64,000 bases of DNA, from IMG/VR virus record IMGVR_UViG_3300034101_006325, positions 124,001 to 188,000 of that record, one strand, 5' to 3'. This DNA comes from a virus. The position numbers and the translations under genes are program-made. This document shows, piece by piece, positions 1 to 64,000 of the stretch. Position 1 is the first letter of the stretch. Each line of letters starts with the position of its first letter. The notes below the pieces were generated by a model that saw only the letters and a program-made list of their open reading frames with translations, made no database searches and was not told the DNA's origin.

Positions 1-238
1 TTTTTACCTCGTCGACGACGTCTTGAAGAAGTTTAGGAAGAGTTGTCTTTGATTCATCAAATGACATTAATTCATCCTTTAAAACATTGTTTTGAAAGTC
101 TTCAACGGCCTTCAACAACCCTGCCAAGGAAACTTTTAATTGTCCTGATGCTTTGAGTGCTGTAGCATTATTTTCATTTAGCTTTTTAAATTCTTCAGCA
201 ATCAATGTTTCTAAAAGTTTTTTTGTTAGCTTTGGCAT
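1..238 (-). CDS. Hypothetical protein, C-terminus cut by window edge
   Basis: The reading frame starts at ATG (complement of 236-238) and stays open to the left edge, giving 79 residues of an incomplete protein. A purine-rich AGAGG lies nine bases before the ATG and supports this start. The visible part begins MPKLTKKLLETLIAEEF and is predicted to be mostly helical, rich in Lys, Leu and Glu, with no recognised motif. It is the last visible gene of the leftward packaging block, directly downstream of the terminase. A small packaging or head-associated protein is possible from position alone. I do not recognise the family. Confidence 0.7.
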   Translation of the reverse strand, partial: MPKLTKKLLETLIAEEFKKLNENNATALKASGQLKVSLAGLLKAVEDFQNNVLKDELMSFDESKTTLPKLLQDVVDEVK

Positions 239-278
239 TTGATCGAACCTCTTAGTTTCAATACATATTCACTACATA

Positions 279-1880
279 TCAACGATAAAGCCAAGAAAAA
301 TCAGAAACATCAACATGTTTTATCTGAGAAGGATCTCTTGGCTTGTGCACATCTCTGGCATTAGGAATAAGTCCTTTAATGGCGGGATTTGTTAAAGGTC
401 TTGCAGATGACAAGTCTCCTGGCATATTTTCATTTCTATGCACTTTGGTGGCTTTCAACATTGCCATCGCGACAGCCATGGCTTGATCATTATTGTTTGA
501 CTCTCCTGCAACGAGCCAAGATCCAATAGCCAGACTCATTATTAGATCATCATGAGCATCTTTGGCAGCTTGAGCTCTATTACCGTTCCAAATAAATGCC
601 TGCAATTGATCGTATAATCTTTGTGAATACACCTTGACAATAGAATTTCTTATCAGCTCTTCAAGTTTTGCAAGAATTTGAGTTCTTGATTTTTGCTGTG
701 TAGAAAAACCAGGAATGGCATCTGGATTACTCGATCTAAACTCAAATAAATCTCCTGTTGCTCCCTGATAATACAATCTTGGATAACCTTCGTCTCTTAA
801 TTTTACACATGTAAAATATCCAAAGGTATTTTGTTCGGGACATAGAAGTGCATCATTGTATTTTTTACCCCATTCAAACAAAAGATCTGCAAATTTATCT
901 GGGGGTAATTTGCCCATAAATTCTGCAACAACTTCGCAATTTTCATTATCTATGACATGAAAAGCTGAGAAATCTCCTGCATCGCCGCGGGCGACGTCTG
1001 CAGAAATTACATATTTTTTACCTGATTCAGGCCGGCGCCACACCCAAACTCCGCTTTGAGGCCCAGCTTTTTCTATTGGATTTTTTATTGATTCTCTTAT
1101 GCTCTCTAAATCTTTTGATTGCAAAAAAGTATCGCCAGAAGATATAAAATCACAAAGAAACTCTTGAGAAATACTTCTCTTAGAAAGATTTCTTGTTTCT
1201 TTTACAAACCATTCTTCGTCGTGCTCTGGGTGCACATACCATGGTAATTTTATGGTATTGAACTCATTTTGTTTTGTTTCGCCCTCCATCCACAAGCGGT
1301 AATATTGACCACCCACACCATTTGGTGTTGAAATAATAATAGCATTACCTCCAGTAGACAGAGTAGGATACAAACCTGTCCAAATATCTTCAAAGTCTCT
1401 AATGAATGCAGCCTCATCGACTATTAGAAGTGAAAGAGCTTCAGAACGACCTGCATCTGGGGACGTTGGAATGGCTGTTATATTTGAACCATTGTGAAAT
1501 CTTATGGACTGTTTTGTGGGTTCATATTTGGTAAGAAGCAGCCAGTTGGGCAATCCTTCAAGCATGATCTTTACCTTTTTGATAAAGTTCATTGCTGTCT
1601 GAAGCTTGGTAGCAATTACCAAGATATTTTTATCTTTTTTAAAGATTGCAAACCATGTTGCATAAGCTGCAGTAACAGTTGATAAACCTAGCTGACGAGA
1701 TTTAAGCACTATATTAAAACGATTTTTCTCAAATGAAGCTACACATTCATCCTGAAAATCATAAGTTTCAAATGGAATTAGACCCCGCAGCATGTGCTGG
1801 ATCTTCACGTATTTCTTCATGAAGTAGACGGGGTCTTTGCCACACCGAAGTATTTCGGCAATTTGTTCTTTTTTTGTCAT
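279..1880 (-). CDS. Terminase large subunit (gp17-like packaging ATPase/nuclease)
   Basis: This is the motor ATPase and headful nuclease that packages DNA into procapsids through the portal. The 533 residues match the usual length. The N-terminal ATPase has a variant Walker A around residues 60-68 (KSRQLGLST, with the Lys ahead of the RQxG core as in many terminases) and Walker B LLIVDEAAF around 151-159, with catalytic Glu156. A coupling motif STPNG follows near 184-188. The RNase H-fold nuclease begins near residue 290 with VISADVARGD (metal ligand Asp295), then CPEQN near 347-351 and a late HDDLIMSLA containing the third acidic pair. The start codon overlaps the end of the upstream gene by four bases, which indicates translational coupling. 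The large subunit identification is secure. The small subunit is not obvious next to it. Confidence 0.95.
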   Translation of the reverse strand: MTKKEQIAEILRCGKDPVYFMKKYVKIQHMLRGLIPFETYDFQDECVASFEKNRFNIVLKSRQLGLSTVTAAYATWFAIFKKDKNILVIATKLQTAMNFIKKVKIMLEGLPNWLLLTKYEPTKQSIRFHNGSNITAIPTSPDAGRSEALSLLIVDEAAFIRDFEDIWTGLYPTLSTGGNAIIISTPNGVGGQYYRLWMEGETKQNEFNTIKLPWYVHPEHDEEWFVKETRNLSKRSISQEFLCDFISSGDTFLQSKDLESIRESIKNPIEKAGPQSGVWVWRRPESGKKYVISADVARGDAGDFSAFHVIDNENCEVVAEFMGKLPPDKFADLLFEWGKKYNDALLCPEQNTFGYFTCVKLRDEGYPRLYYQGATGDLFEFRSSNPDAIPGFSTQQKSRTQILAKLEELIRNSIVKVYSQRLYDQLQAFIWNGNRAQAAKDAHDDLIMSLAIGSWLVAGESNNNDQAMAVAMAMLKATKVHRNENMPGDLSSARPLTNPAIKGLIPNARDVHKPRDPSQIKHVDVSDFSWLYR

Positions 1881-2293
1881 GCTAATTCAAATGCAGTTTT
1901 TCTTCGATAGTAAGCCGTTCTTTTTGGATTGTGTACTGCAAATCCAATTATCTCTAAAGAATCGCTGGTGGAATATTCCTTTGACTTCAGTGTTTTTCCT
2001 GAAAGCTCCGAATAAACAGCTTTCACATTCTTTAGAGCAGCATTAATTATTTCAATTGATTCAGACTCGTACATCTGTTTCATCAATGCCATCTCTTTTT
2101 CTGTTCCAAAATTTACAATAGCTGCATATGATGCAGTTAAAATAGGAGAACCATCTTCGCCTTCTGCACTGCTTCCTAACGCAGATGACAGTGTAAATTT
2201 GACGGAATAGGAAGCCGTTTTTGGTGTCGATGTCCTGCCCCAGGATGTATCAATTGCTTGTCCAAGAGCATTGTAGTCAATATTGGATGCCAT
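1877..2293 (-). CDS. Hypothetical protein coupled to terminase
   Basis: This 138-residue protein begins MASNIDYNALGQAIDTSWG and ends four bases inside the terminase start (ATGA overlap), so the two are probably co-translated. The sequence shows a mixed beta/alpha N-terminal half and a basic tail containing KRTAYYRRK. There is no coiled coil, membrane segment or metal motif. Its place immediately before the large terminase makes a packaging, neck or head role likely. The small terminase is one candidate, but there is no motif support for it. I do not recognise the family. Confidence 0.8.
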   Translation of the reverse strand: MASNIDYNALGQAIDTSWGRTSTPKTASYSVKFTLSSALGSSAEGEDGSPILTASYAAIVNFGTEKEMALMKQMYESESIEIINAALKNVKAVYSELSGKTLKSKEYSTSDSLEIIGFAVHNPKRTAYYRRKTAFELA

Positions 2294-2320
2294 GTGTGTT
2301 CTCCATCTAAATATAATTAA

Positions 2321-2626
2321 TTATTCAAACTGAATTACTTTACTCACAAATTGACGATTCTGAACAGAAATTTCAATCTGATTTTTTGTAGGTCTCCAAC
2401 CTTTTTCCCATTCTACCTTGTGTGAATAAGCCCAAGTATCTGCACACGTTGAACAACAACCAAATTTTTTATGTGATTCTTCATCATCTTTTGTTGAATA
2501 TCTAATTTCACAGACATCACAAAAAATAGGTGTGTATTTTTTTTCATCGAAATTTTCAGGAATTATAACGCTATAATCCTCACAAATTTTTATCTTTCTA
2601 TTTCTTGTATAAGGTGACCACGTCAT
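2321..2626 (-). CDS. Small zinc-ribbon-like protein
   Basis: A 101-residue protein with two cysteine knuckles: CDVC around residues 36-39 and CCSTC around 57-61. These would bind one zinc ion in a rubredoxin or zinc-ribbon arrangement. The rest is rich in charged and aromatic residues (KVEWEKGWRPT). It starts four bases before the SbcC-like gene ends (ATGA overlap) and so belongs to the same leftward operon. A nucleic-acid-binding or regulatory role is possible, but only the metal site is visible. Confidence 0.75.
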   Translation of the reverse strand: MTWSPYTRNRKIKICEDYSVIIPENFDEKKYTPIFCDVCEIRYSTKDDEESHKKFGCCSTCADTWAYSHKVEWEKGWRPTKNQIEISVQNRQFVSKVIQFE

Positions 2627-5208
2627 TGTAGATCTCCGAAAATAATTTGTGCGTCTTTTTCAACCTTGGTTATGTCTAAAACATGATCGACAACGTCTTT
2701 GATGCCATCAACATGGGTTATAACAATAATAACCTTAAAATATCTTTTAAGAGATGTAAGCAATCTATTACATGATTCAACAGCAGAATCATCTAGAGTT
2801 CCGAACCCTTCATCTATAATAAAAAGATCTGGTTTTGGAAGAGAAGAAATATTAATCATGGCAACTCTAACTGCAAGAGAAGTTATTGTCTTTTCCATTC
2901 CTGAACAGAGTTCTATTATTCTTCTAGAATCACCATAATTAATGTAAATTTCGGTTGTGTCGGAGTCTTCTTCGTTCTCTAGCTCAACAGAAAAATCGAC
3001 TATTCCTTGCAATATTTTTGCAATTTCAGAATTTATTGCAGGAAGTTGTGAACGTGTAACAGCAAGTGGAATTCCTTTCTTAGAAAAAGCAGAAACAATT
3101 ATTTCGTTAACCTTGAGCTCCTCTAAAATTTTGTCTCTATTTAGTTTTTCTTCTATAAATTTTTCCAAATTAGCATTTAATTTGCCTTGCTGAGATGCAA
3201 TTTCCATTTTTTTAGAATCAATATTGTCAATTAATTTAGACAAAACTTCTAATTTTTCTTTGATAGAAACAGCCTCTATATTTTCTTGATTTTTTAAAGA
3301 CTGTTCTAGATTACCAAGGCGCAATCTAGCGCTTTGCAGTTCGGAAAAAATTCCATCCGATATAGACTTCTTTTTTAGATAATCATTTTCTTTTTTAGAT
3401 ACCTCAAATTTTAACTTTATCTCTAAGTCAATTAATTTCTCAATTTTTTCAAGTCTATCGATAAATCCACTTGATGTTATTGAATCTAAATTTTCGACTG
3501 CTTTATCAAGATTTGACTTAGCAAGTTTTACAGAATTAATTTGAATAATTTGCTTTTCTTTGTTGACATGAGCGTCTTTAATAAATTTGCAAGTAGGGTA
3601 TTGGTCGCCACAAGGAACTTCATCAAGTATCTTTAAAGACTTTTTTTGCTGTTCAAGAATAGATTCTTCTTTTTCAAAATTATGTCTAAGCGTTAAAAGA
3701 GAAGTTTCAAGTTGTCGATACTGCTCTTTTCTTTTCTTTAGATCTTCAATGTCATTGTTGTCTTTTACATCGGAGATCTTCTCAAGTTTAAGATTGACTT
3801 CAATAATTTCTTGTTGAAGTTTTTCAACTTGCTCAATAGACTGGTCATAGTTTGTCTGCAATTGATTAATTTTTTGTCTTAACGCATCAAGTGTTTCTTT
3901 TGAAACTGCAACGTATGGTCCTAATTTACTGATTTCTGATTGAAGACGTGAGTATTCAGCTCTTTTTTCTTCAGCATCTTGACTTAGATTTTTAAGATCT
4001 AATTTTGCTTTTTCAATATCATTTTTAGTTTGGTCAATTAGGACTGACCAATCTCTATCCGGGTAATTTTTTAATTGTGATTTTGAAGCACTTGCTTCTT
4101 TATTGGCAATTTCATGCATTCTATCAAAAATGTCAAGATCTAAAAATTTAGAAAGAATTGCTCTCCTCTTGGCAGATCCTTGAGATATGAACTGATTAAT
4201 TTCTCCTTGAGCAGAAAGAGAAGTCATTAGAAAATCTTCGTGACTTCCAATTAAATTTTTAATAATTTTTTCAGTATCGGTTCTCTGCTCTCCGTTTAAT
4301 TCGTCTACTTCACCATCTTCTTTCATCCTGTAGACATTTAAAGAAGTGGTCGCGCTAATTCCTTTTTTAGACTCAGACTTTGTTGTTTGACGCTCAATAA
4401 TGTAGTCTGTTCCACTATGATTAATGATCGCTCTTGCTGAACAATAAGGTTTTCTAATATTGCATATGTGAATATTCTTCATTGGACCACGATCAGTGGT
4501 ATTAAACAAAGCATACATGATCGTTCCAACAATAGAAGATTTTCCGATTCTATTGGCTCCAAATATTCCAACAATTCCATTGATTGCATCAAAATTTATA
4601 TAATTTTTTTCTCCATAAGAAAAAACATTGTTAAAATTAAGATGTCTTAAAGACCACTTAGAATTTCTAAGTACTTCTTCGTTAGAAGCAACAATAGATA
4701 ATATCTTTTTAATTGAGTCAGAAGTTTTAGTCCATGTTTCTTCAGAAAAATTAGAATTTTTATGATGATCTTTGACCAATTTTAAAAGAACATCAGGAGA
4801 CCTAAGGTCAGACTTGGCCAAAGATGCAGCCCCAGCTTTGACTACAGACCGATCGATTGTAACGTCTGACTTAAATGTTATTTCAGAAGCACCTTTTGAA
4901 TATAGAACAGAATTAATTGATTGAATTTCTTTTTGAGTAACGTGAGAGTTAGATCTAATTCTGTATCTTGTTCCCTTTGGATAATTTTTAGATGCTTTTA
5001 AAAGTTCGTCTAACTCTCCTGTCCACGTCAGAGTTACAAAAGGTTTTGGATTTGGCAATTTTTTAAAATTAATTGACCAATCTTCTGATGACTCAATATC
5101 CCACAATAGATAACCATGATCTAGGTCTTCAGCATAATTTTGTTGCAAAGGAGTTCCTGGATATGCAATCCAGGGTTTCTTTACCTTTATTTTTATTTTT
5201 TTGCCCAT
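2623..5208 (-). CDS. SbcC/gp46-like recombination ATPase with an N-terminal SbcD-type capping domain
   Basis: This is the ATPase subunit of the Mre11-Rad50/gp46-gp47 complex, which resects DNA ends for recombination-dependent replication. In order: residues 1 to about 120 look like an SbcD/Mre11 capping domain (AYPGTPLQQNYAEDLDHGY, then LLWDIE). Walker A GANRIGKSS lies at about 217-225. A long coiled coil follows, with an apical cysteine pair at about 533 and 540 (PCGDQYPTCKF), which is a CX6C form rather than the common CXXC zinc hook. A second coiled coil comes next, then the ABC signature ELCSGMEK and Walker B DLFIIDEGFG near the C-terminus. Canonical SbcC has Walker A within the first 40 residues, so the roughly 190-residue extension is unusual. 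The reading frame is the same as that of the upstream SbcD core, separated by one TAA and four codons. No strong ribosome binding site precedes the ATG, so translation may depend on termination and restart. Confidence 0.92.
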   Translation of the reverse strand: MGKKIKIKVKKPWIAYPGTPLQQNYAEDLDHGYLLWDIESSEDWSINFKKLPNPKPFVTLTWTGELDELLKASKNYPKGTRYRIRSNSHVTQKEIQSINSVLYSKGASEITFKSDVTIDRSVVKAGAASLAKSDLRSPDVLLKLVKDHHKNSNFSEETWTKTSDSIKKILSIVASNEEVLRNSKWSLRHLNFNNVFSYGEKNYINFDAINGIVGIFGANRIGKSSIVGTIMYALFNTTDRGPMKNIHICNIRKPYCSARAIINHSGTDYIIERQTTKSESKKGISATTSLNVYRMKEDGEVDELNGEQRTDTEKIIKNLIGSHEDFLMTSLSAQGEINQFISQGSAKRRAILSKFLDLDIFDRMHEIANKEASASKSQLKNYPDRDWSVLIDQTKNDIEKAKLDLKNLSQDAEEKRAEYSRLQSEISKLGPYVAVSKETLDALRQKINQLQTNYDQSIEQVEKLQQEIIEVNLKLEKISDVKDNNDIEDLKKRKEQYRQLETSLLTLRHNFEKEESILEQQKKSLKILDEVPCGDQYPTCKFIKDAHVNKEKQIIQINSVKLAKSNLDKAVENLDSITSSGFIDRLEKIEKLIDLEIKLKFEVSKKENDYLKKKSISDGIFSELQSARLRLGNLEQSLKNQENIEAVSIKEKLEVLSKLIDNIDSKKMEIASQQGKLNANLEKFIEEKLNRDKILEELKVNEIIVSAFSKKGIPLAVTRSQLPAINSEIAKILQGIVDFSVELENEEDSDTTEIYINYGDSRRIIELCSGMEKTITSLAVRVAMINISSLPKPDLFIIDEGFGTLDDSAVESCNRLLTSLKRYFKVIIVITHVDGIKDVVDHVLDITKVEKDAQIIFGDLQ

Positions 5209-5223
5209 GTGAATTGATCTTTA
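5206..5223 (-). other. Single in-frame TAA between the SbcD core and the SbcD-cap/SbcC ORF
   Basis: Read leftward, the SbcD core ends GTT GAA TAA. It is followed in the same frame by AGA TCA ATT CAC and then the ATG of the next ORF. Suppression of this one stop would give a continuous polypeptide of about 1,080 residues containing nuclease core, cap and ATPase. The break falls in the segment between the last nuclease metal motif (GDIH) and the capping motif (AYPG). Possible explanations are a genuine gene split with reinitiation, programmed readthrough, or a recent nonsense mutation or base-call error. Confidence 0.85.
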
Positions 5224-5865
5224 TTCAACAATTGTGCAGCCTGGATATTTTGACAATTCTTCTTCTTCTATTTCGATGGTTACTTCTCTAAAGTCCAAAA
5301 ATTGCATTTTGTGTATGTCTCCCAGAAGTACAAAATCAAAGTCTTTGAAAAATTCGACTGTTAAACCTTCTTCTATATTCCAGCCTGTTTCACTTACTGA
5401 TCCATTGACAGGCCCATGATAGCAAGCAATATTAACATCGCCTTTTATGGGTTTTACATTCTTCCAGCCTTCTTCGTCAAAAAGGCTGAAGACGCACAGG
5501 TTGTATCCTTTTTGAATTTCAAAGACTCCGCTTTTTTTGTAAAGAAAAATTCTAGGATTGTTAAGCGCAGAAACTATTGGTGAAACTGCATCTTGTCTAG
5601 ATAAATTAACTAGATTGCCGTCATGATTTCCTAGTGTTAAATGAACAGGTGCAATTTTGCTCATTGCATCTAACCACCAAGTTAGATGCTCAATATATTC
5701 AGGTGATATTCCTGTTGTTTTAGTATGAAAAATGTCACCACCCACAAAAATGTGATTCACACTATTTTTTTTGCAATCATTAATGAATGCTGTAAAAACT
5801 TCTCTATACTCGTCATGACGAGTCAAGCCTCGCCAGTGAACGTCTGCAGTATGTGCGATTCGCAT
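5221..5865 (-). CDS. SbcD/gp47-like nuclease, catalytic core only
   Basis: This is the Mre11-type metallophosphoesterase that partners SbcC/gp46. I place the start at ATG 5865 (MRIAHTADVHW), the canonical Mre11 N-terminus. A TTG three codons upstream is possible. All metal-binding motifs are present: DVH near residue 9, GGDIFH, LGNHD, YHGP and GDIHK near residue 183. The protein stops after 214 residues at SKYPGCTIVE, before the capping domain, whereas complete family members usually run past 330 residues. The missing cap is found at the front of the next gene in the same frame. The primase lies just upstream, so the group forms a replication-recombination operon. Confidence 0.9.
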   Translation of the reverse strand: MRIAHTADVHWRGLTRHDEYREVFTAFINDCKKNSVNHIFVGGDIFHTKTTGISPEYIEHLTWWLDAMSKIAPVHLTLGNHDGNLVNLSRQDAVSPIVSALNNPRIFLYKKSGVFEIQKGYNLCVFSLFDEEGWKNVKPIKGDVNIACYHGPVNGSVSETGWNIEEGLTVEFFKDFDFVLLGDIHKMQFLDFREVTIEIEEEELSKYPGCTIVE

Positions 5866-5903
5866 TTTAATCAAAAATATACATCAAAAAGAAACTGTTC
5901 AAT

Positions 5904-6887
5904 TTAGATGCTAAATCTAATTTCAGTTGCTTTCTTCATTTTTCTTAAAAAATCATCTTCCCAATTTATTATTTTCGCATCAGATAGTGCGTTCTCGAAT
6001 TCCAACTTAGACATATTTCCGGGATCTTTCCACTGTCTAACGTCAACAACTAAAACATCAATGTTATATTCCATTAATTTTTTTGCAATTTTTGGAGTTT
6101 TCTTATCCCACATGTCACCATCGAGTGCCAACCAAATAGGCGTATTATTTAAAAGAATTTTATTAAATATTTCATGTCTTTCGTCCAGATCAGACCCCAG
6201 CAAAGCTGTGGAATTTTCAGGGCATTTAACCAAATCAAATGCACCTTCTACTAGAACAAGTCTCTTCTGCCAGTCCAAGTTAATTTCATTAAAAACTATA
6301 GGATTTTTATCAACATCAGGATTGTCGTACTTGGGTTTTTTATCTTTGTCAATTGCTCTTGCTACAAAATAGTTTAAATTTCCTAGTGAGTCAAAAGAAG
6401 GCATGATCAACCTTCTTTTCCAACGAGGTTCATCAGAAATTCCTAACTTAAAATACCATGCATCTTTGTCAGTTAATCCTCTCGAATAAAGATAACGCCA
6501 CGCTGCCTTGACATCAGGATCTAAATCGTTTGCAAGAGAAAGAAGTTTAAAATCTTTTGGAAGACAAATTTTTTGTTTTTCTTCTTTTTCTCCTGTGACT
6601 AGTCGAGAAGTCCCGGGAGATATTCCGAACATTTCCTTGAAAGTTTCAAGTTGAAGTTGTGTACCGTATTTCCTGATGAGTGGAATAATTGTTCTTGATT
6701 TCCATCCACATACCCAGCAATGGTTGGCCGACGTATCTGTTCTAATTGAAAGTTTCTTTTTAGATTGGTCAGAAGGCGCACATATGGGGCAGCGTACGTC
6801 AAAATTAATTCCATTGGAAGATACGTGACCTTTGCCAAAGATAGATTCAAAAAAAATAATGCTGTCAGAGACAGAACGGATTCCCAC
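5904..6887 (-). CDS. DnaG-type DNA primase
   Basis: Makes RNA primers for lagging-strand synthesis. The 327 residues contain an N-terminal zinc-binding domain with CPIC at 33-36 and CWVC at 57-60. A TOPRIM catalytic domain follows, with VLVEGAFDLV (Glu214) and WLALDGDMW (Asp256 and Asp258). There is no helicase domain, so this is a stand-alone primase. Its helicase partner must lie outside the window, since the DinG-like protein at 24-25.6 kb is not of the replicative type. The start codon is GTG with an AGGA seven bases upstream. A 96-residue ORF overlapping the N-terminal part in another frame is a shadow. Confidence 0.9.
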   Translation of the reverse strand: MGIRSVSDSIIFFESIFGKGHVSSNGINFDVRCPICAPSDQSKKKLSIRTDTSANHCWVCGWKSRTIIPLIRKYGTQLQLETFKEMFGISPGTSRLVTGEKEEKQKICLPKDFKLLSLANDLDPDVKAAWRYLYSRGLTDKDAWYFKLGISDEPRWKRRLIMPSFDSLGNLNYFVARAIDKDKKPKYDNPDVDKNPIVFNEINLDWQKRLVLVEGAFDLVKCPENSTALLGSDLDERHEIFNKILLNNTPIWLALDGDMWDKKTPKIAKKLMEYNIDVLVVDVRQWKDPGNMSKLEFENALSDAKIINWEDDFLRKMKKATEIRFSI

Positions 6888-6918
6888 ATAATTATCCTAA
6901 CAAATAATCATGAGATGT

Positions 6919-7473
6919 TCATAAGAGGCATGCAGCCCTGGCTATCACATATGCATCCGTAGCATCTCGACTCCAGTCTACTGGTTCTCCATTTTTCTTC
7001 TTTGGCCATACAACATGTTTTAAGTCATTCTCTGACATGTATCTAAAAACTTGTTCTTTGCCATTTATGCCCGCAATGGACGTCTTCTGCAATTTTATTC
7101 CGCATGATTTTCTTGCTGTTGATGAAGCTATGTACTGAGGATCTACACCAAATATTCCTCTTGAAATATACGAGACAATGCCATTGAATCTCATCAGCGT
7201 AGTTATCGTTGCTGCGGAAGACATTCCCGCCCTGAAACCCATCAGTGGTTCCTCAAGATAGACTTTGTAGTCTCCTGGAAATTTATTTTTCAAATCACCG
7301 AGGGATCTTGATGTAAAATCTGCCTTATCCCAAAGTGTATTGCACTTCTTGTATTCAATCCTATCGAGATAAATAATGTGCGATCCTGAGTCATCCCCTG
7401 CTTTGTTTGCATCGAGTATTGACACACCTGTCACAGATGTCGAAACATCCAAGCCTATGATATAGTTCTTCAC
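6919..7473 (-). CDS. RuvC-like RNase H-fold endonuclease
   Basis: A probable Holliday-junction or branched-DNA resolvase that debranches replicated phage DNA before packaging. The RNase H fold is visible from MKNYIIGLDVSTSVTG (Asp9 at the end of strand 1), VYLEEPL (Glu74/75) and the C-terminal helix SRDATDAYVIARAA (Asp170 and Asp173). These are the four acidic ligands expected. At 184 residues the size fits RuvC. The start codon is GTG. It is followed by the primase 31 bases downstream. T4 uses the unrelated endonuclease VII (gp49), so this is a different solution to the same task. Its exact substrate cannot be read from the sequence. Confidence 0.85.
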   Translation of the reverse strand: MKNYIIGLDVSTSVTGVSILDANKAGDDSGSHIIYLDRIEYKKCNTLWDKADFTSRSLGDLKNKFPGDYKVYLEEPLMGFRAGMSSAATITTLMRFNGIVSYISRGIFGVDPQYIASSTARKSCGIKLQKTSIAGINGKEQVFRYMSENDLKHVVWPKKKNGEPVDWSRDATDAYVIARAACLL

Positions 7474-7513
7474 GTGTCATTATTTAAACACAGATTGGTC
7501 AGGTAAAATAGAA

Positions 7514-7924
7514 TTATAAAAGACCTAATTCTTTTAATTCTATTTCTGTCAATATTTTATAAATGGCGCCGTGTGTCACGCACCACTGCTCTGCAGCTGC
7601 AGTCTTCTTCTTGATTGCTGCCTGTTGTAATTTTCTGCGAGGCTTTACTTCTAAAACCTCAGAATGACCATCCAAATAAGAAACGAAAAAGTCTGGGTAG
7701 TATTTGCGAATCTTTTTTGTCCTAATGTTTGAGACATATTCAATGACAGTCTTTTCATAGCTCCAATGTGAAATATCAGGTTGATCATCAAGATATTTCA
7801 TGACAGCAAGTTCCCACCCGCTTCGATATTTGCAGATCTGACCAGTCTTGGAAGATGTATACTCACCTCGGTGGTAATGACCTTTTCTCTTAACTTTTCT
7901 ACGAATCTTTTTTTTTAAAGTCAT
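7514..7924 (-). CDS. gp4-like head-completion protein with PD-(D/E)XK nuclease motifs
   Basis: The core contains the order of motifs seen in the head-completion nuclease family (T4 gp4) and in TnsA-like PD-(D/E)XK enzymes. In a 136-residue frame these are YRSGWEL (Glu38), KYYPDFF (Asp78) and VLEVKP (Glu92 and Lys94). The N-terminus is very basic (KKKIRRKVKRKGHYHR), suited to DNA contact. I chose ATG 7924, which leaves seven bases after the upstream stop and has GGTGAT six bases ahead. A TTG at 7942 would overlap the upstream gene. It sits between virion genes and recombination genes, consistent with head maturation. The gp4 assignment is by motif pattern and context. Confidence 0.78.
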   Translation of the reverse strand: MTLKKKIRRKVKRKGHYHRGEYTSSKTGQICKYRSGWELAVMKYLDDQPDISHWSYEKTVIEYVSNIRTKKIRKYYPDFFVSYLDGHSEVLEVKPRRKLQQAAIKKKTAAAEQWCVTHGAIYKILTEIELKELGLL

Positions 7925-7931
7925 TAGAAGA

Positions 7932-10403
7932 TCACCAGTCAAATCCTACCTTAAAAAGAATTTTTTCGGGTTCTCTTTTTAACACTGGTTGTGCAAGATT
8001 GGCTTTTGCAACTACATTGAGGTTCTCATCGTGCATATTTATTTCTGTAATATAGACAAATAAATCAGTATCGAGCGGATCATTGGATGCACTTATAATT
8101 TCTTTGAGTGGTGCATAGGACCCATTGGAAGACGAATTTAATAGTCCTGAAGGCGCCAAAAGCGCATACTTGCTTGAATGAAGCTGATATTCTCCTCTAA
8201 AAGACATCTCATATTGATCTTTACCGAAAAAGTTTATGTGTGGACTTTTGAGAAATACGACGCCTTCATTGTAGAATATATTTCCAATAGACGATTTTTT
8301 GCTATGGGGTGTTAAAGAATCTGCTCTGTATAGATTGCCATTTCCGTCATCTTTTATTGTTATAGAAACAGCTCCTCCGGAGCCTGTCATATTGCTGTCT
8401 TTTAAGACAAATGATTTAGGCAAAATTCTACTGCCATAAAAAAGGTTGCTTATGTCGAAAAATGTAATCTGATTTGAAGATGGGTCTTTGGTTCTCTCGT
8501 AAATTGAAAGTGGAAATCCTTTGATGAAAGAAGGATCATATAGCTCTTCATTTATTTGTGAAATTTTATTTTTTATTGCTTCACCAGGAAGCAAACCTGG
8601 GTACTCTGGATTAAATCCTAGCAGTTCTTCATATACATCGGGAAGACTCTCATAATCGTTAAAATCGCCCAAAACTGAAGTGTCATTTAAAAGATAATCC
8701 AACCCAATTAAACTGGTGTTTAGTCTTCCGAATGAGTCTATTCCTTTATTTGTTACTTCATTTACTATAAGACCATAGTTTGGATTAAAGTTTCCATCAT
8801 CACAGGGCAGTATAGTTAAATTTCTTTTTCTAACAAAAGGATCATCATAAAGTATATCATTAGCTACTTGTGGCGAAGTAGTTGTTGTCTTTACTGACGC
8901 AGATAAATGATGTAGACGTGCATAGTTTTGATTGGCAAAATCTTTGACAAAGTTATCTAAGTTAATATAGTGTCCTCCCACGCCGAAAGACATTCCTACA
9001 TTAAATGGATCGTTGGTATAACCATCGACCTCATAGAAAGGTGTCAATAAGACGCCTCCATAAGATGTTGCTGGGCCTCCCAAAGGAGTAACAAATTTTC
9101 TGTATGGAGCTTTTTCAACAAAAAATGGAGGAAGATAAAAAGCAACATCAGTGGAAGTTGTTTCTTGAGATAAACCACGTCCTTTTAGATTGTTGATATC
9201 CAAATTGGTCTTATATGAACGATAAATTGCCAGATTATGAACCTCTGCTTTTAAAGGATGTCTCAAAAGATATGTGTCTGGCTCGTCTTGGGTCCCGCCG
9301 CTGTCTATTAGATTTGGCAATCCTTCTCTTTCTGATTCAATGTCGCTAAAAAAGTACGACATTCCGCTTGTTCCCTGATTGGTTCCTTCAAAATAATTTC
9401 CAACAAATAACACAGTTGGTTCATCACTGTTGTTAAAAATTTGTGGTGAAATTGTTCCAGAAGGCACAGTAAAGTAACCGCAATCTTTGCCATTTACATA
9501 AAATGAGCCAGTTCCATCATTTACTAAATTAGTTCCCCACCTGACTATTACATGATTCCAAGTGTTCCAGTCCAAAATATTGTCGTCAGAATGAAAAATT
9601 AAATCACTAGGATAGCTTCCTGGAATTGCTTCTGAAGGAGGAATGTCAGCGCTATGACTTAATTGTAACTGCAATTTAAAACTTGCAGGATAACCATTTT
9701 GATCTTTTGAAGAACCAGTGACAAGAGAAAGACAATAGCTTGATGATAAATGAAAAATTGTTCCTGCACGAAATTCGCCTGGGTCTAAATAATCCTCTTT
9801 ATACCTAGGATTAATATAACATTCAAATGTGAAAGGTCCTGATAATGAATAAGTTCCTCCCACAAAACCTGGGGGAGTTACCAAGTTATTATTTTCAATA
9901 TTTGCAAAAAGAAGTGCAGAAGTCGATGGAACATCGGGGGAAGTAAAAAAATTTAATGAATGATAATTTGTGTAGGCCCAGTTGGCTGTCTTGTAATTAA
10001 TTCGATAATGAGGAATTAGAATATCTTTTACATTCAACTTTCGCAATGTGTCCGCAGTAAGATCTGCCGTAGGAACAAATCTTCTTATGCCTATTGTCTT
10101 CTTTTTCTTTATGGACGTGTCTTGTGTGTTGACCTTTTCTAGATATTGTTCGACAATCTTTGAATAATCCTGAGCGTTATTCAGGACTGCTTGACTCATG
10201 TAATTTTCTAAATTTTCATCATTAAACACAGACTGCTGAAACATCGCAAGAGGACGTATCTCTTTCTCTATGTTAGAAGCACGAGGATATAGATTAATCG
10301 CTCCAGTTGTCTCTCCCAAAGAATTTGATTTAAAAAATCTTTCAGGATTAATAACAGTAGTAATTAATTCTACATCCTCAGCTCTTACGGGTATGATTGA
10401 CAT
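7932..10403 (-). CDS. Large virion structural protein with LamG-like domain
   Basis: An 823-residue protein. The N-terminal 150 residues are mixed, with a KKKK tract near residue 100. From about 170 to 400 there is a concanavalin A/LamG-like jelly roll: GPFTFECYINPRYK, then NTWNHVIVRWG, GSFYVNGKDCGYF and a final KAEVHNLAIYRSY. The remainder is a long virion-type region. The last 45 residues (YITEINMHDENLNVVAKANL, then a PVLKREPEKI-type tail) resemble the C-terminus of the next upstream gene. LamG modules usually bind glycans or hold other virion proteins. A tail, fibre or baseplate-peripheral role is likely, but the exact particle position is unknown. Confidence 0.8.
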   Translation of the reverse strand: MSIIPVRAEDVELITTVINPERFFKSNSLGETTGAINLYPRASNIEKEIRPLAMFQQSVFNDENLENYMSQAVLNNAQDYSKIVEQYLEKVNTQDTSIKKKKTIGIRRFVPTADLTADTLRKLNVKDILIPHYRINYKTANWAYTNYHSLNFFTSPDVPSTSALLFANIENNNLVTPPGFVGGTYSLSGPFTFECYINPRYKEDYLDPGEFRAGTIFHLSSSYCLSLVTGSSKDQNGYPASFKLQLQLSHSADIPPSEAIPGSYPSDLIFHSDDNILDWNTWNHVIVRWGTNLVNDGTGSFYVNGKDCGYFTVPSGTISPQIFNNSDEPTVLFVGNYFEGTNQGTSGMSYFFSDIESEREGLPNLIDSGGTQDEPDTYLLRHPLKAEVHNLAIYRSYKTNLDINNLKGRGLSQETTSTDVAFYLPPFFVEKAPYRKFVTPLGGPATSYGGVLLTPFYEVDGYTNDPFNVGMSFGVGGHYINLDNFVKDFANQNYARLHHLSASVKTTTTSPQVANDILYDDPFVRKRNLTILPCDDGNFNPNYGLIVNEVTNKGIDSFGRLNTSLIGLDYLLNDTSVLGDFNDYESLPDVYEELLGFNPEYPGLLPGEAIKNKISQINEELYDPSFIKGFPLSIYERTKDPSSNQITFFDISNLFYGSRILPKSFVLKDSNMTGSGGAVSITIKDDGNGNLYRADSLTPHSKKSSIGNIFYNEGVVFLKSPHINFFGKDQYEMSFRGEYQLHSSKYALLAPSGLLNSSSNGSYAPLKEIISASNDPLDTDLFVYITEINMHDENLNVVAKANLAQPVLKREPEKILFKVGFDW

Positions 10404-10417
10404 TTGAAATTAAATTA

Positions 10418-11659
10418 TTAGAAGTCAAGTCTAATTCTAAAAGTTACATCTCTTTCAGGGCTTTTTTCTACAGGTCTACTAAGTTTAGCAACTGCCAAAA
10501 GATTTTCAGTCGCATCGTAAAGACCTACGGAAGTGACATATGTAAAAGTTTCTTGCTTATCTTCTTCACCTGGATCAATTACGACTGTTCTACCTTGTGT
10601 GTCTACAAAGGTGGGGTTAGACGAATAGTTAAACTTATTAGCGGCAGCCCTACAAAAAACCAGTGTAGAATTAATGCTTGTTACATTTTGAAAAGTCACT
10701 GCTGTAAGAGAACCCGACTGAAATCTTGTAGCACAAAGGTGATCTACAATGTTGTCTATGCTTCCTGAAGTCATGAAGTCAGGAATAAATCTAGCCGTGC
10801 CAGTCAAGGCTGTATTGAATCCGCCTATGTCCATTTTTCCTAAAGCATTTACAGCGTCTATTGTTCCTGATACAAACTGAGTTCCTGAAAGTATTTGATT
10901 GAGATCAAATACTGCAACTCCTGCATCATAAAAAAGTAAGCCTACTTCTCTTGCAGTGTTTGAAGCATCTTTTATAATTCCATATTGACCACCAAAAGTT
11001 GTGAATTTAGCCTGTGATGATCCTAAGTCGGTAAAAATTGCAGATCCGGATATGGATGTTTCAATAAGGTTTGGTCTTTGAGAAATTGTTTCGTAGTCAC
11101 CAGCGGCTCCCATTGAAGCAGACTGGTAAAATCTCATGGCAAAAGTTTCTCTTTTTATTTGATCTCTTGCAAAAAGTCTCTTAAAGGCAATAAAAAGTGC
11201 GGCGTCGATCGTAGTTGTTGATCCTGCAGATTCTAGTGGAATTGTAAATAATTTTGTTTCACCCACCGAATCGTTTCCAAGCAGTATCTGAGAAAATTGT
11301 CTATAAATATCAGTTTTTTCTCTCATCATTAAACTACTGCTAGTGTAAAGATCTTTGCTTCCTGCTGTACCTGTTCTAACTGAATAAGCTATTGATGTAG
11401 TATTGGTCGAAAGAGGAGGCGACAGACCAACTGTCACATCAAAAATAGGATTGGCAGTCTGCAAAGTAAAATCTTGATCATAAACTGTCTGATAAAGAGA
11501 AGAAGTGACACCAGGACCTATGCCTCCAGTTACAAAATGCTGATATTTTCTTCTTGATGTAGATCCACTTATGTCTTCCTGAAGTACGTCTATTAACTGG
11601 TTAAGAAAGGATCTTGCAGATTTTATATCATTGTTGTTGTCTAAATCCTGATAAATCAT
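10418..11659 (-). CDS. Virion structural protein (jumbo T4-like type)
   Basis: A 413-residue protein starting at ATG in a leftward structural operon. The composition is typical of virion proteins, rich in Ser, Thr, Gly and Ala with low Cys. The C-terminal segment contains FCRAAANKFNYSSNPTF followed by TYVTSVGLYDATENLLAVAK, a pattern I associate with structural proteins of large myoviruses. The end (LSRPVEKSPERDVTFRIRLD) is related to the end of the neighbouring 823-residue protein. No enzymatic motif is present. It may be a tail-tube, tail-completion or baseplate-associated protein. Its precise role is unknown. Confidence 0.8.
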   Translation of the reverse strand: MIYQDLDNNNDIKSARSFLNQLIDVLQEDISGSTSRRKYQHFVTGGIGPGVTSSLYQTVYDQDFTLQTANPIFDVTVGLSPPLSTNTTSIAYSVRTGTAGSKDLYTSSSLMMREKTDIYRQFSQILLGNDSVGETKLFTIPLESAGSTTTIDAALFIAFKRLFARDQIKRETFAMRFYQSASMGAAGDYETISQRPNLIETSISGSAIFTDLGSSQAKFTTFGGQYGIIKDASNTAREVGLLFYDAGVAVFDLNQILSGTQFVSGTIDAVNALGKMDIGGFNTALTGTARFIPDFMTSGSIDNIVDHLCATRFQSGSLTAVTFQNVTSINSTLVFCRAAANKFNYSSNPTFVDTQGRTVVIDPGEEDKQETFTYVTSVGLYDATENLLAVAKLSRPVEKSPERDVTFRIRLDF

Positions 11660-11672
11660 TTTTCCTCTTTGC

Positions 11673-12383
11673 TCAAGGTGTTGTTAATTTGTAAATGTCG
11701 ATGGGAAGGTCTAAAGATATTCCTGTTTGTCTTCCAGTAATTCTCACAGATGTATCAATAATTCTTTGACTGCCAGTGGTCGCACGACCATAGACATCAA
11801 ACATGGTGTCAGTAATTGTTTTTCTAGAAATTGTAAAATTTAGAGTAGGAATATTGTTGTTTATGACAGCAGTTGCTTGATACATTTTTATTCTACTAAT
11901 GTCTGCAGCTCCTGAAGCTGTAGGCCCACCAGACAAATTTAAAAATAAATCAGGGACAAATATTTCAAATTCTGTTTCTTGAGTTCCTACGGGTATAGGC
12001 TCTCCACCTTGACCAATTTGAGTAACCGTAATAAACTGAGAATTTCCTGGTGTTAAGGTGACTTGTGTAATGTTGCTAGTTAGCTTCGGCAAATAGATTA
12101 TAGGATTTTGTTCTGCACTAAAAAGTCTATATTTTTGAGATAAATTTTGATTTGTAAAGGCTTCGAATACAGGCGTGTTCTTTTCTATTTTTTCTCTTCC
12201 TATTGTTCTACCGTATTTCTTTATCAAATTATAGTTTACTTCATCGTCTCCGAGCGCAAAAGAAAAAATAGAAAAACCATTGGCACTATTACTTCCATTC
12301 GCAGCAGCTAATTTTTGTCTACCGTAGTCTGTCAATACCGCATCTAAAATTATATTATTGGTTGAATTATCTAACCATCCCAT
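11673..12383 (-). CDS. Virion structural protein with 'LDAVLTDYGR' N-terminal module
   Basis: A 236-residue protein beginning MGWLDNSTNNIILDAVLTDYG, followed by FSIFSFALGDDEVNYNLIKK and the KYGRTIG segment. This N-terminal module recurs in the protein encoded at 20653-21720, so the two are paralogues in that part. The rest is predicted beta-rich. A GAGG lies six bases before the ATG. A 56-base gap precedes the gene, longer than its neighbours, and could hold a promoter, although no clear consensus is visible. The fold suggests an oligomeric tail or neck component. The function is unproven. Confidence 0.8.
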   Translation of the reverse strand: MGWLDNSTNNIILDAVLTDYGRQKLAAANGSNSANGFSIFSFALGDDEVNYNLIKKYGRTIGREKIEKNTPVFEAFTNQNLSQKYRLFSAEQNPIIYLPKLTSNITQVTLTPGNSQFITVTQIGQGGEPIPVGTQETEFEIFVPDLFLNLSGGPTASGAADISRIKMYQATAVINNNIPTLNFTISRKTITDTMFDVYGRATTGSQRIIDTSVRITGRQTGISLDLPIDIYKLTTP

Positions 12384-12439
12384 TTTTTCCTCGCTATATA
12401 GTCTAATATAAACTTAAAAAGTAAAAACGCTATAAAATA

Positions 12440-14341
12440 TTACGATTCATTTAAAATTAACAAACTATTGTCATTAGCCAAATTTTTCTCATCTTCTATG
12501 TTAATCTTCAATGAAGCTGTTTTTTGGTTTTGGGTATTAATGAATTGAATTTTATAGTGAGATTTACTCTGATTTGTTCCGACTAAATTCATTATTTTTT
12601 TATTTCTATCTATTAATTTGTAATAATCAGGACTAAAATAAATTTTTAGTTGTTTTGATGCTTTACCTGGATTAATTGTGTCTTTATAAAGATCGACTGA
12701 TAACTTTAAATTGGGGTACGGTCTAGGGGCACCAGCTCTACTAATCAATTTTTTGGTTAATTTATTTTTAAAAAAATCAAAAGATACTTCAAATTGTGCA
12801 CTGTAGTTAGAAATTACTCCATGCGTATCAATTACAGCAATAGTATAAATGTATTTTGAAACAGTCAGTGTATCTATGTCAAGCTTAAAATCATCGTCAT
12901 AGGCGAATGTATGGGGATAGTCATCTAAAGAAACATAATTGGCATATTGATTTGAATTTGCCACATTGCCATCAATAACTTCTCCTGTAGGATATTTGAC
13001 AATTGACTTGTCAAAATGTCTTTGATAAATTAATTCAAAAGGTTCATAAATATTTCTTCGTCTGAATACCTGAAATTGCCCTACATCTCTTTGAGCGCTA
13101 ACAGGATAATTCCAAGTAATCTTCAGCCTTTTCTTTCTATAGTCCCAACTAAAATCAATTTGCGATGGAGGTTCTGGTGGCAAAGTATCTTTTTCTGAAA
13201 TTACTTTTACTGCTACGGGATTTGAGGCGATTAAATAACCAACGTACCGTAATTCATTAAAATCTTTTAAATATGCAGGTATCACAATTTGACAAATTGT
13301 TCTTATAACATAATGATAAATTGCGTTGTATTTAACGTTCACGTCGACAATTGAACCAATCTCGAAATTTTCTAGTGGAATTGTTTCAATTTTTATTAAA
13401 TCTTGTCCTATCTGCTCATATTTGTCAATCGTATATCCCACCAATTTTTTTGTTGAAATGAGATTGTTAGAATCAATAGGAATATCAAAAATCTGAAAAG
13501 GCTGAATAAATTCTTCTAACTCTGATAGAGGAATTTTATGATTGTTGTAATATTTTTTAAATGCCTCCAGCGTACTTTGAGGAAGTTTAGTTTTTGCAAA
13601 TAGATCTGGAAGGGCTATTGCATTTAATTGTGTGTATAAGCTTTCTGAGTTTGCAAGAAGCTGATCAAAACCTGTTGTATCTTTTAATATTTTTCCTGTT
13701 TGGTCTGCGAATCTATATCCAAAAGTTTTATTTGGACGATCTCCTAATTTTTCAAGCGTCTCAATGGCTTTAGAAATTTTACTCTTTATTTCTTCTTTTT
13801 TTGACTCTGTTCCACCTGCCAATTTGTAAAAATCTAAATATTTTTTTACATAATTGTCGATTATTCCTGTTTGACTCAAATTATTATTAGAATATAGATC
13901 TATATTACCGTCATTGTTGATATCAGCAGAAGCATCTTCTAAAGAATCAGTTGCAGAAAAAATGTAAGAAATATACTTTGATCCAATAAAATTTCCTTCA
14001 TTTACAATCTTTCTTAAATTTTCCTCAATTAATTTTGGAGAAATTCTAAGCTGACTAAACTGGTTATCAAATTCATTTAAATTAAAATCGGGAATTTCCC
14101 AATTGAGTTTTATAAATCTAGGTACTCTAAGCGTAAAAGAAATATTTTCAGAATCTAATTCATCGACTTTTTTATCTCTATAAAAAGAAGGAATGATCGG
14201 TTTGTCACTTACAGATTCGTCTTCAGTGTAATAATTGTATGCAAAATTTCCAGTAAAATTTTTTACCTGTGGAATTTTAATCGAAGATATTGGATCTGAA
14301 GGATCGGAAGAAATACTGTTGGCATTGAAGTTTATTGTCAT
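12440..14341 (-). CDS. Virion structural protein with fibronectin-III-like domain
   Basis: A 633-residue protein. Residues 1 to about 380 are a polar, mostly unrecognised region with a helical stretch near 180-200 (KKEEIKSKISKAIETLEKLG) and an EF-hand-like acidic loop, DINNDGNIDLYS, near 130. From about 395 a fibronectin-III-like sandwich begins (PPEPPSQIDFSWDYRKKRLK, then ITWNYP, FQVFRRRN and a late SKYIYTIAVIDTHG strand). It lies seven bases after the upstream 1289-residue gene and shares the FN3-like idea with the 806-residue protein two genes upstream. A tail or baseplate surface protein is likely. Partners are unknown. Confidence 0.75.
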   Translation of the reverse strand: MTINFNANSISSDPSDPISSIKIPQVKNFTGNFAYNYYTEDESVSDKPIIPSFYRDKKVDELDSENISFTLRVPRFIKLNWEIPDFNLNEFDNQFSQLRISPKLIEENLRKIVNEGNFIGSKYISYIFSATDSLEDASADINNDGNIDLYSNNNLSQTGIIDNYVKKYLDFYKLAGGTESKKEEIKSKISKAIETLEKLGDRPNKTFGYRFADQTGKILKDTTGFDQLLANSESLYTQLNAIALPDLFAKTKLPQSTLEAFKKYYNNHKIPLSELEEFIQPFQIFDIPIDSNNLISTKKLVGYTIDKYEQIGQDLIKIETIPLENFEIGSIVDVNVKYNAIYHYVIRTICQIVIPAYLKDFNELRYVGYLIASNPVAVKVISEKDTLPPEPPSQIDFSWDYRKKRLKITWNYPVSAQRDVGQFQVFRRRNIYEPFELIYQRHFDKSIVKYPTGEVIDGNVANSNQYANYVSLDDYPHTFAYDDDFKLDIDTLTVSKYIYTIAVIDTHGVISNYSAQFEVSFDFFKNKLTKKLISRAGAPRPYPNLKLSVDLYKDTINPGKASKQLKIYFSPDYYKLIDRNKKIMNLVGTNQSKSHYKIQFINTQNQKTASLKINIEDEKNLANDNSLLILNES

Positions 14342-14347
14342 AAATTT

Positions 14348-17300
14348 TCAGTATCCTTCAATTGTTACAAAATATTGGTCATAAGTAACTGCTGATACAT
14401 TATTTTGCCTTCTTTTATAAACAACATTTCCATTTGTGTCTAACCTATCAACAAGCTGATTATTGATGGCAAATCTGAGTGTTTCTGAGTCTGTTTGAAT
14501 TTCATCAACAAAAAAATCATCTGGATCAAATAATATATGGAATACTCTATCAAACTTTCTTATCTTTAACGTATTGTTGACTAATTCGCTAGGATTAATA
14601 GTTAAAAATGTGCTATTTGCTATTAATTTTTTGGTAGAGACGTTATTTGTATTCGTTGTTGGCGGATTAAAGAGTTGAGTCAATGTGGGTGGAGTTTGTA
14701 CAAATGAAGGACTTGATGTTGCTGTAGGAATTGAAGAAAAATTATCATAGATATTTTCATTAAAATCTACATCTGACAAGTATTTCAGATATTCTTCTGC
14801 AATAAAACTATCAATGTGATTATTATTAATTTGATCAATAACGTCGCTCGATAAAAATGAATAATCTTGCAAAATATTTTGTTGATATTCAGGTTCTAAT
14901 GTTCCATTTTTGAAAAGCCTAAGACCAACTTTTCCGTTTGAATAATCGACTTGATAAAATGGGAAAGCTTGACGATTTAAATACGGAGGATTGTCTGACA
15001 TAAGCACATCTTTTATGTTATGTGGAATTGTATCGTAATTTTTAAGAATTTTTGTAGGGAATCTGTCCATATCAAAAACATAAGAAATAGGCTTGTGTAT
15101 TAATGTGCTTAGAAAGTTATCTATTCTAAACAAATTTATTCTTATTATTGACGATAATTTCTTTGAATTATTCGGATTATATTGTGAGACGTTTGCAGAT
15201 AGATACCTCACCAAATTTTGAGGAATTCCAACCGACATTATCTTTTTGTTAAAAGAAACCTGTTCTGACCATTGTAGACCAGAATTAAACCATCTTTTTA
15301 CAAATAACTTCCAAGATACTAAAGAAGTGTCTTCTACTGGTAGATACCCTTCGAAAGTATTAGATTCTTTAAAGGAAGAAAAATAAAAAGTATCTTTTAA
15401 AACTGATCTATCTGATCCTAAAGATGCATTTATGGCAGATTTAGAACGTTCATGCAGGTCTAAAAGCTTATTTTGTGTTAAAAGCAACTGCTCTTTTGTT
15501 ATAAGATTTCTTTGGACCTGTGGGCCGCCTTCGCTTATTTTTGTTTCAAGGACAGCACCCATTAGATGAAAAATACTATTTTGCGTATTTGAAAGTATTT
15601 GTTTGAATTCATCAATTTGCTTTTTTAAACCTGCAACGTAGATAGCAAATCTATTAATATATTTTCTGTATAAATTGGCATAATTGTAAATTTTATTTTC
15701 ACTGTTGACCATTACAGAATCAATTTTTAATCCACGAATTCCAGAAATTTGTTGATATTCTGATGGGGTAATAGTCTGAAGATCTTCGCTAGGAATAAAT
15801 CCAAATTTTAATAAATCTTTGAAATTTGATTCTGTATTGGTTAATTTTCCTAATGAATTAAACTTACCAATTGATGCATCATAAATTTTACTTACAACAA
15901 TATAACCGTCAAATGAAACGATATCATATATTGCTTCAACATCTTGACCCACAACGTTTTTATAATCTACTATGTCTTTGTCAATAAATGATTTAACGTA
16001 TGCTATTATTCTTTCTGGATTTGCTGCATGAACAATTAAACAACAAAGTTCAAATAAACCCGCCATAAAAGCTGTTCTTTGAATTCCTGAATATTGTGTA
16101 ATATAATCGTCTGAAGTTGTTTCTGGTTCATTTTTAAAAGGCGAATTGTACTTAGTAGTAATAATTCTTTCTGACTTCTTTTTAAATTTAGTAACTGAAA
16201 GTATACTCAGCATCATTCTTGCTATGTTGTCAAGTATTGGTAAATTCCCTCCGCTAGACTTTAAATAATCTCTAATATCTTTTAATGTATGAAGTTTATT
16301 TGTGTCTAAATCGTCGGATTTAAGATCTGCTCTTTTTGATAAATTTTTATCTACTTCTTCTTTTTTTAATTGTGCTATTGTAGTAGAAAGTCTACTATAA
16401 ATTTTCTCTGCAATTAATTCCTGAAATGTAAAAAAAGTCGTCTGATTGTTTAAGGTTATTGAATTAACAACAGACTCTGAAAATTTGGATCCGTTGATTC
16501 TTAAAGCAACATACAAAAAAAGCAGACTTCTAAGCTTTGGATCGCTCATTGATTTTGATATTAAAACTGCGCTGAAGTCTTTAAAGGCACCTACAGGCTG
16601 AGAAGTAATATAGCCTTCTTCATAATTTTCATTTCTTTTAAGAAGGTGAGACGGAGATAAAACTTCATTTTCAATTTTTCTTATCAAAACAATTGGTCTT
16701 GAAAAAGAATTAAAAGGATCATTATCATAACCAGAATTTTGTCCATTCTTAAATTTACTTAAATTTAAAACTTTTTCGCCAAGTGATCTATAGGGTCTTG
16801 GGTATTGATCAAATGACATTTTCCCTGCAATCATTGACAACATTTTATAATTATTTCCCAGCCTTGACTGTAGTTTGCTGATCCTAGATGTGTCAAAACT
16901 AAAATTCGAATATCTTAATGAACTTTCAATGTAATAATAAAAACCGGGTGAAAGTATTGCAAGTCTATCGGATGAACTGTTATCGCTAAAAATGTCGTCT
17001 CTTAAAAATTTATCTTCAAATGTTAGAACTTCAGTATTGTCATCCTCGACAACTTGGGACAAACTAATTAAAGAATTTTTATTACCGAGCGGGGTTGAAT
17101 CAATGTCTGTTATATCCTTTCCTGGCTGACCAATGAGATAATCCCATATATCTGAAAAATTTTCTTTATTACTTGGATAACCAAAATTATCAAGAATTCC
17201 TTGATCCATATTGTTTGAGAATGACAACTCTTGACAGAGTAAATTTGATAATTTTGCTATAGAAGTTTCAATATCTTCTTCGGATGAAAAAACGGGCTCA

Positions 17301-18217
17301 TTAAACATGGACCCATTCACAAAAAGATTGTTGGCTTGTGTCAAAAGCAAGTCCATATTATTTTCATCAATAACAAAATCATCACTAAAAATTGGTAGAA
17401 TTTGTTTTTGAACAGAATTGAAATTAAATCTTTTTGTATTGCTGAGAAGAGAAGGTGTAATCAAATAAGGATCTTTGTAGTTATTTAAAAAATCAGGATT
17501 GTTAGGTATAAAAACATCGGATGCTTCAGACTGAAAAGAATAAGGCAAACCACCTTTTAATACTTCTTTTAGTTCTAAGCACATCTGTATCCATGTTTTT
17601 GTAGGAGTCCAGTTCAAAATATTTTCTTCACTTGTAAAAAGAACTTCAGCGACTGACATAGGATAGCCAAAGCTATCAGGATTTCCTATTCTAAATTTTT
17701 CAATGACAGATCCGTCAAGTCGATATGTCGGATTAAATCTTCGTCTAATTTTTTCTAGTTGAGTTAAAAAATCTGTTATGTAATCAGAAAATTGTAGTGA
17801 ACCTGTCTTAATAAAGTTTAAATTAGTAGTAACAAATTGATTTGTGCCGCCTGTTTGTCCTAAAGAAGGAACATTAATAGCTTCTAAATATTTGCTAAAA
17901 TTTATGAGCAATGAGTCTTGCTTTGCTTCTAGAATTTCGTAAAATGGACCTTTTAAATTGTTGTTGTCAAATTCAAGAGGTACAAAATTTGCTAGAGAGA
18001 TTATTTCAGGTTTTTTATTTTGAATACCAGTATTGACATAAAAAGGATCTGTTGAATTTTTTACTTTTTCTTCAAAAAAATTCTGCGAGTAATTTTGATT
18101 ACTATCATCGACTGGAAAATTAAAGTCTTTATTTGTTAAAAATGATCCTAACCCTGATTTTGAATTGGCATTTTTATTGCCTGCATGAACATTTCCTATT
18201 TTAGTACTTTTACCCAT
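14348..18217 (-). CDS. Very large virion-type protein of unknown fold
   Basis: This 1289-residue protein is the longest complete ORF in the window. It begins MGKSTKIGNVHAGNKNANSK, a basic, Asn-rich start, and is rich in Asn, Ser, Phe and Ile throughout. Helical segments alternate with polar loops, and there is a Pro/Thr-rich stretch near 1190-1220 (TPPTLTQLFNPPTTNTNN). No nucleotide-binding, protease or lysozyme motif is visible. It lies between two FN3-containing structural genes in the same operon, so a structural role is inferred. It could be a tail, baseplate or large fibre-attachment protein. Confidence 0.72.
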   Translation of the reverse strand: MGKSTKIGNVHAGNKNANSKSGLGSFLTNKDFNFPVDDSNQNYSQNFFEEKVKNSTDPFYVNTGIQNKKPEIISLANFVPLEFDNNNLKGPFYEILEAKQDSLLINFSKYLEAINVPSLGQTGGTNQFVTTNLNFIKTGSLQFSDYITDFLTQLEKIRRRFNPTYRLDGSVIEKFRIGNPDSFGYPMSVAEVLFTSEENILNWTPTKTWIQMCLELKEVLKGGLPYSFQSEASDVFIPNNPDFLNNYKDPYLITPSLLSNTKRFNFNSVQKQILPIFSDDFVIDENNMDLLLTQANNLFVNGSMFNEPVFSSEEDIETSIAKLSNLLCQELSFSNNMDQGILDNFGYPSNKENFSDIWDYLIGQPGKDITDIDSTPLGNKNSLISLSQVVEDDNTEVLTFEDKFLRDDIFSDNSSSDRLAILSPGFYYYIESSLRYSNFSFDTSRISKLQSRLGNNYKMLSMIAGKMSFDQYPRPYRSLGEKVLNLSKFKNGQNSGYDNDPFNSFSRPIVLIRKIENEVLSPSHLLKRNENYEEGYITSQPVGAFKDFSAVLISKSMSDPKLRSLLFLYVALRINGSKFSESVVNSITLNNQTTFFTFQELIAEKIYSRLSTTIAQLKKEEVDKNLSKRADLKSDDLDTNKLHTLKDIRDYLKSSGGNLPILDNIARMMLSILSVTKFKKKSERIITTKYNSPFKNEPETTSDDYITQYSGIQRTAFMAGLFELCCLIVHAANPERIIAYVKSFIDKDIVDYKNVVGQDVEAIYDIVSFDGYIVVSKIYDASIGKFNSLGKLTNTESNFKDLLKFGFIPSEDLQTITPSEYQQISGIRGLKIDSVMVNSENKIYNYANLYRKYINRFAIYVAGLKKQIDEFKQILSNTQNSIFHLMGAVLETKISEGGPQVQRNLITKEQLLLTQNKLLDLHERSKSAINASLGSDRSVLKDTFYFSSFKESNTFEGYLPVEDTSLVSWKLFVKRWFNSGLQWSEQVSFNKKIMSVGIPQNLVRYLSANVSQYNPNNSKKLSSIIRINLFRIDNFLSTLIHKPISYVFDMDRFPTKILKNYDTIPHNIKDVLMSDNPPYLNRQAFPFYQVDYSNGKVGLRLFKNGTLEPEYQQNILQDYSFLSSDVIDQINNNHIDSFIAEEYLKYLSDVDFNENIYDNFSSIPTATSSPSFVQTPPTLTQLFNPPTTNTNNVSTKKLIANSTFLTINPSELVNNTLKIRKFDRVFHILFDPDDFFVDEIQTDSETLRFAINNQLVDRLDTNGNVVYKRRQNNVSAVTYDQYFVTIEGY

Positions 18218-18235
18218 AATTCACTTCCGTCCGTC

Positions 18236-20656
18236 TTAAACAAGGTAGGCATTAAATTCTTCAGGTGACAAAGTCAAAGCATTGGATCTTTTTGCCGGTA
18301 AAATATTAAAATCTTTAGTAATTCCTATCACATAGTATACCAAAGTTCCTCTATCTTCTTTTTCTAATTTTAGAATAACATCACGATTATGCAATGTTCC
18401 AACAAAAGATTTTTTCTTAGCTACTTCTTTTATTAAAATAAAATGATCGTAATCATCTAAAGTACCTGTTAATTGCCAAGAAATTTTTACATGCTCCATG
18501 TCTATTCTTCTAGCATCAACATTATTAATACCAAAAAAATTATTTAAACCTTGTAGAGTATATTCTTGTAGTATACCAATATTTTGGTCCGAAGATAGAC
18601 CGATAATAGTTCCATGAGTATCTTCTGCGTACATATGACCTGTTTGTAATACATAAGGTTGTCTCCAGATGTAAGGTCTATATGAATAAGTTCTAGGAAC
18701 TAAAGTGCTATTGTTGTTGCTATTGTTGTTTCCTAAATTAATTTCAACAGTTTTAATCCTGTCCTTAAATACCGTTTCAATGTCTTTTAAAATTCCATGA
18801 ACTTGATAGTTGTAGGAATTCGTAGGGTCAAGATCATCGATTCCTAATGCAGTCCTTGAAGAAAAATCATCTGAAAATTCAGCAGAATTGGTTGCACTGA
18901 TTTGATTAAATTCCTCAATTTTTCCATTTTTTAAATTTGTTCTAACTACTTTAAAAAATAAAAATTTTGATAATTCGTCTGTTGAATTTTTAATTTCTTC
19001 TGCAAATAAACTATACAATTGACTATTGGTTAGTTCTCCTAAAATTTTATCTAATTCATTGGTTTCAACGGTTGAATTAATTGTAAATCTAAAAAAATGC
19101 TTATTGTTTTCAATGCCTCTTAGCTGATTAGAAATATTAATTTTTATAATTTTGTTTTTAGAAAAATTAGCATGTCTATAAACAGTTGATTTTGACTGAA
19201 CGATTCCATGTGAGGTCAAATATTCAAGTGTATACTCGTAAACTTTATCTTCCTGAACTTCAGCATCAAAAATACTTTGTTGATCAGTATTAGGTTGAAT
19301 AAAATCAAAATCAATAAAATTTAATTCAACAGCAGTATTTTTTTGATTGCTGGTGTGAAGCATTCTTTTTTTAATTCTAAATTTAGATGCAAAAGTTGGA
19401 ATATTCCTTACAGTAACTAGGGCAGCATTTCCTATGCTTTTGACTATTAATGCTGATGTGTCTATTGTAAATGCATTGCAGTGTGCTATGCTTTTAAAAA
19501 AAGGACTATTGACATGATAAAGACTATTACCGACATAACATCGGTAAATGTCCACATAATTTTCAGGTTTATAGTCTATACCCGAGTAGACTGTTGCAGG
19601 TGAATAATTTATATTCTTTTCTAGAAGACCTTTAAATAAGGATGGATCTCCTCTTCCTGACACTGATTTTTTTTGGATAATAACATTGTTAATATCTTCA
19701 GAATTAAATGCAACCTTTAAATTTTTACCACCTATTTTTAAATTTGGAACTTGGCTGAGCTGTCTAGCATTAGTAATTAAAGTTGGTGCATCAAAAATCT
19801 TTCTAATTGAAAAAACAGGGGTAGGATTATCAATCTGATGAACATCAAATTGCACAGTCAAAGGTTTGTTGCAGTGAGATTTTGGAAGATCAACTGCATA
19901 TCTAATAAATTTTTTGTCTGCAAAAATCTTTTTTTTAACTTTTTTGTAATAAAAATTTTCTTTTGAAAGAGAATCCAAAGCATCGTTAAAATAATAGTCA
20001 CCTATTTGTTTAATAGAGTGAATTGCAGAATTTGCAACTATATTCTCACCATTATTTTTAGATGTGTAAATATTGATAATTTCTGCAGGATCAATTTGAT
20101 AATTTGTTAATAAATTTAGTGCATTATTCTTATAATTTTTTTCATTAATTGGTCTATCTACCAGTGGCCCTGTTTTTGTTAAAAAATTACTATCATTGGT
20201 GCTTGTTATCTCTTCAAGAGTCTCTACAGTGTCATACAATCCTTCAATATTTGTTAGAATTGCTCCGTTTTTAATTTGCTCTTTATTGAGAGAAAGATTA
20301 TAACTAAAAGGAAAATTTTTACTAAAAATTTTACTTATTGCCTTCTTTTTTGCTTCCTGAACTTGAAGTTTGCTCTTTTGAAGCAAGTCATTAGCTTTTT
20401 TCTTGCCTGAGTTAAAATAACCAGTTCTGGCATTGTATAAATTGGCGCCAGCATCTTCTTCTTCTATTCCTTCGTTAATATCAGTAAAAACTGATATCTT
20501 TACATGATTTAGATCATTTTTGATAATGTCACTCTGAAGGTAACTTACTAAAAAACTAAATCTGTAGAAGGTATTTGTTTGAGAAACAAAAGAAGAAAAA
20601 TATTTTTCAATTCTTAGGACGTCATTTTGAGAAAATTTATTGGTAAAAACTTTCAT
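18236..20656 (-). CDS. Virion structural protein with C-terminal FN3-like domain
   Basis: An 806-residue protein. It has a basic helical region near residues 85-115 (KKKANDLLQKSKLQVQEAKK), an Asn/Ser-rich linker near 650 (LGNNNSNNNSTLVPR) and several beta-sandwich-like stretches. The last 110 residues look like a fibronectin-III domain (MEHVKISWQLTGTLDDYDHF, then a late strand TLVYYVIGITKD). The start codon overlaps the stop of the preceding gene by four bases (ATGA). It forms a set with the next two genes. No catalytic motif is visible. Confidence 0.75.
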   Translation of the reverse strand: MKVFTNKFSQNDVLRIEKYFSSFVSQTNTFYRFSFLVSYLQSDIIKNDLNHVKISVFTDINEGIEEEDAGANLYNARTGYFNSGKKKANDLLQKSKLQVQEAKKKAISKIFSKNFPFSYNLSLNKEQIKNGAILTNIEGLYDTVETLEEITSTNDSNFLTKTGPLVDRPINEKNYKNNALNLLTNYQIDPAEIINIYTSKNNGENIVANSAIHSIKQIGDYYFNDALDSLSKENFYYKKVKKKIFADKKFIRYAVDLPKSHCNKPLTVQFDVHQIDNPTPVFSIRKIFDAPTLITNARQLSQVPNLKIGGKNLKVAFNSEDINNVIIQKKSVSGRGDPSLFKGLLEKNINYSPATVYSGIDYKPENYVDIYRCYVGNSLYHVNSPFFKSIAHCNAFTIDTSALIVKSIGNAALVTVRNIPTFASKFRIKKRMLHTSNQKNTAVELNFIDFDFIQPNTDQQSIFDAEVQEDKVYEYTLEYLTSHGIVQSKSTVYRHANFSKNKIIKINISNQLRGIENNKHFFRFTINSTVETNELDKILGELTNSQLYSLFAEEIKNSTDELSKFLFFKVVRTNLKNGKIEEFNQISATNSAEFSDDFSSRTALGIDDLDPTNSYNYQVHGILKDIETVFKDRIKTVEINLGNNNSNNNSTLVPRTYSYRPYIWRQPYVLQTGHMYAEDTHGTIIGLSSDQNIGILQEYTLQGLNNFFGINNVDARRIDMEHVKISWQLTGTLDDYDHFILIKEVAKKKSFVGTLHNRDVILKLEKEDRGTLVYYVIGITKDFNILPAKRSNALTLSPEEFNAYLV

Positions 20657-21720
20657 TGTTCCTCTTCTTCATCATCATTTCCAAATACAAGAGTAAAAAT
20701 ATTGACAAAACAGTCAGTTCCTGTATCGTCAGTTATGACTTTTCCTACATAGTATACTTTTTTGTCTGAAACAACAACATTTCTCGAATCATTGGCATAA
20801 ATCTTTGCATCTATAACATCGAGTTTTTTTACTTCGCTGTTGTTAATTTCAAAAAATTGAGCAATTATTTCGTTGTCTTTTGAAGTAGGATCAAATATTA
20901 CTTTTTTATATGAGTAATTTTTTAATTTTTCCTGCAAAATGTCGTATGTAACTTTAGTTGTTGGCCCCCATGGAGGGTAGTTACCTAAATTGTAATTTTT
21001 ATTTCTTAATTCTAAAGAATTGGTTCTATCGATATTGGGGTCATTAATCTTTACAGTTGGTGGTAGATAGAGAAAATTTTCTACATTATTCAATTTATCA
21101 TCACTAAAAAGTGAGTCAATTGTATTGACATTTGTAGGATTTACTTTAGCAATTTCATCTTCTCTAAAATTTATTTCGAATTGTACTTCCTCAACATTTA
21201 ATGCAAAATCTTGATCCTCAAAAATAGGATCAGCAGTTCCAAGTATACAAAGACTCTTAAAATTATCGAGTGAAGAAGTTAAGATTCCTTCAAGCAATGA
21301 AGCAAATTTTTGCCCATAAATTAATTCTTCTGTAAAACTGCCTTCAATACCAACGTCAGAAGAAAAGATTTGAGATCTTGCTTTTAATTTGCCATTTACA
21401 AAAGAAGTCCATGCTAAGCTGCTTGTGATGCTTCCAGTAACAGTTGTTGTCTCTAGCGTCGCATGCTGTCTAAAAGGTGAAAGTCTACCAGAATCATCTG
21501 CTTCAAATGTTATCTGATCATATGGCGCGTTAAATGCTTCAAAATACAGCTTGTCTGTAGGATCTAGATGACCATTCGCATCATCTCTTCTATAGACAAG
21601 CATTCTATCGGAAAAAGTATAGTACTTTACCTCAAAAGTATTTTGAGACATTTGACGACGGCCTTCGTAGGTTAGAATGCCGTCGAGTACTCTAGATTTA
21701 TTATCTATAATTCCGCTCAT
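20653..21720 (-). CDS. Virion structural protein, paralogous N-terminus to the 236-residue protein
   Basis: About 355 residues. I place the start at ATG 21720 (MSGIIDNKSRVLDGILTYEG) because that begins the conserved module. A TTG five codons upstream is weaker. The N-terminal pattern (ILDxxLTxxGRxx, then a strand ending D-x-x-x-x-Y) matches the protein at 11673-12383. The C-terminus is very acidic (GNDDEEEEQ). It is the first structural gene after phoH in the leftward direction, so a promoter may lie in the 47 bases upstream, where AT-rich elements such as TAATAT occur but no full consensus is evident. Confidence 0.75.
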   Translation of the reverse strand: MSGIIDNKSRVLDGILTYEGRRQMSQNTFEVKYYTFSDRMLVYRRDDANGHLDPTDKLYFEAFNAPYDQITFEADDSGRLSPFRQHATLETTTVTGSITSSLAWTSFVNGKLKARSQIFSSDVGIEGSFTEELIYGQKFASLLEGILTSSLDNFKSLCILGTADPIFEDQDFALNVEEVQFEINFREDEIAKVNPTNVNTIDSLFSDDKLNNVENFLYLPPTVKINDPNIDRTNSLELRNKNYNLGNYPPWGPTTKVTYDILQEKLKNYSYKKVIFDPTSKDNEIIAQFFEINNSEVKKLDVIDAKIYANDSRNVVVSDKKVYYVGKVITDDTGTDCFVNIFTLVFGNDDEEEEQ

Positions 21721-21767
21721 GATCGACCATAACAAATATTACTAATTACATAAAACTAACCCAGTAA

Positions 21768-23162
21768 TTATAGAATCTTTGAAGCAAGGGTCGCCAACTC
21801 ACTTCTCTCACCCTTGAGAAGACTCACATGGCCAGCTATGGGGTAGTCTTTAAATTTTTCAATTGCATATGTTAGGCCATTAGTAAACACATCAACGTGT
21901 ACGTTATCAATTTGTTCAATATCTCCAGTAAGAACTATTTTAGTACCATCACCAACTCGAGTGATGATTGTCTTTAGTTCGTGCATTGAAAGATTTTGAG
22001 CCTCATCAATGATGATATAAGCATTGGGAATTGAGCGGCCGCGGATGAATGTGATTGCCTCAATTTCGATGAGACCTTTTTCCTGGAGGAGTGAAAGGTA
22101 GTATTCATCGTTTGACTTTGGTTTTCCGTTGGGGTCAACACCACTTGGAACTTTGCGACGGTGACCTTTCTTGCCACTCATTAGAAAGTTCATATTGTCA
22201 CGGATTGGTGCAATCCATGGCTCCATCTTTTCCTCAAGTGTGCCTGGAAGGAATCCAATGTCTTTGCCTACAGGTTGAACTGGCCGGGTAACAATGAGTT
22301 TGTCGTACTTAGGCTGACCACCCAGTCCTTTTAACTGTTCTAGCGCTGCAGCAATAGCAAGCAATGTTTTTCCTGTACCAGAAGGCCCCGTCAAAGTTAA
22401 AAGTTTAATATTGTCATCAAACAACAAATCATAAGAAAATGATTGTTCCTTATTTCTCGGCTTAAGACCAAATGCAGACTCAATCTTGGTAATTGGAACA
22501 AGTGGTTTTTCAGGATGCAAACATTTTGCAAGTGCTGATTTTATTGTTTTGCCATCTATTCCCGTAGTTTTTATGACAATAATTTGATTTGGGTAAAGTT
22601 TTCTATCGCCAATAAATTCATCAGGTATCCAAACCTGCTCTTCATGATAGAAACTATCGACATATTCTTCGGGTACCTCTAAAACTTCAACACCTCGATA
22701 GAACTGCTCTTCATTGGCAGTTACTCTCATTTTTAAATAGTCTTCGCACTTAATTCCTAAAGAATCACATTTAATTCTAACATTAATATCTTTGGAGACG
22801 AGAATACAATTTTCTTTCTCATGTTGTAATTGAAACATGAGCGCAATGATCATATTATCTGTTTTTGATGTTTGAAGTTCTTGTGGAAGTTTATTGGCCC
22901 ATTCTGAATTAACTGAAACAATCCTTAGAGATCCTCCTTGAGGAAGACTTACACCATCAGTCAAACTTCCTTTGGAGCGCAAGTCGTCAAGAGACCTTGA
23001 TATTTGACGAGCGCCTTTTCCAACTTCATCCAATCGACTTTTATGACGGTCTAGTTCTTCTAAGACTGCCATAGGAATTATCAAATCATTGTCTTCAAAA
23101 GAAAAAATTGAATTTGAGTCGCTGAGTAAAACGTTTGTATCTAGGACGTATAATTTTTTCAT
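21768..23162 (-). CDS. phoH: PIN-PhoH family ATPase/RNase
   Basis: An N-terminal PIN domain (KKLYVLDTNVLLSD, with acidic residues at LEELDRHK, TDNMIIA and SKDINVR) is followed by a PhoH P-loop ATPase. The ATPase has GPSGTGKTLLA at about 259-269, VTRPVQPVGKDIGFLPG, IIIDEAQN at about 383-390 and LTGDIEQID. This PIN-PhoH (PhoH2-type) arrangement is known for RNA helicase and RNase activity in bacteria. phoH is a common marine-phage gene of debated role. I use the ATG at 23162 because it begins the PIN domain. ATG 23174 and TTG 23195 are in frame but lie inside the promoter-like element. Parts of the gene are noticeably richer in G+C than their surroundings, including a GCGGCCGC site near 22035. 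Confidence 0.92.
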   Translation of the reverse strand: MKKLYVLDTNVLLSDSNSIFSFEDNDLIIPMAVLEELDRHKSRLDEVGKGARQISRSLDDLRSKGSLTDGVSLPQGGSLRIVSVNSEWANKLPQELQTSKTDNMIIALMFQLQHEKENCILVSKDINVRIKCDSLGIKCEDYLKMRVTANEEQFYRGVEVLEVPEEYVDSFYHEEQVWIPDEFIGDRKLYPNQIIVIKTTGIDGKTIKSALAKCLHPEKPLVPITKIESAFGLKPRNKEQSFSYDLLFDDNIKLLTLTGPSGTGKTLLAIAAALEQLKGLGGQPKYDKLIVTRPVQPVGKDIGFLPGTLEEKMEPWIAPIRDNMNFLMSGKKGHRRKVPSGVDPNGKPKSNDEYYLSLLQEKGLIEIEAITFIRGRSIPNAYIIIDEAQNLSMHELKTIITRVGDGTKIVLTGDIEQIDNVHVDVFTNGLTYAIEKFKDYPIAGHVSLLKGERSELATLASKIL

Positions 23163-23203
23163 GCCTGTAATCATTATATTATGCTTAAACAACAAAGTGT
23201 CAA
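23163..23203 (-). promoter_or_regulatory. Candidate sigma70-like promoter for phoH
   Basis: On the minus strand a perfect TTGACA (23203-23198) is followed after 16 bases by TAATAT (23181-23176), or after 19 bases by a perfect TATAAT (23178-23173). The predicted start of transcription would be only a few bases before the phoH ATG at 23162, giving a very short leader. This region is also the whole intergenic space between phoH and the divergent sigma-region-4-like gene. It is a match to host consensus only. No promoter mapping is possible from sequence. Confidence 0.4.
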
Positions 23204-23230
23204 GTTTGTAATTTGAATTTAACTGATAAG

Positions 23231-23497
23231 ATGAAAAACAAGAAGCTAAAGATCATTCAAACAAACGAGACATGCTATAATCTTCATGAAAGACACAATG
23301 TGTCTTGTCACAAAAAGACTTGTAGTAGCTGGATTAACTATTCAGAATCTAAGAACTGTGCAATAATTGCTTCAAAGTCAGGTCCAAAGACCCTGCAAGA
23401 AATTGGCAAGATCTATGGCCTGACTCGAATGAGAATCTGTCAAATAGAAAAAAATATCTACGAAAAAATAAAAAATATAATTCAAAATAATTTATGA
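23231..23497 (+). CDS. Small sigma-region-4-like HTH protein with Cys/His N-terminus
   Basis: I take ATG 23231 as the start. An in-frame TTG at 23213 is less likely. The 88-residue product has an N-terminal cluster (CYNLHERHNVSCHKKTC) that could bind zinc. It is followed by a helix-turn-helix, TLQEIGKIYGLTRMRICQIE, which closely matches the region 4.2 pattern of sigma70 factors that reads the -35 element. There is no region 2, so it cannot act alone as a classical sigma factor. It is the only plus-strand gene in the first 29 kb and faces phoH across a shared 68-base regulatory space. Similar small proteins occur in marine phages. The role as transcription regulator is inferred. Confidence 0.82.
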   Translation: MKNKKLKIIQTNETCYNLHERHNVSCHKKTCSSWINYSESKNCAIIASKSGPKTLQEIGKIYGLTRMRICQIEKNIYEKIKNIIQNNL

Positions 23498-23507
23498 TTA
23501 TTTTTTT
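23484..23507. terminator. AT-only hairpin at convergent gene ends, possible bidirectional terminator
   Basis: AAAATAAT (23484-23491), loop TTATG and ATTATTTT (23497-23504) form an 8-bp stem followed by further T residues to 23507. It straddles the abutting stop codons of the plus-strand HTH gene and the minus-strand gene beginning at 23767, where convergent transcription should stop. The stem contains no G:C pair, so it is weak. Confidence 0.35.
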
Positions 23508-23767
23508 GTCTTTTTCGTTGATGTCTTGGGTGTTTTTTTGTCATCCAGAGTAGGTGTGCTTTCATTTACCAAATTTTTTTCTTGATTTTCAGATGATTTT
23601 GCTTGAAAAGCAAAATTTAATTTTTCTTGAAAATTTTCATCTTTAACTTCAGATTTATTTGGATCATTTAAAGACAACTTACCTTTTTCGTTAAGAACAT
23701 AGTCTTTTGTTGGGTCTAAATCATTGGTAGCAATTTCTATCAATCTTGCTTTATTATGATGTCTCAT
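23498..23767 (-). CDS. Hypothetical Lys/Thr-rich-tailed small protein
   Basis: The longest in-frame reading starts at 23815 and would overlap the upstream gene. ATG 23767 (MRHHNKARLIEIATND) has GAGAG upstream and follows the preceding stop by ten bases, so I use it (89 residues). The N-terminal half has a compact look (ATNDLDPTKDYVLNEKG). The C-terminus is a low-complexity Lys/Thr/Ser tail (KKTPKTSTKKTKK), which could bind nucleic acid. It may work with the Hc1-like protein just upstream. Function unknown. Confidence 0.65.
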   Translation of the reverse strand: MRHHNKARLIEIATNDLDPTKDYVLNEKGKLSLNDPNKSEVKDENFQEKLNFAFQAKSSENQEKNLVNESTPTLDDKKTPKTSTKKTKK

Positions 23768-23777
23768 AAAGATGCTC

Positions 23778-23981
23778 TCACTTATTTTCTTGCTTAGATG
23801 ATTTTTCAAGTTCAATTGTAAGCTTGACGAGCTCTTTTGATTTTGTCTGAAGAGCTCTCAAACCTTTTCTAGCTCTAACTCCAGCTGCTGAAACGCCTCT
23901 TGCATTTTTTGCAATATCAACTTCTAAAGCTTCAACTAAAGATTTAAGCTCATTCCACTTTAATAACACGTCATTTTCCAT
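23778..23981 (-). CDS. Histone H1-like (Hc1-type) small protein
   Basis: A 67-residue helical protein. The segment LKSLVEALEVDIAKNARG followed by VSAAGVRARKGLRALQTK matches the pattern of Hc1/histone-H1-like DNA-binding proteins, in which an acidic first helix precedes an AAGxRARKxLxxLK core. It probably binds or compacts DNA or modulates the host nucleoid. It lies between the DinG-like helicase and a Lys-rich small gene in the leftward operon. The family call is by pattern recognition over a short protein. Confidence 0.7.
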   Translation of the reverse strand: MENDVLLKWNELKSLVEALEVDIAKNARGVSAAGVRARKGLRALQTKSKELVKLTIELEKSSKQENK

Positions 23982-24009
23982 TTAAGTAACTCCTATAATT
24001 GTACATAGA

Positions 24010-25653
24010 TTATAAAACATCAAATTCTTTTGGAAACATTCTACTATTATTTTTATAGAATCTTTCCCAATCTGTGTCTAGTATATATGACACAGCATGG
24101 TCAGATTCATTCCTAATGGATCTACCAAGAGATTGTATGACAGACTTAGCAGTCATATATGGATACCAAAACTTATTTTTTTCCATTCTTTTCTTGACAA
24201 CTAAATCTCCTAAATAAGGAAAAGGTATCTTGCAGATAATCTGAAATCTACTAAAATCATCGTATAAGTCTACGCCTTCCATCATTGAAGGGCTCAATAG
24301 AACAGTAGGCTCAATACTTTGTAAGTGTTTTTTCAAAACTTCTTCTCTATTGAGAGAATCATGAATCATTAACCTTTCATTTAGAACATTCTCTTGAATG
24401 TATTTAGCAACTTTATAATTGGTACAATGAATTATGCCTTTTTCTTTTGAATGTTTTTCTAATAGCATTCTGATAACTTCTGCAATCTTAGGAAGAGAAG
24501 CATCAATGTTATTTTTAGACATTGATCCTACAGGCAAAAAGTGTATAGGCCTATTTTTAGCAGGAAAAGGCGACGGTATTGAAAGGTAAGCAACATCATC
24601 ACTTTTTAGACCGATTGATTGACAAAAAATATCTTTATCAACAATTGTTGCTGACATTAAGAGAACCCTACCCCCTAATTTAAAAAAATAGTCATTTGAA
24701 TATTGAGATATATCAATAGGCTTAAATTCGTATTTTTTCCCTGCTTTTTTATTTTCAAAAGCAGGTATAACAATATTCATAACCCAATTGTCTGGTTTAT
24801 ATGATTCTACAAATTGATCTAATTTACTCAGATGTTTTTCGAGCATTTCGTATTGCTTTGAGAAAACTCCGTATCCTTCTACATCTCCACTCAGTTTAAC
24901 CAATGATTTTTCAATATCATTGATGTATTTTTTTGCAGATTTTCTGTAAGAAGTTCTTATCCAATCAAAAATTGCTGATTGAGACTCGGACTTTGGCGGT
25001 CGACATTTGAGTACATCTTTTGAAAATTTTTCTGAAAATGTTACTTCAATAAATTTTCCTAATTCTGACTCTACATTGTGTGCCTCATCAACAACTAACA
25101 TGCCTCTAGGTTCAAGCTTGCCAGAATAAGTTGATTCAGCTAGCAAGTATGGAAAATTTGTTACTGCGAGTGGTGAATCAATAAATTCTTGTTTTTCTAT
25201 TGAGTATTTGCACTGTTGTTTACAATGCTTTTGAAATTCTGTTCCATTGAGTTGTTTACCTAGTTTTGTTAGGATTCTTTTTGACTCTGCACATGATTGA
25301 TCTGTATAAAAAGAACAAGTATAGTTGTTTGAAGATTTAATAGATTTAACTAGATTTTTATTAGTTTGTTCTCCAAAATCTCTCAAATATTGTTCTTGTA
25401 GAATTTTTTGTGTAGTTACAATATAAGCACCAGTCAGTGGATCTCCTGCTTCATTTTTTACAGTATTGCCATGCATTTCCATATAACGTGCAATGGTAAT
25501 ACCAGTGGCAGACTTGCCTACTCCTGTACCAAGTTCAAGAATTACAGTTCTTTTTCCTTTCTCAAAAGCATCTATTGCAAATTCAATTGCTTTTTTTTGT
25601 TCATTTCTTATTTTAGAAAAAGGAAAGTACTTTAAGTAATCATGAGTAGGCAT
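24010..25653 (-). CDS. DinG/XPD-like superfamily 2 DNA helicase
   Basis: A 5'-3' helicase of the Rad3/XPD/DinG group. Over 547 residues it shows Walker A ELGTGVGKSAT (GTGVGKSA at 42-49), four cysteines at about 113, 121, 144 and 148 positioned as the iron-sulphur cluster, VVDEAHN (DEAH 189-192), VLLMSATIVD and the C-terminal motif SLGRSIRNESDHAV. These enzymes unwind R-loops, G-quadruplexes or recombination intermediates. It could support replication or host DNA processing. Short inverted repeats lie just upstream. It is not the replicative helicase. Confidence 0.9.
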   Translation of the reverse strand: MPTHDYLKYFPFSKIRNEQKKAIEFAIDAFEKGKRTVILELGTGVGKSATGITIARYMEMHGNTVKNEAGDPLTGAYIVTTQKILQEQYLRDFGEQTNKNLVKSIKSSNNYTCSFYTDQSCAESKRILTKLGKQLNGTEFQKHCKQQCKYSIEKQEFIDSPLAVTNFPYLLAESTYSGKLEPRGMLVVDEAHNVESELGKFIEVTFSEKFSKDVLKCRPPKSESQSAIFDWIRTSYRKSAKKYINDIEKSLVKLSGDVEGYGVFSKQYEMLEKHLSKLDQFVESYKPDNWVMNIVIPAFENKKAGKKYEFKPIDISQYSNDYFFKLGGRVLLMSATIVDKDIFCQSIGLKSDDVAYLSIPSPFPAKNRPIHFLPVGSMSKNNIDASLPKIAEVIRMLLEKHSKEKGIIHCTNYKVAKYIQENVLNERLMIHDSLNREEVLKKHLQSIEPTVLLSPSMMEGVDLYDDFSRFQIICKIPFPYLGDLVVKKRMEKNKFWYPYMTAKSVIQSLGRSIRNESDHAVSYILDTDWERFYKNNSRMFPKEFDVL

Positions 25654-25658
25654 ACTAA

Positions 25659-25674
25659 ACTGTTATACAACAGT
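25659..25674. repeat. Short inverted repeat upstream of the DinG-like gene
   Basis: ACTGTT-ATAC-AACAGT forms a 6-bp stem five bases before the helicase ATG. A second small stem, TTTGC-ATTTA-GCAAA (25685-25699), follows the ClpP stop. Together they fill the 49-base gap between the two minus-strand genes and could be an operator, an attenuator or a weak terminator. Both are short enough to occur by chance. Confidence 0.3.
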
Positions 25675-25702
25675 CAACTGATATTTTGCATTTAGCAAAT
25701 TA

Positions 25703-26296
25703 TCAATTTTCACCAATGACTTTGTCAACAATTCCTAGCTTCACAGCTTGTTCCGGAGTCAAAAAACAGTCATGTCCTGCTTTCATCAGGTCGTCAATTT
25801 CTTCTTTTTTCATTGTTGTTTCTGAAAGAAGTGCTGATGTCATGAGTTCCTGAAGTCTTGTAAACTCTTTCATCTCATTCATTGCTTCAAAAACATTGCC
25901 AATTACTCCACCTGAAATTGGATGTATCATGATCCTTGCAGACTTACCAATCATTCGCTTGCCTTTAACACCAGAAGCTAAAAGAAGAACTCCGGCTGAC
26001 ATGACCTTGCCTAAGGCAATAGTGTGAACTGGGCATGGCAAGAATTTGATGGTATCATAGAGCGAAAACATCTCGTCGACTGATCCACCATACGTAGAAA
26101 TTACAAGATGAATTGGCTTGTGATTTTGATTAGCCAATTGAAGCATTTGAACTATTACATTGCAAATAGAAGCTTCATTGACTTCTCCGTGTAGAACGAC
26201 CAACCTGGCATCTGGACCTGATTGAGAAGACGTTGTATAAATAATTTCTTCTAAACTATTAGATTTACCACTTTTAATATTAGTAGGTCTTCCCAT
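25703..26296 (-). CDS. clpP: ClpP-like serine protease
   Basis: A 197-residue ClpP-fold protease. The catalytic triad is visible: Ser100 in GKVMSAGVLLLASG, His125 in RIMIHPISGG and Asp176 in AGHDCFLTPEQAVKLG. The strand motif STYGGSVDEMFSLYD is also typical. In bacteria ClpP degrades unfolded substrates delivered by ClpX or ClpA. No ATPase partner is encoded here, so a phage ClpP would use a host unfoldase or act in capsid or scaffold processing. It overlaps the upstream small gene by one base. Confidence 0.92.
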   Translation of the reverse strand: MGRPTNIKSGKSNSLEEIIYTTSSQSGPDARLVVLHGEVNEASICNVIVQMLQLANQNHKPIHLVISTYGGSVDEMFSLYDTIKFLPCPVHTIALGKVMSAGVLLLASGVKGKRMIGKSARIMIHPISGGVIGNVFEAMNEMKEFTRLQELMTSALLSETTMKKEEIDDLMKAGHDCFLTPEQAVKLGIVDKVIGEN

Positions 26297-26529
26297 TACT
26301 TTGTTCCTTCATAGACGTGAGTCATATTGATATTAGGGTTCATTTCTTTTAAAATTGATGTTAATTCTTGCATCTTTTCGACATCTTCTAGTTCTAATGC
26401 AAGATAATACATAATAAGCCATCTTTGTCGTTCAGTTATTCCAAAATTATTTATTTCTAAAATAATTTTCCTTGCTTGATTATTTTCTTCAGCAAGTTTA
26501 TCTGACATAGTTTGTCCATATGAATTCAT
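26296..26529 (-). CDS. Hypothetical small helical protein
   Basis: A 77-residue protein starting MNSYGQTMSDKLAEENNQAR, with an alternative Met at residue 8. It is predicted almost entirely helical (KIILEINNFGITERQRWLI, then LALELEDVEKMQEL) with no signal or motif. Its end overlaps the ClpP start, so it is translationally coupled to clpP and may be an adaptor or regulator of it. That is inference from position only. Confidence 0.65.
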   Translation of the reverse strand: MNSYGQTMSDKLAEENNQARKIILEINNFGITERQRWLIMYYLALELEDVEKMQELTSILKEMNPNINMTHVYEGTK

Positions 26530-26999
26530 GAAATAACTCCTGAAGATCTTGTGAAATTCTCTACTTTACAAATTGATTCTCCTAGAATTCTAATATATTT
26601 TCCGTATATTTCATCATTTTCAGCGTCTGTAGATAGAACAACATAGTTACCCCATTGTTTATTTTCTACTATAAACTGAACTGATTCCCAAGTAGCTAAA
26701 TCAGCATTATTGGCTTCAAGTATCGATGAAAAATTTGAATGAAGAGAAGGTTTAATATCTTCTAATTTAATTAAAGAATTCATATTTTCTTTGCCTGTCT
26801 GAATCTCAGACTTGCATATGTCGACTATTTTATGAATAACTCCACAATTGTTGCATTGTGAATATTTTGTTTCAATAGTTTGATCTTCTTCATTCAAAAC
26901 AGAAAAAACTATGAAATGATGCGGTGGTGGATTTTGCCTCTGTTTAAATTGAGGTAAAATACAACGACATTTTATTAAATGTTTTTGACCAATTTTCAT
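26526..26999 (-). CDS. Conserved hypothetical protein with Cys motif
   Basis: A 157-residue protein. The N-terminus KHLIKCRCILPQFK and the paired cysteines CNNCG near residue 79, with CKS near 92, suggest a metal-binding site. The C-terminal half (ATWESVQFIVENKQWGNYVV) is a mixed fold. I recognise the general pattern from other phage proteins but not a function. It is coupled by a 4-base overlap to the following small gene. Confidence 0.7.
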   Translation of the reverse strand: MKIGQKHLIKCRCILPQFKQRQNPPPHHFIVFSVLNEEDQTIETKYSQCNNCGVIHKIVDICKSEIQTGKENMNSLIKLEDIKPSLHSNFSSILEANNADLATWESVQFIVENKQWGNYVVLSTDAENDEIYGKYIRILGESICKVENFTRSSGVIS

Positions 27000-27208
27000 C
27001 TTTTGGTAATGTACTCTATATTTTTCTGGAAGTTACTAATTCCTCTATGGTAACTTTGTTCTATTGAATTGTCTATGACTTCTAAGAGTTTATTTAATTG
27101 CTCTGAATTTAATCCCAAGTTCATTTCAATGACATTATTTTTTGTAACATCCTTGGAATAATTGACAAGATTTAGTACTTCTTTTGAAATTTTATCTAAA
27201 TGATTCAT
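26996..27208 (-). CDS. Hypothetical small helical protein
   Basis: A 70-residue protein, MNHLDKISKEVLNLVNYSKD, charged and predicted helical throughout, ending in a basic ITKR. It overlaps the next gene by four bases (ATGA). No motif is visible. It belongs to a run of small unknown genes near the start of the leftward operon, a position typical of early host-takeover genes. Confidence 0.6.
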   Translation of the reverse strand: MNHLDKISKEVLNLVNYSKDVTKNNVIEMNLGLNSEQLNKLLEVIDNSIEQSYHRGISNFQKNIEYITKR

Positions 27209-27248
27209 GTTGTAAAGATAAATTTAATTACTAAAAAATGTGTGTAAA

Positions 27249-28394
27249 CTAACAAATAATTCCTCCGATGTCTGAAAGTACATTGAGATATTTCTTTGAA
27301 TAAAAATTACCAGAATGAACGCTGGCTAGAGGATAAATTTCATTTTCAAATTCGGCAATACCATAGTTTAAAGCTGATTTAAAGCTTCTAATTGCATTAT
27401 CTAATTGATAATATTCTTTTGATTTTTCTTTTGAGTTTGGTATTTTAATTGAAATTTGATTTTGACCTAGTCTTTGAATTCTTTTTCTTATAGTCTCTTC
27501 GATTAAGTTATTTTCTGATTCTATAATTTTTTGCTGTAAATTTTTGATATGATTGTCAACAAAAATTGATCGATTATTTATCAATATTCCTTCTTTTGAT
27601 AGACTGATTTTTTCGATTCTTTTTAAGTTTTCTATTGATATGTTGCTTATTAAATTTCCTTTTTGGGTATTGATGACATCAGAATTGCAACAAACAGCTA
27701 TGTCATTAAGCAGATTAATTCCTTCTAAATCAAATTTAACTGCTATTGGAATAATTTTTAGAGTTTTTCTATCAAAATTAACTTTTAAAGTATGAATAAC
27801 TTCATCAGAAAAACCTCTGGCAAAAATTACATAGTATTCTTCTGTCTTTGCAGTCAATTCAAGAAAATGATGAATTTCAGAAACTGATTCTACAAAACCG
27901 TCTATCAAAGAAACTTTGACATCAAAAAATAAATTTTCTTTGATTAAAAATAACGAAGTTATTCCTTCGAAAAAGAAACCATTAGTAACTTCAATATAAG
28001 AAGTATTTGAATTAGAAGTATCTAAAGTTATCTTGGAATGTATTGAAGATAATTTAATTGATTCTAAAATCAAATTTTTAAGTTTGGCGTCGCCAATTTT
28101 AACGATATGATCAATATCATTTTTTTTAAAAAGTCTAGATCTATAATTTTGTGTATTGATATTTTTTATATTTTCAAAAAAAAATTTTGAAGAATAAGGA
28201 GAAGTTCTTTCAGAACAGATCAAATGCTCTGATAAAATATCAAAAATAACTTTTTGTGGAATTGTTAGAGAATTTCTAAGACTTTTTAAGTTTTGTAAAT
28301 TAATTCTATCATCTTTAAAAGAAGATTCTATTACTAGATTTTCAATAATCTTCTTTTCTTTATTGATAAATTCTTGTTTGTATAGATTTTCCAC
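27249..28394 (-). CDS. Hypothetical protein, unrecognised
   Basis: A 381-residue protein starting at GTG 28394 (MENLYKQEFINKEKKIIEN). It is very rich in Ile, Asn, Lys and Ser. A central beta-rich stretch (ITLDTSNSNTSYIEVTNGFF, then LFFDVKVSLIDGFVES) is followed by a helical Lys-rich region near 300-330. There is no membrane segment, P-loop or nuclease signature. It could be an early host-interaction protein. Base use resembles its neighbours, so recent transfer is not indicated. Confidence 0.65.
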   Translation of the reverse strand: MENLYKQEFINKEKKIIENLVIESSFKDDRINLQNLKSLRNSLTIPQKVIFDILSEHLICSERTSPYSSKFFFENIKNINTQNYRSRLFKKNDIDHIVKIGDAKLKNLILESIKLSSIHSKITLDTSNSNTSYIEVTNGFFFEGITSLFLIKENLFFDVKVSLIDGFVESVSEIHHFLELTAKTEEYYVIFARGFSDEVIHTLKVNFDRKTLKIIPIAVKFDLEGINLLNDIAVCCNSDVINTQKGNLISNISIENLKRIEKISLSKEGILINNRSIFVDNHIKNLQQKIIESENNLIEETIRKRIQRLGQNQISIKIPNSKEKSKEYYQLDNAIRSFKSALNYGIAEFENEIYPLASVHSGNFYSKKYLNVLSDIGGIIC

Positions 28395-28429
28395 AAATCT
28401 ATATTTTAACTATTGATATAATATGTACA

Positions 28430-28963
28430 CTATTTTAATATAACAAAAGTGTAAATAACTTTAAACATTACTGTAATTATTCCACCTCCAACTGCTGCTA
28501 AAAACCATTTAGCTAAACCTACAGTTGAAGTTTTAAACTTATCTAAGTTTTCTATAGAATTTTGTATATCATTAATCTTTAAATTAAATTTATCACCATT
28601 ATTTTCATTTTGTTCAAATAATTTTTCTTTTTGTTCTTTCCACGATGACAGTTCAACAACTTGCTTTTCAACTTCTGAAATTGAAGCATTTTGATCAACT
28701 TTATTTATAGTGATTCTGGCAAAAAGTCCATCGTCTGGGTCGTAGATTGCATCATGAATTTTATCAACTTTATTGGCAATAATATTTTGATTATTTTCAA
28801 TACTGTCAATTTTATACAACAATTTATCAAAGCCGCCATTTAAAGCTGCACTTCTTTCAAGTTTTTGTTGTATATTTTGAAGAAGACGTTGTGAGATGAT
28901 AGGATCTTCTTCACTGTCATCATGAATAAATTTTTGAGCCTGACGAACAGTTTTTTTGTTCAT
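28430..28963 (-). CDS. Coiled-coil protein with C-terminal membrane anchor
   Basis: I chose ATG 28963 (MNKKTVRQAQKFIHDDSEED) because GAGAAG precedes it. An upstream in-frame ATG at 28993 lacks such a site. The 177-residue protein has a long helical, coiled-coil-like middle (NQNIIANKVDKIHDAIYDPD onward) and one C-terminal hydrophobic helix (WFLAAVGGGIITVMFKVIY). It would therefore be tail-anchored in the inner membrane with its bulk in the cytoplasm. A holin-associated, lysis-timing or signalling role is possible. No family is certain. Confidence 0.7.
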   Translation of the reverse strand: MNKKTVRQAQKFIHDDSEEDPIISQRLLQNIQQKLERSAALNGGFDKLLYKIDSIENNQNIIANKVDKIHDAIYDPDDGLFARITINKVDQNASISEVEKQVVELSSWKEQKEKLFEQNENNGDKFNLKINDIQNSIENLDKFKTSTVGLAKWFLAAVGGGIITVMFKVIYTFVILK

Positions 28964-29078
28964 TTTCTTCTCTTTTAAATATAAGTTGAACATTAAAATT
29001 TCTTAGATATTTTATAAATTTTTATTAAATAAAATTTACTAAATATACTAAATTTAAATAATAAGAGTAAGAGATAGT
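28964..29078. promoter_or_regulatory. Divergent intergenic region between minus and plus blocks
   Basis: These 115 bases separate the leftward block from the rightward sugar island and should contain promoters for both. The sequence is almost pure A+T. It contains a near tandem repeat TACTAAATA/TACTAAATT on the plus strand and TTTATAAAT-like elements, but no clear -35/-10 pair or T4 late-promoter consensus. An AAGAG-rich stretch precedes the ATG at 29079. Confidence 0.45.
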
Positions 29079-30995
29079 ATGACTAATCTAAATTTTAAAG
29101 AAAATATTTTTGGTGTTAAGAGTAAGCTGGATCCAGAGGCTCATGTAATTGTTGTCGCAGATTTATTTGTAGAAGATTATGTGGGAGGAGCGGAATTAAC
29201 CACTGAAGCCTTAATCAATACTTCTACATTAAAAATTCAAAAAGTTAGAAGCAGAGATGTCAACATAGAAATGCTTCGTGAAGGAGTTTCCAAGTTTTGG
29301 GTATTTGGAAATTTTGCGGGTCTTAACCCTCAATTATTACCAACAATTATTGGTAATCTTAAATATACAGTTCTTGAATACGATTACAAGTATTGCAAAT
29401 ATCGATCCCCAGAAAAACATTTGTCAGTTACAAAATCTTCATGTGACTGTCATGAACAAATGAATGGCAAGTTGGTTTCAGCATTTTATTATGGTGCCAC
29501 TTGCTTATGGTGGATGTCGGAAGCTCAAAAAGAAAAGTATCACAGCATTTTTCCTTTCCTGGCGGAAAAATCAAACATAGTTTTGTCCAGCGTTTTTTCT
29601 AGAGAAACACTCGGAAGAATTAAGTTTCTTAGAGAAAAGTTTAAAAATGAAGAAAAGAAAGGGTGGATTGTCCTAGGATCTGATTCATGGATCAAAGGCG
29701 CAGATGCTGCAAAGAATTGGTGCGAAGAAAACAATAAAGATTATGAGGTTGTGTGGGGATTATCTTATGAAGAACTTTTGGCAAAATTGTCAGTATCAGA
29801 AGGATTTGTTTATCTACCCCTTGGAAAAGATACATGCCCCCGCATGGTTATAGAAGCAAAGTTGTTAGGATGCAATCTTCATCTTAATGAAAATGTCCAG
29901 CATAAAGACGAAGAGTGGTTTAATACTGACAATCTAGACGAGATAGAAGAATATCTTTATGCTGCGCCAGATTTATTTTGGAATGCAATAAGGACAATAA
30001 TAAGTTATAAGCCAAAGATAAGTGGTTACACGACAGTTTATAATGCAGAATCGCAAGGTTATCCTTTTGTTGAGACTGTTAAGTCTATGTTAGGATTTTG
30101 TGATGAAGTATGCGTTTTGGACGGAGGGTCAACAGACAACACGTACAGCATTCTTCAAGAATTAGCAAAAAATGACGACAGAATAAAATTGTCTGTACAT
30201 AGAATTAACTTTGAATCACCCGACTATGCTAGAGAATCAGACGGGATGCAAAAAGCAAGAGCAAGAGATCTTTGTACGGGAGAATTTTGTTGGCAAATGG
30301 ATTGTGATGAAGTAGTACACGAAGAAGATTATGAAAAAATCATAGACCTTTGCAAAAAATTTCCAAATGGTATAGATCTAGTCTGTCTTCCTGTGGTTGA
30401 ATATTGGGGAGGACCTAACAAAGTAAGAGCTGATATTATGCCATGGAAGTGGCGTTTAAGTAGAAATAAGAAGAACATTACACATGGTGTCCCAAGAGAT
30501 GCTTCTTTGTTAGGTGAAAATAATTTAATATCAAGCGATGGCTGTGACATTGTGGACAGAGAAACAAATGAAAGAATTCAAAGCATTAATTTTTACAATG
30601 CTCAGATTGACACGATACGAAGAATGGCTGTTTCAGGTAACGCCGAGGCATTGAGCAAATATGAGACTTGGTACAATGCAGTCTCAGAAAATATACCTAC
30701 AGTATATCATTACAGCTGGTATGACATGGAAAGAAAAATTAGACTTTATAAAAATTATTGGTCTAAATTTTGGATAAATCTCGTTGGTAAGCAATACGAA
30801 GACACCGCAGAAAACAATATGATGTTTGATGTTCCTTGGCATCAAGTAACAGACGAGATGATTAAGGAAAGAGCGAAGGAATTTTCTGACAAATTAGGCG
30901 GCTGGATTTGGCATAGAAAATGGGACGGAGCTACAATCACACATTCTGTGAATATAAAAAGATCTCAGCCAAAGATCATGTTGGAGAAAAAATGA
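29079..30995 (+). CDS. Two-domain glycosyltransferase (GT-B-like plus GT2)
   Basis: A 638-residue protein, opening gene of the sugar island. Residues 1 to about 300 look like a GT-B fold: VIVVADLFVEDYVGGAELTT at the start, then IVLGSDSWIKGADAAK and a donor-site-like segment, RMVIEAKLLGCN. From about 310 a GT2 domain begins: GYTTVYNAESQGYPFVETVK, EVCVLDGGSTDNT (nucleotide-binding Asp) and FCWQMDCDEVV with the DxD metal motif. Two catalytic-type domains in one chain suggest successive sugar transfers or one inactive partner domain. The target may be a virion or envelope glycan. The next gene overlaps its stop. Confidence 0.85.
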   Translation: MTNLNFKENIFGVKSKLDPEAHVIVVADLFVEDYVGGAELTTEALINTSTLKIQKVRSRDVNIEMLREGVSKFWVFGNFAGLNPQLLPTIIGNLKYTVLEYDYKYCKYRSPEKHLSVTKSSCDCHEQMNGKLVSAFYYGATCLWWMSEAQKEKYHSIFPFLAEKSNIVLSSVFSRETLGRIKFLREKFKNEEKKGWIVLGSDSWIKGADAAKNWCEENNKDYEVVWGLSYEELLAKLSVSEGFVYLPLGKDTCPRMVIEAKLLGCNLHLNENVQHKDEEWFNTDNLDEIEEYLYAAPDLFWNAIRTIISYKPKISGYTTVYNAESQGYPFVETVKSMLGFCDEVCVLDGGSTDNTYSILQELAKNDDRIKLSVHRINFESPDYARESDGMQKARARDLCTGEFCWQMDCDEVVHEEDYEKIIDLCKKFPNGIDLVCLPVVEYWGGPNKVRADIMPWKWRLSRNKKNITHGVPRDASLLGENNLISSDGCDIVDRETNERIQSINFYNAQIDTIRRMAVSGNAEALSKYETWYNAVSENIPTVYHYSWYDMERKIRLYKNYWSKFWINLVGKQYEDTAENNMMFDVPWHQVTDEMIKERAKEFSDKLGGWIWHRKWDGATITHSVNIKRSQPKIMLEKK

Positions 30996-31348
30996 AAAAT
31001 ATCCATGAGTCAATCAGTAATCTTTTGACTGTTAAATTAAATTCATACAAAGAAAAATCCCTTAATAAAGAAATTTGCATAAAAATATATCAGGATATAT
31101 TTGATTGTTTTGTCAATTTATTTCAAGAATCAAATATCAAAATTTCAAATGAATCAATGAATTTATTATCACAAATGTATTATGACGCTGTCAAGATTAA
31201 TTCAACGCAGGATCTAGATCCAGGAATCTTTGATAAAAGAGCATCAATAAAAAATATTGAAACCAAAGAATTGGCTCTTTTAGCAACTATGTTAAATGGT
31301 ACTGTTTTTTCTGAACCTATAATTTATGAGATAAAGAGGCGATCTTGA
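30992..31348 (+). CDS. Hypothetical helical protein within the sugar island
   Basis: The true start is ATG 30992 (MKNIHESISNLLTVKLNSYK), preceded by GGAG and overlapping the upstream stop. A longer in-frame reading from 30920 lies inside the upstream gene. The 118-residue protein is predicted to be helical. It ends four bases into the next gene's TTG start. No motif is visible. It could be an accessory or chaperone for the neighbouring transferases. Confidence 0.65.
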   Translation: MKNIHESISNLLTVKLNSYKEKSLNKEICIKIYQDIFDCFVNLFQESNIKISNESMNLLSQMYYDAVKINSTQDLDPGIFDKRASIKNIETKELALLATMLNGTVFSEPIIYEIKRRS

Positions 31349-32193
31349 TAATTGTCACAAATGACTACGGATGTGGCACATCTTCATCTATAATAGACTA
31401 CAATTTACAAAATTATTGCATAGTATCAGAAGAAAATTGGGAACATGTTTTTGATTTAGATGATGATGTTCTTTTGGTAGGTCATGATTTTCTTTTCTAC
31501 ATGTGGGATACACAAGAAAAAGTAGAAAGATGGAAGAAATTTCAACATGCTAAAATTTTATGGTGTTTTGAAAGAGTAGATGCCATATTTGCCGAATGGC
31601 TGGCAAAAAGTCATTTTAGCATAAAAATGGCATCACAATTTGTTGATTCCATCTATGCTTGCGATGAAGATGATTGCAACAAATATGGATTTAAATGGTT
31701 GCCTCAGTGGGCATCAAATAAATTTTATGAAAAAAGAGGCATTAATCCTACAAAAGGAAACACCATACTCTTTAGCGGCCAAGCAGGAAAAATTGAATAC
31801 AAACCAAGAACTGCTCTTCTGCAACAAATTTTTCATGACAAAGATATTAAAGATTTGTTTTATATTAGCAACATAACAAGAGAACTGACATGGGATCAAT
31901 ACATTGACAACTTTCTTAGTTATAAAATAATACTAAACCCCGTGGGAACTCTTAAGGCATTAAACACAAGAGCTTATGAAGCTCTTTATTCAGGAAGAAT
32001 TCTTCTTCAACACACGGCAGGCGAATATAAAAGACACGAAGAAATGTTGTCAGAAACTCCTCATGTATTATTTTTTAAAAATTACGACGAATTAAAACAA
32101 AAAATAAAACAAATAGATTTGTGTAAAATAAATGCCGATTTAGCATTTAAAGACAATAATCTTGTTGAACGTCTTCAAAGAATAAAAATTTAA
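31345..32193 (+). CDS. GT-B-fold glycosyltransferase (Glyco_trans_1_2-like)
   Basis: A 282-residue protein with a TTG start supported by AGAGG seven bases upstream and by overlap with the preceding gene. The C-terminal half shows the pattern of small GT-B transferases: SGQAGKIEYKPRTALLQQIF, then the donor-pocket region NPVGTLKALNTRAYEALYSG followed by a HEEMLSETPHV-type end. The N-terminal half (LVGHDFLFYMWDTQEKVERW, CFERVDA) is the acceptor side. Sugar donor unknown. Confidence 0.75.
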   Translation: MIIVTNDYGCGTSSSIIDYNLQNYCIVSEENWEHVFDLDDDVLLVGHDFLFYMWDTQEKVERWKKFQHAKILWCFERVDAIFAEWLAKSHFSIKMASQFVDSIYACDEDDCNKYGFKWLPQWASNKFYEKRGINPTKGNTILFSGQAGKIEYKPRTALLQQIFHDKDIKDLFYISNITRELTWDQYIDNFLSYKIILNPVGTLKALNTRAYEALYSGRILLQHTAGEYKRHEEMLSETPHVLFFKNYDELKQKIKQIDLCKINADLAFKDNNLVERLQRIKI

Positions 32194-32207
32194 TTATATA
32201 AAAATTC

Positions 32208-32822
32208 ATGACAAATCAATGGCAAAATTATTTAAACAGTAATTGCAAAATTATTGCAACAATATCGACAAAAAATAATGCAAATTCAATTTATGAATGC
32301 ATAAAAAAAACACTGCCGCATTTTGAGGCAGTGTTTGTTATAGACAATGGATCTTCTGACGATACTCAAAAAGAAATTTACAAATTTATAAGAAGAGAAA
32401 GAAGTAAAAATTTATTTATTTTTGATTATTCTCATAATAAACATTGGCAAACACTACCAGAAAGTGAAATACTTGACTTGTCAAGAATGAAAGCAAATGA
32501 GTTTATTGCTACATCTATGATTAATGTACCTCACTTGTGGGCATCTTTAAGACCTAACATTATGCTTGGCCCAAATACAAGAGAATTAATTTTAGAAAAT
32601 TGTTTTAATTGGACAAAGCCCGAATTAAATCATAATTTTTATAGAACATCAAATGGCAATTGGTCAGTGTCAATTACTTTTAAACAAGGAAAGCTGATGG
32701 TGGGACCAGATTCTGCCAATCCGGCTGAACCTTGCTTTTATTTAAAAAATGAAGAAAATATATTGAAAACAAAATTTGATGAAAGTCAACATTCGTCTAT
32801 TATAATTGGAGAAGAAGTATGA
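32208..32822 (+). CDS. Short GT2-like glycosyltransferase
   Basis: A 204-residue protein. The first 90 residues match the nucleotide-binding half of a GT-A fold: IIATISTKNNANSIYECIKK followed by VFVIDNGSSDDTQKEIY. The usual DxD is not clear, and the C-terminal acceptor half is short, so it may be a reduced or specialised member. It overlaps the next gene by four bases. A strong hairpin lies inside its coding sequence (32308-32336). Confidence 0.65.
   Translation: MTNQWQNYLNSNCKIIATISTKNNANSIYECIKKTLPHFEAVFVIDNGSSDDTQKEIYKFIRRERSKNLFIFDYSHNKHWQTLPESEILDLSRMKANEFIATSMINVPHLWASLRPNIMLGPNTRELILENCFNWTKPELNHNFYRTSNGNWSVSITFKQGKLMVGPDSANPAEPCFYLKNEENILKTKFDESQHSSIIIGEEV
32308..32336 (+). repeat. 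Perfect 10-bp intragenic hairpin with flanking A and T runs
   Basis: AAACACTGCC, a 9-base loop GCATTTTGA and GGCAGTGTTT form a perfect stem. An eight-A tract overlaps its 5' side and a T-rich stretch follows its 3' side. The outline resembles a factor-independent terminator, but it lies about 100 bases into a glycosyltransferase gene. It could attenuate transcription of the island or be chance. Confidence 0.6.
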
Positions 32823-33724
32823 GAATAATGGTAACTGGGGGCAGAGGTTTTATTGGCAGCCATTTTGTGGAATTAGCTCTTCAAAATAATCATACAATTA
32901 TTGATGTTGATTTAATGACATATTGTTCAAATAGTTCTCTTCCGTGGGATAATCATGAAAATTACAAACATCTTAAACAAGACATTGTTGATATTAAGCA
33001 TCTTCCCTTTTGTGATGTAGTTGTAAACTTTGCTGCAGAAACTCATGTTGATAATTCAATTACTTACTCTCTAGACTTTGCAAGAACTAATTTTAATGGA
33101 GTTCATAATCTTCTTAACCTCATTAGAGGAAAAGTTTATGAAAGGCCATATTTCGTCCAAATTAGCACGGATGAAGTTTATGGCGACATAAAAGAAGGAG
33201 AATTTAATGAGTCAAGTCCTTTAAAACCCTCCAATCCATATAGCGCAACCAAAGCAGCTGCGGAACATTTAGTGACCAGTTACTCAAGAACATATGGCAT
33301 CGATTATCTCATTACAAGAAGTTCAAACAATTACGGACCTCGCCAGTATGAAGAAAAGCTGATATCTAAAACAATTAGCTGTTTAAAAGAAAATAGAAAA
33401 ATTCCTCTTCATGGAGATGGGTCTTACCTTAGAGACTGGATTTATGTTAAGGATAATGCAAAAGCTATTCTTGAATTAGTTGAATCAAATATAAAAAATG
33501 AAACTTTTAATATTTCTGGCGATCTTCACCTGAGTAACAAAGAAGTCGTAATGCAAGTATGCAATTGGCTTGGTATTTCTAACTGGGAAGATCGTGTTGT
33601 TTACACTGAGAATAGGCTCGGGCAAGATTTAAGATATTCAATAACAAGTAATAAATTAAAAGAATTTGGAATTAGAATTCCTAAAAAAGAAAAATTGCAC
33701 AATTTTTTAGAGGATATTAAGTGA
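32819..33724 (+). CDS. RmlB-like dTDP-glucose 4,6-dehydratase
   Basis: Converts dTDP-glucose to dTDP-4-keto-6-deoxyglucose using bound NAD. The 301 residues show GGRGFIGSHF (Rossmann loop), NFAAETHVDNSI, the catalytic STDEVYG with Thr-Asp-Glu, YSATKAAAEH with the Tyr-x-x-x-Lys pair, NNYGPRQYEEKLI, RDWIYVKDN and NRLGQDLRYSI. These match RmlB rather than a generic epimerase. It is slightly shorter than the typical 330-360. The product is the substrate for FdtA-type isomerases and DegT aminotransferases, both present in the island. No RmlA is in the window, so dTDP-glucose may come from the host. Confidence 0.88.
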   Translation: MRIMVTGGRGFIGSHFVELALQNNHTIIDVDLMTYCSNSSLPWDNHENYKHLKQDIVDIKHLPFCDVVVNFAAETHVDNSITYSLDFARTNFNGVHNLLNLIRGKVYERPYFVQISTDEVYGDIKEGEFNESSPLKPSNPYSATKAAAEHLVTSYSRTYGIDYLITRSSNNYGPRQYEEKLISKTISCLKENRKIPLHGDGSYLRDWIYVKDNAKAILELVESNIKNETFNISGDLHLSNKEVVMQVCNWLGISNWEDRVVYTENRLGQDLRYSITSNKLKEFGIRIPKKEKLHNFLEDIK

Positions 33725-34620
33725 GAAATTATTGCACTTTAGGAGATCACAGATACCTTCCACAGTTAATATGTCTGATCGATTCAATTATTGAAAATTT
33801 TAATCATGAATATAAAATTCATGTATTGTGTCTTGATGATAAAGTTTTTAATTGCTTAGATAAGAAATACAAAAATATAAATCTGTATCCAATCAATAAG
33901 ATTGAAGAAGATTTTAGCATTAAGGCTTTGAGATATCTTCCCGCAGGCCAAGAAGCAATTTCAAATGCTATGTCTTCCAATAAAGACCCGCAATTTGTTC
34001 AATTTTGCTGGGCTTTAGCTCCATGCTTTACCGATTGGGTTATGCAACGAATAAAACAGTCTTGCACGTATGTCGATGCAGATCTTTTTTTCTTCAATGA
34101 CACAAGTCAATTTTTTAATGAATTAGGAAAAAAATCAATAGGATTGGTTAGACATAGAATCGATTACATCTATACTAGTGGAGAATTTAATGTAGGAATT
34201 GTGCATTTTGAGCATGATGGTCCCGGCAGATCTGCACTAAAATTTTGGTGTGATGCAATGAAAAATCCTAGAAATCAATACTCTCTAGGCTATGGAACTT
34301 GCGGTGATCAAAAATATCTCGAAGCAATTAATTCCATTTATAGAGATGATGTTTCTATTGTTGATAAAAATTTTGGTCATCTCGCACCTTGGAATATAAC
34401 ATTTCATAAGTACGAAAATGATAAAATTATATGGAACAACACGCAGCAGGACTTGGTGTACTTCCATTTTGCTCACTTTGTAGTTGAAGAAAATGGTTAC
34501 AGAGGATCATATAAAAATGAATGGATATGGGGTGATCCTGTTAATCATGATTCTTATGTTAAAAAACTTTATGATCTTTATTATAAAAAAATGATTGAAT
34601 CCATCAAGGAGACTTTATGA
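33721..34620 (+). CDS. GT-A-like glycosyltransferase with DxD motif
   Basis: A 299-residue protein. The GTG start overlaps the upstream stop (GTGA). It begins MRNYCTLGDHRYLPQLICLI and has SCTYVDADLFFF with a DxD-type metal site near residue 120, then GEFNVGIVHF and a late FHFAHFV. This layout resembles nucleotide-diphospho-sugar transferases of the GT8-like group. The acceptor is unknown. It is coupled to the next transferase by an ATGA overlap. Confidence 0.72.
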   Translation: MRNYCTLGDHRYLPQLICLIDSIIENFNHEYKIHVLCLDDKVFNCLDKKYKNINLYPINKIEEDFSIKALRYLPAGQEAISNAMSSNKDPQFVQFCWALAPCFTDWVMQRIKQSCTYVDADLFFFNDTSQFFNELGKKSIGLVRHRIDYIYTSGEFNVGIVHFEHDGPGRSALKFWCDAMKNPRNQYSLGYGTCGDQKYLEAINSIYRDDVSIVDKNFGHLAPWNITFHKYENDKIIWNNTQQDLVYFHFAHFVVEENGYRGSYKNEWIWGDPVNHDSYVKKLYDLYYKKMIESIKETL

Positions 34621-35498
34621 AAATTTCTGCAGCAATGATTGTTTTAAACGGTGACCATGTGTTGCAACAATCTTTAGCAAGTATTTATAATTTTGTTGAT
34701 GAGATTGTAATTGCAGAAGGTCCTGTTAAATTTTGGCAGTCTAAAGGGATCACAAAATCTACAGACAACACATTGGAAATAATAAAAAGCTTTCATGACC
34801 CTTCCAGAAAAATCAAATTAATTTCTTCTCAATATGAAGAAAAGAACGAGCAATTCACGGCAGCATTAAATTTATTGTCAAGTAATCCAAATTATCTTCT
34901 ACAAGTCGATGCAGATGAGGTATGGACCGAAGAATCTTTAAAAAATCTTAAAAATTTATTACAAGATAGGCAACCAGTATCTGTAGGCATCCATTCAAAT
35001 ACTTTTGTTGGAGGATTTGACAGAGTCATCTCAGGCTTTGAAGAAAATACAGATAATTTTTTAAGAGTTTTTAAATGGGAAGATGAATGCAAATTTATAA
35101 CACATCGACCGCCAACTATTAGATACAAAGATGGCAATCAAACAAGAGGTAAAAATCACATAGATTCAGACGAAGCAAGAGATTATTACAATATCTCAAT
35201 GTGTCATTATTCTTATGTGTGGCCTTCTCAAGTCAAATCAAAAATAGAATATTACAAAGCTAAAGTCTCTATGCAAAATTGCATACCTGATTTTTATGAA
35301 AATTACTGGCTCCCGTGGACTAAATCAACAACAATTGAAGAAAAATGGGAAATTGAAAAAAGAATAATGGGAATGCATGAATTTAGACCTGAAGTTAGAG
35401 GACCAGCATTTACTAAAGAATTTAAAGGTACGCATCCAATACAAATTACCAACAATAAATTAAATTTATTAAATAGAATTAAGAAAGAAATAGAATAA
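34617..35498 (+). CDS. GT2 family glycosyltransferase
   Basis: A 293-residue GT2-type transferase resembling those that decorate lipopolysaccharide cores. The start KISAAMIVLNGDHVLQQSLA is followed by FVDEIVIAEGP and then YLLQVDADEVW with the DxD-type acidic motif. An extended C-terminal region (NISMCHYSYVWPSQVKSKIE) follows. It ends directly against the next gene (TAA then ATG). Donor and acceptor cannot be read. Confidence 0.8.
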   Translation: MKISAAMIVLNGDHVLQQSLASIYNFVDEIVIAEGPVKFWQSKGITKSTDNTLEIIKSFHDPSRKIKLISSQYEEKNEQFTAALNLLSSNPNYLLQVDADEVWTEESLKNLKNLLQDRQPVSVGIHSNTFVGGFDRVISGFEENTDNFLRVFKWEDECKFITHRPPTIRYKDGNQTRGKNHIDSDEARDYYNISMCHYSYVWPSQVKSKIEYYKAKVSMQNCIPDFYENYWLPWTKSTTIEEKWEIEKRIMGMHEFRPEVRGPAFTKEFKGTHPIQITNNKLNLLNRIKKEIE

Positions 35499-36239
35499 AT
35501 GGTTGCTTCATCTTATGCTATAGGAACAAATCCGTGGAATAGAGATGATATGATAAGTCATCTTAAAGAATTTTTAAATATTTATAAAAACAAACCAATA
35601 GATGACAACAGTGGGGGACAAAAAGCTGCTCAACTTTTTTATTCATGGTATGTTGTAAAAAAAATTAAACCAAAAATTATTATTGAAAGCGGAGTATTTA
35701 AGGGACAAGGAACATGGGCATTTGAACAAGCTTCACCCGAATCTGAACTAATATGTTTAGATCCGTATTTGGAAAAATGGGGCGGTTATAGATCAAAAAA
35801 ACCGCAATATCTTCAAAAAGATTTTAAAGAAATTAATTGGGACCACATTGAAGATAAATCTAATGTTTTGTGTTTTTTTGATGATCATCAAAATGCATTT
35901 AATAGAATAGTTCAAATGAAACTTTTTGGTTTTAAAGTTGCAATGTTTGAAGATAACTACCCAGAAGGGCATGGAGACTGTTTATCTTTAAAGAAAATAT
36001 TTGAAAATTCAGAGGCCTATCAAATATTGCCAGAATTAACATGCAAAGATTATCTTGAAAAAGTTGTAAAATGCTATCATGAACTTCCGCCTATTTGTTC
36101 TCTAGCAAAAACAAGATGGAATACTGAATGGAACGATTATCGTTCTAACAAACCCTTGCTTGAAGAATTAAATGATGAATTAGTTATTTTTCAAGATGAA
36201 ATGGATCAGTATACTTGGATAAATTATGTTGAGTTATAA
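35499..36239 (+). CDS. Putative class I SAM-dependent methyltransferase-like protein
   Basis: A 246-residue protein. The stretch KPKIIIESGVFKGQGTWAF resembles the glycine-rich SAM-binding loop of class I methyltransferases, followed by LICLDPYLEKWGG with an acidic strand end and NVLCFFDDHQNAFNRI, where a metal or acceptor site might lie. Such folds also occur in cephalosporin-hydroxylase-like proteins, so methylation is a guess. It lies within the sugar cluster. The start follows the previous stop directly. Confidence 0.6.
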   Translation: MVASSYAIGTNPWNRDDMISHLKEFLNIYKNKPIDDNSGGQKAAQLFYSWYVVKKIKPKIIIESGVFKGQGTWAFEQASPESELICLDPYLEKWGGYRSKKPQYLQKDFKEINWDHIEDKSNVLCFFDDHQNAFNRIVQMKLFGFKVAMFEDNYPEGHGDCLSLKKIFENSEAYQILPELTCKDYLEKVVKCYHELPPICSLAKTRWNTEWNDYRSNKPLLEELNDELVIFQDEMDQYTWINYVEL

Positions 36240-36256
36240 TGTAAAGAGTTATTGCT

Positions 36257-36859
36257 ATGAGTTGGCAAGAGTCTGATAAAATTGTAGATCAAATGATCAG
36301 AGGATCCAATGGATCTCTGTGGGGATTTAAATTAGAACAATCAAGTCATTTTCCTATTCTAGAAAAATTATTAAAAATCTCAGGACAAAAAGATCTACTT
36401 GTTGACATTGGATGTGGAGCAGGAGATGTTTCACGTTCTTGGAATGGAGATTATCTTGGAGTTGATTTAGACTGGGTTATAAAAAGAGTATCAAGAATTT
36501 GCAATCCTAGTAAAACTTTTTTAAGTCTAGACATTACGTCTAAAGATACTTTTTATGATATTCCTAAATCTAATTGTTTGCTAATGAATGCATTTCTTGA
36601 CGTTCAAGAAAATCCTTTAGAAGTTCTTGAAAAATTTTGTAGACAAGTTGATACAAACTGGATAATTGTTCATAGGCAAAGAATAAGGAATATTGAAAAA
36701 ACAAAAATTGAATATGTTCCTGGCTACGGCGGTTCTTTAATACCTTCTTCTGTTATTTCTTTTAAAGAAATAAATGATATTAAACAAAAATATTCTAAAG
36801 AATTTTTAATTGGATTGTGGGAAAATGATTGGTATTCATTTGCAATGAGAATCAAATAA
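36257..36859 (+). CDS. Class I SAM-dependent methyltransferase
   Basis: A 200-residue protein with the SAM motif I LLVDIGCGAGDVSRSW and the acidic strand-2 end YLGVDLDWVIKR. A middle segment (LLMNAFLDVQENPLEVLEKF) matches the usual methyltransferase layout. The acceptor is probably a sugar hydroxyl or amino group, given the surrounding genes. Its stop overlaps the start of the DegT-type gene (TAATG). Confidence 0.8.
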   Translation: MSWQESDKIVDQMIRGSNGSLWGFKLEQSSHFPILEKLLKISGQKDLLVDIGCGAGDVSRSWNGDYLGVDLDWVIKRVSRICNPSKTFLSLDITSKDTFYDIPKSNCLLMNAFLDVQENPLEVLEKFCRQVDTNWIIVHRQRIRNIEKTKIEYVPGYGGSLIPSSVISFKEINDIKQKYSKEFLIGLWENDWYSFAMRIK

Positions 36860-37920
36860 TGAAATTTGTAGATCTACAATTTGAAAATAAAAATGCAAAA
36901 CTATCATCAAAAAATAGTTTTAAACTTATTGAAAAAACTGGAAAGTATCTTCTTGGAGAATATTTAGAAAATTTTGAAAATCAATTTGCTAAGGATCAAG
37001 ATAAAAAATATTGCATAGGCGTAAAAAATGCGACGGATGCGCTTGCAATATCATTTAAAGCTCTTGGATCAGAAAATAGAACCGTTATTATTCCTCAATT
37101 TGGTGCATATCCTACTGTGATGGCAGCGATTCAAGCTAATTCAAAAAATATAATAGCTGCTCCCGTAGATGAAACTTTATGTCTTAATCTCGAGGATGTT
37201 AAAATACCAGATAATAGCATAATCGTTCCTGTCAATCTATTTGGAAATGAATCAAATTTAACTTACTTAAGAAAAAGAGCAGATGAAACAAATAGTCATA
37301 TTGTAGAAGACTGTGCTCAATCAACAGGAATTCCTAATAATAATCTAAGTGATGTCTCTATTCATAGTTTTTATCCTACTAAACCGCTTGGTTGTCAAGG
37401 AGATGGCGGGGCAATTCTCACGAATGATGAAAGAATTGCTAAATTCTGTAAACAAGCAAGATTTTATGGTCTTAATGATGGAATAATTGATTCCTGGGGT
37501 TTTAATAGTAGAATGGACGAGTGGCAATCCTGCTTTTTAACATCAAAACTATCATACTATAGAAATTTAAATGACACTAGAAAAGAAAATGCAAATTTAT
37601 ACAATCAAATTCTAAATAAGAGCATTAGATACACAGAAAATTGCGTTTATCATCAGTATGTAAGTCTTTGGAAGGATAGAAAGTATATTCAAAAAAAATT
37701 ATCAGAAAAAGGCATTCCTACGATGATTCATTACCCTAAAATGTTAATTGATATGCCATACCTTCGGGACAAAGTTAAATTTGTCAATGAGTGTCCAAGA
37801 GTTTCTGATTATATTCTGTCAATTCCAGTGGGGCCACATCTTACAAATCAAAATATTAAAAAAATAAAAAAAGAAATCAATAGCTTAAAGAGTAATTTAA
37901 TTGATTTTAAAGAAATTTAA
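36859..37920 (+). CDS. DegT/DnrJ/EryC1 sugar aminotransferase (FdtB/QdtB-like)
   Basis: A PLP-dependent transaminase of nucleotide-sugar ketones. The true start is ATG 36859 (MKFVDLQFENKNAKLSS). The longer reading from 36829 overlaps the upstream gene. The 353-residue protein has GVKNATDALAISFKALG, VEDCAQSTG (Asp151 contacts PLP) and SFYPTKPLGCQGDGGA, with Lys175 as the Schiff-base lysine. The MKFVDLQ start resembles the FdtB/QdtB group, which aminates dTDP-3-keto-6-deoxyhexoses. GDP-perosamine synthase is an alternative, because gmd is the next gene. Confidence 0.88.
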   Translation: MKFVDLQFENKNAKLSSKNSFKLIEKTGKYLLGEYLENFENQFAKDQDKKYCIGVKNATDALAISFKALGSENRTVIIPQFGAYPTVMAAIQANSKNIIAAPVDETLCLNLEDVKIPDNSIIVPVNLFGNESNLTYLRKRADETNSHIVEDCAQSTGIPNNNLSDVSIHSFYPTKPLGCQGDGGAILTNDERIAKFCKQARFYGLNDGIIDSWGFNSRMDEWQSCFLTSKLSYYRNLNDTRKENANLYNQILNKSIRYTENCVYHQYVSLWKDRKYIQKKLSEKGIPTMIHYPKMLIDMPYLRDKVKFVNECPRVSDYILSIPVGPHLTNQNIKKIKKEINSLKSNLIDFKEI

Positions 37921-37929
37921 AATTTCTTT

Positions 37930-37958
37930 TTGACACTACGCTAAAAAGACTATCATAA
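37930..37958 (+). promoter_or_regulatory. TTGACA-containing element before gmd (weak promoter candidate)
   Basis: TTGACACT (37930-37937) lies in a 39-base gap and is followed after 15 bases by TATCAT or after 17 bases by TCATAA. The gap is one of the few in the island. However, the predicted start point would fall at or inside the gmd start codon, which weakens the case. The same TTGACACT occurs before phoH. Confidence 0.25.
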
Positions 37959-37959
37959 A

Positions 37960-38925
37960 ATGAAAAAAGCATTTATCACAGGAATTACAGGACAAGACGG
38001 ATCATACTTGACAGAATTACTCCTTCAAAAAGGATATTCTGTAATTGGAATAAAAAGAAGAACTTCTGTATTAAATACTTCCAATATAGATCATCTATAT
38101 GAAAATCCTAATCTTAAACTTTTTTATGGAAACATGAATGATGTTGGATCAATGTACCGATTGCTTTCAGAACATCAGCCCGATGAAGTTTACAATTTAG
38201 CAGCTCAATCACATGTAAGAACATCGTTCGATGTGCCAGAAGAAACAGTTGATGCAGTTGCAATGGGAACAATGAGATTATTAGAAGCTTGTAGGAATAT
38301 TGTTCCAAAAGTCAAGTTTTATCAAGCTTCTTCTTCTGAAATGTTTGGAGATAATACTGAAGAATTAAAAAATGAAGACACGAGAATGTCTCCCGCATCA
38401 CCTTACGCTGCCGCAAAACTTTTTTCACATAATTTAGTTAGAAATTACAGATTAGGTTATGGAATGCACGCATCGTCAGGAATTCTTTTTAATCATGAAT
38501 CACCACGGAGAGGTGAAACTTTTGTTACAAGAAAAATTACGAGAGCTGTTGCTAGAATAAAGCTTGGAAAACAAAATATTTTAAAACTTGGAAACATGGA
38601 TTCATATAGAGACTGGGGATTCGCTGGAGATTATGTCGAAGCTATGTGGCTTATGTTACAACAAGATACTCCTGATGATTATGTTATTGCTACGGGTGAA
38701 ACACGTACAGTCAGAGAATTTGTTGAAAAAACATTTGAATTGGCAGGTTTAGATTATAAAAAATATATTCAGATTGATCCTAGACTTTATCGACCCCACG
38801 AAGTACCTCATCTTCTAGGCGATGCTTCAAAAGCTAAAAAAATATTAGGATGGAAACCAAAACATACTTTTGATGATTTGATAAAATTAATGTATGAGTC
38901 AGATCTAAAAAATGAACTTATTTAA
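37960..38925 (+). CDS. gmd: GDP-mannose 4,6-dehydratase
   Basis: Converts GDP-D-mannose to GDP-4-keto-6-deoxymannose, the precursor of GDP-fucose, GDP-rhamnose and GDP-perosamine. The 321 residues show ITGITGQDGSYL, IGIKRRTSVLNTSNIDHLY, AAQSHVRTSFDVP, the catalytic ASSSEMFGD and SPYAAAKLF (Tyr-x-x-x-Lys), NHESPRRGETFVTRKI and GETRTVREFVE. These are diagnostic of Gmd. It is slightly short at the C-terminus. No GDP-fucose synthase is seen nearby, so the keto-sugar may be aminated by the DegT enzyme or reduced by a host enzyme. Confidence 0.93.
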   Translation: MKKAFITGITGQDGSYLTELLLQKGYSVIGIKRRTSVLNTSNIDHLYENPNLKLFYGNMNDVGSMYRLLSEHQPDEVYNLAAQSHVRTSFDVPEETVDAVAMGTMRLLEACRNIVPKVKFYQASSSEMFGDNTEELKNEDTRMSPASPYAAAKLFSHNLVRNYRLGYGMHASSGILFNHESPRRGETFVTRKITRAVARIKLGKQNILKLGNMDSYRDWGFAGDYVEAMWLMLQQDTPDDYVIATGETRTVREFVEKTFELAGLDYKKYIQIDPRLYRPHEVPHLLGDASKAKKILGWKPKHTFDDLIKLMYESDLKNELI

Positions 38926-38950
38926 TGAATAAATTTAAATACAGTAAACT

Positions 38951-39322
38951 ATGTTAAATTTTGATGATTATACACGTGCAATCGACGATAGAGGGAAATT
39001 ATTTGCATTTAATAAATTGCAACAGTTTGATATAAAAAGAGTCTATTTAATAGAACCAGAAAAAAATATCTGGCGCGGAAAACACTTTCATAAAGAATGC
39101 ACACAAATAGTTCTAGTATTCAATGGAGAATTATTTTGCAAAGTCATTAATGAAAATACAAAAGAAGTGAATGAATTTGTGATGCCCGCAGGGACATCTT
39201 TTTGTCAGACTCCTGGTCTAGCTTTTTGTTTTAAAGCAAACTTAGAAGATACCAAAATCTTAGTTCTCTCTAATAGAGAATTTGATAAAAATGATTACTA
39301 TGAGGTATCACTAGGTGTCTAG
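38951..39322 (+). CDS. FdtA/WxcM-like cupin sugar ketoisomerase
   Basis: A 123-residue cupin. The pattern IDDRGKLFAFNKLQQFDIKR, WRGKHFHKECTQ and FVMPAGTSFCQTPGL matches FdtA/WxcM-type dTDP-4-keto-6-deoxyhexose 3,4-ketoisomerases, with catalytic His residues in the RGxHxHK segment. This enzyme moves the keto group so that a DegT-type transaminase can add a 3-amino group. Together with the RmlB-like and DegT-like genes it completes the chemistry for dTDP-3-amino-3,6-dideoxyhexose. It overlaps the next gene by eight bases. Confidence 0.82.
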   Translation: MLNFDDYTRAIDDRGKLFAFNKLQQFDIKRVYLIEPEKNIWRGKHFHKECTQIVLVFNGELFCKVINENTKEVNEFVMPAGTSFCQTPGLAFCFKANLEDTKILVLSNREFDKNDYYEVSLGV

Positions 39323-39953
39323 CATCATAACAAACTCTTGGAATTCTTTTTCAGAAGAATATTCTAAAAATTATTTGAATGATGCTGATTCAGTACTTCC
39401 CAAGACTCTTTCAAATTTTATATTTAAAGAATTTAATACACCTAATTTAATCGATATAGGTTGCGGGAACGCTAGATTCTACAATTATTTGCTAAATGAA
39501 AAAAGAGATTTTAGCTATGAAGGTTTTGATATATCAGCCCCACTCATAAATGCAGCTAAAATTAAATATGAAAAAAATAAAAATTTTTATTGCAAACTAG
39601 TTGATTCTAGTCTGTCTGATCTAAGACAAATAAATAAAAAATTTGATATAGCTGTATGCACACATCTTGTAGAACTTTGTGAATCGCCAGAAAATCTTTT
39701 TTATACAATGACAAATTTGTCAGATACAGTCGCTGTAATATGGTATGAGTATCCAAGATTTGAATATACGCAGTTAGAAATTAGAAACTACGTAAGTCAT
39801 GACATGCAAGAAAAAAAGATAATTACTCCTTATCTTAGAAATAGATATTCAAAATATTATTTGAAATTTTTAATGGATCGTTTCAGCCTTAAATCAATTC
39901 ATAAAATTTCCATATCTGAAAAAGATGTTTTAGAAATTTATAAAAAAATATGA
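39315..39953 (+). CDS. Class I SAM-dependent methyltransferase
   Basis: A 212-residue protein starting at GTG inside the end of the FdtA-like gene. SAM motif I is PNLIDIGCGNARFYNYL, followed by FSYEGFDISAPLINAAK and the post-I segment FDIAVCTHLVELCESPENL. It may methylate a sugar, for instance on an N-, O- or C-position of the deoxyhexoses made nearby. An N-acetyltransferase, which the FdtABC pathway would need, is not seen here. Confidence 0.8.
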   Translation: MSSIITNSWNSFSEEYSKNYLNDADSVLPKTLSNFIFKEFNTPNLIDIGCGNARFYNYLLNEKRDFSYEGFDISAPLINAAKIKYEKNKNFYCKLVDSSLSDLRQINKKFDIAVCTHLVELCESPENLFYTMTNLSDTVAVIWYEYPRFEYTQLEIRNYVSHDMQEKKIITPYLRNRYSKYYLKFLMDRFSLKSIHKISISEKDVLEIYKKI

Positions 39954-40528
39954 GAAAAGAAACGTTACAGATTATAAAAAATCTGAATAAAAATTTTAAA
40001 GGTGAATATGTTTATGATATGGGTGGCGGCTACAATCCCGTAACTTCTGACATTGTTGGAAATAAAAAAATAAAAGTAGTCGACTATTTTTCAGGGCCAA
40101 AAGTAGACATTATTGACGATCTAACAAAATTAAATTCGATAGAATCGAACTCTGTTGATAATATTTTTTGCTCTGATGCACTAGAACATGTAATTGAACC
40201 CTGGAATGCAATCAAACAATTTCATAGAGTTTTAAAAAATGATGGCATATTGTTTGTTACTGTTCCTTTTATTTGGCATTTTCATGGTCATGAAATTCAA
40301 AAAGAAAATTGGAAAAGTAGGGTTGATTTTTGGCGATTTACACCACAAGCACTAGAGTCTTTGTGTTTTAAGTATTTTGAAAAAATTGATTGCAATTGGG
40401 ACTTGGAACCGCCTCTTGGTCCCCAAGAATTACCAATATGGCGTTGCGGCGTATATTACATGGGCAAAAAACTTTCAAGTATAAGAAAAGAAGATTATAC
40501 ACTAGAAATAACTAGAGACAATTGGTAA
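39950..40528 (+). CDS. Class I SAM-dependent methyltransferase
   Basis: A 192-residue protein. YVYDMGGGYNPVTSDI forms a SAM-binding loop, followed by KVVDYFSGPKVDIIDD, then FCSDALEHVIEPWNAIKQFH and VLKNDGILFVTVPF, a typical Methyltransf_11-like order. It overlaps the upstream gene by four bases (ATGA). It probably acts on a glycan or glycolipid intermediate. The specific acceptor is unknown. Confidence 0.82.
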   Translation: MRKETLQIIKNLNKNFKGEYVYDMGGGYNPVTSDIVGNKKIKVVDYFSGPKVDIIDDLTKLNSIESNSVDNIFCSDALEHVIEPWNAIKQFHRVLKNDGILFVTVPFIWHFHGHEIQKENWKSRVDFWRFTPQALESLCFKYFEKIDCNWDLEPPLGPQELPIWRCGVYYMGKKLSSIRKEDYTLEITRDNW

Positions 40529-40530
40529 AC

Positions 40531-41598
40531 ATGGCTTGTATTATTAAAATACCTGACGAAAACTCAAAAGGTGTCGTTACATTCACCACACAAGAAAGAG
40601 ACAAATTAATTTTTAATGATAAAGCAATTTTTGAAAAAATTGTTACTTTAAAAAAAGATTATATAGTTGGTCTTCATCACAATTGGCATGATTACAACTT
40701 TAGATATCATCCTTTGTTTGATTTTAGTATGGCTGGGGAGGGAGATCTTGGCAATTCGGAAGTTCCTCTTATAACTTTAGATGCATGCAATTTCATTCCA
40801 GAAGAATTTCATTCATCGACAGGAGAAAAATTTTGGGATGTAGTCTATGTTACACGTGCTGTCTATTTTAAAAGAGTCGATCTTTTCTTCAAGGCTATAA
40901 AGAAAATTTATGACACAGGTAAAAAAATAAAAGTATTACTTGTTTGTTGCATCCCTCCAGAAGATGCAACTCCTAAAAATGTTATTGAAGACTATCTTTC
41001 AACTTTTAACGAAGAAGAAAGAAAATATTTTACTTTTCTACCATTAACACATGATTATCCTTTTTGTCTAGATCCGGCATCAATAGGATTTTTTTATAGA
41101 TCCTCAAAGATATTTGCCCACTTTGCTAATGATGAAAGAAGATGCAGAGTAGTAGCAAATGCCGCTGCAACATGCATGCCAATAGTTTGTATGTCTGACC
41201 CTGCTTCAATTATTCCAGAACATTTAAAAAAGCCACCATACTGTTATATTGTTAAAAGTGATGATGATTTTTCAAATAAAATTATTCAATCACTTAATGA
41301 ATATGATGAAAATAAAAATTTATTTGAATTATCAAAACATTTTAGTGTAAAACATACAAAACAAGAACTTAAACAACAATTAGAAAAATTTTTAAAAATT
41401 TCAAAAGATAAAATGTTAGATTCTTCTTTTAATTTTTTTAATCTTGACATTAGACTTGGAAGACATCACAGCATCAGCTACGGACCAAATAAAGTCAATA
41501 TGTCTTTAGATGAATTTTCTAAAATATTGCTTGATAAACAAAATTTAAGTTTAATATGGGATTCTTCTTGTAAAGATTTTGAAAAGAAAATTTCATGA
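40531..41598 (+). CDS. Putative GT-B-like glycosyltransferase or sugar-island protein
   Basis: I prefer ATG 40531 (MACIIKIPDENSKGVVTFT) because the TTG at 40522 would precede the upstream stop. The 355-residue product has a middle segment FWDVVYVTRAVYFKRVDLFF and a possible donor-side region (KIFAHFANDERRCRVVANAA, then CMPIVCMSDP) resembling the C-terminal half of GT-B transferases. The characteristic EX7E motif is not obvious, so the call is tentative. A small palindrome follows its stop. Confidence 0.55.
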   Translation: MACIIKIPDENSKGVVTFTTQERDKLIFNDKAIFEKIVTLKKDYIVGLHHNWHDYNFRYHPLFDFSMAGEGDLGNSEVPLITLDACNFIPEEFHSSTGEKFWDVVYVTRAVYFKRVDLFFKAIKKIYDTGKKIKVLLVCCIPPEDATPKNVIEDYLSTFNEEERKYFTFLPLTHDYPFCLDPASIGFFYRSSKIFAHFANDERRCRVVANAAATCMPIVCMSDPASIIPEHLKKPPYCYIVKSDDDFSNKIIQSLNEYDENKNLFELSKHFSVKHTKQELKQQLEKFLKISKDKMLDSSFNFFNLDIRLGRHHSISYGPNKVNMSLDEFSKILLDKQNLSLIWDSSCKDFEKKIS

Positions 41599-41615
41599 AT
41601 CAAAATCATTTTGAT
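41599..41615. repeat. Intergenic 17-base inverted repeat
   Basis: ATCAAAAT-C-ATTTTGAT, two perfect 8-bp arms around one base, begins immediately after the stop at 41598. It lies 13 bases before a promoter-like element and 51 bases before the PhyH-like gene that opens the sialic-acid-like module. It could be an operator for a dimeric regulator. There is no T-run for a terminator. Confidence 0.45.
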
Positions 41616-41627
41616 CCAAATTAAAAT

Positions 41628-41655
41628 GGGACAATTGTTTGTTAATTCCTATAAG
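41628..41655 (+). promoter_or_regulatory. Candidate promoter for the PhyH-GT29-NeuA-NeuB module
   Basis: GGGACA (four of six match to TTGACA) and TATAAG (five of six match to TATAAT) are separated by 16 bases and end 11 bases before the ATG at 41667. This is one of the larger gaps in the island and comes just before a run of tightly coupled genes, which makes an internal promoter plausible. The -35 match is weak. Confidence 0.35.
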
Positions 41656-41666
41656 TAAGAAATTAT

Positions 41667-42362
41667 ATGCATAATATTCATTTAAATTCAATTAATGAAA
41701 AAGGTTATGCATTAATTCCTAATTTTTTAGGAAGCAATGAAGTCAAAAATTTAAAAAATAGCTTATTCAAAATATACAGCAACTATAGATTAGGTGATCA
41801 GATAGAAATACCCGGAATGTCTACGCCTAAGCAATATAGTACTGGAAAATCCATGAGAATTTATCCTCCTGCATATTGTAATTTTTCTGAAATTGAAAAT
41901 TTTAAGAAAGATTGGCTCACACAACTTACTGATGCTTTTTTTGAAGGAGCAAATAATAAAGGACTTCAAGTATTTTCTTCATATGAAACATTGTCTTACA
42001 GAGAAGTCAACGAATTACCTAGAAATTCTCACATGCACGTAGATCCATATCATTCTCTTAAATTTTTTAGTTATTTGACTGATACAACCAAAGAGAATGG
42101 CGCACTTCAATTAATTCCGGGTACAAGCTGGATTGGCAAAAAAATAAGAAAAGAAAACAGCATTAATGAACTATTGACCAGCGATTTATATACCTTTAAA
42201 AAAAGCAATTATTATAATTCTGATCTTGAAAAAGAAACTACTTTTATCGAAGGTAAAGCTGGCGATCTAATAATTCTAGATACAGATACTGTGCATTGTG
42301 GGGGTATTCTTGTAAAGCCAGGGCTAGAAAGACTTACAATAATCTATCACAATAGGAAATAG
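41667..42362 (+). CDS. PhyH-type Fe(II)/2-oxoglutarate dioxygenase
   Basis: A 231-residue dioxygenase. The HxD...H iron site is visible as SHMHVDPYHS and a late DTDTVHCGGILV, with LERLTIIYHNR supplying a possible 2-oxoglutarate Arg. The middle contains LTDTTKENGALQLIPGTSW. Phytanoyl-CoA-hydroxylase-like enzymes hydroxylate small molecules or lipids. Here, inside a sugar island, a sugar, lipid carrier or glycan moiety may be the substrate. It is followed immediately by the GT29 gene (one base gap). Confidence 0.85.
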   Translation: MHNIHLNSINEKGYALIPNFLGSNEVKNLKNSLFKIYSNYRLGDQIEIPGMSTPKQYSTGKSMRIYPPAYCNFSEIENFKKDWLTQLTDAFFEGANNKGLQVFSSYETLSYREVNELPRNSHMHVDPYHSLKFFSYLTDTTKENGALQLIPGTSWIGKKIRKENSINELLTSDLYTFKKSNYYNSDLEKETTFIEGKAGDLIILDTDTVHCGGILVKPGLERLTIIYHNRK

Positions 42363-42363
42363 T

Positions 42364-42963
42364 ATGAAAACTTGTGCCATTGTAGGAAATTCTTCTTGTT
42401 TATTGGATAAAAGTTATGGAAGTTTTATCGATAGTCATGATGAAGTTATAAGATTTAACATGGCACGAACAAGAGGATTTAAAAAATATGTTGGAACAAA
42501 AACGACAATAAGATTTTGTAATCAACACATTGTTATGTCCAATTTTTCAGACGATTATTTAAAAGAACAGCTTAAAGTCTTTCCAGAATGGGACAATAAA
42601 GAAATTCTAACGTGGGAAAAACAAAAATTATTTTTTAAATATAGCAAAGAGCTTAAAGGAACAGAGCTTGAATCTCAGTTGTTTTCTAAAAACAATGAGA
42701 TTTACTACATAAGTGATTTAGAAATAATAAAATTAAAAAGAAAATTAAATGTAGAACCTACAATGGGGTTAGTGGGATTAGATTATGCTTTGACATTTTT
42801 TAGTACAATAAATTGCTTTGGTTTTGATTTTTATAAAAATCAAAACAGATCTTTTCATTATTTTGAAAAAACAATACCTTATAAATCTTGCCATGATCAT
42901 AAAGAAGAAAAGAAATTCTTCAAAGATGCTGAAGAATCAGGAAAGATAAAAATTTATAGATGA
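42364..42963 (+). CDS. GT29-type sialyltransferase-like glycosyltransferase
   Basis: The sequence carries the signatures of GT29 sialyltransferases, best known from animals. The L-sialylmotif region is KTCAIVGNSSCLLDKSYGS, then FIDSHDEVIRFNMARTRGF and VGTKTTIRF (residues 3-51). The S-sialylmotif-like stretch is EPTMGLVGLDYALTFFSTIN followed by CFGFDF (about 131-156). The VS-type motif is SFHYFE with His165 and Glu168. At 199 residues it is compact and lacks a membrane anchor. These enzymes transfer CMP-activated nonulosonic acids. The two next genes make such a donor, which strongly supports the call. Acceptor unknown. Confidence 0.85.
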   Translation: MKTCAIVGNSSCLLDKSYGSFIDSHDEVIRFNMARTRGFKKYVGTKTTIRFCNQHIVMSNFSDDYLKEQLKVFPEWDNKEILTWEKQKLFFKYSKELKGTELESQLFSKNNEIYYISDLEIIKLKRKLNVEPTMGLVGLDYALTFFSTINCFGFDFYKNQNRSFHYFEKTIPYKSCHDHKEEKKFFKDAEESGKIKIYR

Positions 42964-43586
42964 AAATATTGATTCCTGCACGAATGGGATCCAAAGGATT
43001 CCCTAAAAAAAATAGAATTTTATTTGATTATACTGCTAGAATTATTCCTAAAGATTTCATTAAAAATACAGTAGTTTCGACAGATGACCCTGAAATTGTC
43101 AAAATGGCTGAATCTTATAATTTCTTAGTTCATCATCGATCAGAAGAATTATCAAGAGATGAAACTTCTACAAAAGAAGTAGTTGAATCTTTTTTAAAAC
43201 AAGAAATTATTGATGATAATTCAAAGTTAACAGCGCTTTTATATTTGACTTATCCGCAAAGAAAATGGGATGATGTTGTCAGAGCAAAAGAATTGATTGA
43301 TAGCTCTAAATCAAAATCTTTGCTATGTGCATTTGACATCGAGGCACATCCATTTTTAATGGCATTTGAAATGCCAGGTCATAGAGGAAAACAATTATAT
43401 AAACACAATTTATATAGAAGACAGGATTATCCTAAATGTTTTGAAATATCACATTTTGTATGTATGTTTTATGACGATGAAGTAAAAAATTTAAATAATA
43501 ATCTCTATAATGAAGACACATATTTTATGAAATGTAATAAAAAGGTAGATGTTGATCTACTAGAACATTTTTTAAAAATACAATGA
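42960..43586 (+). CDS. neuA: CMP-nonulosonate (NeuA-like) cytidylyltransferase
   Basis: Activates a nonulosonic acid with CTP. The 208-residue protein has the P-loop-like ILIPARMGSKGFPKKN at the N-terminus, VVSTDDPEIVKMAE and RDETSTKEVVESFL, followed by a late AHPFLMAFEMPG and CNKKVDVDLLEHF. This order matches CMP-NeuAc synthetases and related KdsB-type enzymes. Its position between a GT29 transferase and NeuB favours sialic or similar acids over Kdo. Both gene junctions overlap by four bases. Confidence 0.88.
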   Translation: MKILIPARMGSKGFPKKNRILFDYTARIIPKDFIKNTVVSTDDPEIVKMAESYNFLVHHRSEELSRDETSTKEVVESFLKQEIIDDNSKLTALLYLTYPQRKWDDVVRAKELIDSSKSKSLLCAFDIEAHPFLMAFEMPGHRGKQLYKHNLYRRQDYPKCFEISHFVCMFYDDEVKNLNNNLYNEDTYFMKCNKKVDVDLLEHFLKIQ

Positions 43587-44401
43587 AAAAAATTAAAATT
43601 ATTGCAGAAATTGGAATAAATCACAACGGCAGTGTTGAGTTGGCAAAAAAGATCATTGCAGTGTCTGCAGCAGCAGGCTGTGATTATGTTAAATTTCAAA
43701 AAAGAAACCCAGATGTATGTGTACCAGAAGATCAAAAATTAAAAGTTAGGTCTACTCCGTGGGGAGAAATGACGTACATTGACTATAAGAAAAAAATTGA
43801 ATTTGAAAAAGAACAATATGATGAAATTGACAAATTTTGCAAACAATTAGGCATTAAATGGTTTGCGTCTGCGTGGGATTTATCTTCTCTTGATTTTTTA
43901 AAAAGATATTCAGATGTTGTAAAGATTCCATCAGCACTTATTACAAATGAAGAACTTTTATTGAATGCAAGAAAAAAATTTGATTTTCTTTTAATATCAA
44001 CTGGCATGAGTACTGAGTCTGAGGTAGAAAATGCAGTTAAAATTTCAAATCCCGATGTAATTTTTCATACTAACTCAAGTTATCCTAGCAAAGTTGAAGA
44101 TTTAAATTTAAACTACATAAAACATCTAAAAAATAAGTTTAATAGAACGGTGGGTTATAGTGGACATGAATTTGGACTTGTTACAACATTTGCAACTGTA
44201 CCTTTGGGTGTCGAATGGATAGAAAGACATGTCACTTTAGATAGAGAAATGTGGGGATCTGATCAAAAATCATCTGTAGAACCATCGGGTATTTACAAGC
44301 TTGTCAAAGGAATACGGGATATAGAAAAATCATTAGGAAGTATTGGGCCAAGAGTAATTTGTAAAGAAGAATTAGAAAAGAAAAAATCACTTAGAGGTTG
44401 A
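43583..44401 (+). CDS. neuB: NeuB-like nonulosonic acid synthase without SAF domain
   Basis: Condenses phosphoenolpyruvate with an N-acetyl-hexosamine (phosphate) to form a nine-carbon sugar acid. The TIM barrel is clear: IIAEIGINHNGSVELAKKII, CDYVKFQKRNPD, ASAWDLSSLDFL, LISTGMSTESEVE, FHTNSSYPS, VGYSGHEFGL and WIERHVTLDR, followed by GSDQKSSVEPSG. The protein ends at residue 272, just after the barrel (EELEKKKSLRG). Typical NeuB proteins continue to about 340-350 with a C-terminal antifreeze-like SAF domain that contributes to the partner's active site. The stop is followed by a coupled HAD gene, so the shortening looks stable rather than a window effect. Confidence 0.9.
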   Translation: MKKIKIIAEIGINHNGSVELAKKIIAVSAAAGCDYVKFQKRNPDVCVPEDQKLKVRSTPWGEMTYIDYKKKIEFEKEQYDEIDKFCKQLGIKWFASAWDLSSLDFLKRYSDVVKIPSALITNEELLLNARKKFDFLLISTGMSTESEVENAVKISNPDVIFHTNSSYPSKVEDLNLNYIKHLKNKFNRTVGYSGHEFGLVTTFATVPLGVEWIERHVTLDREMWGSDQKSSVEPSGIYKLVKGIRDIEKSLGSIGPRVICKEELEKKKSLRG

Positions 44402-44403
44402 AT

Positions 44404-44709
44404 GTGTTAATTTACGTAGATATTGATGAAACAATCTGCAATACGCCTGACGATAGAAACTATTTAAAGTCTACACCCATAAAAAAAAATATAAAAATTA
44501 TAAATTCTCTTCATGAAAAAGGCCATCAAATTGTTTATTGGACTGCAAGAGGAACAGTCACAGGAATTGATTGGTCAAATGAAACTATTAGACAGTTAGA
44601 CGAATGGGGTGTCAAAAGAACAAAAGTTCTTTTTGGAAAGCCAGCATATGATTTATTCATATGCGACAAAGCGATTAATTCAAATGTTTTTTTTAATTTA
44701 ACTCAATAA
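44404..44709 (+). CDS. Small HAD-family phosphatase
   Basis: About 101 residues starting at GTG 44404, which has AGAGG six bases upstream. An in-frame TTG at 44398 has no spacing to that site. The HAD motifs are YVDIDETICNTP (nucleophile and acid Asp), VYWTARGTV (motif II), FGKPAYD (motif III Lys) and FICDKAIN (motif IV Asp). It follows NeuB directly, so a sugar-phosphate such as a nonulosonate 9-phosphate is a plausible substrate, replacing the eukaryotic-style phosphatase step. This is inference from position. Confidence 0.8.
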   Translation: MLIYVDIDETICNTPDDRNYLKSTPIKKNIKIINSLHEKGHQIVYWTARGTVTGIDWSNETIRQLDEWGVKRTKVLFGKPAYDLFICDKAINSNVFFNLTQ

Positions 44710-44722
44710 GGCATATTAATTT

Positions 44723-45229
44723 ATGATCAAACTTTTACCGATGATGCAATTGGAAGAGCTAAATCTTCTCGAAAAATATCTTGATAAAGAAAAAGTGATT
44801 TGCGAATACGGCTCAGGCGGTTCTACAAATTGGCTTTCAGAAAGAACCAAATTTGTATATTCAATAGAACACAACAAAGAGTGGTATGATAAAACAAAAA
44901 GTAGTTTGTCAAATAGAGAAAATGTAGAAATTTTTTATGTCCCAAGTTTTAATTGGGACCCAAGCACCGAAGGAAATATTGATAGTTTTGAAAACTACAT
45001 TAATATGCCAGGAACTTTAAATATAGATTTTTCTTTCTTTTTAGTGGATGGCAGAGCTAGAGTTGACTGTTGCAGGTTTATATCAAAAAAATTTCCAACA
45101 GCTATTATTGCTTTTCATGACTATACCAATAGAGCAAATGATGTTGAGCACAATTATTCAAGAGTCTTAGAACATTTAACTTTAATTGAAACCTGTAAAA
45201 CTCTTGCAATTTTTAAAAAGAAAGTCTAA
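44723..45229 (+). CDS. Putative SAM-binding methyltransferase-like protein
   Basis: A 168-residue protein. VICEYGSGGSTNWLSE resembles a SAM-binding loop, with FVYSIEHNKEWYDKTK as the acidic strand-2 region, then FSFFLVDGRARVDCCRF and IIAFHDYTNRAND at the expected positions of later motifs. Small size and a missing clear acceptor domain make the activity tentative. It closes the tightly packed sugar module, with a 57-base gap before the nuclease gene. Confidence 0.65.
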   Translation: MIKLLPMMQLEELNLLEKYLDKEKVICEYGSGGSTNWLSERTKFVYSIEHNKEWYDKTKSSLSNRENVEIFYVPSFNWDPSTEGNIDSFENYINMPGTLNIDFSFFLVDGRARVDCCRFISKKFPTAIIAFHDYTNRANDVEHNYSRVLEHLTLIETCKTLAIFKKKV

Positions 45230-45286
45230 ATAAAATAAAAATTATTCTAATGAACTAAGAGACACAACCATCTTATATTTGAGTCA

Positions 45287-46102
45287 ATGGAATCAAATCT
45301 GTCATTAGAAACTTTACCTACAGGAAAACCTCATGTTTCATTTTCTGAGGTAAAGTTATGGAAAGAATGTTCTTTTAGACATCATCTTGTTCATGTCAAA
45401 AAAATTGATTTATCTAAGCCCTCGCCCGTTTTAGATTTTGGCACAGCTGTTCATGCTTCTTGTGAAAAATATCTTTTGACAAGAGAGATGGACTACCAAG
45501 TAGCTTTTAAACATTTGGACGATGCCTGGAAAAAACATGAAGGAATTGTAGAATTCAATGCTTTGTCATTGGAAAAAGCAAAGCAAGAAGCTACACAAAT
45601 TCTTTTAGAAGTGCCTGCTTTTCTCGACAAAGAATTTCCAGGATGGGAAGTCGTTGATGCTGAACATCAGCTTTATGAAGCAGTTGAAGGCCATCCTCAC
45701 GCTTTCAAAGGATTCATCGACGGAGTTATAAAAGCCAAAGGGAAAAGAGGTGAGACAATCTATTGGATTCTGGATTGGAAGACAACGATTAGAGGCTGGC
45801 TTAGAGAAAAAAGATCTGATGAAATGGTTAAGTCACAATTGGCACTCTATAAAAACTACTGGTGTCAAAAAAATCCTGAAATTCAATTTAAAGATGTCAG
45901 ATGCGGTTTCGTCCTTTTAAAAAAATCTGCAAAACCAGGAGAACATTGTGAACTTTTTTCTGTTTCACTTGGAGAAGTTCCTATTAAAAGGTCTTTAAAG
46001 GTCGTTAGCAATATGCTTACTTCTGTAAAGAGAGGTATTGCTTTGAAAAATAGAGACTCTTGTACTTATTGTGAATACAAAAATACCAATCATTGCACAT
46101 AA
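45287..46102 (+). CDS. Cas4/RecB-like PD-(D/E)XK exonuclease
   Basis: A 271-residue nuclease. The N-terminus HVSFSEVKLWKECSFRHH contains Cys28. The nuclease core has FGTAVHASCEKYL, FKGFIDGVI (Asp), WILDWKTT (DxK) and SQLALYKNYW (Q-x-x-x-Y). The C-terminus has SCTYCEYKNTNHC, giving Cys259, Cys262 and Cys270. The four cysteines fit an iron-sulphur cluster as in Cas4 and AddB. It probably processes single-stranded or broken DNA. It lies between sugar genes and GT4 genes, away from the other recombination genes. Confidence 0.85.
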   Translation: MESNLSLETLPTGKPHVSFSEVKLWKECSFRHHLVHVKKIDLSKPSPVLDFGTAVHASCEKYLLTREMDYQVAFKHLDDAWKKHEGIVEFNALSLEKAKQEATQILLEVPAFLDKEFPGWEVVDAEHQLYEAVEGHPHAFKGFIDGVIKAKGKRGETIYWILDWKTTIRGWLREKRSDEMVKSQLALYKNYWCQKNPEIQFKDVRCGFVLLKKSAKPGEHCELFSVSLGEVPIKRSLKVVSNMLTSVKRGIALKNRDSCTYCEYKNTNHCT

Positions 46103-46131
46103 TTTATTTTTGATAGCATTAATTTTTATTA

Positions 46132-46148
46132 CAACTTTTAAAAAGTTG
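46132..46148. repeat. Intergenic 17-base inverted repeat
   Basis: CAACTTTT-A-AAAAGTTG, perfect 8-bp arms around one base, in the 60-base gap before the GT4 gene at 46163. It has the same geometry as the repeat at 41599-41615, though not the same sequence. A TAATAT/TATAAC stretch follows at 46150-46158. It may be an operator. No T-run follows it. Confidence 0.4.
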
Positions 46149-46162
46149 GTAATATAACGTGG

Positions 46163-47410
46163 ATGAAGAAAAAAACGATTTTAATGCTATCAGATCATCC
46201 TTTGTCTACTTCAGGCGTAGGCACACAGGCAAGATGGTTAATAACAGGTTTAATCAACACTGGTAAATATAGTTTTAGATGTTTTGGTGGTGCTGTTAGA
46301 CACGATAACTACGATCTTAACGTAGTAAGTCCTGATTTTGTCATTAAACCGACAAATGGTTTTGGTGATAGAAATCTTTTAAGAAAAACTCTAGCACAAT
46401 TAAAACCCGACGCTCTTCTTCTCTTTACGGATCCAAGATTTTTTATTTGGACTTGGGAAATGGAGGATGAGATTCACCAAGTCTGTCCTATTGCTTATTG
46501 GCACTTATGGGATAATGGACCTTGGCCGGAATTTAATAGGGCACTATACGCGTCCAATGATTTGATCAATTGCATTAATTATCCGACCTATGAGATGGTC
46601 AAAGAACGTTTTCCAGATAGGACAAATTATATTCCACATGCTGTCCCAAAGGATCTTTACTATCCTTTACCTGACGAAGAGGTAAAAAACTTTAAAAGAA
46701 ATCTTTTAGGCAAAGATAAAGAAGATCATTTTGTTGTGGGATATGTTAGTAGAAATGCCCGTCGAAAAATGCCAAGTGACATTATTGTTTCTTGGAAAAT
46801 GTTTATTGATGAGCTAAAGAAAAAGCATGGGCACACAAAAGCCAGTCTTGTCATGCATACAGAGCCTTTAGATCCGGAAGGACCTAACTTACATCATGTA
46901 TTAGATTCATTGGACGCGAAAGATCATGTTGTTTTTTCTAATAAACGTGTAAATTTTCAAGAAATGAATGTGATATACAACATATTCGATACAATCGTTA
47001 ATAGAAGCTCTAATGAAGGTTTTGGACTTCCTACACTAGAAACAATGATGTGTGGCAAACCAATTATTGCAATAAAGACAGGCGGTTTAACGAGACAAGT
47101 CGAAGATCCTGATACGGGTTTTCAACACGGCATAGCGTTGGAACCTGAAATAAAGTCTTTGGTGGGAAACCAAATGGTTCCTTACATTTATGAAGATTTC
47201 ATAAGCCACAAAACTTTGGCAGATGCATTTATGAAAATGTACGAAATGGGTCCTGAAAAAAGAAAAGAACTTGGACAAAAAGCAATGCAGCATGCGCACA
47301 AAAATTACAATATTGACAATATGATAAAAGATTGGGATTCTTCTTTGACCAAATTAATTGACAATTGGCAAGAAGGCAAAAACAAGAGATGGACGCACGA
47401 GGAGATTTGA
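46163..47410 (+). CDS. GT4 family glycosyltransferase
   Basis: A 415-residue GT-B enzyme. The N-terminus contains MLSDHPLSTSGVGTQARWLI, typical of acceptor-side domains. The C-terminal domain has GYVSRNARRKMPSDIIVSWK and the EX7E-type donor motif NEGFGLPTLETMMCGKPII, then TGGLTRQVEDPDTG. It probably retains stereochemistry. The product could extend the glycan built by the upstream island. The following GT4 gene begins just after the stop. Confidence 0.88.
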   Translation: MKKKTILMLSDHPLSTSGVGTQARWLITGLINTGKYSFRCFGGAVRHDNYDLNVVSPDFVIKPTNGFGDRNLLRKTLAQLKPDALLLFTDPRFFIWTWEMEDEIHQVCPIAYWHLWDNGPWPEFNRALYASNDLINCINYPTYEMVKERFPDRTNYIPHAVPKDLYYPLPDEEVKNFKRNLLGKDKEDHFVVGYVSRNARRKMPSDIIVSWKMFIDELKKKHGHTKASLVMHTEPLDPEGPNLHHVLDSLDAKDHVVFSNKRVNFQEMNVIYNIFDTIVNRSSNEGFGLPTLETMMCGKPIIAIKTGGLTRQVEDPDTGFQHGIALEPEIKSLVGNQMVPYIYEDFISHKTLADAFMKMYEMGPEKRKELGQKAMQHAHKNYNIDNMIKDWDSSLTKLIDNWQEGKNKRWTHEEI

Positions 47411-47411
47411 A

Positions 47412-48584
47412 ATGAAAAAAGCAATTCTTAGAGGACCTTCTCTCACACAATCCGGTTATGGCGTTCATTGTAGACAAGTTGCATCTTGGCTCTTGTCAAA
47501 AAAAGATTGGGATGTCAAATTCCAAGCTCTGCCATGGGGAGATACCCCGTGGTTATTAAATGAAAAATCAAATGATGGTTTGATTGATAGAATTATGAAG
47601 AATACTGTGGACCTATCTGACAGTAATTCTAATTATGACATCTCCTTTCAATTACAGCTTCCTAATGAATGGGATCACAAACTTGCAAAATACAATGTTG
47701 GAATGACTGCAGGAATTGAAACTGATATTTGCAATCCTGTGTGGATAGACTGCTGTAATAAAATGGATTTAGTCATAGTTCCTTCAAAGCACGCAGAAAA
47801 TTCATTAAAAAATTCAGGAAAAATTAACACACCAATTCAAATAGTACCAGAATCGTTTTGCAATGAAATTTTAGACGAAACAAGCACAGATCTTTTGAAA
47901 AATTTCCCTACATTTAGCACAAATACTAATTTTCTGGTATTTGGACAGATTACAGGGGACAATCCCATGAATGATAGAAAGAATATTTTCTTCACTATTA
48001 AATGGTTTTGTGAAGTCTTCAAAGATGATCCTGATGTAGGTCTTGTAATAAAGACAAATATCGGTAGAAATACTCAGATTGATAAAAAGAAAACGTTAGA
48101 ATTGATGTCAATCATTGTAAAAGAATGCAGAAAAAGTCAATTTCCTAAAATTCATATTATTCATGGTGACATGACAGACAAAGAAGTTGCTGCGTTATAC
48201 AAGCATCCTCAGATTAATGGATTTATTTCCCTAACAAGAGGAGAGGGATATGGCCTACCCCTGTTGGAAGCAGCAGCTAGCGGGCTACCAGTTATTGCCA
48301 CAGGTTGGTCGGGACATATGGACTTTTTATCCCGAGGAAAGTTTATTGAAATAGACCACGATGTGAAAAAAATACATGCATCAAGAGCAGACAATAAACT
48401 ATTCATGCCTGAAGCAAAATGGGCTGAAGCAAATGAAGATGACTTCAAGAAAAAAATCGTAAAATTTAAAAATTCTCAAGCAAAACCCAAAGAATGGGCA
48501 AAAGAATTAGAATTAATCATTAAAGAAAATTATAGTCAGGAATCAATTTTTAAATACTATGACAAAGTAGTTGAAAATATATGA
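47412..48584 (+). CDS. GT4 family glycosyltransferase
   Basis: The start is ATG 47412 (MKKAILRGPSLTQSGYGVHC), with GGAG upstream. A longer reading from 47358 lies inside the preceding gene. The 390-residue protein has VPSKHAENSLKNSG, a donor domain beginning FGQITGDNPMNDRKN and the EX7E motif RGEGYGLPLLEAAASGLPVI, followed by ATGWSGHMD. It resembles its upstream neighbour in layout (xxSGxGxxxR near the N-terminus). The next gene overlaps its stop (ATGA). Confidence 0.88.
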   Translation: MKKAILRGPSLTQSGYGVHCRQVASWLLSKKDWDVKFQALPWGDTPWLLNEKSNDGLIDRIMKNTVDLSDSNSNYDISFQLQLPNEWDHKLAKYNVGMTAGIETDICNPVWIDCCNKMDLVIVPSKHAENSLKNSGKINTPIQIVPESFCNEILDETSTDLLKNFPTFSTNTNFLVFGQITGDNPMNDRKNIFFTIKWFCEVFKDDPDVGLVIKTNIGRNTQIDKKKTLELMSIIVKECRKSQFPKIHIIHGDMTDKEVAALYKHPQINGFISLTRGEGYGLPLLEAAASGLPVIATGWSGHMDFLSRGKFIEIDHDVKKIHASRADNKLFMPEAKWAEANEDDFKKKIVKFKNSQAKPKEWAKELELIIKENYSQESIFKYYDKVVENI

Positions 48585-48883
48585 TTTTAATTTTATTGAC
48601 TGCCTTACTAATTTCTGTGAGTTCTCTTCTTTTTATAAGTGTCAAAAAAAATCTGGAATACATGGAGTTAATTGATGGGCTAGAAGAAAATTTAAAAGAT
48701 TCAATAGAATTATTAAACGAATACTATGTCAAAATAGACAAAAAATCAAAATTAGAACTTTTTTTGGATGAGCCAGTCACAAGAGAGCTGGTTGAAGACA
48801 TTAGGGGTTCAAAAAAAGCCGTTAAAAATGCGGCTGAAAAACTTTCTATTTACTTAGAAGAAACAGATGAAAATGACCAATGA
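48581..48883 (+). CDS. Small membrane-anchored helical protein
   Basis: A 100-residue protein with an N-terminal hydrophobic helix (LILLTALLISVSSLLFISVK) followed by a helical charged domain (ELIDGLEENLKDSIELLNE, then EPVTRELVEDIRGSKKAVKN). The expected topology is a short N-terminus with the C-terminal domain in the cytoplasm. It lies between a GT4 gene and the gp55-like gene, overlapping both. Function unknown. A spanin is less likely, because the C-terminal part looks cytoplasmic and lacks a lipobox. Confidence 0.7.
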   Translation: MILILLTALLISVSSLLFISVKKNLEYMELIDGLEENLKDSIELLNEYYVKIDKKSKLELFLDEPVTRELVEDIRGSKKAVKNAAEKLSIYLEETDENDQ

Positions 48884-49610
48884 AATTAAGGCAGCAATAA
48901 AAAAGAGATCTGAAAAAAAGCAAGATCCTCTAAAGATGTATTTTAACTCCGACACCCATAATGCAATTGTTAAATTTCAAGAAGAAAAAAGCAAATTAGA
49001 AAAAGATAAAATTTATGTGCAAGAAATTTTACCTTCATTTGAAAAACTTGTTGAAAACTTAATCAACATTCATAAATTTACAGGCCTCTATGATACATAC
49101 GAAGACTTAAAAAATGATTGTGTTAATTTTTTATTTGAGACAATAACTAAATTTGATGCGTCTAGAGGCACAAATGCTTTTTCATATTTTAATGTTGTTG
49201 CAAAAAATTGGCTGATCATAAAAACAAAACAAAAGAATCAAAAAACAAAAAAGAATGTAAGTCTTGATGATGAAAATTCTTTAAGCAATCATGAAAAAGA
49301 AATGATTGATGATTATTATTCTGTTCCTTCTCAAGACTATCTTCTGGAAACATTTGGATCTTCTGACGAAATTTTAAAAATTCTTTATGAGATAAGAGGA
49401 ATTATAAAAACAGAGAATGAGTTATTGTGCATTAATTCGATCATAACAATTTTTGAAAATATCGATGACATTGACTTGCTCAATAAAAATGCTATACTCC
49501 TCTACATGAGAGAACTTTCAGGTTTTAGTCCAAAACAATTAACAACTGCAATGCAGTCTGTCAAAAAATATTATAAAAGAATAAAACATGAAAACTTAGA
49601 AAGAGACTAA
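48867..49610 (+). CDS. gp55-like late sigma factor
   Basis: A 247-residue protein of the T4 gp55 type, which directs host RNA polymerase to late promoters with the sliding clamp. The region-2-like segment is LYDTYEDLKNDCVNFLFETI, TKFDASRGTNAFSYFNVVAK and NWLIIKTKQKNQKTKK. A disordered acidic middle (DDENSLSNHEKEMIDD) and a C-terminal helical region (YMRELSGFSPKQLTTAMQSV) follow. No region 4 domain is visible. The sigma-region-4-like protein at 23.2 kb could supply that function. ATG 48867 has AGAAG upstream. ATG 48873 is also possible. Confidence 0.85.
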   Translation: MKMTNEIKAAIKKRSEKKQDPLKMYFNSDTHNAIVKFQEEKSKLEKDKIYVQEILPSFEKLVENLINIHKFTGLYDTYEDLKNDCVNFLFETITKFDASRGTNAFSYFNVVAKNWLIIKTKQKNQKTKKNVSLDDENSLSNHEKEMIDDYYSVPSQDYLLETFGSSDEILKILYEIRGIIKTENELLCINSIITIFENIDDIDLLNKNAILLYMRELSGFSPKQLTTAMQSVKKYYKRIKHENLERD

Positions 49611-49611
49611 G

Positions 49612-49977
49612 ATGAAACTTGAAGAAGGAATGATAGGGATTACAGAGATTAATCTCGAAGAAAAAGTCAGAGACTTTTCAAGTCTTCTGGATCAGATAGA
49701 CGGTCTTTCCGATAAAAAGAAAAAATTGTGGAAAGAAATATATGAAAATGCTGTGTACGATCGTCAAAATGCATACACGCTTTTCGTTAAATTAGTAAAA
49801 ATTGTTGAAGAAAAAAGCACAGAACATGCTATACACGGAAAATCTTTGTCATCTTACATTGAAAAGATGAGCAAAGCTAATGATCAGCTGATTAGACTAT
49901 CTGAATTAATAACAAAAGCTGATAAGTCTAATGATGAAATAGATGCAGAAGACATGTTTAAAAAAATTAATGGATGA
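49612..49977 (+). CDS. Small helical protein after the late sigma gene
   Basis: A 121-residue, fully helical protein (KVRDFSSLLDQIDGLSDKKK, then YDRQNAYTLFVKLVKIVEEK, SSYIEKMSKANDQLIRLSEL, ending DAEDMFKKING). Position after gp55 would fit a gp33-like late co-activator, and the acidic-hydrophobic tail could bind the clamp. The central helix followed by ANDQLIRL also resembles small terminase proteins. Both are guesses and no family is certain. Confidence 0.7.
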   Translation: MKLEEGMIGITEINLEEKVRDFSSLLDQIDGLSDKKKKLWKEIYENAVYDRQNAYTLFVKLVKIVEEKSTEHAIHGKSLSSYIEKMSKANDQLIRLSELITKADKSNDEIDAEDMFKKING

Positions 49978-49983
49978 AATTAT

Positions 49984-51477
49984 ATGCCAACAATGTCAAA
50001 AGATACATTTTCACCATTACTTCCTGTAAATATTTCTCACGATCAATACGGAGATCTTGACTTAAAGCTAACAAACCATATTTCAGTACCACAACCAACA
50101 TTTTTTAAAGTTGTAGTATTAGAAGTAATTTCTGATCCTATTGTTTGTCAAGATGTTAAAAGATTAGACACATGGAAAAATATTCTTGGAGTTTCTAATT
50201 CTGTTTACGAAAAAATACTTCCAAGAAATACAATTATTGGTCAAAAAATTTTATCAGGAAAATCTCCGCTTGAGAGACCCATGTACATTTTTCCATTTTT
50301 TTCATCGCACTTGTCATTGCCATGTAAGCCTGGTGAAGTAGTTTGGGCCATGTATGAAGATCCCAATGCAAAAATTAAAGATATTGCTTATTGGCTTAGT
50401 AGAGTAGCAGAACCTCATCATGTAGATGATGTTAATCATACACATAGTCCTAGGCAATTGGACTCTTCATATTTTACTGGATTTAGAGAGAAAGTTGCAG
50501 GAACTGATACGATAGCCTACGAACTACAAAATTATCAAATGGCACAAACAATACAAGGCTCAAGAGCGCCATACGACGAAAAAACAAAATTTATTTCAGT
50601 GCCAGGAATTGATAGAGATGATATAATTTTTGAATCTTTAATAACAAAAATGGATGCATCACAGAGCTGCATTTTTGAATCAGTTCCAAGATTTAAAAAA
50701 AGACCAGGAGATGTAGCACTCGAAGGAAGCAATAACACTTTGGTCGTTCTTGGGACCAATAGAACAGATGTTGCTGCACTTTACCCACCTGGCCAACCTT
50801 CTCAGCAGTTTGATAAAGACAAATTTTCTGGTTGTATTGATATTGTTGCGGGCCGAGGAATGACGACTTCAACAGGTGGCACTCCTGTATCAACTACTAA
50901 TATACTAAGAGGAGACCCGATAAAGCAAGAAATTAATAAGTCTCTTAGAGAAGAAGAATTTACTCCAATGGAGGGAGATCCTGATTATGATTTAGACAGA
51001 AGTAGAATCCTCATTTCACAAAAAAATGTTGTCGATGCTGTCTTTTCAACTGATCCACATCTTTCTCTTCCTTCAGTTAATATGTCAGAAGGTAGTTCAA
51101 GAGCTTCTATTGCAATTAAATCTGATAAAATTAGATTAATAGCAAGGTCAGATATTTCTATTATCGTTACTGACTATGAAGAAGTAACAGAAAGTGATAA
51201 TTCTTCTGGTTATCTTAAGAGCAAATTTTCTTACGAAGAATGGGCTTCAATTACAATAAAAAGGGACGGAAATATAATTTTTTCTCCCGGTAAAAAAGGA
51301 TATATCAAACTAGGCGGAGATGATGCAAACAAGGCCCTTCTTTGCACAGATTTGCCTGCTACAGCGGATAATGGCAATGTAAGTTATTCTGAAGGAATTA
51401 TATCAACAGGAGCGGATAAAATAGGGACTGGTGCGCCAACTAATGGTACTTTTGCAACTAAGATTTTGGTCAAATAA
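49984..51477 (+). CDS. Baseplate hub/spike-like structural protein
   Basis: A 497-residue virion protein. Residues about 100-145 (FPFFSSHLSLPCKPGEVVWA, then AYWLSRVAEPHHV) resemble the OB-fold region of gp5/gpV-type spikes. The C-terminal part (KIRLIARSDISIIV, YIKLGGDDANKALLCTD) resembles the region leading into a spike beta-structure. There is no lysozyme domain in it. The lysozyme-like gene is the next one downstream. It opens the baseplate operon after the small helical gene, with a six-base gap. Confidence 0.7.
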   Translation: MPTMSKDTFSPLLPVNISHDQYGDLDLKLTNHISVPQPTFFKVVVLEVISDPIVCQDVKRLDTWKNILGVSNSVYEKILPRNTIIGQKILSGKSPLERPMYIFPFFSSHLSLPCKPGEVVWAMYEDPNAKIKDIAYWLSRVAEPHHVDDVNHTHSPRQLDSSYFTGFREKVAGTDTIAYELQNYQMAQTIQGSRAPYDEKTKFISVPGIDRDDIIFESLITKMDASQSCIFESVPRFKKRPGDVALEGSNNTLVVLGTNRTDVAALYPPGQPSQQFDKDKFSGCIDIVAGRGMTTSTGGTPVSTTNILRGDPIKQEINKSLREEEFTPMEGDPDYDLDRSRILISQKNVVDAVFSTDPHLSLPSVNMSEGSSRASIAIKSDKIRLIARSDISIIVTDYEEVTESDNSSGYLKSKFSYEEWASITIKRDGNIIFSPGKKGYIKLGGDDANKALLCTDLPATADNGNVSYSEGIISTGADKIGTGAPTNGTFATKILVK

Positions 51478-51482
51478 AAATT

Positions 51483-53036
51483 ATGACAAAAACTATGCAA
51501 GACTACGGAATCTTGGATGCCAATGAAGAGTTGGTAGAAAGAGCCACACAAATTTTTTTTGATCATAGAAGACACATTCTTTTGACAGGCAAATCCAAGC
51601 ACAAATTTTTAAATTTTGCAGGAGTCAAAGATGAAGAAATGGCCAAAATTGAGATTGAAGATAAGGACAAATACCAGACTTATCATGCTAATTGGATTGA
51701 AGGAATCTTAAAAATATCATTAAGACATTTGAACCTTGATTCCAATTTTTCAAGAAAAACTTACGATCCTGCTGCTTTAGCACCTGACGTAGGAAAACCT
51801 GTTCCGCCTTTAGACTATGATTCGTCTGTAAAATTTTTTATAATTCCTGAAAGCATGTCTGCAAAAGCTGTTCTTTTGTGTTTAGGATTTGACATATCAC
51901 AAGTTCAGCAAAAACAACCAGAAATTGAAGCAAAAATAAAGCCGCATCCAGAACCCGCGTATCCACAGCCAGATCCACCCAGCCCTGAAAATCCAGATTT
52001 TCAGTATACAGACGAAGTAACAGGTCTAAAAGGAAGACAAAAACAAATTCTAGATGGAATAAAAAAATCTTTTAATGACTTTGTACAAAAAATTTCAGAT
52101 GACAAAGAATTAGCAAAATTATCAACATTAGGACCGGTTTATTTTTATCAATCAGCAGGACAGCTACTAATTGATAATTTGCCACCACCCGGTGATCCTA
52201 ATCTTGCTTCTACTGCTTACGCAAATTACGGTGCGCTAATTTCAACAATCGTTAAACCTTTTGTTGCTTCGGCGCTTGGCGTAATCGGTGGATCTTCGGA
52301 GTCAGGTGTAGTTGGTGGATTAGGAGCAAAAGAACCTGATCAAGTAAAAACCCCTGTCACACAAAATTTTTCGAAAGATTCAATAGTCATTGCTATAGGA
52401 ATGGAAGAGAATACATCTCCACCTTTTAGAAGAAAACTATTTAACATTTGTAAAGAATTAAAGATCAATGCTGACGCCTTGGCCGTCATAATAGCAAATG
52501 AATCTGCTGCTTCATTTTCTCCTAGTGTAAGAAGCGGTGAAAACATAAAACCCAAGCCAGGCGGAGGAAAATATACTTGGGGAGAAACTAACAGTCTTTA
52601 CAAAGACAATGAAGGACCAGCTGTAGGTTTAATTCAATTTACAAGCATAGCAATAAAAGAATTAAATCAAAAATTTCCAACTTCATTTGATCCTCCACTG
52701 ACAAAAGAAGTTCTTGGGAAAATGACAGCTGTCGAACAATTAGACGTTGTCAAACTTTATATTAAAAATTGTATCGGTACATTTAAGGATCCCCTTACTG
52801 ATCCTGCTGACGTTTATATTGCAATATTTTTACCACAAACATTAAAAAATAAAAATAAGCCTGTGCTTGCAACAAAAGGTGATGAAACAAAAGCATGGGA
52901 GAACAATAAGGGATTTAGAACAGGCGACGAAATTCTTAGACAAACTTTTGTAGATTTTATGGAGAAAAAACTATCATCCGCAAGACTTCGTGGAAGAATT
53001 TATTGTGATGTACAAAAAACTTTTAAAAGTAGGTAA
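51483..53036 (+). CDS. Virion-associated lytic transglycosylase/lysozyme-like protein
   Basis: A 517-residue baseplate-region protein. Residues 1-150 are mixed. A Pro-rich linker lies near 155-180 (KPHPEPAYPQPDPPSPENPD). A Gly-rich stretch near 265-285 precedes a lysozyme-fold domain from about 300 (FRRKLFNICKELKINADALA, then VIIANESAASFSPSV with a probable catalytic Glu). Later segments are GPAVGLIQFTS and VYIAIFLPQTLK, typical of SLT-type enzymes. It probably degrades peptidoglycan during DNA entry. Its separation from the spike-like gene is noted elsewhere. Confidence 0.8.
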   Translation: MTKTMQDYGILDANEELVERATQIFFDHRRHILLTGKSKHKFLNFAGVKDEEMAKIEIEDKDKYQTYHANWIEGILKISLRHLNLDSNFSRKTYDPAALAPDVGKPVPPLDYDSSVKFFIIPESMSAKAVLLCLGFDISQVQQKQPEIEAKIKPHPEPAYPQPDPPSPENPDFQYTDEVTGLKGRQKQILDGIKKSFNDFVQKISDDKELAKLSTLGPVYFYQSAGQLLIDNLPPPGDPNLASTAYANYGALISTIVKPFVASALGVIGGSSESGVVGGLGAKEPDQVKTPVTQNFSKDSIVIAIGMEENTSPPFRRKLFNICKELKINADALAVIIANESAASFSPSVRSGENIKPKPGGGKYTWGETNSLYKDNEGPAVGLIQFTSIAIKELNQKFPTSFDPPLTKEVLGKMTAVEQLDVVKLYIKNCIGTFKDPLTDPADVYIAIFLPQTLKNKNKPVLATKGDETKAWENNKGFRTGDEILRQTFVDFMEKKLSSARLRGRIYCDVQKTFKSR

Positions 53037-53069
53037 TAAATTACATCAAAACTTTAATTAGAATTGAAG

Positions 53070-53540
53070 ATGTCAAATTATAAATTCAAAAGCGTTGGAA
53101 CGACCGCACAAAAAAGGTTCGAAGAAACAGTAGATGTTTCAGTGGTTCCGATTGGAATTAGAACACCGCTTCAGCTGGATGATTCAGGTGAAGGGCTTCT
53201 TTCAATGAATTATAATAATGCCGAACAAATTGCAGATAATTTAAGAAATTTATTAATGACAAACTGGGGTGAAAGACTGGGCCTTTATGATTTTGGCGCC
53301 AATCTCAGACCTCTCACGACAGAATACTCAAGTCAAGATGCATTTGATGAAGAAGCAATTGCTAGAATAAGAAATGCAGTTTCAAAATGGATGCCTTATA
53401 TAGAATTAAATAATTTTGAATCAAGCTTTGAAAGATATGAAAATAGGAGCACAGCAATAATTTATATAAAAGTTACTTACAATATTCCGAGCTTAAATGC
53501 TTATGATCAGAAAATTCAAGTCAATTTATATGTAATATGA
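53070..53540 (+). CDS. gp25-like baseplate wedge protein
   Basis: A 156-residue protein starting at ATG 53070 (MSNYKFKSVGTTAQKRFEET). A TTG at 53064 is a less likely alternative. The conserved gp25 pattern is clear: NNAEQIADNLRNLLMTNWGE, RLGLYDFGANLRPL and the C-terminal strands (AIIYIKVTYNIPSLNAYDQK). gp25 joins wedge proteins to the sheath initiator position in contractile baseplates. The adjacent gp6-like gene confirms a baseplate operon. Confidence 0.92.
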   Translation: MSNYKFKSVGTTAQKRFEETVDVSVVPIGIRTPLQLDDSGEGLLSMNYNNAEQIADNLRNLLMTNWGERLGLYDFGANLRPLTTEYSSQDAFDEEAIARIRNAVSKWMPYIELNNFESSFERYENRSTAIIYIKVTYNIPSLNAYDQKIQVNLYVI

Positions 53541-53549
53541 AGTAAAGCC

Positions 53550-55406
53550 ATGGCCGTAGACAATAAAAAAAATACAACAGATGTTAGACAAAGAAGATAC
53601 CTCGGAAGAGACTTCGATTCCTTTCGATCTACTCTACTCGATTATGCACGTCAATATTATCCAAATAAAATTCAAGATTTTTCAGAGTCATCTGTTGGCG
53701 GTCTTTTTTTGGACATGGCATCATATGTGGGCGACAATTTATCATTTTATTTAGACCATCTATACGGAGAACTAAATTACGAAACTGCTGTAGAGACGTC
53801 AAGCATAGAAAATGCTCTTAATTTAGCAAATATACCAATCAATGGAACAGCAGCTGCCACTGTCAATGTCTCGGTTTATATAGAAATACCAGTTTTAAAT
53901 GATGGAGATGTAAGTCCAAATGTGAATCTTCTTCCAATTATTAAAGCAGGAACTAAATTCCTATCAAATGCAGGAATTGAATTTACACTTATAGAAGATA
54001 TAGAATTTGCTTATGACGAATTAAAAAATGGAAATTATATTCTTCATCCCAAAGCAGTAAAAATTGTTAGTAAGACTAACAACCTAGGACAACCCACATC
54101 TTATATCCTAGTTCATAAAGGAATTTGCACATCTGCATCTGAGCGTACAGACACATTTAAAATTGGCAACTTTATTCCTTTTAGAAGGCTCACATTGACA
54201 CAATCAAATGTAACTGAAATTGTAAAAATTTATGATGATTTTGGAAATGATTATTATGAAGTAAGTGCATTGACTAACGATGTCGTCTACAAAAATGTTT
54301 TAAATAAATCATATGATTCATCTTTAGTAAAAGATGGTTTAAAAGTGATACCTGCACCATATAGATTTATAAAAAGAACACGTCTTGAAGATAGAAAAAC
54401 CATTCTAACATTTGGAGGAGGAAATGCCAATACTCTCGAAGATGATATCATCCCAGACCCTTCGGAATTTGCTATTTCATTTCCATATTCCAAAACTTTT
54501 TCAAGAGTGTCAGTCAATCCTGAGAAATTATTAACAACAAATACATTAGGAGTTGCTGCTGCAGATACCACCGTTACAGTAATTTATAGACACGGAGGCG
54601 GTCTATTCCATAATGTGGGCCCTGGTTCAATAACAAGCGTTTCTAATTTGATTATAGAATTCCCAAAAAATCCTGTTAATTATGATGTCAATAGAATTAG
54701 AAATACAATCGAAGTATTAAATGATGAATTCGCATCTGGCGGTGAAGATGCTTTAACAATTGACGAACTGGCTGCATTAATTCCTACTGTAAAAGGCTCG
54801 CAAGAAAGAATTGTAACTAAAGAGGATCTCTTGGCGAGAGTTTATACAATGCCGTCAAATTTAGGCAGGGTATTTCGTGCAGCAATTGTGAACAGTCCTA
54901 CAAATCCATTAGCAACTCAGCTTTACATTGCTTCAAGAGATTCTAACGGATTTTTAATTCCATCGACCGATACATTAAAATCAAATATTAAAAAATATCT
55001 CAATTCTTATAGAATGATATCGGATTCAATAGAAATTCTTGATTCTCAAGTTGTCAATCTTCAATTAAAATTTTCTGTTGTAGTAGATCCTTCTCTCAAT
55101 AAATCAACAGTCCTAACAGAAGTCTTAAGAAAGTTACAAAATAAATTTTCCTTAAGTAAAATGTATATTGACCAGCCAATCATAATATCAGAAGTTGTAA
55201 ATTTAATATTTACAGTTCAAGGAATTATCGCTGTAGACGACGTTATGTTTACTAATATTAGTAATATAACAAATAATAGAGTGTATAGCGACGTAATTCA
55301 TGATGTAAAAGCTTATACAAAAAGACAATTTGTTTTTCCACCAACGGGCGGAATTTTTGAAATAAGATACCCAGATGTTGATATTATTGCAAAGGTTGTG
55401 ACATAA
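53550..55406 (+). CDS. gp6/baseplate-J-like wedge protein
   Basis: A 618-residue baseplate wedge protein. The N-terminus has RRYLGRDFDSFRSTLLDYAR, then FSESSVGGLFLDMASYVGDN and LSFYLDHLYGELNYETAVET, typical of gp6/baseplate J proteins. It continues with TIDELAALIPTVKGSQERIV, TKEDLLARVYTMPSNLGRVF and a C-terminal domain rich in beta strands. In contractile tails these proteins form the inner iris of wedges. The stop overlaps the next gene's start by one base (TAATG). Confidence 0.92.
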   Translation: MAVDNKKNTTDVRQRRYLGRDFDSFRSTLLDYARQYYPNKIQDFSESSVGGLFLDMASYVGDNLSFYLDHLYGELNYETAVETSSIENALNLANIPINGTAAATVNVSVYIEIPVLNDGDVSPNVNLLPIIKAGTKFLSNAGIEFTLIEDIEFAYDELKNGNYILHPKAVKIVSKTNNLGQPTSYILVHKGICTSASERTDTFKIGNFIPFRRLTLTQSNVTEIVKIYDDFGNDYYEVSALTNDVVYKNVLNKSYDSSLVKDGLKVIPAPYRFIKRTRLEDRKTILTFGGGNANTLEDDIIPDPSEFAISFPYSKTFSRVSVNPEKLLTTNTLGVAAADTTVTVIYRHGGGLFHNVGPGSITSVSNLIIEFPKNPVNYDVNRIRNTIEVLNDEFASGGEDALTIDELAALIPTVKGSQERIVTKEDLLARVYTMPSNLGRVFRAAIVNSPTNPLATQLYIASRDSNGFLIPSTDTLKSNIKKYLNSYRMISDSIEILDSQVVNLQLKFSVVVDPSLNKSTVLTEVLRKLQNKFSLSKMYIDQPIIISEVVNLIFTVQGIIAVDDVMFTNISNITNNRVYSDVIHDVKAYTKRQFVFPPTGGIFEIRYPDVDIIAKVVT

Positions 55407-56914
55407 TGTATAAATCAATTAAGTCAGACAAAGACACTTACATTACAAATAAATATGTCGCTGGCGTTCAATCAGTAAGCGGCAACGTTGGCATTGCCGG
55501 TTCGTTGGATCTATTTAAACTTTATGGCATAACAAACATTACTAGCGGTTCAACAAAACTTCCTCAGACAGAATTAAGTCGTTTATTAATTCATTTTGAT
55601 ATTGATCAAATTAAAGATTTAATTTCTTCGGGTAAAATAGACATAACAGACTCAAGTTTTAAATGTTATCTTTCACTAAAAGATGTTTACGGAGGTCAAC
55701 CTACTCCTAGTAATTTTACATTAGAAGTTTATCCTTTGTCTGCGTCTTTTATAGAAGGTTTTGGCAAAGATTCATCATATTACTCTGACAAAGATTCATC
55801 AAATTTTTTATCTTCATCCTACGGAGTGCCATGGAACGGAGAAGGATGTTCTGTTCCATGTTTTTCAACAGGATCCGGAGATTATATAACTTCTTCACTT
55901 ACAATTGCTACTTCATCAGCAAGTCAATATTTCAAAACGGGTGAAGAAGATCTGTTGGTAGATGTAACAAAAATAATATCTGCAACAGTAATAAATGATT
56001 TGCCCGATCAAGGTTTTAGAATATCATTTAGTCAACAGCAGGAGAATGATACTAATACATACTTTGTCAAAAGATTTGGAAGTCGTCAATGTTATGATGA
56101 AACCAAACAACCAGAATTAATAGTAAAATTTGATGATTCAATAGAAGATGATTCATCAAATTTTTTCATTGAAAAACAGGCAAATATATTTTTATACAGC
56201 TACAATGATTATCTGCCAGACAATTTGTTGTCTGGCAGTACCTCTTTAACAGGTAGCAATTGTTTAAAATTAGAACTTCAAACAGAAGTTTCAGGCATCG
56301 GAAAATATTCCCTAGAATTTTCAGAATCGCAATACTTGAGAGGTCAAAATTATCTAACGGGTGTTTATCAATCTTACGTGTCTGCCTCGCTTTTTGATGT
56401 AAATTTAAAACAAGTCTTTGACTTAACTGGCTCAATAATTTTTACTCCCATATGGAAATCACTTGATGGAACAATTGCATTTGCGACAGGCAGTAAAATT
56501 ACAGCCAATTCTCCGCAAAGAACTTCAACTAGATTTTCAAAAAAGAACTTTAACGTATCAACAATTTTATTAAATGATGAATTTAAATTAAATCAGCTGA
56601 TAAATGTAAGAGTCAACATATTCGAAGGAGACGATCCATCTGTAATTGCAAAAAGATTGCCTATAACAAATCTTAGTAAAATTGTTAAAAATGCATATTA
56701 TGCTGTAAGAGACATTGCTAGCAATGTTTACGTAATTCCTTTTGACAATGTAGATAATTCAACTAAAATTTCAAGTGATTATGAAGGCATGTATTTTAAC
56801 TTCGATACATCGCCCCTAGTCAAAGGAAAAAACTATGTATTTGACATCATGTTAATGTTAGATAATGTTGAGAAAAAATATTTAGATTCATCAAATCATT
56901 TTAGAATAACATAA
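55406..56914 (+). CDS. Baseplate-region structural protein, unrecognised
   Basis: A 502-residue protein with a Ser/Thr/Gly/Asp-rich, beta-type composition. The N-terminus (SIKSDKDTYITNKYVAGVQS) resembles DNRLRE-like domains, which begin with DTYI and are common in extracellular or surface structures. The stretch SGSTSLTGSNCLKLELQ lies over an 11-bp perfect hairpin in the DNA. It lies between gp6-like and the giant LamG protein, so a wedge or peripheral baseplate role is likely. No enzyme motif is visible. Confidence 0.7.
   Translation: MYKSIKSDKDTYITNKYVAGVQSVSGNVGIAGSLDLFKLYGITNITSGSTKLPQTELSRLLIHFDIDQIKDLISSGKIDITDSSFKCYLSLKDVYGGQPTPSNFTLEVYPLSASFIEGFGKDSSYYSDKDSSNFLSSSYGVPWNGEGCSVPCFSTGSGDYITSSLTIATSSASQYFKTGEEDLLVDVTKIISATVINDLPDQGFRISFSQQQENDTNTYFVKRFGSRQCYDETKQPELIVKFDDSIEDDSSNFFIEKQANIFLYSYNDYLPDNLLSGSTSLTGSNCLKLELQTEVSGIGKYSLEFSESQYLRGQNYLTGVYQSYVSASLFDVNLKQVFDLTGSIIFTPIWKSLDGTIAFATGSKITANSPQRTSTRFSKKNFNVSTILLNDEFKLNQLINVRVNIFEGDDPSVIAKRLPITNLSKIVKNAYYAVRDIASNVYVIPFDNVDNSTKISSDYEGMYFNFDTSPLVKGKNYVFDIMLMLDNVEKKYLDSSNHFRIT
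56213..56238 (+). repeat. Perfect 11-bp intragenic hairpin with TTTG loop
   Basis: CTGCCAGACAA, loop TTTG and TTGTCTGGCAG form a perfect 11-bp stem with six G:C pairs, exceptional in this AT-rich coding region. It lies within the 55406-56914 gene. No T-run follows, so it is not a standard terminator. It might pause ribosomes or polymerase, guide RNA processing, or bind a protein. Confidence 0.7.
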
Positions 56915-56924
56915 AGTTAAAGTC

Positions 56925-59900
56925 ATGACAGTCAATTACAACTCCCCTTACATTCCTTCATTTTTAAAGTCTGCTTTGCAGGACTCAAAGCCGGTATTTT
57001 TGACTTTTAGTGACATTATAGACACAAATGTTACAAGTACTTCTTCTTTCAAATATGAGCCAATAAATTTTCCATTAAAAAATACACAACAACTCAATAT
57101 AGACTGGGAAAATTTTGAAAATCACACATTTTTCTCTTCAGCAGAAGTAAAAGTTAACGTTGCTTTTGATCAGATAATTAATGGTTTTCCTTTTGACGGA
57201 ACAAAAGCAGAAGTAGAAAGATTTTTTGAAAAAATAACGGGATTTGAAAATTGGCTATTTAATCAATTTCCTAAATTCAGTGGCTATTTACATTTTTCTG
57301 GTACCCAGGTCAACGAGGATCCTTCAAATGGATTCGATCCGCTTTTAGGCACGTGGATAAAAACTGCTGATTCATCTGGGTGGCTTTATCCCGACTTGTC
57401 TACAAAGAAAACTGCAAATTCGCATTTAAACATAGATGTAAAAAAATCATTCACCATAGAAGCACAAGTCTTCATACCTGATCAGATCAATGATCGTCAA
57501 GTTATTCTTCAAAAATCTTCCAGCGATAAAACACAATCGTATACTTTTCACTTGGAACCTTCTACTTCTAACGTTGTAGACGCATTTTTTACAATAAACT
57601 CCGGGAGTACAAATAACTTTGTCAGTGCATCTCTAAAAAAAGGCAAATTTAATCATGTGTGCATGACACTTAATAAAGAAACTGGAAAAAATCTCATGCA
57701 ATTTTTTGTTGATGAAGAACTAATAACTACATCGAACAAAGATAAATTTTTTGGGACAATGGATGACAAATCTGAACTTTACATAGGGTCAGGATCATCA
57801 TTCTACAAAGAGTCAACATTATTCTATCCTCAGCAAACATTTAGCGGTTCAATTGATGAATTAAGAATTTTTCAGTCAACAAGAACAATTGCACAGCAGA
57901 AAATTTATGCAACAAAAGGCCTTTATGCCTCTAATGAACTAAAACTATATTATAGATTTAACGAACCAAACTCGCTATTTTCTAACACGCTTGCTGATGA
58001 AATAAACTCTATAGTTTTAGACAGCTCAGGAAATGCATTACATGCAAATATTTCAAATTACGATCTAAGTCTTAGAAAATCAACGGACGAAGATCCGCTT
58101 AATCCTGTAAAAAACGAGAGAAAAGAATTTAAAATAACACTTTTCCCGGGCAATCAAGATGTCATAGATTTAAATACAAGATTGTTGCAATCTGCAAGTC
58201 TTTATGATCAGGAAAATCCAAATCTTATAACTAAACTAATTCCTAGACATTATTTGAGAGCAGGTGCGCTTTCAGAAGGCTACCCAGAAAGAAAAATTAT
58301 AGGTTTTACAGGAGATCCTTACCAAGGAGAAGGATTGCCGGGGACATCAAAGCTAGGATCAACACAAATAATGTTAACATTTTTGTATATATGGTCAAAA
58401 TTTTTTGACGAAATCAAATTATTTGTTGATTCATTTAAAACACTTAGAACAGTTGATTATGATAAGATCGATACAGTCCCAGATAATTTTTTAAATGATT
58501 TTATCAGATCATACGGCGTTTACCTTCCTCCATTTTTCAATGGTTCAAATATAAAGCAATACGTCGATGCAGAAGATATTACTGAGGTAGGCATCAGCAA
58601 TTATTCATTAAAAGAAGTTCAAACTCAAATTCTTAGAAGAATTTTGGTAAATATTCCCGATATCTTGAGATCAAAAGGCACTCAGCACAGCATAAGAGCT
58701 TTTCTTCGTTCTGTCGGGATAGATCCTGACAATAGTGTTAGGATCAGAGAATTTGGTGGGCCAAGCGTAAGAAATATTTCTTCAAATAGAGAAACAAGAA
58801 CAGATGTAATTGCATCAGCTAACTGTGTGACTTCTTCGCTTGTACTCTCAAATTATTTAACTGCATCAAGGATAGAACCTGGTTATCCTGAAATATCTGG
58901 TATTTTTGTTGATGGTGTATCCAACAATCCTAACGATGGACTTCTTACATCTGGCTCATGGACATTTGAGGGCCTCTACAAATTTGGACCAAATAATTTA
59001 AAGAAAATAGACAAAGATCAATCTTTATTTAGACTTGAAACAACAGGATCTGCTGCAACTTCAAAAAATGGTGTAATTGTTAACGTAGTTGCTCCCATTA
59101 ATTCTGGCTCAGTCTATGCATACATTAGGCCCGGCATGTCTACAAATTCGCCTATGTTGACCTTGTCGGTGCCTGCAAATATTTTTAATGGTGATTCTTG
59201 GAATATTTCTGTCGGTTGTGACAGAAATGATTCAATTGACAGCTTTGTTTCTTCTTCATACTTTTTAAGAGCAGCAAATCAAAATGCAGGAGAAATAAAT
59301 GACATTTACACAACATCTTCGTTTTTTTATGAAAAATATAGTTCAGAAAACAATGCTCTACAATCGCTAGATAGTTCTTATAATGCATCTGGCTCTTTCA
59401 TAAAGATCGGCGGAAATCAATCACCACCAGCAAGTTCAATGGGCTACGTATTTTTAAATGATACTCTTACAGCTCCAATTGTTGCAAGATCATATCAATA
59501 TGTTGGTCAAGTTAGCAATTTGAAGTTTTGGTCAAAAGGTATAAAAGAAAATGAATGGAGAGAACACGTAAGAAATCACAAGTCTGTAGGAGTAGAAAAT
59601 GCTCTCCTGAATTACAATTACGTGTCAAATTTGAGCGGATCCTTCGAAAAATTAAGAATTCATACAATTTTAAAACAAGAAAATTTATATGCAGACAATT
59701 CCGGAGAAATTGTATTCTTAGATTATAGCCAGAACAACTTTCATCTAACAGGGTCAGGATTTGATTCAGAGCAGCGTGTATTAATTGGAGACATAATTCC
59801 TTATAGCTACTTAAGCCCTTATTTTGATGAATATTCTACGTCGGAAAAAGTAAGAATTAGAAGCTTTACAAATGAAGAAAATTTAATAGATGCTCCTTGG

Positions 59901-60383
59901 GCAACCATAGCACCGCTTTACGAATTGTCGCCTGAAGATGTCTCAAATGACGATCCTCGTCTTTCAATAGAATTTTCTTTAATAGACTCTCTCAACAAAG
60001 ACATTATTACAATGTTTTCAGATTTAGATCAAATAGGAAACATTATCGGCAGCCCAGAGCTTATGTTCTCACCTGATTATCCAGGTCTTGAAAAATTAAG
60101 AGACGTATATTTTAACAGAATATCAGATAAGCTAAATTTTAGAGGATTTTTTGAATTTTACAAATGGTTTGACTTGTCAATTAGCACCTTTATTGAGCAA
60201 CTTGTTCCAAGAAAAACTCATTTTAGAGGAACAAATTTTGTCGTAGAATCTCACATGCTCGAAAGAAGCAAAAAAGAATATCATCACGTCGATGGTTACT
60301 TAGGCGATTCAATCAGAGGATATATTGCTGACAAAGACCTAATACAATTACAATTAATTTCTGGCGAAATTAATAAGTACTGA
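56925..60383 (+). CDS. Giant baseplate wedge/tail protein with two LamG-like domains
   Basis: A 1152-residue protein. The first LamG-like domain is at about 165-350 (KKSFTIEAQVFIPDQINDRQ, then KGKFNHVCMTLN, FSGSIDELRIFQS). The central region (ASLYDQENPNLITKLIPRHY, then IMLTFLYIWSKFFDEIKLFV and ILRRILVNIPDILRSKGTQH) looks like a gp7-type or tail-I-type wedge core. A second LamG-like domain is at about 650-880 (SGSWTFEGLYKFGPN). The C-terminal region (LNFRGFFEFYKWFDLSISTF) completes the virion part. It is probably a wedge protein with glycan-binding or stabilising modules. The gp7 equivalence is by position and size. Confidence 0.78.
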   Translation: MTVNYNSPYIPSFLKSALQDSKPVFLTFSDIIDTNVTSTSSFKYEPINFPLKNTQQLNIDWENFENHTFFSSAEVKVNVAFDQIINGFPFDGTKAEVERFFEKITGFENWLFNQFPKFSGYLHFSGTQVNEDPSNGFDPLLGTWIKTADSSGWLYPDLSTKKTANSHLNIDVKKSFTIEAQVFIPDQINDRQVILQKSSSDKTQSYTFHLEPSTSNVVDAFFTINSGSTNNFVSASLKKGKFNHVCMTLNKETGKNLMQFFVDEELITTSNKDKFFGTMDDKSELYIGSGSSFYKESTLFYPQQTFSGSIDELRIFQSTRTIAQQKIYATKGLYASNELKLYYRFNEPNSLFSNTLADEINSIVLDSSGNALHANISNYDLSLRKSTDEDPLNPVKNERKEFKITLFPGNQDVIDLNTRLLQSASLYDQENPNLITKLIPRHYLRAGALSEGYPERKIIGFTGDPYQGEGLPGTSKLGSTQIMLTFLYIWSKFFDEIKLFVDSFKTLRTVDYDKIDTVPDNFLNDFIRSYGVYLPPFFNGSNIKQYVDAEDITEVGISNYSLKEVQTQILRRILVNIPDILRSKGTQHSIRAFLRSVGIDPDNSVRIREFGGPSVRNISSNRETRTDVIASANCVTSSLVLSNYLTASRIEPGYPEISGIFVDGVSNNPNDGLLTSGSWTFEGLYKFGPNNLKKIDKDQSLFRLETTGSAATSKNGVIVNVVAPINSGSVYAYIRPGMSTNSPMLTLSVPANIFNGDSWNISVGCDRNDSIDSFVSSSYFLRAANQNAGEINDIYTTSSFFYEKYSSENNALQSLDSSYNASGSFIKIGGNQSPPASSMGYVFLNDTLTAPIVARSYQYVGQVSNLKFWSKGIKENEWREHVRNHKSVGVENALLNYNYVSNLSGSFEKLRIHTILKQENLYADNSGEIVFLDYSQNNFHLTGSGFDSEQRVLIGDIIPYSYLSPYFDEYSTSEKVRIRSFTNEENLIDAPWATIAPLYELSPEDVSNDDPRLSIEFSLIDSLNKDIITMFSDLDQIGNIIGSPELMFSPDYPGLEKLRDVYFNRISDKLNFRGFFEFYKWFDLSISTFIEQLVPRKTHFRGTNFVVESHMLERSKKEYHHVDGYLGDSIRGYIADKDLIQLQLISGEINKY

Positions 60384-60392
60384 AACAAACTT

Positions 60393-61313
60393 ATGGCCAA
60401 TTTTCAGAGAAATTATTATTCAACTGATCAGCAAATCGACGCCTTAAAACTAAAATGGTTCGATGAAGGGCCAGTAGTCAGACTTTTAGAACAAACACCT
60501 GTTAATTCTCAAGGAATTAATACAAAAAAATTCGATCCTTTTAGACAAGGAACAGAGATTAGACAAGAAAAACACAGTTTTGGAAGTGCTGCAAAAATTA
60601 CACCAGGTACACCTGGTCATTTAATAAGTCCTGTATGTTTTGGTGTCAATAATTTAGATATTATTTCAGAAGATGAATACTACGATGTAGATAATTTTAA
60701 TCCTGTAGACTTTATAAGAGCACAAGAGAAAGAGACAGATCTTTCAAAAATTTTTACATTTCCTATTGTCACTGCTGATTCTAATCAGCTTGAAAATTAT
60801 CTTTTAAACGGAATAATAGAACCTTTTTCAATTAGACCTGTTGCATCATTTTATTCAATAGAACACCCATTCGAATCAAGAACAATTCGTGGAAATTTAT
60901 TGGATGGTAATATCGATCGTTGGTATAGATCAAGCGATCAAATTGTTACAATTGATGATTATCTTGATCTTGTCAATGACGAGTGGTATTATGACTCTTT
61001 TAAATTTTACGAAGAAATATATGCAAATAATAAAATTCCTATCGCATATAAATTAAATCTTGATGACAATGATTACGTAAACAGTAATTTCAATAAATTT
61101 TCTGCTTTTAATGATTCAAAAATTTATCTACAATCAGCAGGAATAACTGTAGAAACTCATGGACAAGATATGATAAATGTGTTTTCAATAATGACTGGTT
61201 CTGCGTACAACTATGTTCCGCCTGGAAAAAAATGTTTTTCGACAGGATTTGATTTTGACAACGAAGGTATAAGCGGTCTAGATTCTCTAGCATTTGGAGG
61301 TTTAACCTATTAA
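60393..61313 (+). CDS. Baseplate/tail structural protein, unrecognised
   Basis: A 306-residue protein starting MANFQRNYYSTDQQIDALKL. Polar and Asn/Asp-rich, with a mid-region EHPFESRTIRGNLLDGNIDR and a C-terminal Gly-rich end (GFDFDNEGISGLDSLAFGG). No membrane, nucleotide or catalytic motif is visible. It follows the giant wedge-like gene by nine bases and precedes another large ORF by one base, so a structural role is inferred from context. Confidence 0.7.
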   Translation: MANFQRNYYSTDQQIDALKLKWFDEGPVVRLLEQTPVNSQGINTKKFDPFRQGTEIRQEKHSFGSAAKITPGTPGHLISPVCFGVNNLDIISEDEYYDVDNFNPVDFIRAQEKETDLSKIFTFPIVTADSNQLENYLLNGIIEPFSIRPVASFYSIEHPFESRTIRGNLLDGNIDRWYRSSDQIVTIDDYLDLVNDEWYYDSFKFYEEIYANNKIPIAYKLNLDDNDYVNSNFNKFSAFNDSKIYLQSAGITVETHGQDMINVFSIMTGSAYNYVPPGKKCFSTGFDFDNEGISGLDSLAFGGLTY

Positions 61314-61314
61314 T

Positions 61315-64000
61315 ATGTCATCTCCAAAATTATTAAGACAGCAGCCAGAAAAACTTCTAAAAAATTATGTAGTTTCTATTGAAAAGTTACACGAAGAGCC
61401 AAAAACTTTTTCAGATAATTCTTTTATTGAAAATGATTTTGTAATTCCAGGTGATTCAACTTTAATGAATAGATATGCAGATTCTTTGCCTATTGGATTT
61501 AACATAAAAATTAATGGAATTACTTACAATAAATTCTCAATTGCAGGATCTGGCTGGCTGCTCTTAAAGGATCCTGCAGGTGGAACAACGGGAGCTAATT
61601 TTTGGCATGACGTTCTCAATTCTGGTGGTTTTAGAAGTATTTCTTCTAACAACGAAATAAAAAATTTATTTTCTTATAACCACATACTAATAGCACCTTG
61701 GTTTGATCAGCAAAGGCAAATTGTAAAAGATATTTCAACTTTACAGTCATCGATATTCTCAGGAATAATTACACCGACTATTGCTGAAAGAATTGCACAA
61801 GGAAAAGATGAATATTCTTGGCCATTTGACTCTCTTGATAGAGGCGTTCGTTATAAAAACTTTTATGATAATATCAAGGGAAAATGCTTGGTAGTTAGAT
61901 GGACAAATGCTGATCAAGCATACGATCATAGACTTAAATTTGAAGTTAAATTATATGAGAATGGCAGAATAGAATTCCTTTACTGGCCCTTAAAAAAATA
62001 TGTAGAAACGCCAGTTACCGCCACAGGTTTGACATCCACAGCAGGAATATTTTGGTCTGGCCCTACTGGGCCTTGGTCTAGCGGAGCGAATAGTTTTAGA
62101 GATATTTCACCTTTATTCTCATATAATTCTTTATCAAGAAATCTATCTGAATTAGGTGGAGCACCTTACGATTCAACTTATACAGAGTCAGGAAAAAATT
62201 ATTCGTGGAAGATGAGCATAGATAATTGGCCAAAAAATGGTGCAATTGTGACATTTACGCCCCCTGTAAATTTAAGAAAATTCTTGCCCAGAAAAATTTT
62301 AGCGTCTAGCGCAAAATCCTTTTTAAGAGAACCGGGCTTATTTGATGATAGAAAAGCAATAGATTTTTATCATGAAACAGTTAAAAATGTACATTATCCC
62401 TCCAATTTACCCGCAAGACTTGCAGGAGATACTGGCACTACAAATATTTTAATTAACCAACAGTTTTTTACGAGTGGAAGTTTAAAAGCAGTCGGTTCTA
62501 TAAGTTCAACAAATATAAATGATCTTTATGATCAGATTGAAAGGGATCCTCTACAGCAAATTACGAACAGACCATTTAACGAATCAGAAAAAATCTATGA
62601 TGATTCAACGGAATTTTATACAACGGGATCATCATTTGAGCTGTTTGGGCCTGATTTTACAAGTCCTCTAAAATCTAAAAGGCAATTTAACATTAAACTA
62701 CCTGTAACAAAGCAAGTAACAATGCCCCCGTTAGAATCATCAATTTATTATTATGATTCTAACGAAAAAGCATGGAGGCAACCTGCACCAGACGACATAA
62801 GACAACCAGAAAGTACATCAGTTTTACACGAAAGACTAACTGATCCAACTTACTTTGGTCCCGATAGTCGTTATTATTATTACAAGATTACAGAAACTGC
62901 TAGAGGATTTGATGCGGTTGGAAGAAAAGTTGTGTCAGGTTCAAAGTTATTAGATCTAGACCCATCTTTGCCTGCAGATTACGGATTAACACCCGACCAA
63001 AAAACTTTTCAAACTGACCCACTAATAGGACTGCTTGTTAATGATCTTGAAAATTCTTTAAACGATGTCAATATATTATTTAACAGCGCCTTAGAAAAAA
63101 AGTATTCGAAGAGTCTTACAGACAATCCGGACTATTATCCAAAAGAAGGGCAAGGAATTAATTTTACAACAGACATACCCTTTTTAATTGAAAAAATAGT
63201 TGTAGAGTTTCCATTCTATGCTGAAAATGAATGGTTTAAAGATGTAACTACTTGCAACAAAGCTTTTGGCGATTCAGCTCCTATAAATGGAATTCCATCG
63301 GGCGCAATAGACTTTGGTGGGCCTGGCTTAACTTTTAGTTTGCTGTGTTCAAGAAGAGCCCCAGGTGTGTCATATACTGATATTATTGCGTCAGGAACTG
63401 TGACTCATACGCTAGATGATCAAGCCAGTGTTCGAGTTTATAAAGAACCTGGCATGAACTATTGCAGCATACGTCCTGTTGGATTTAGATCCTTTTCTAA
63501 TCCTTCTACAGTAATTAGCGGAACTTTTGATGGTTCTACATTTAAATTTGACGGAAAAGTTAAACTTGAATTGACTCCCTCCGCTGCAGGAGGACTTACA
63601 TTTGCCAGAGAAGATAGACACCTCCAGAATAGCTCTCCATCGCACATAACAAGTAATCGTGCTAAAGTAAAAAGTCTTTTGACACAAAAAAAATTACAAG
63701 TCAAAGGTGAGGGTCCAATAGTTCCGTGGAATGAATCTATTTTATATTCACCAGCACCGCTTGTAGGTTATGCATATAGAAAACCTTACGTGTTTATACA
63801 ACAAATAAGTCCTTTATCAAGAGGAACAACAGGACTAGAATTTAATGGAAATAGTCCTATTGGCGGAACAATAGCATATGTGAATACTGAAGAAACAATT
63901 GATAATCCCTTGTATATAACCGATAATTCAAATGATCTCCCTGCAGATGTAACAACACTAATAAATTCAAATGAAAAATTTGATGCAGTGTGTGTATATT
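61315..64000 (+). CDS. Large virion protein, C-terminus beyond window
   Basis: The frame opens at ATG 61315 (MSSPKLLRQQPEKLLKNYVV) and stays open for 895 codons to the right edge. Segments such as SIAGSGWLLLKDPAGGTTGA, TGIFWSGPTGPWSSGANSF-type loops and a Pro/Ser-rich middle (NDLYDQIERDPLQQITNRPF) give a beta-rich virion look. I recognise no domain. Position in the baseplate operon suggests a tail, fibre or wedge-attachment protein. The ATG is preceded at one base by the upstream stop. Confidence 0.75.
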   Translation, partial: MSSPKLLRQQPEKLLKNYVVSIEKLHEEPKTFSDNSFIENDFVIPGDSTLMNRYADSLPIGFNIKINGITYNKFSIAGSGWLLLKDPAGGTTGANFWHDVLNSGGFRSISSNNEIKNLFSYNHILIAPWFDQQRQIVKDISTLQSSIFSGIITPTIAERIAQGKDEYSWPFDSLDRGVRYKNFYDNIKGKCLVVRWTNADQAYDHRLKFEVKLYENGRIEFLYWPLKKYVETPVTATGLTSTAGIFWSGPTGPWSSGANSFRDISPLFSYNSLSRNLSELGGAPYDSTYTESGKNYSWKMSIDNWPKNGAIVTFTPPVNLRKFLPRKILASSAKSFLREPGLFDDRKAIDFYHETVKNVHYPSNLPARLAGDTGTTNILINQQFFTSGSLKAVGSISSTNINDLYDQIERDPLQQITNRPFNESEKIYDDSTEFYTTGSSFELFGPDFTSPLKSKRQFNIKLPVTKQVTMPPLESSIYYYDSNEKAWRQPAPDDIRQPESTSVLHERLTDPTYFGPDSRYYYYKITETARGFDAVGRKVVSGSKLLDLDPSLPADYGLTPDQKTFQTDPLIGLLVNDLENSLNDVNILFNSALEKKYSKSLTDNPDYYPKEGQGINFTTDIPFLIEKIVVEFPFYAENEWFKDVTTCNKAFGDSAPINGIPSGAIDFGGPGLTFSLLCSRRAPGVSYTDIIASGTVTHTLDDQASVRVYKEPGMNYCSIRPVGFRSFSNPSTVISGTFDGSTFKFDGKVKLELTPSAAGGLTFAREDRHLQNSSPSHITSNRAKVKSLLTQKKLQVKGEGPIVPWNESILYSPAPLVGYAYRKPYVFIQQISPLSRGTTGLEFNGNSPIGGTIAYVNTEETIDNPLYITDNSNDLPADVTTLINSNEKFDAVCVY

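What the first reader, a model, noticed from the sequence alone, without database searches (positions are those of the whole stretch)
2623..5865. SbcD nuclease split by one in-frame TAA, with its capping domain fused to SbcC
The SbcD core ends in SKYPGCTIVE right after its last metal motif. The next ORF, in the same frame after TAA and four codons, begins with what looks like the missing capping domain (AYPGTPLQQNY, LLWDIE) before an SbcC ATPase. So either the complex is a genuinely rearranged nuclease-core plus cap-SbcC pair, or a single SbcD-SbcC fusion is controlled by readthrough or broken by one stop.
Basis: partly seen in the sequence, partly recalled or inferred. Interest (0 to 1): 0.82.

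Follow-up and report, generated by a model that had tools for sequence, protein, structure and literature searches.

The report
Phage DNA-repair gene split in two
A virus of bacteria carries a DNA-break-processing enzyme whose gene was cut in two, apparently by a selfish 'homing' gene, and each half has gained a matching sticky end that probably lets the two proteins rejoin, so the stop codon is a real gene boundary and not an error.

Summary
An SbcD/Mre11 nuclease core (214 aa) ends at TAA 5221-5223. Four codons later, in the same frame, an 861-aa ORF begins with the SbcD capping domain and continues into an SbcC/Rad50 ATPase. A joined AlphaFold model matches E. coli SbcD core plus cap (VIA Z 25.0).

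The stop is very unlikely to be an error or a readthrough signal. Among 113 distinct related genes, 83 are one continuous SbcD-SbcC fusion and 30 are split at this same point. All 30 splits carry an acidic tail on SbcD and a basic leader on SbcC. Only 6 of 30 are in frame.

In relatives L005/L006, L084, L163 and L256 an endonuclease-like gene sits in the gap. L002, L004 and L007/L008 keep relics of it. Close pairs (L004/L039, L002/L031) show the split as an insertion into otherwise largely collinear DNA. The L002/L004/L006 cassettes are 89-97% identical at third codon positions against 38-46% elsewhere.

Best reading: a homing-endonuclease-linked cassette fractures fused Mre11-Rad50 genes and supplies complementary ends that reassemble the halves. 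The window is an old, nuclease-free copy. Nearest precedent: mobE-split NrdA of phage Aeh1. Assembly and activity are untested.

The parts
5221..5865 (-). SbcD/Mre11-like nuclease half, 214 aa, TAA stop at 5221-5223
   Evidence: ORF and translation; Pfam PF00149 E 5.6e-15; PHROG SbcD-like E 3.4e-18; metal-motif residues invariant across 11 relatives
5224..5289 (-). Acidic tail REVTIEIEEEELSKYPGCTIVE (residues 193-214 of the SbcD half), present only in split genes
   Evidence: Junction alignments; tails net acidic in 30 of 30 splits; strand-helix-strand in the joined model
5209..5220 (-). 12-base gap between stop and start (RSIH if read through); the place where relatives carry an endonuclease-like gene or its relic
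   Evidence: Sequence; gap contents of relatives; no detectable HEG sequence in the window's own gap (214 of 500 shuffles as good)
2623..5208 (-). Cap-SbcC half, 861 aa: leader, SbcD capping domain, linker helices, SbcC/Rad50-like ATPase
   Evidence: ORF and translation; AAA_23 E 1.7e-11, SMC_N E 1.5e-10; PHROG SbcC-like E 5e-55
5170..5208 (-). Basic leader MGKKIKIKVKKPW (residues 1-13 of the SbcC half), present only in split genes
   Evidence: leaders net basic in 30 of 30 splits; strand next to the tail in the joined model
4867..5208 (-). SbcD/Mre11 capping domain (about residues 1-114 of the SbcC half)
   Evidence: Joined model residues 1-333 align with SbcD nuclease plus cap: 4m0v Z 25.0, 7dog Z 24.8

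Best explanation
The ancestor was a one-piece SbcD-SbcC (Mre11-Rad50) fusion. A cassette entered the gene between the last metal motif of the nuclease and the capping domain. The cassette consists of a stop-terminated acidic tail, a free-standing homing-endonuclease gene (HEG), and a start codon followed by a basic leader. The HEG spreads the cassette into unsplit alleles by cutting them and being copied in by break repair, with short flanks co-converted. The HEG is later lost by deletion, but the split and its two protein ends stay. The window is such an old copy with only 12 bases left in the gap. The two proteins are made separately from neighbouring ORFs. The tail (strand-helix-strand) and the leader (strand) form one small sheet at the core/cap boundary and hold the halves together as a working nuclease-ATPase. 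Shown here by sequence: the split point, the tail and leader in all 30 distinct splits, the HEG-like genes and their relics in relatives, horizontal movement of the cassette, and purifying selection on both halves. Inferred: HEG cutting activity, non-covalent assembly, enzyme function, and an HEG origin for the window's own copy.
For: 83 fused and 30 split distinct genes, all splits at one point; tails acidic and leaders basic in 30 of 30. HEG-like ORF in the gap in L005/L006, L084, L256-L258 and, of a different nuclease type, L163. Relics of the L006 HEG in L002, L004, L008 (0 of 500 shuffles as good). Fused/split pairs: L004/L039 84-89% identical over about 11 kb and L002/L031 87% over 7.6 kb, broken at the junction. 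Third codon positions of the cassette 34-37 of 38 identical among L002, L004, L006 against 0.38-0.46 in the rest of the genes. Window-type splits as one clade rejected in the SbcC tree (p-AU 3.9e-6). Joined model: tail and leader strands at block pLDDT 92-95, against 62-79 and no tail strand for the SbcD half alone. Ka 0.16-0.21 (SbcD half) and 0.34-0.43 (SbcC half) for the window against the other five, with Ks above 1.7 or saturated. Aeh1 nrdA-A/mobE/nrdA-B has the same layout with charged ends.
Against: The window's 12-base gap, L010's 24 and L062's 307 bases show no HEG sequence (214, 227 and 96 of 500 shuffles as good). The window's cassette is not more conserved at third positions than the rest (17-20 of 38). 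The SbcD-core tree does not reject one window-type clade (p-AU 0.171). The HEG's relatives at other genes do not carry this tail (80 loci), so tail and leader may belong to the site and not to the HEG. None of the high-GC split clade has an HEG-like gene identified in the gap. The joined model links the halves covalently, and only 5 of 54 alignment rows cover the joint.
Confidence: 0.75

Rival explanations
1. The split with tail and leader is an old, stable two-gene architecture that arose without an HEG. HEGs later used the ready-made gap, and fused and split alleles are exchanged by ordinary phage recombination.
For: Tail and leader are alike in deep lineages with different nucleases in the gap (L006, L084, L256, L163) and in a clade with 4-base stop/start overlaps and no HEG identified. 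HEG relatives at other genes lack the tail. The window and L010 have no HEG trace.
Against: L002, L004 and L008 keep HEG pieces in the gap; the cassette of L002/L004/L006 moved recently on its own. The deepest fused relatives found here and SbcD structures lack the tail. This rival changes the origin, not the present two-protein reading.
Confidence: 0.17
2. A single SbcD-SbcC fusion is made by programmed readthrough of the TAA.
For: Window, L005/L006, L007/L008, L009/L010, L047 and L063 are in frame.
Against: 24 of 30 distinct splits are out of frame; in L005/L006 the frame holds many stops; gap lengths run from 4-base overlaps to over 900 bases.
Confidence: 0.03
3. Sequencing error or a recent disabling mutation: the gene is really a continuous fusion, or is dead.
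For: No raw reads could be examined, and no other viral contig holds the exact junction.
Against: The stop, tail, start and leader are conserved in place and sequence with 29 other distinct split genes. A one-base error cannot make the extra tail and leader that fused genes lack. Both halves are under purifying selection.
Confidence: 0.02
4. The gap is an intron, or the ends are a split intein, so that one continuous protein is made after splicing.
For: HEGs often ride in introns or inteins (general knowledge); in L257 the SbcC part is further broken by what look like intein halves at the P-loop.
Against: No Rfam match in L002, L004, L005, L006, L062 (gathering) or L084, L163, L256, L006 (E up to 0.1). 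The window gap is 12 bases. Tail and leader are about 22 and 13 residues, and no intein family was reported for P0001 or P0002. Many splits have overlapping stop and start.
Confidence: 0.02

Closest known systems
Aeromonas phage Aeh1 nrdA-A / mobE / nrdA-B (genes in pieces)
   Same: A gene that is continuous in relatives is cut in two at a homing endonuclease; both halves have extra charged ends: basic after NrdA-A, acidic before NrdA-B. PMC2988022 (passages read) says the split enzyme is fully functional. Crona 2011 (title seen in the reference list of PMC3267527; paper not held) describes assembly by interaction domains derived from the mobile element.
   Different: Another gene, and an HNH nuclease. 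Here the charges are reversed (acidic tail, basic leader), the split recurs in many phages with a relic series, and the window has no nuclease left.
Mre11/Rad50 (SbcD/SbcC) fusion proteins of Mimivirus, phages and plasmids (PMC3175470)
   Same: The same domain order, nuclease core - cap - Rad50 ATPase, in one chain; 83 of the 113 distinct genes here are of this kind. The paper (abstract and passages read) reports such fusions in aquatic viruses and in Bacillus phage 0305phi8-36.
   Different: The window's gene is broken inside the SbcD part, between core and cap.
[quoted passage not shown]
   Same: A free-standing nuclease gene between two halves of a phage gene; our HEG is Vsr-like (below Pfam cut-off). 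Title seen in reference lists; the paper is not held and its content is recalled.
   Different: No intein halves at the SbcD/SbcC junction, so no ligation is expected. L085 and L257 look like the intein kind.
T4-type gp47 / gp46 pair
   Same: Two neighbouring genes for an Mre11-Rad50-like nuclease.
   Different: In T4-like phages the cap stays on gp47 (for example Aeh1: gp47 of 342 aa and separate gp46). Here the cap is on the SbcC half.

Membership tests
Mre11/SbcD - Rad50/SbcC complex | Metallophosphoesterase core with its metal motifs | tested here: met
   PF00149 E 5.6e-15; D8, H10, D44, N80, H81, H150, GDIH 182-185 invariant in 11 relatives. That these are the metal ligands is general knowledge of the family.
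Mre11/SbcD - Rad50/SbcC complex | Mre11-type capping domain | tested here: met
   Joined model 1-333 on 4m0v Z 25.0 (rmsd 3.2, 285 aligned) and 7dog Z 24.8 (rmsd 3.3, 275 aligned)
Mre11/SbcD - Rad50/SbcC complex | Rad50/SbcC ABC-type ATPase halves | tested here: met
   AAA_23 E 1.7e-11, SMC_N E 1.5e-10; SbcC_Walker_B only E 0.0022, below cut-off; PHROG SbcC-like E 5e-55
Mre11/SbcD - Rad50/SbcC complex | Zinc-hook CXXC | tested here: inconclusive
   P0002 has VPCGDQYPTCKF, two cysteines six residues apart, by eye; not a CXXC and not compared further
HEG-fractured gene reassembled by added ends (Aeh1 NrdA kind) | Gene continuous in relatives and split at one point here | tested here: met
   83 fused and 30 split distinct genes; fused/split pairs L004/L039 and L002/L031
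HEG-fractured gene reassembled by added ends (Aeh1 NrdA kind) | Homing endonuclease gene between the halves | tested here: inconclusive
   Present in relatives L005/L006, L084, L256-L258, L163 and as relics in L002, L004, L008. Absent from the window, whose 12-base gap has no trace.
HEG-fractured gene reassembled by added ends (Aeh1 NrdA kind) | Extra protein ends on both halves | tested here: met
   Tail and leader in all 30 distinct splits and in no fused gene classified
HEG-fractured gene reassembled by added ends (Aeh1 NrdA kind) | Halves assemble into an active enzyme | not testable with these tools
   Only a covalently joined model was made
Programmed stop-codon readthrough | Reading frame kept across the stop in relatives | tested here: not met
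   6 of 30 in frame
Split-intein fractured gene | Intein halves at the junction | tested here: not met
   No intein family reported at E up to 1 for P0001 or P0002; ends of about 22 and 13 residues
Intron-borne HEG | Group I/II intron around the HEG | tested here: inconclusive
   No Rfam match in the loci scanned; Rfam may miss divergent phage introns

The most novel reading that the evidence does not exclude
The tail-plus-leader pair is a portable self-assembly joint that travels with homing endonucleases: a mobile element that spreads gene fission itself, without any splicing, through Mre11-Rad50 fusion genes of very different phages, and that persists as a domesticated two-subunit enzyme after the nuclease is gone.
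Probability: 0.5. Interest if true: 0.78.

Novelty: new variant of a known kind. Interest (0 to 1): 0.66.

Why it matters
Splitting of a gene by a homing endonuclease with function retained is known for Aeh1 nrdA and suggested for a few others (PMC2988022, passages). Here nature supplies a whole series in one gene: empty sites, occupied sites, partial deletions, clean scars, and a clade that keeps the split with no nuclease identified. It makes the question of how a core enzyme survives being cut directly testable, offers natural charge-matched joints for split-protein design, and puts the cap of Mre11 on the Rad50 subunit, which probes how cap and core must be linked. It also warns annotators that a short 'SbcD' beside a long 'SbcC' need not be a broken gene.

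Tried and rejected
Readthrough, sequencing error, intron and intein were considered and rejected or left at low odds (see rivals). A first alignment for the fold (A2), with separate SbcD-only and SbcC-only rows, put KYPGC of the tail onto AYPG of the cap (seen); it was not folded, and A4 (fused rows plus in-frame read-through rows) replaced it. An exact search for the window's junction found no other viral contig; a record very near the window's own may be left out by the tool. Pfam scans of five typed peptides gave nothing useful. A loose motif scan found a stretch similar to the tail in ORFs near L267/L269, only a lead. The tail was not found beside the HEG's relatives at other genes among the 80 loci; of those 80 only L082/L083 (copies of L005/L006) and L084 lie in SbcD/SbcC. 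The genome-contig scan gave 16 loci; I classified only L239 (fused) and left out the other 15, which are partial or distant matches. L210 (core with no cap found) is outside the split/fused counts. The 33 rows of the tree were my choice out of 85; the cap tree dropped short rows (83 kept). In some searches the motif cut misfired for the cores of L163 and L164; these cores were not used in a core tree. The short SbcD core was too weak to reject one window-type clade.

Literature: searches listed no paper that I recognised as describing an HEG-split SbcD/SbcC gene; the library holds open-licence papers only. Read: passages by 'find' in PMC2988022, PMC3175470, PMC3267527, PMC3229294 and PMC10448857. 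Crona 2011 and Dassa 2009 were not held; their titles were seen in reference lists and the rest is recalled.
Full report
WHAT IS THERE. The window is bases 124001-188000 of a 200,303-base virus record. On the minus strand lie an SbcD/Mre11-like ORF (5865 to 5221, 214 aa, TAA) and an SbcC/Rad50-like ORF (5208 to 2623, 861 aa), in the same frame with four codons (RSIH) between. Families: Metallophos for the first, AAA_23 and SMC_N for the second, and PHROGs SbcD-like and SbcC-like.

THE CAP. I folded the first 409 residues of the read-through product on an alignment of 54 rows (mean pLDDT 88.3, pTM 0.77). The best 27 PDB matches are all Mre11/SbcD. VIA-align gives E. coli SbcD 4m0v Z 25.0, rmsd 3.2, 285 aligned over model 1-333, and the S. 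aureus SbcD nuclease-and-capping-domain structure 7dog Z 24.8, rmsd 3.3, 275 aligned. The cap therefore sits on the second ORF, at residues of about 1-114.

RELATIVES. An HMM classifier over the window and 163 related loci called 116 continuous, 47 split (the window among them) and 1 with no cap found (L210). With near-copies removed that is 83 fused and 30 split genes. The complete fused genes among the 80 loci run 1043-1054 aa; Microcystis phage Mel-JY01 has a continuous form of 1066 aa and LR756501 one of 1202 aa. All 30 splits break at the window's point. Fused genes have 11-20 residues between GDIH and the YPG motif; splits have 28-37 residues after GDIH on the SbcD half, plus a leader on the SbcC half. 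Tails are net negative in 30 of 30 and leaders net positive in 30 of 30. Only 6 of 30 splits are in frame, so readthrough cannot be the shared mechanism.

THE MOBILE GENE. In L005/L006 the 924-base gap holds a 300-aa ORF: PHROG homing endonuclease E 4.1e-17, with Vsr-like similarity below Pfam's cut-off. A relative of 39% identity sits at the same site in L084 (a 201-kb contig), and another in L256-L258; both have the same kind of tail and leader although their SbcD halves are very divergent. In the 484-kb phage LR756508 (L163) a different ORF, TnsA-like, fills the same gap beside a similar tail. L002/L003 (137 bases) keep both ends of the L006 gap sequence, L004 (76) its 3' end, and L007/L008 (42) its first 27 bases; for L002, L004 and L008 no shuffle of 500 scored as well. 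The window (12), L010 (24) and L062 (307) show no such trace: 214, 227 and 96 of 500 shuffles do as well. So an HEG origin of the window's own split is inferred from its relatives.

MOVEMENT. L004 (split) and L039 (fused) match at 84-89% over about 11 kb in three stretches; one break is the junction, and one other lies near L004 3814-3911. L002 (split) and L031 (fused) are 87-88% identical over 7.6 kb with the junction as the only break among the matches listed. The first 90 bases downstream of the YPG codon in L004 are as close to L006 (80%) as to its sister L039 (77%); in later bins they are 83-93% to L039 against 41-77% to L006, as expected for a short co-conversion tract. Third codon positions inside the cassette match in 35/38 (L004-L006), 37/38 (L002-L006) and 34/38 (L002-L004), against 0.38, 0.41 and 0.46 in the rest of the same genes, and for these three pairs none of 482 other windows of that size is as similar. 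The window's own cassette shows little such excess (17-20 of 38), so its split is old. In the tree of the SbcC part (33 rows chosen by me) L004 pairs with L039, L002 with L031 and the window with L074, all three fused; window-type splits as one clade are rejected (p-AU 3.9e-6). The short SbcD core does not reject it (p-AU 0.171). The cap tree (83 rows) needs 9 changes of state, at least 7 forced by well-supported branches; the core tree (81 rows) needs 7, at least 3 forced.

HOW IT LIKELY WORKS. In the joined model the tail makes strand 188-200, helix 201-206 and strand 211-218, and the leader strand 221-235, with block pLDDT 92-95. In the SbcD half folded alone the tail has no strand and block pLDDT of 62-79. 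I infer that the acidic tail and the basic leader pair at the core/cap boundary and hold the two chains together. Caveats: the halves were covalently linked in the joined model, only 5 of 54 rows cover the joint, and the two models used different alignments. Strand partners were not read from coordinates. Both halves look to be under purifying selection (window against five split relatives: Ka 0.16-0.21 for SbcD and 0.34-0.43 for SbcC, Ks above 1.7 or saturated).

KNOWN RELATIVES. Aeh1 nrdA-A/mobE/nrdA-B has the same logic with the charges swapped; PMC2988022 (passages) reports that the split reductase is fully functional. Mre11-Rad50 fusion proteins were described by Yoshida et al. (PMC3175470, passages). 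What is new here is the target gene, the frequency of the split, the relic series and the matched ends. I rate it a new variant of a known kind.

Noticed in passing
L257 3248-8891 (also L256, L258): The SbcD/SbcC gene of this divergent phage seems to be in at least four pieces: SbcD core, a short leader-cap fragment, the rest of the cap up to the P-loop, and the ATPase; HEG-like ORFs lie in two of the gaps and intein-like ends flank the P-loop break.
   Followed up: partly
L163 2040-2957: A TnsA-like nuclease ORF (Pfam E 5.8e-6), unlike the Vsr-like HEG, occupies the same SbcD/SbcC gap in a 484-kb phage.
   Followed up: partly
L085 2515-5800: A relative of the HEG lies between what look like two halves of a split intein, probably in a ribonucleotide reductase (by eye).
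   Followed up: no
L088, L089, L101, L105: Relatives of the HEG split what looks like a CCA-adding/poly(A)-polymerase-type nucleotidyltransferase gene (by eye).
   Followed up: no
G000 contig C1 113089-114522, outside the window: The window's own genome carries another ORF of the phrog_3339 homing-endonuclease family (477 aa), next to what looks like a capsid gene.
   Followed up: partly
L062 6651-6962: A 103-aa ORF with no family match lies in the gap between the split halves in this phage.
   Followed up: partly
L267 27-884 and L269 301-957: ORFs near HEG relatives contain a motif (KKIKKEDIETYLNEGWVKGR and similar) that resembles the SbcD tail; a possible hint at the tail's origin.
   Followed up: no
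L239: A fused SbcD-SbcC gene lies on a contig binned as an Acidiferrobacteraceae MAG (PBOB01000007.1), perhaps a phage contig.
   Followed up: no

Follow-up and report, generated by a model that had tools for sequence, protein, structure and literature searches.

A phage gene module with a GT29-family transferase and a candidate nonulosonate pathway of the phosphorylated type

Known pathways and layout of the phage module

The Kdn pathway of Bacteroides thetaiotaomicron takes three steps starting at mannose-6-phosphate, and we know of no GT29 enzyme connected to it. Its enzymes are given, in a later account of the original work, as a Kdn-9-phosphate synthase, a Kdn-9-phosphate phosphatase and a CMP-Kdn synthetase (Wang 2008, cited in PMC7845648), and in known pathways Kdn is made from mannose-6-phosphate and phosphoenolpyruvate (PMC7845648). 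The neuA-neuB capsule loci KL1 and KL2 of Serratia marcescens yield mainly Kdn, and the NeuB encoded there has an extra sugar phosphate isomerase/epimerase domain (PMC9000132). The literature on GT29 covers bacteria, protists, plants and animals. The family is patchily present in bacteria, with 23 bacterial sequences reported in a study that does not mention viruses or phages (PMC5811610), and for the plant enzyme RCKT1 CMP-Kdo has been proposed as the donor (PMC11288761). Phage GT29 was found there only as one bare count among the viral genes of a coral virome (PMC11656804). Automatic GT29 annotations are also present in BFVD for squirrelpox, chelonid herpesvirus, ChoanoV1 and an uncultured Caudovirales (A0A6J5NLG3), and thus GT29 in phages is not unseen. 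A description of a phage pathway comprising both donor synthesis and transferase was not found in the literature searched, most subscription journals being outside the search.

We analyzed a window of 64,000 nucleotides, bases 124001-188000 of a 200,303-base IMG/VR virus record. The record contains a terminase, with Flavobacterium phage immuto (40%) and Microcystis phage Mel-JY01 (43%) as nearest named relatives; it encodes baseplate wedge and hub proteins, and no tRNAs were found in it. The virus is therefore a large phage, most likely with a contractile tail. The module consists of four genes at 42364-44709 on the plus strand (Table 1). The sequence-only reading had described them as tightly coupled genes for a transferase, a CMP-activating enzyme, a synthase and a phosphatase, and indeed the open reading frames lie at the coordinates it gave and neighbouring genes overlap by 4 bases three times (42960-42963, 43583-43586 and 44398-44401). 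The phosphatase gene probably starts at GTG 44404 and not at TTG 44398, because the N-terminus of the family fits the former. None of the window's GT29, NeuA and NeuB proteins had a match in PHROGs.

Table 1. Positions of the module genes and of features in the surrounding cluster (window coordinates)
Feature	Position	Strand	Description and basis
Co-directional cluster, 24 genes	29079..48584	+	Pfam scans, NCBIfam, hydropathy, gene spacing
DegT-type sugar aminotransferase, another sugar pathway	36829..37920	+	NCBIfam PseC 93.6 bits, below cut-off 423.5
GDP-mannose 4,6-dehydratase	37960..38925	+	PF16363, 441.5 bits
GT29-family transferase	42364..42963	+	199 aa, predicted soluble; VS-motif His177 and Glu182, motif III His165-Tyr166; PF00777
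Putative CMP-nonulosonate synthetase, NeuA/PseF kind	42960..43586	+	208 aa; CTP_transf_3, PseF, PDB 6ifd
NeuB-family nonulosonate synthase	43583..44401	+	272 aa, without SAF domain; K37-x-Q39-K40-R41; Pfam NeuB
Predicted HAD sugar-phosphate phosphatase	44404..44709	+	About 101 aa; ORF as called from TTG 44398; invariant residues, fold

Enzyme families and their coupling across phages

The first gene product matches the Pfam profile PF00777 with E=3.5e-27 and 95.9 bits (cut-off 23). All four sialylmotifs, L, S, III and VS, can be recognized both in an alignment of relatives and in a profile alignment to mammalian ST3GAL1, showing that the L-, S- and VS-like segments noticed in the sequence are real. 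Residues I22, R30, G44, G135, G153, H177 and E182 are invariant among 41 phage and bacterial GT29 relatives, and His165 of motif III is invariant or nearly so. The profile of these 41 relatives aligns with ST3GAL1 (E=1.1e-32), starting at the L motif and covering almost all of the remaining sequence; in this alignment H165-Y166 corresponds to motif III and H177/E182 to the VS motif. The AlphaFold (AF2) model has the GT29 fold with a pLDDT of 94.1; the best 30 Foldseek matches in the PDB are all mammalian GT29 enzymes, with TM scores (query) of 0.49-0.71 and identities of 18-24% in the fold alignments. No transmembrane stretch was predicted by hydropathy, as expected for the soluble enzyme that had been proposed. 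The earlier description of the family as animal-type is overstated, since GT29 occurs patchily in bacteria, too, and a plant enzyme of the family exists. Cys4 of the L motif is present and the S-motif Cys is absent in the alignment, and the L-S disulfide is thus missing. This disulfide does not define the family, because it is an opisthokont trait and bacterial GT29 enzymes are reported to be likewise without it (PMC5811610). Membership of GT29 is thus confirmed by profile, motifs and modelled fold, and transfer activity is predicted. Phylogenies were calculated as quick trees without bootstraps. In the GT29 tree, the bacterial sequence L167 is a neighbour of the window's protein, and two mammalian sequences (fragments) fall among the phage enzymes on a branch without firm support.

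The second gene product matches Pfam CTP_transf_3 (E=8.6e-11, 42.5 bits, cut-off 22.6) and the CMP-Neu5Ac synthetase in PDB entry 6ifd (E=9e-14). The best NCBIfam model is PseF with 53 bits, below the equivalog cut-off of 205.7, and KdsB models reach 20 bits or less. The proposed NeuA-type cytidylyltransferase is therefore supported in its kind, as a putative CMP-nonulosonate synthetase, and not in its substrate. For the third gene product the match to Pfam NeuB (PF03102) is strong (E=2.7e-65, 220.7 bits, cut-off 22.1); the best NCBIfam model, NeuB_NnaB (TIGR03569, the Neu5Ac synthase equivalog), gives 215.2 bits and does not reach its cut-off of 399.65. The synthase is a member of the NeuB family, as its profile scores show, and not of the curated Neu5Ac-synthase equivalog. 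No KdsA-type match was found for it in Pfam or NCBIfam. The NeuB barrel of the sequence-only reading is thus upheld, and with PseF and NeuB as the best models and KdsB matching only weakly, neither enzyme falls into the Kdo group. None of the outcomes that the sequence-only reading had named as refuting it came about.

The SAF domain of NeuB provides an arginine that touches the N-acetyl group. This C-terminal domain is absent from the phage synthase, which consists of the barrel only; the same library detects SAF in L074 and L167. The motif K-x-Q-K-R is invariant in 41 aligned synthases and was found in 81 sequences, while three longer phage synthases carry H-F, T-Y or T-H there, and the solved Neu5Ac, Pse and SpsE synthases have other residues at the place of the motif. 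The K-x-Q-K and W-G-x-T-Y region, which we take to resemble human NANS, was not counted as evidence. In the quick tree, the K-x-Q-K-R synthases group with the bacterial sequences L187, L190 and L202 at a support of 96, and the solved enzymes lie outside this clade; one row within it has M-R instead. Since L167 contains both the motif and SAF and falls outside the clade, K-x-Q-K-R was rejected as a pure marker of SAF loss. The phage synthase is part of this subgroup with K-x-Q-K-R and without SAF, which is linked to operons of the Kdn-9-phosphate type.

The fourth gene product matched Pfam HAD families below cut-off only. Residues D8, D10, T49, K81, D85 and D90, comprising the DxD, T, K, D set, are nevertheless invariant in 30 sequences, and the predicted fold is that of HAD enzymes, with AfhF of phage HY126 (9iqw), a D-arabinose 1,5-diphosphate phosphatase according to its PDB entry, as the nearest structure. 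The phosphatase that had been read from this gene is borne out by the complete catalytic set and the fold; it would be a sugar phosphatase of the EcbF/AfhF kind, with its activity predicted. The Kdn-9-phosphatase model NF058599 found no match anywhere in the phage's own record.

Scanning viral contigs for NeuB yielded 91 relatives, of which 80 were kept, corresponding to 59 distinct loci without near-copies. NeuA was present in 50/59 of these loci, HAD in 53/59 and GT29 in 21/59. A scan with the single GT29 sequence gave no match in viral contigs, whereas the alignment-based scan retrieved 196 relatives; among the best 80 loci, which were used, 62 were distinct, and they contained NeuA in 34 and NeuB in 23 cases. 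Some contigs are shared between the scans started from NeuB and from GT29. The GT29 scan of the genome collection was carried out with alignment A3, as A2 was too loose. GT29 and NeuA are adjacent in 21 of the 34 loci having both, compared to 4.7 expected when genes were shuffled within loci. Among the GT29 loci, 23/35 of those with NeuA or NeuB contained HAD, compared to 0/27 of those with neither; the calculated p value of 1.7e-8 is optimistic, because the loci are related and those without NeuA/NeuB are somewhat shorter (on average 12.2 versus 15.1 kb). A HAD-NeuA fusion lies directly behind GT29 in phage locus L142, and the 484-kb phage genome LR756508 encodes a NeuB with 53% identity, a NeuA with 39% identity and five GT29 genes. 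No cultured phage with the cassette was found among named isolates. The module is conserved and does not belong to the window's phage alone, and the linkage statistics back the claim that the genes form one functional module. Coupling of these genes across many phages thus adds to the enzyme families, the catalytic residues and the GT29 and HAD folds described above.

The sugar and its acceptor

With the enzyme classes observed, we infer the sugar and the acceptor. The NeuB-family synthase would join phosphoenolpyruvate to an aldose 6-phosphate, in all likelihood the host's mannose-6-phosphate, giving Kdn-9-phosphate; the HAD phosphatase would release Kdn, the NeuA-like enzyme would activate it to CMP-Kdn, and the soluble GT29 would transfer Kdn from CMP-Kdn, with inversion, onto a glycan terminus. 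A phosphorylated intermediate is likely. That the sugar is Kdn, as operon context and motif suggest, may be right or wrong with about equal probability, and an even chance is also what we give to the module as a phosphorylated-type nonulosonate pathway coupled to its own GT29. The Kdn route is suggested by the synthase clade, the bacterial operon context, the missing NeuC, the Serratia precedent and the supply of mannose-6-phosphate. Regarding the latter, the phage has its own GDP-mannose 4,6-dehydratase, and GDP-mannose, hence mannose-6-phosphate, should therefore be available in the infected cell. A phage-own D-lyxose/mannose isomerase was considered as substrate source and rejected, as none was found in the phage's own record. 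The same 200-kb record contains no gene of the NeuC family, in agreement with the sequence-only reading. Its conclusion that a hexosamine precursor has to be imported does not necessarily follow, because the SAF-less K-x-Q-K-R synthase subgroup is linked to operons of the Kdn-9-phosphate type and the HAD enzyme fits a NeuC-free phosphorylated route. Altogether, 44/50 records searched, which are fragments or of unknown completeness, were without a NeuC-family gene.

Several observations run against the Kdn route. The phage HAD lies outside the Bacteroides Kdn-9-phosphatase family, and the solved enzyme closest to it has arabinose 1,5-diphosphate as its substrate; the small HAD does not always adjoin NeuB and might act in the synthesis of a different sugar of the cluster; L167 shows that K-x-Q-K-R and the loss of SAF do not strictly go together; and NeuC-like genes are found in 6/50 records.

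Alternatively, the module might follow a classical Neu5Ac (or Leg/Pse) scheme, in which NeuC-type enzymes of the host provide the synthase with a 2-epimerised hexosamine that is not phosphorylated, either ManNAc or a diamino relative, while the HAD serves another sugar of the cluster and the GT29 moves an N-acetylated sugar. The best NCBIfam models (NeuB_NnaB, and PseF for the cytidylyltransferase), the Epimerase_2 genes in the six records mentioned and the aminotransferase and dehydratases within the cluster point in this direction. However, these scores are far under the curated cut-offs (215 versus 399.65 and 53 versus 205.7), the synthase is without SAF, the own record is without NeuC, and the HAD is linked to NeuA/NeuB and in L142 even fused to NeuA, so that we regard this scheme as unlikely. 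Very improbable is a Kdo system, in which the GT29 donor would be CMP-Kdo or another eight-carbon acid: it could draw on the proposal for plant RCKT1 (PMC11288761) and on CTP_transf_3 spanning both KdsB and NeuA, but the synthase belongs to the NeuB family without a KdsA-type match, PseF (53 bits) outscores KdsB (20 bits or less), and in the PDB the cytidylyltransferase is related to CMP-sialate synthetases.

The acceptor has to be seen in the context of the 24-gene cluster. It encodes glycosyltransferases, the enzyme of the GDP-mannose-4,6-dehydratase type and a related dehydratase, a DegT-type aminotransferase, an FdtA-like and a PhyH-like protein and methyltransferases, and it ends close to baseplate genes. 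No membrane protein or transmembrane stretch was predicted in the cluster by hydropathy, and PF02397 (initiating transferase) and PF01943 (flippase) found no match in the record. The acceptor glycan may be assembled in the cytoplasm by other glycosyltransferases of the cluster, with Kdn as its cap. Because the cluster is without membrane protein, neither a flippase nor an initiating transferase was matched in the record, and the baseplate genes are near, the best candidate for the acceptor is a virion protein. Such an acceptor, modified in the cytoplasm and carried out with the virion, is the simplest reading, and we consider it about as probable as its opposite. Bacterial nonulosonates are mostly surface glycans, and with either sugar the phage might instead remodel the lipopolysaccharide or capsule of its host by adding a cap to cytoplasmic lipid-linked glycans, which would serve superinfection exclusion or protection. 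Bacterial GT29 genes stand among glycosyltransferase genes and a soluble transferase could work at the inner membrane, which fits such remodelling; the three features named for a virion acceptor argue against it, although export by the host could still serve. We hold host remodelling to be possible, with somewhat less than an even chance. Hypermodification of phage DNA, with the CMP-sugar going onto modified bases like arabinose in some T4-like phages, is extremely unlikely. The relationship of the HAD to the HY126 D-arabinose 1,5-diphosphate phosphatase would suit it, and arabinosylated DNA is known from a T4-like phage (PMC6024577). But the GT29 is structurally related to glycan sialyltransferases, the cluster has several glycan-type glycosyltransferases and sugar-nucleotide enzymes, and the same cassette is found in bacteria beside glycosyltransferase genes.

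The broadest reading, that phages widely synthesize Kdn and attach it by a eukaryote-like logic, sialylating their virions, is doubtful. If it were true, phages would own a complete set of genes both for making the donor of sialic-acid-type sugars and for transferring it, a soluble minimal GT29 of 199 aa would be available for study, and virion sialylation could be tested in environmental phages; bacterial viruses may then use such sugars as a coat for themselves or for their hosts. Many new sequences would also bear on how eukaryotes acquired GT29, and if the phage Kdn pathway is true, the GT29 sequences of phages and bacteria would be a direct handle on the origin of the eukaryotic family.

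Comparison with bacterial operons and other systems

In bacteria, the operon L187 from a Lentisphaeria MAG contains NeuB, GT29, an unknown protein, NeuA and HAD; against a cut-off of 180, this HAD scores 178 bits with the Kdn-9-phosphatase model, and with the equivalog of KdsC, a near relative, it reaches 121 (cut-off 208). L190, from a Lachnospiraceae MAG, is an operon of the same NeuB/GT29/NeuA type, and in L196, also from a Lachnospiraceae MAG, NeuA is fused to a Kdn-9-phosphatase-like domain (165 bits, below the cut-off of 180). As in the phage module, these three loci have a SAF-less K-x-Q-K-R NeuB, NeuA and GT29 close together, and the HAD adjoins NeuA (L187) or is fused to it (L196). 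In contrast to the phage enzyme of the EcbF/AfhF kind, their HAD belongs to the KdsC/Kdn-9-phosphatase family; the functions of the bacterial proteins are predicted. L167 differs in having a NeuB-SAF-isomerase-like architecture.

Compared by pathway description, the phage would use the same three proposed steps from mannose-6-phosphate as Bacteroides thetaiotaomicron, whose Kdn-9-phosphatase model, however, finds no match in the phage record. NeuA and NeuB are shared with Serratia KL1 and KL2, and NeuC is not mentioned in that paper; but these are capsule loci with the additional NeuB domain, and a sialyltransferase or GT29 is not mentioned either (PMC9000132). If the proposal holds, the module would share with the eukaryotic NANS/NANP/CMAS/GT29 pathway the phosphorylated route, the phosphatase, CMP activation and GT29 transfer (PMC5811610, PMC10225777). 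The eukaryotic transferases are type II membrane enzymes of the Golgi with an L-S disulfide, whereas the phage GT29 is predicted to be soluble and is without the S-motif Cys. The GT29s of eukaryotic viruses would take a donor produced by the host cell; the phage module, in contrast, would make its own. By analogy, the phage module would thus come closest in its working to the bacterial operons that combine GT29 with Kdn-9-phosphatase-like enzymes, and in its logic it would resemble the eukaryotic pathway.

Genes flanking and within the module of the window

For the HAD gene, GTG 44404 is a likelier start codon than TTG 44398, as the protein begun at this GTG fits the family N-terminus MIIYVDIDET. 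A PhyH-like dioxygenase is encoded upstream of GT29, relatives of which were also found near NeuB in two further loci (L056 and L074), and it is possibly a sugar-modifying enzyme.

Selected features of the window and of related phage loci
Feature	Location	Strand	Remark
PhyH-like dioxygenase	window 41667-42362		one base upstream of GT29
NeuA-HAD fusion gene	L142:8588-9568	+	phage contig
GT29	L142:7992-8603		adjoins the fusion gene
Long phage NeuB with C-terminal cupin	L088:9341-10804; L106:9144-10667; L060:6093-7562
Array of seven GT29 genes	L151:2716-8555		single phage locus

GT29 gene arrays and GT29 without donor genes nearby

Five GT29 genes are arrayed in a single locus of phage genome LR756508 (L005), and this array and that of L151 suggest several linkages or acceptors. 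Phage loci L119, L144, L147, L156, L158, L159 and relatives carry three GT29-like genes each, with NeuA and NeuB absent within ~8 kb of these; the donor of this branch may be a host CMP-sugar or another.

Domain fusions in phages and bacterial operons

The L142 fusion protein combines NeuA (residues 3-216) with a small EcbF/AfhF-type HAD (229-318). All three long phage NeuB proteins (487-507 aa) match Pfam Cupin_2, those of L088 and L106 also weakly matching D-lyxose isomerase; in these two loci GT29 and NeuA precede the cupin-bearing NeuB. Operons with SAF-less NeuB, GT29, NeuA and a Kdn-9-phosphatase-like domain, in L196 fused to NeuA, were found in MAGs of Lachnospiraceae (L190, L196) and Lentisphaeria (L187). 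L190 also combines GT29, GT4 and MptE-like domains in one protein of 1246 aa.
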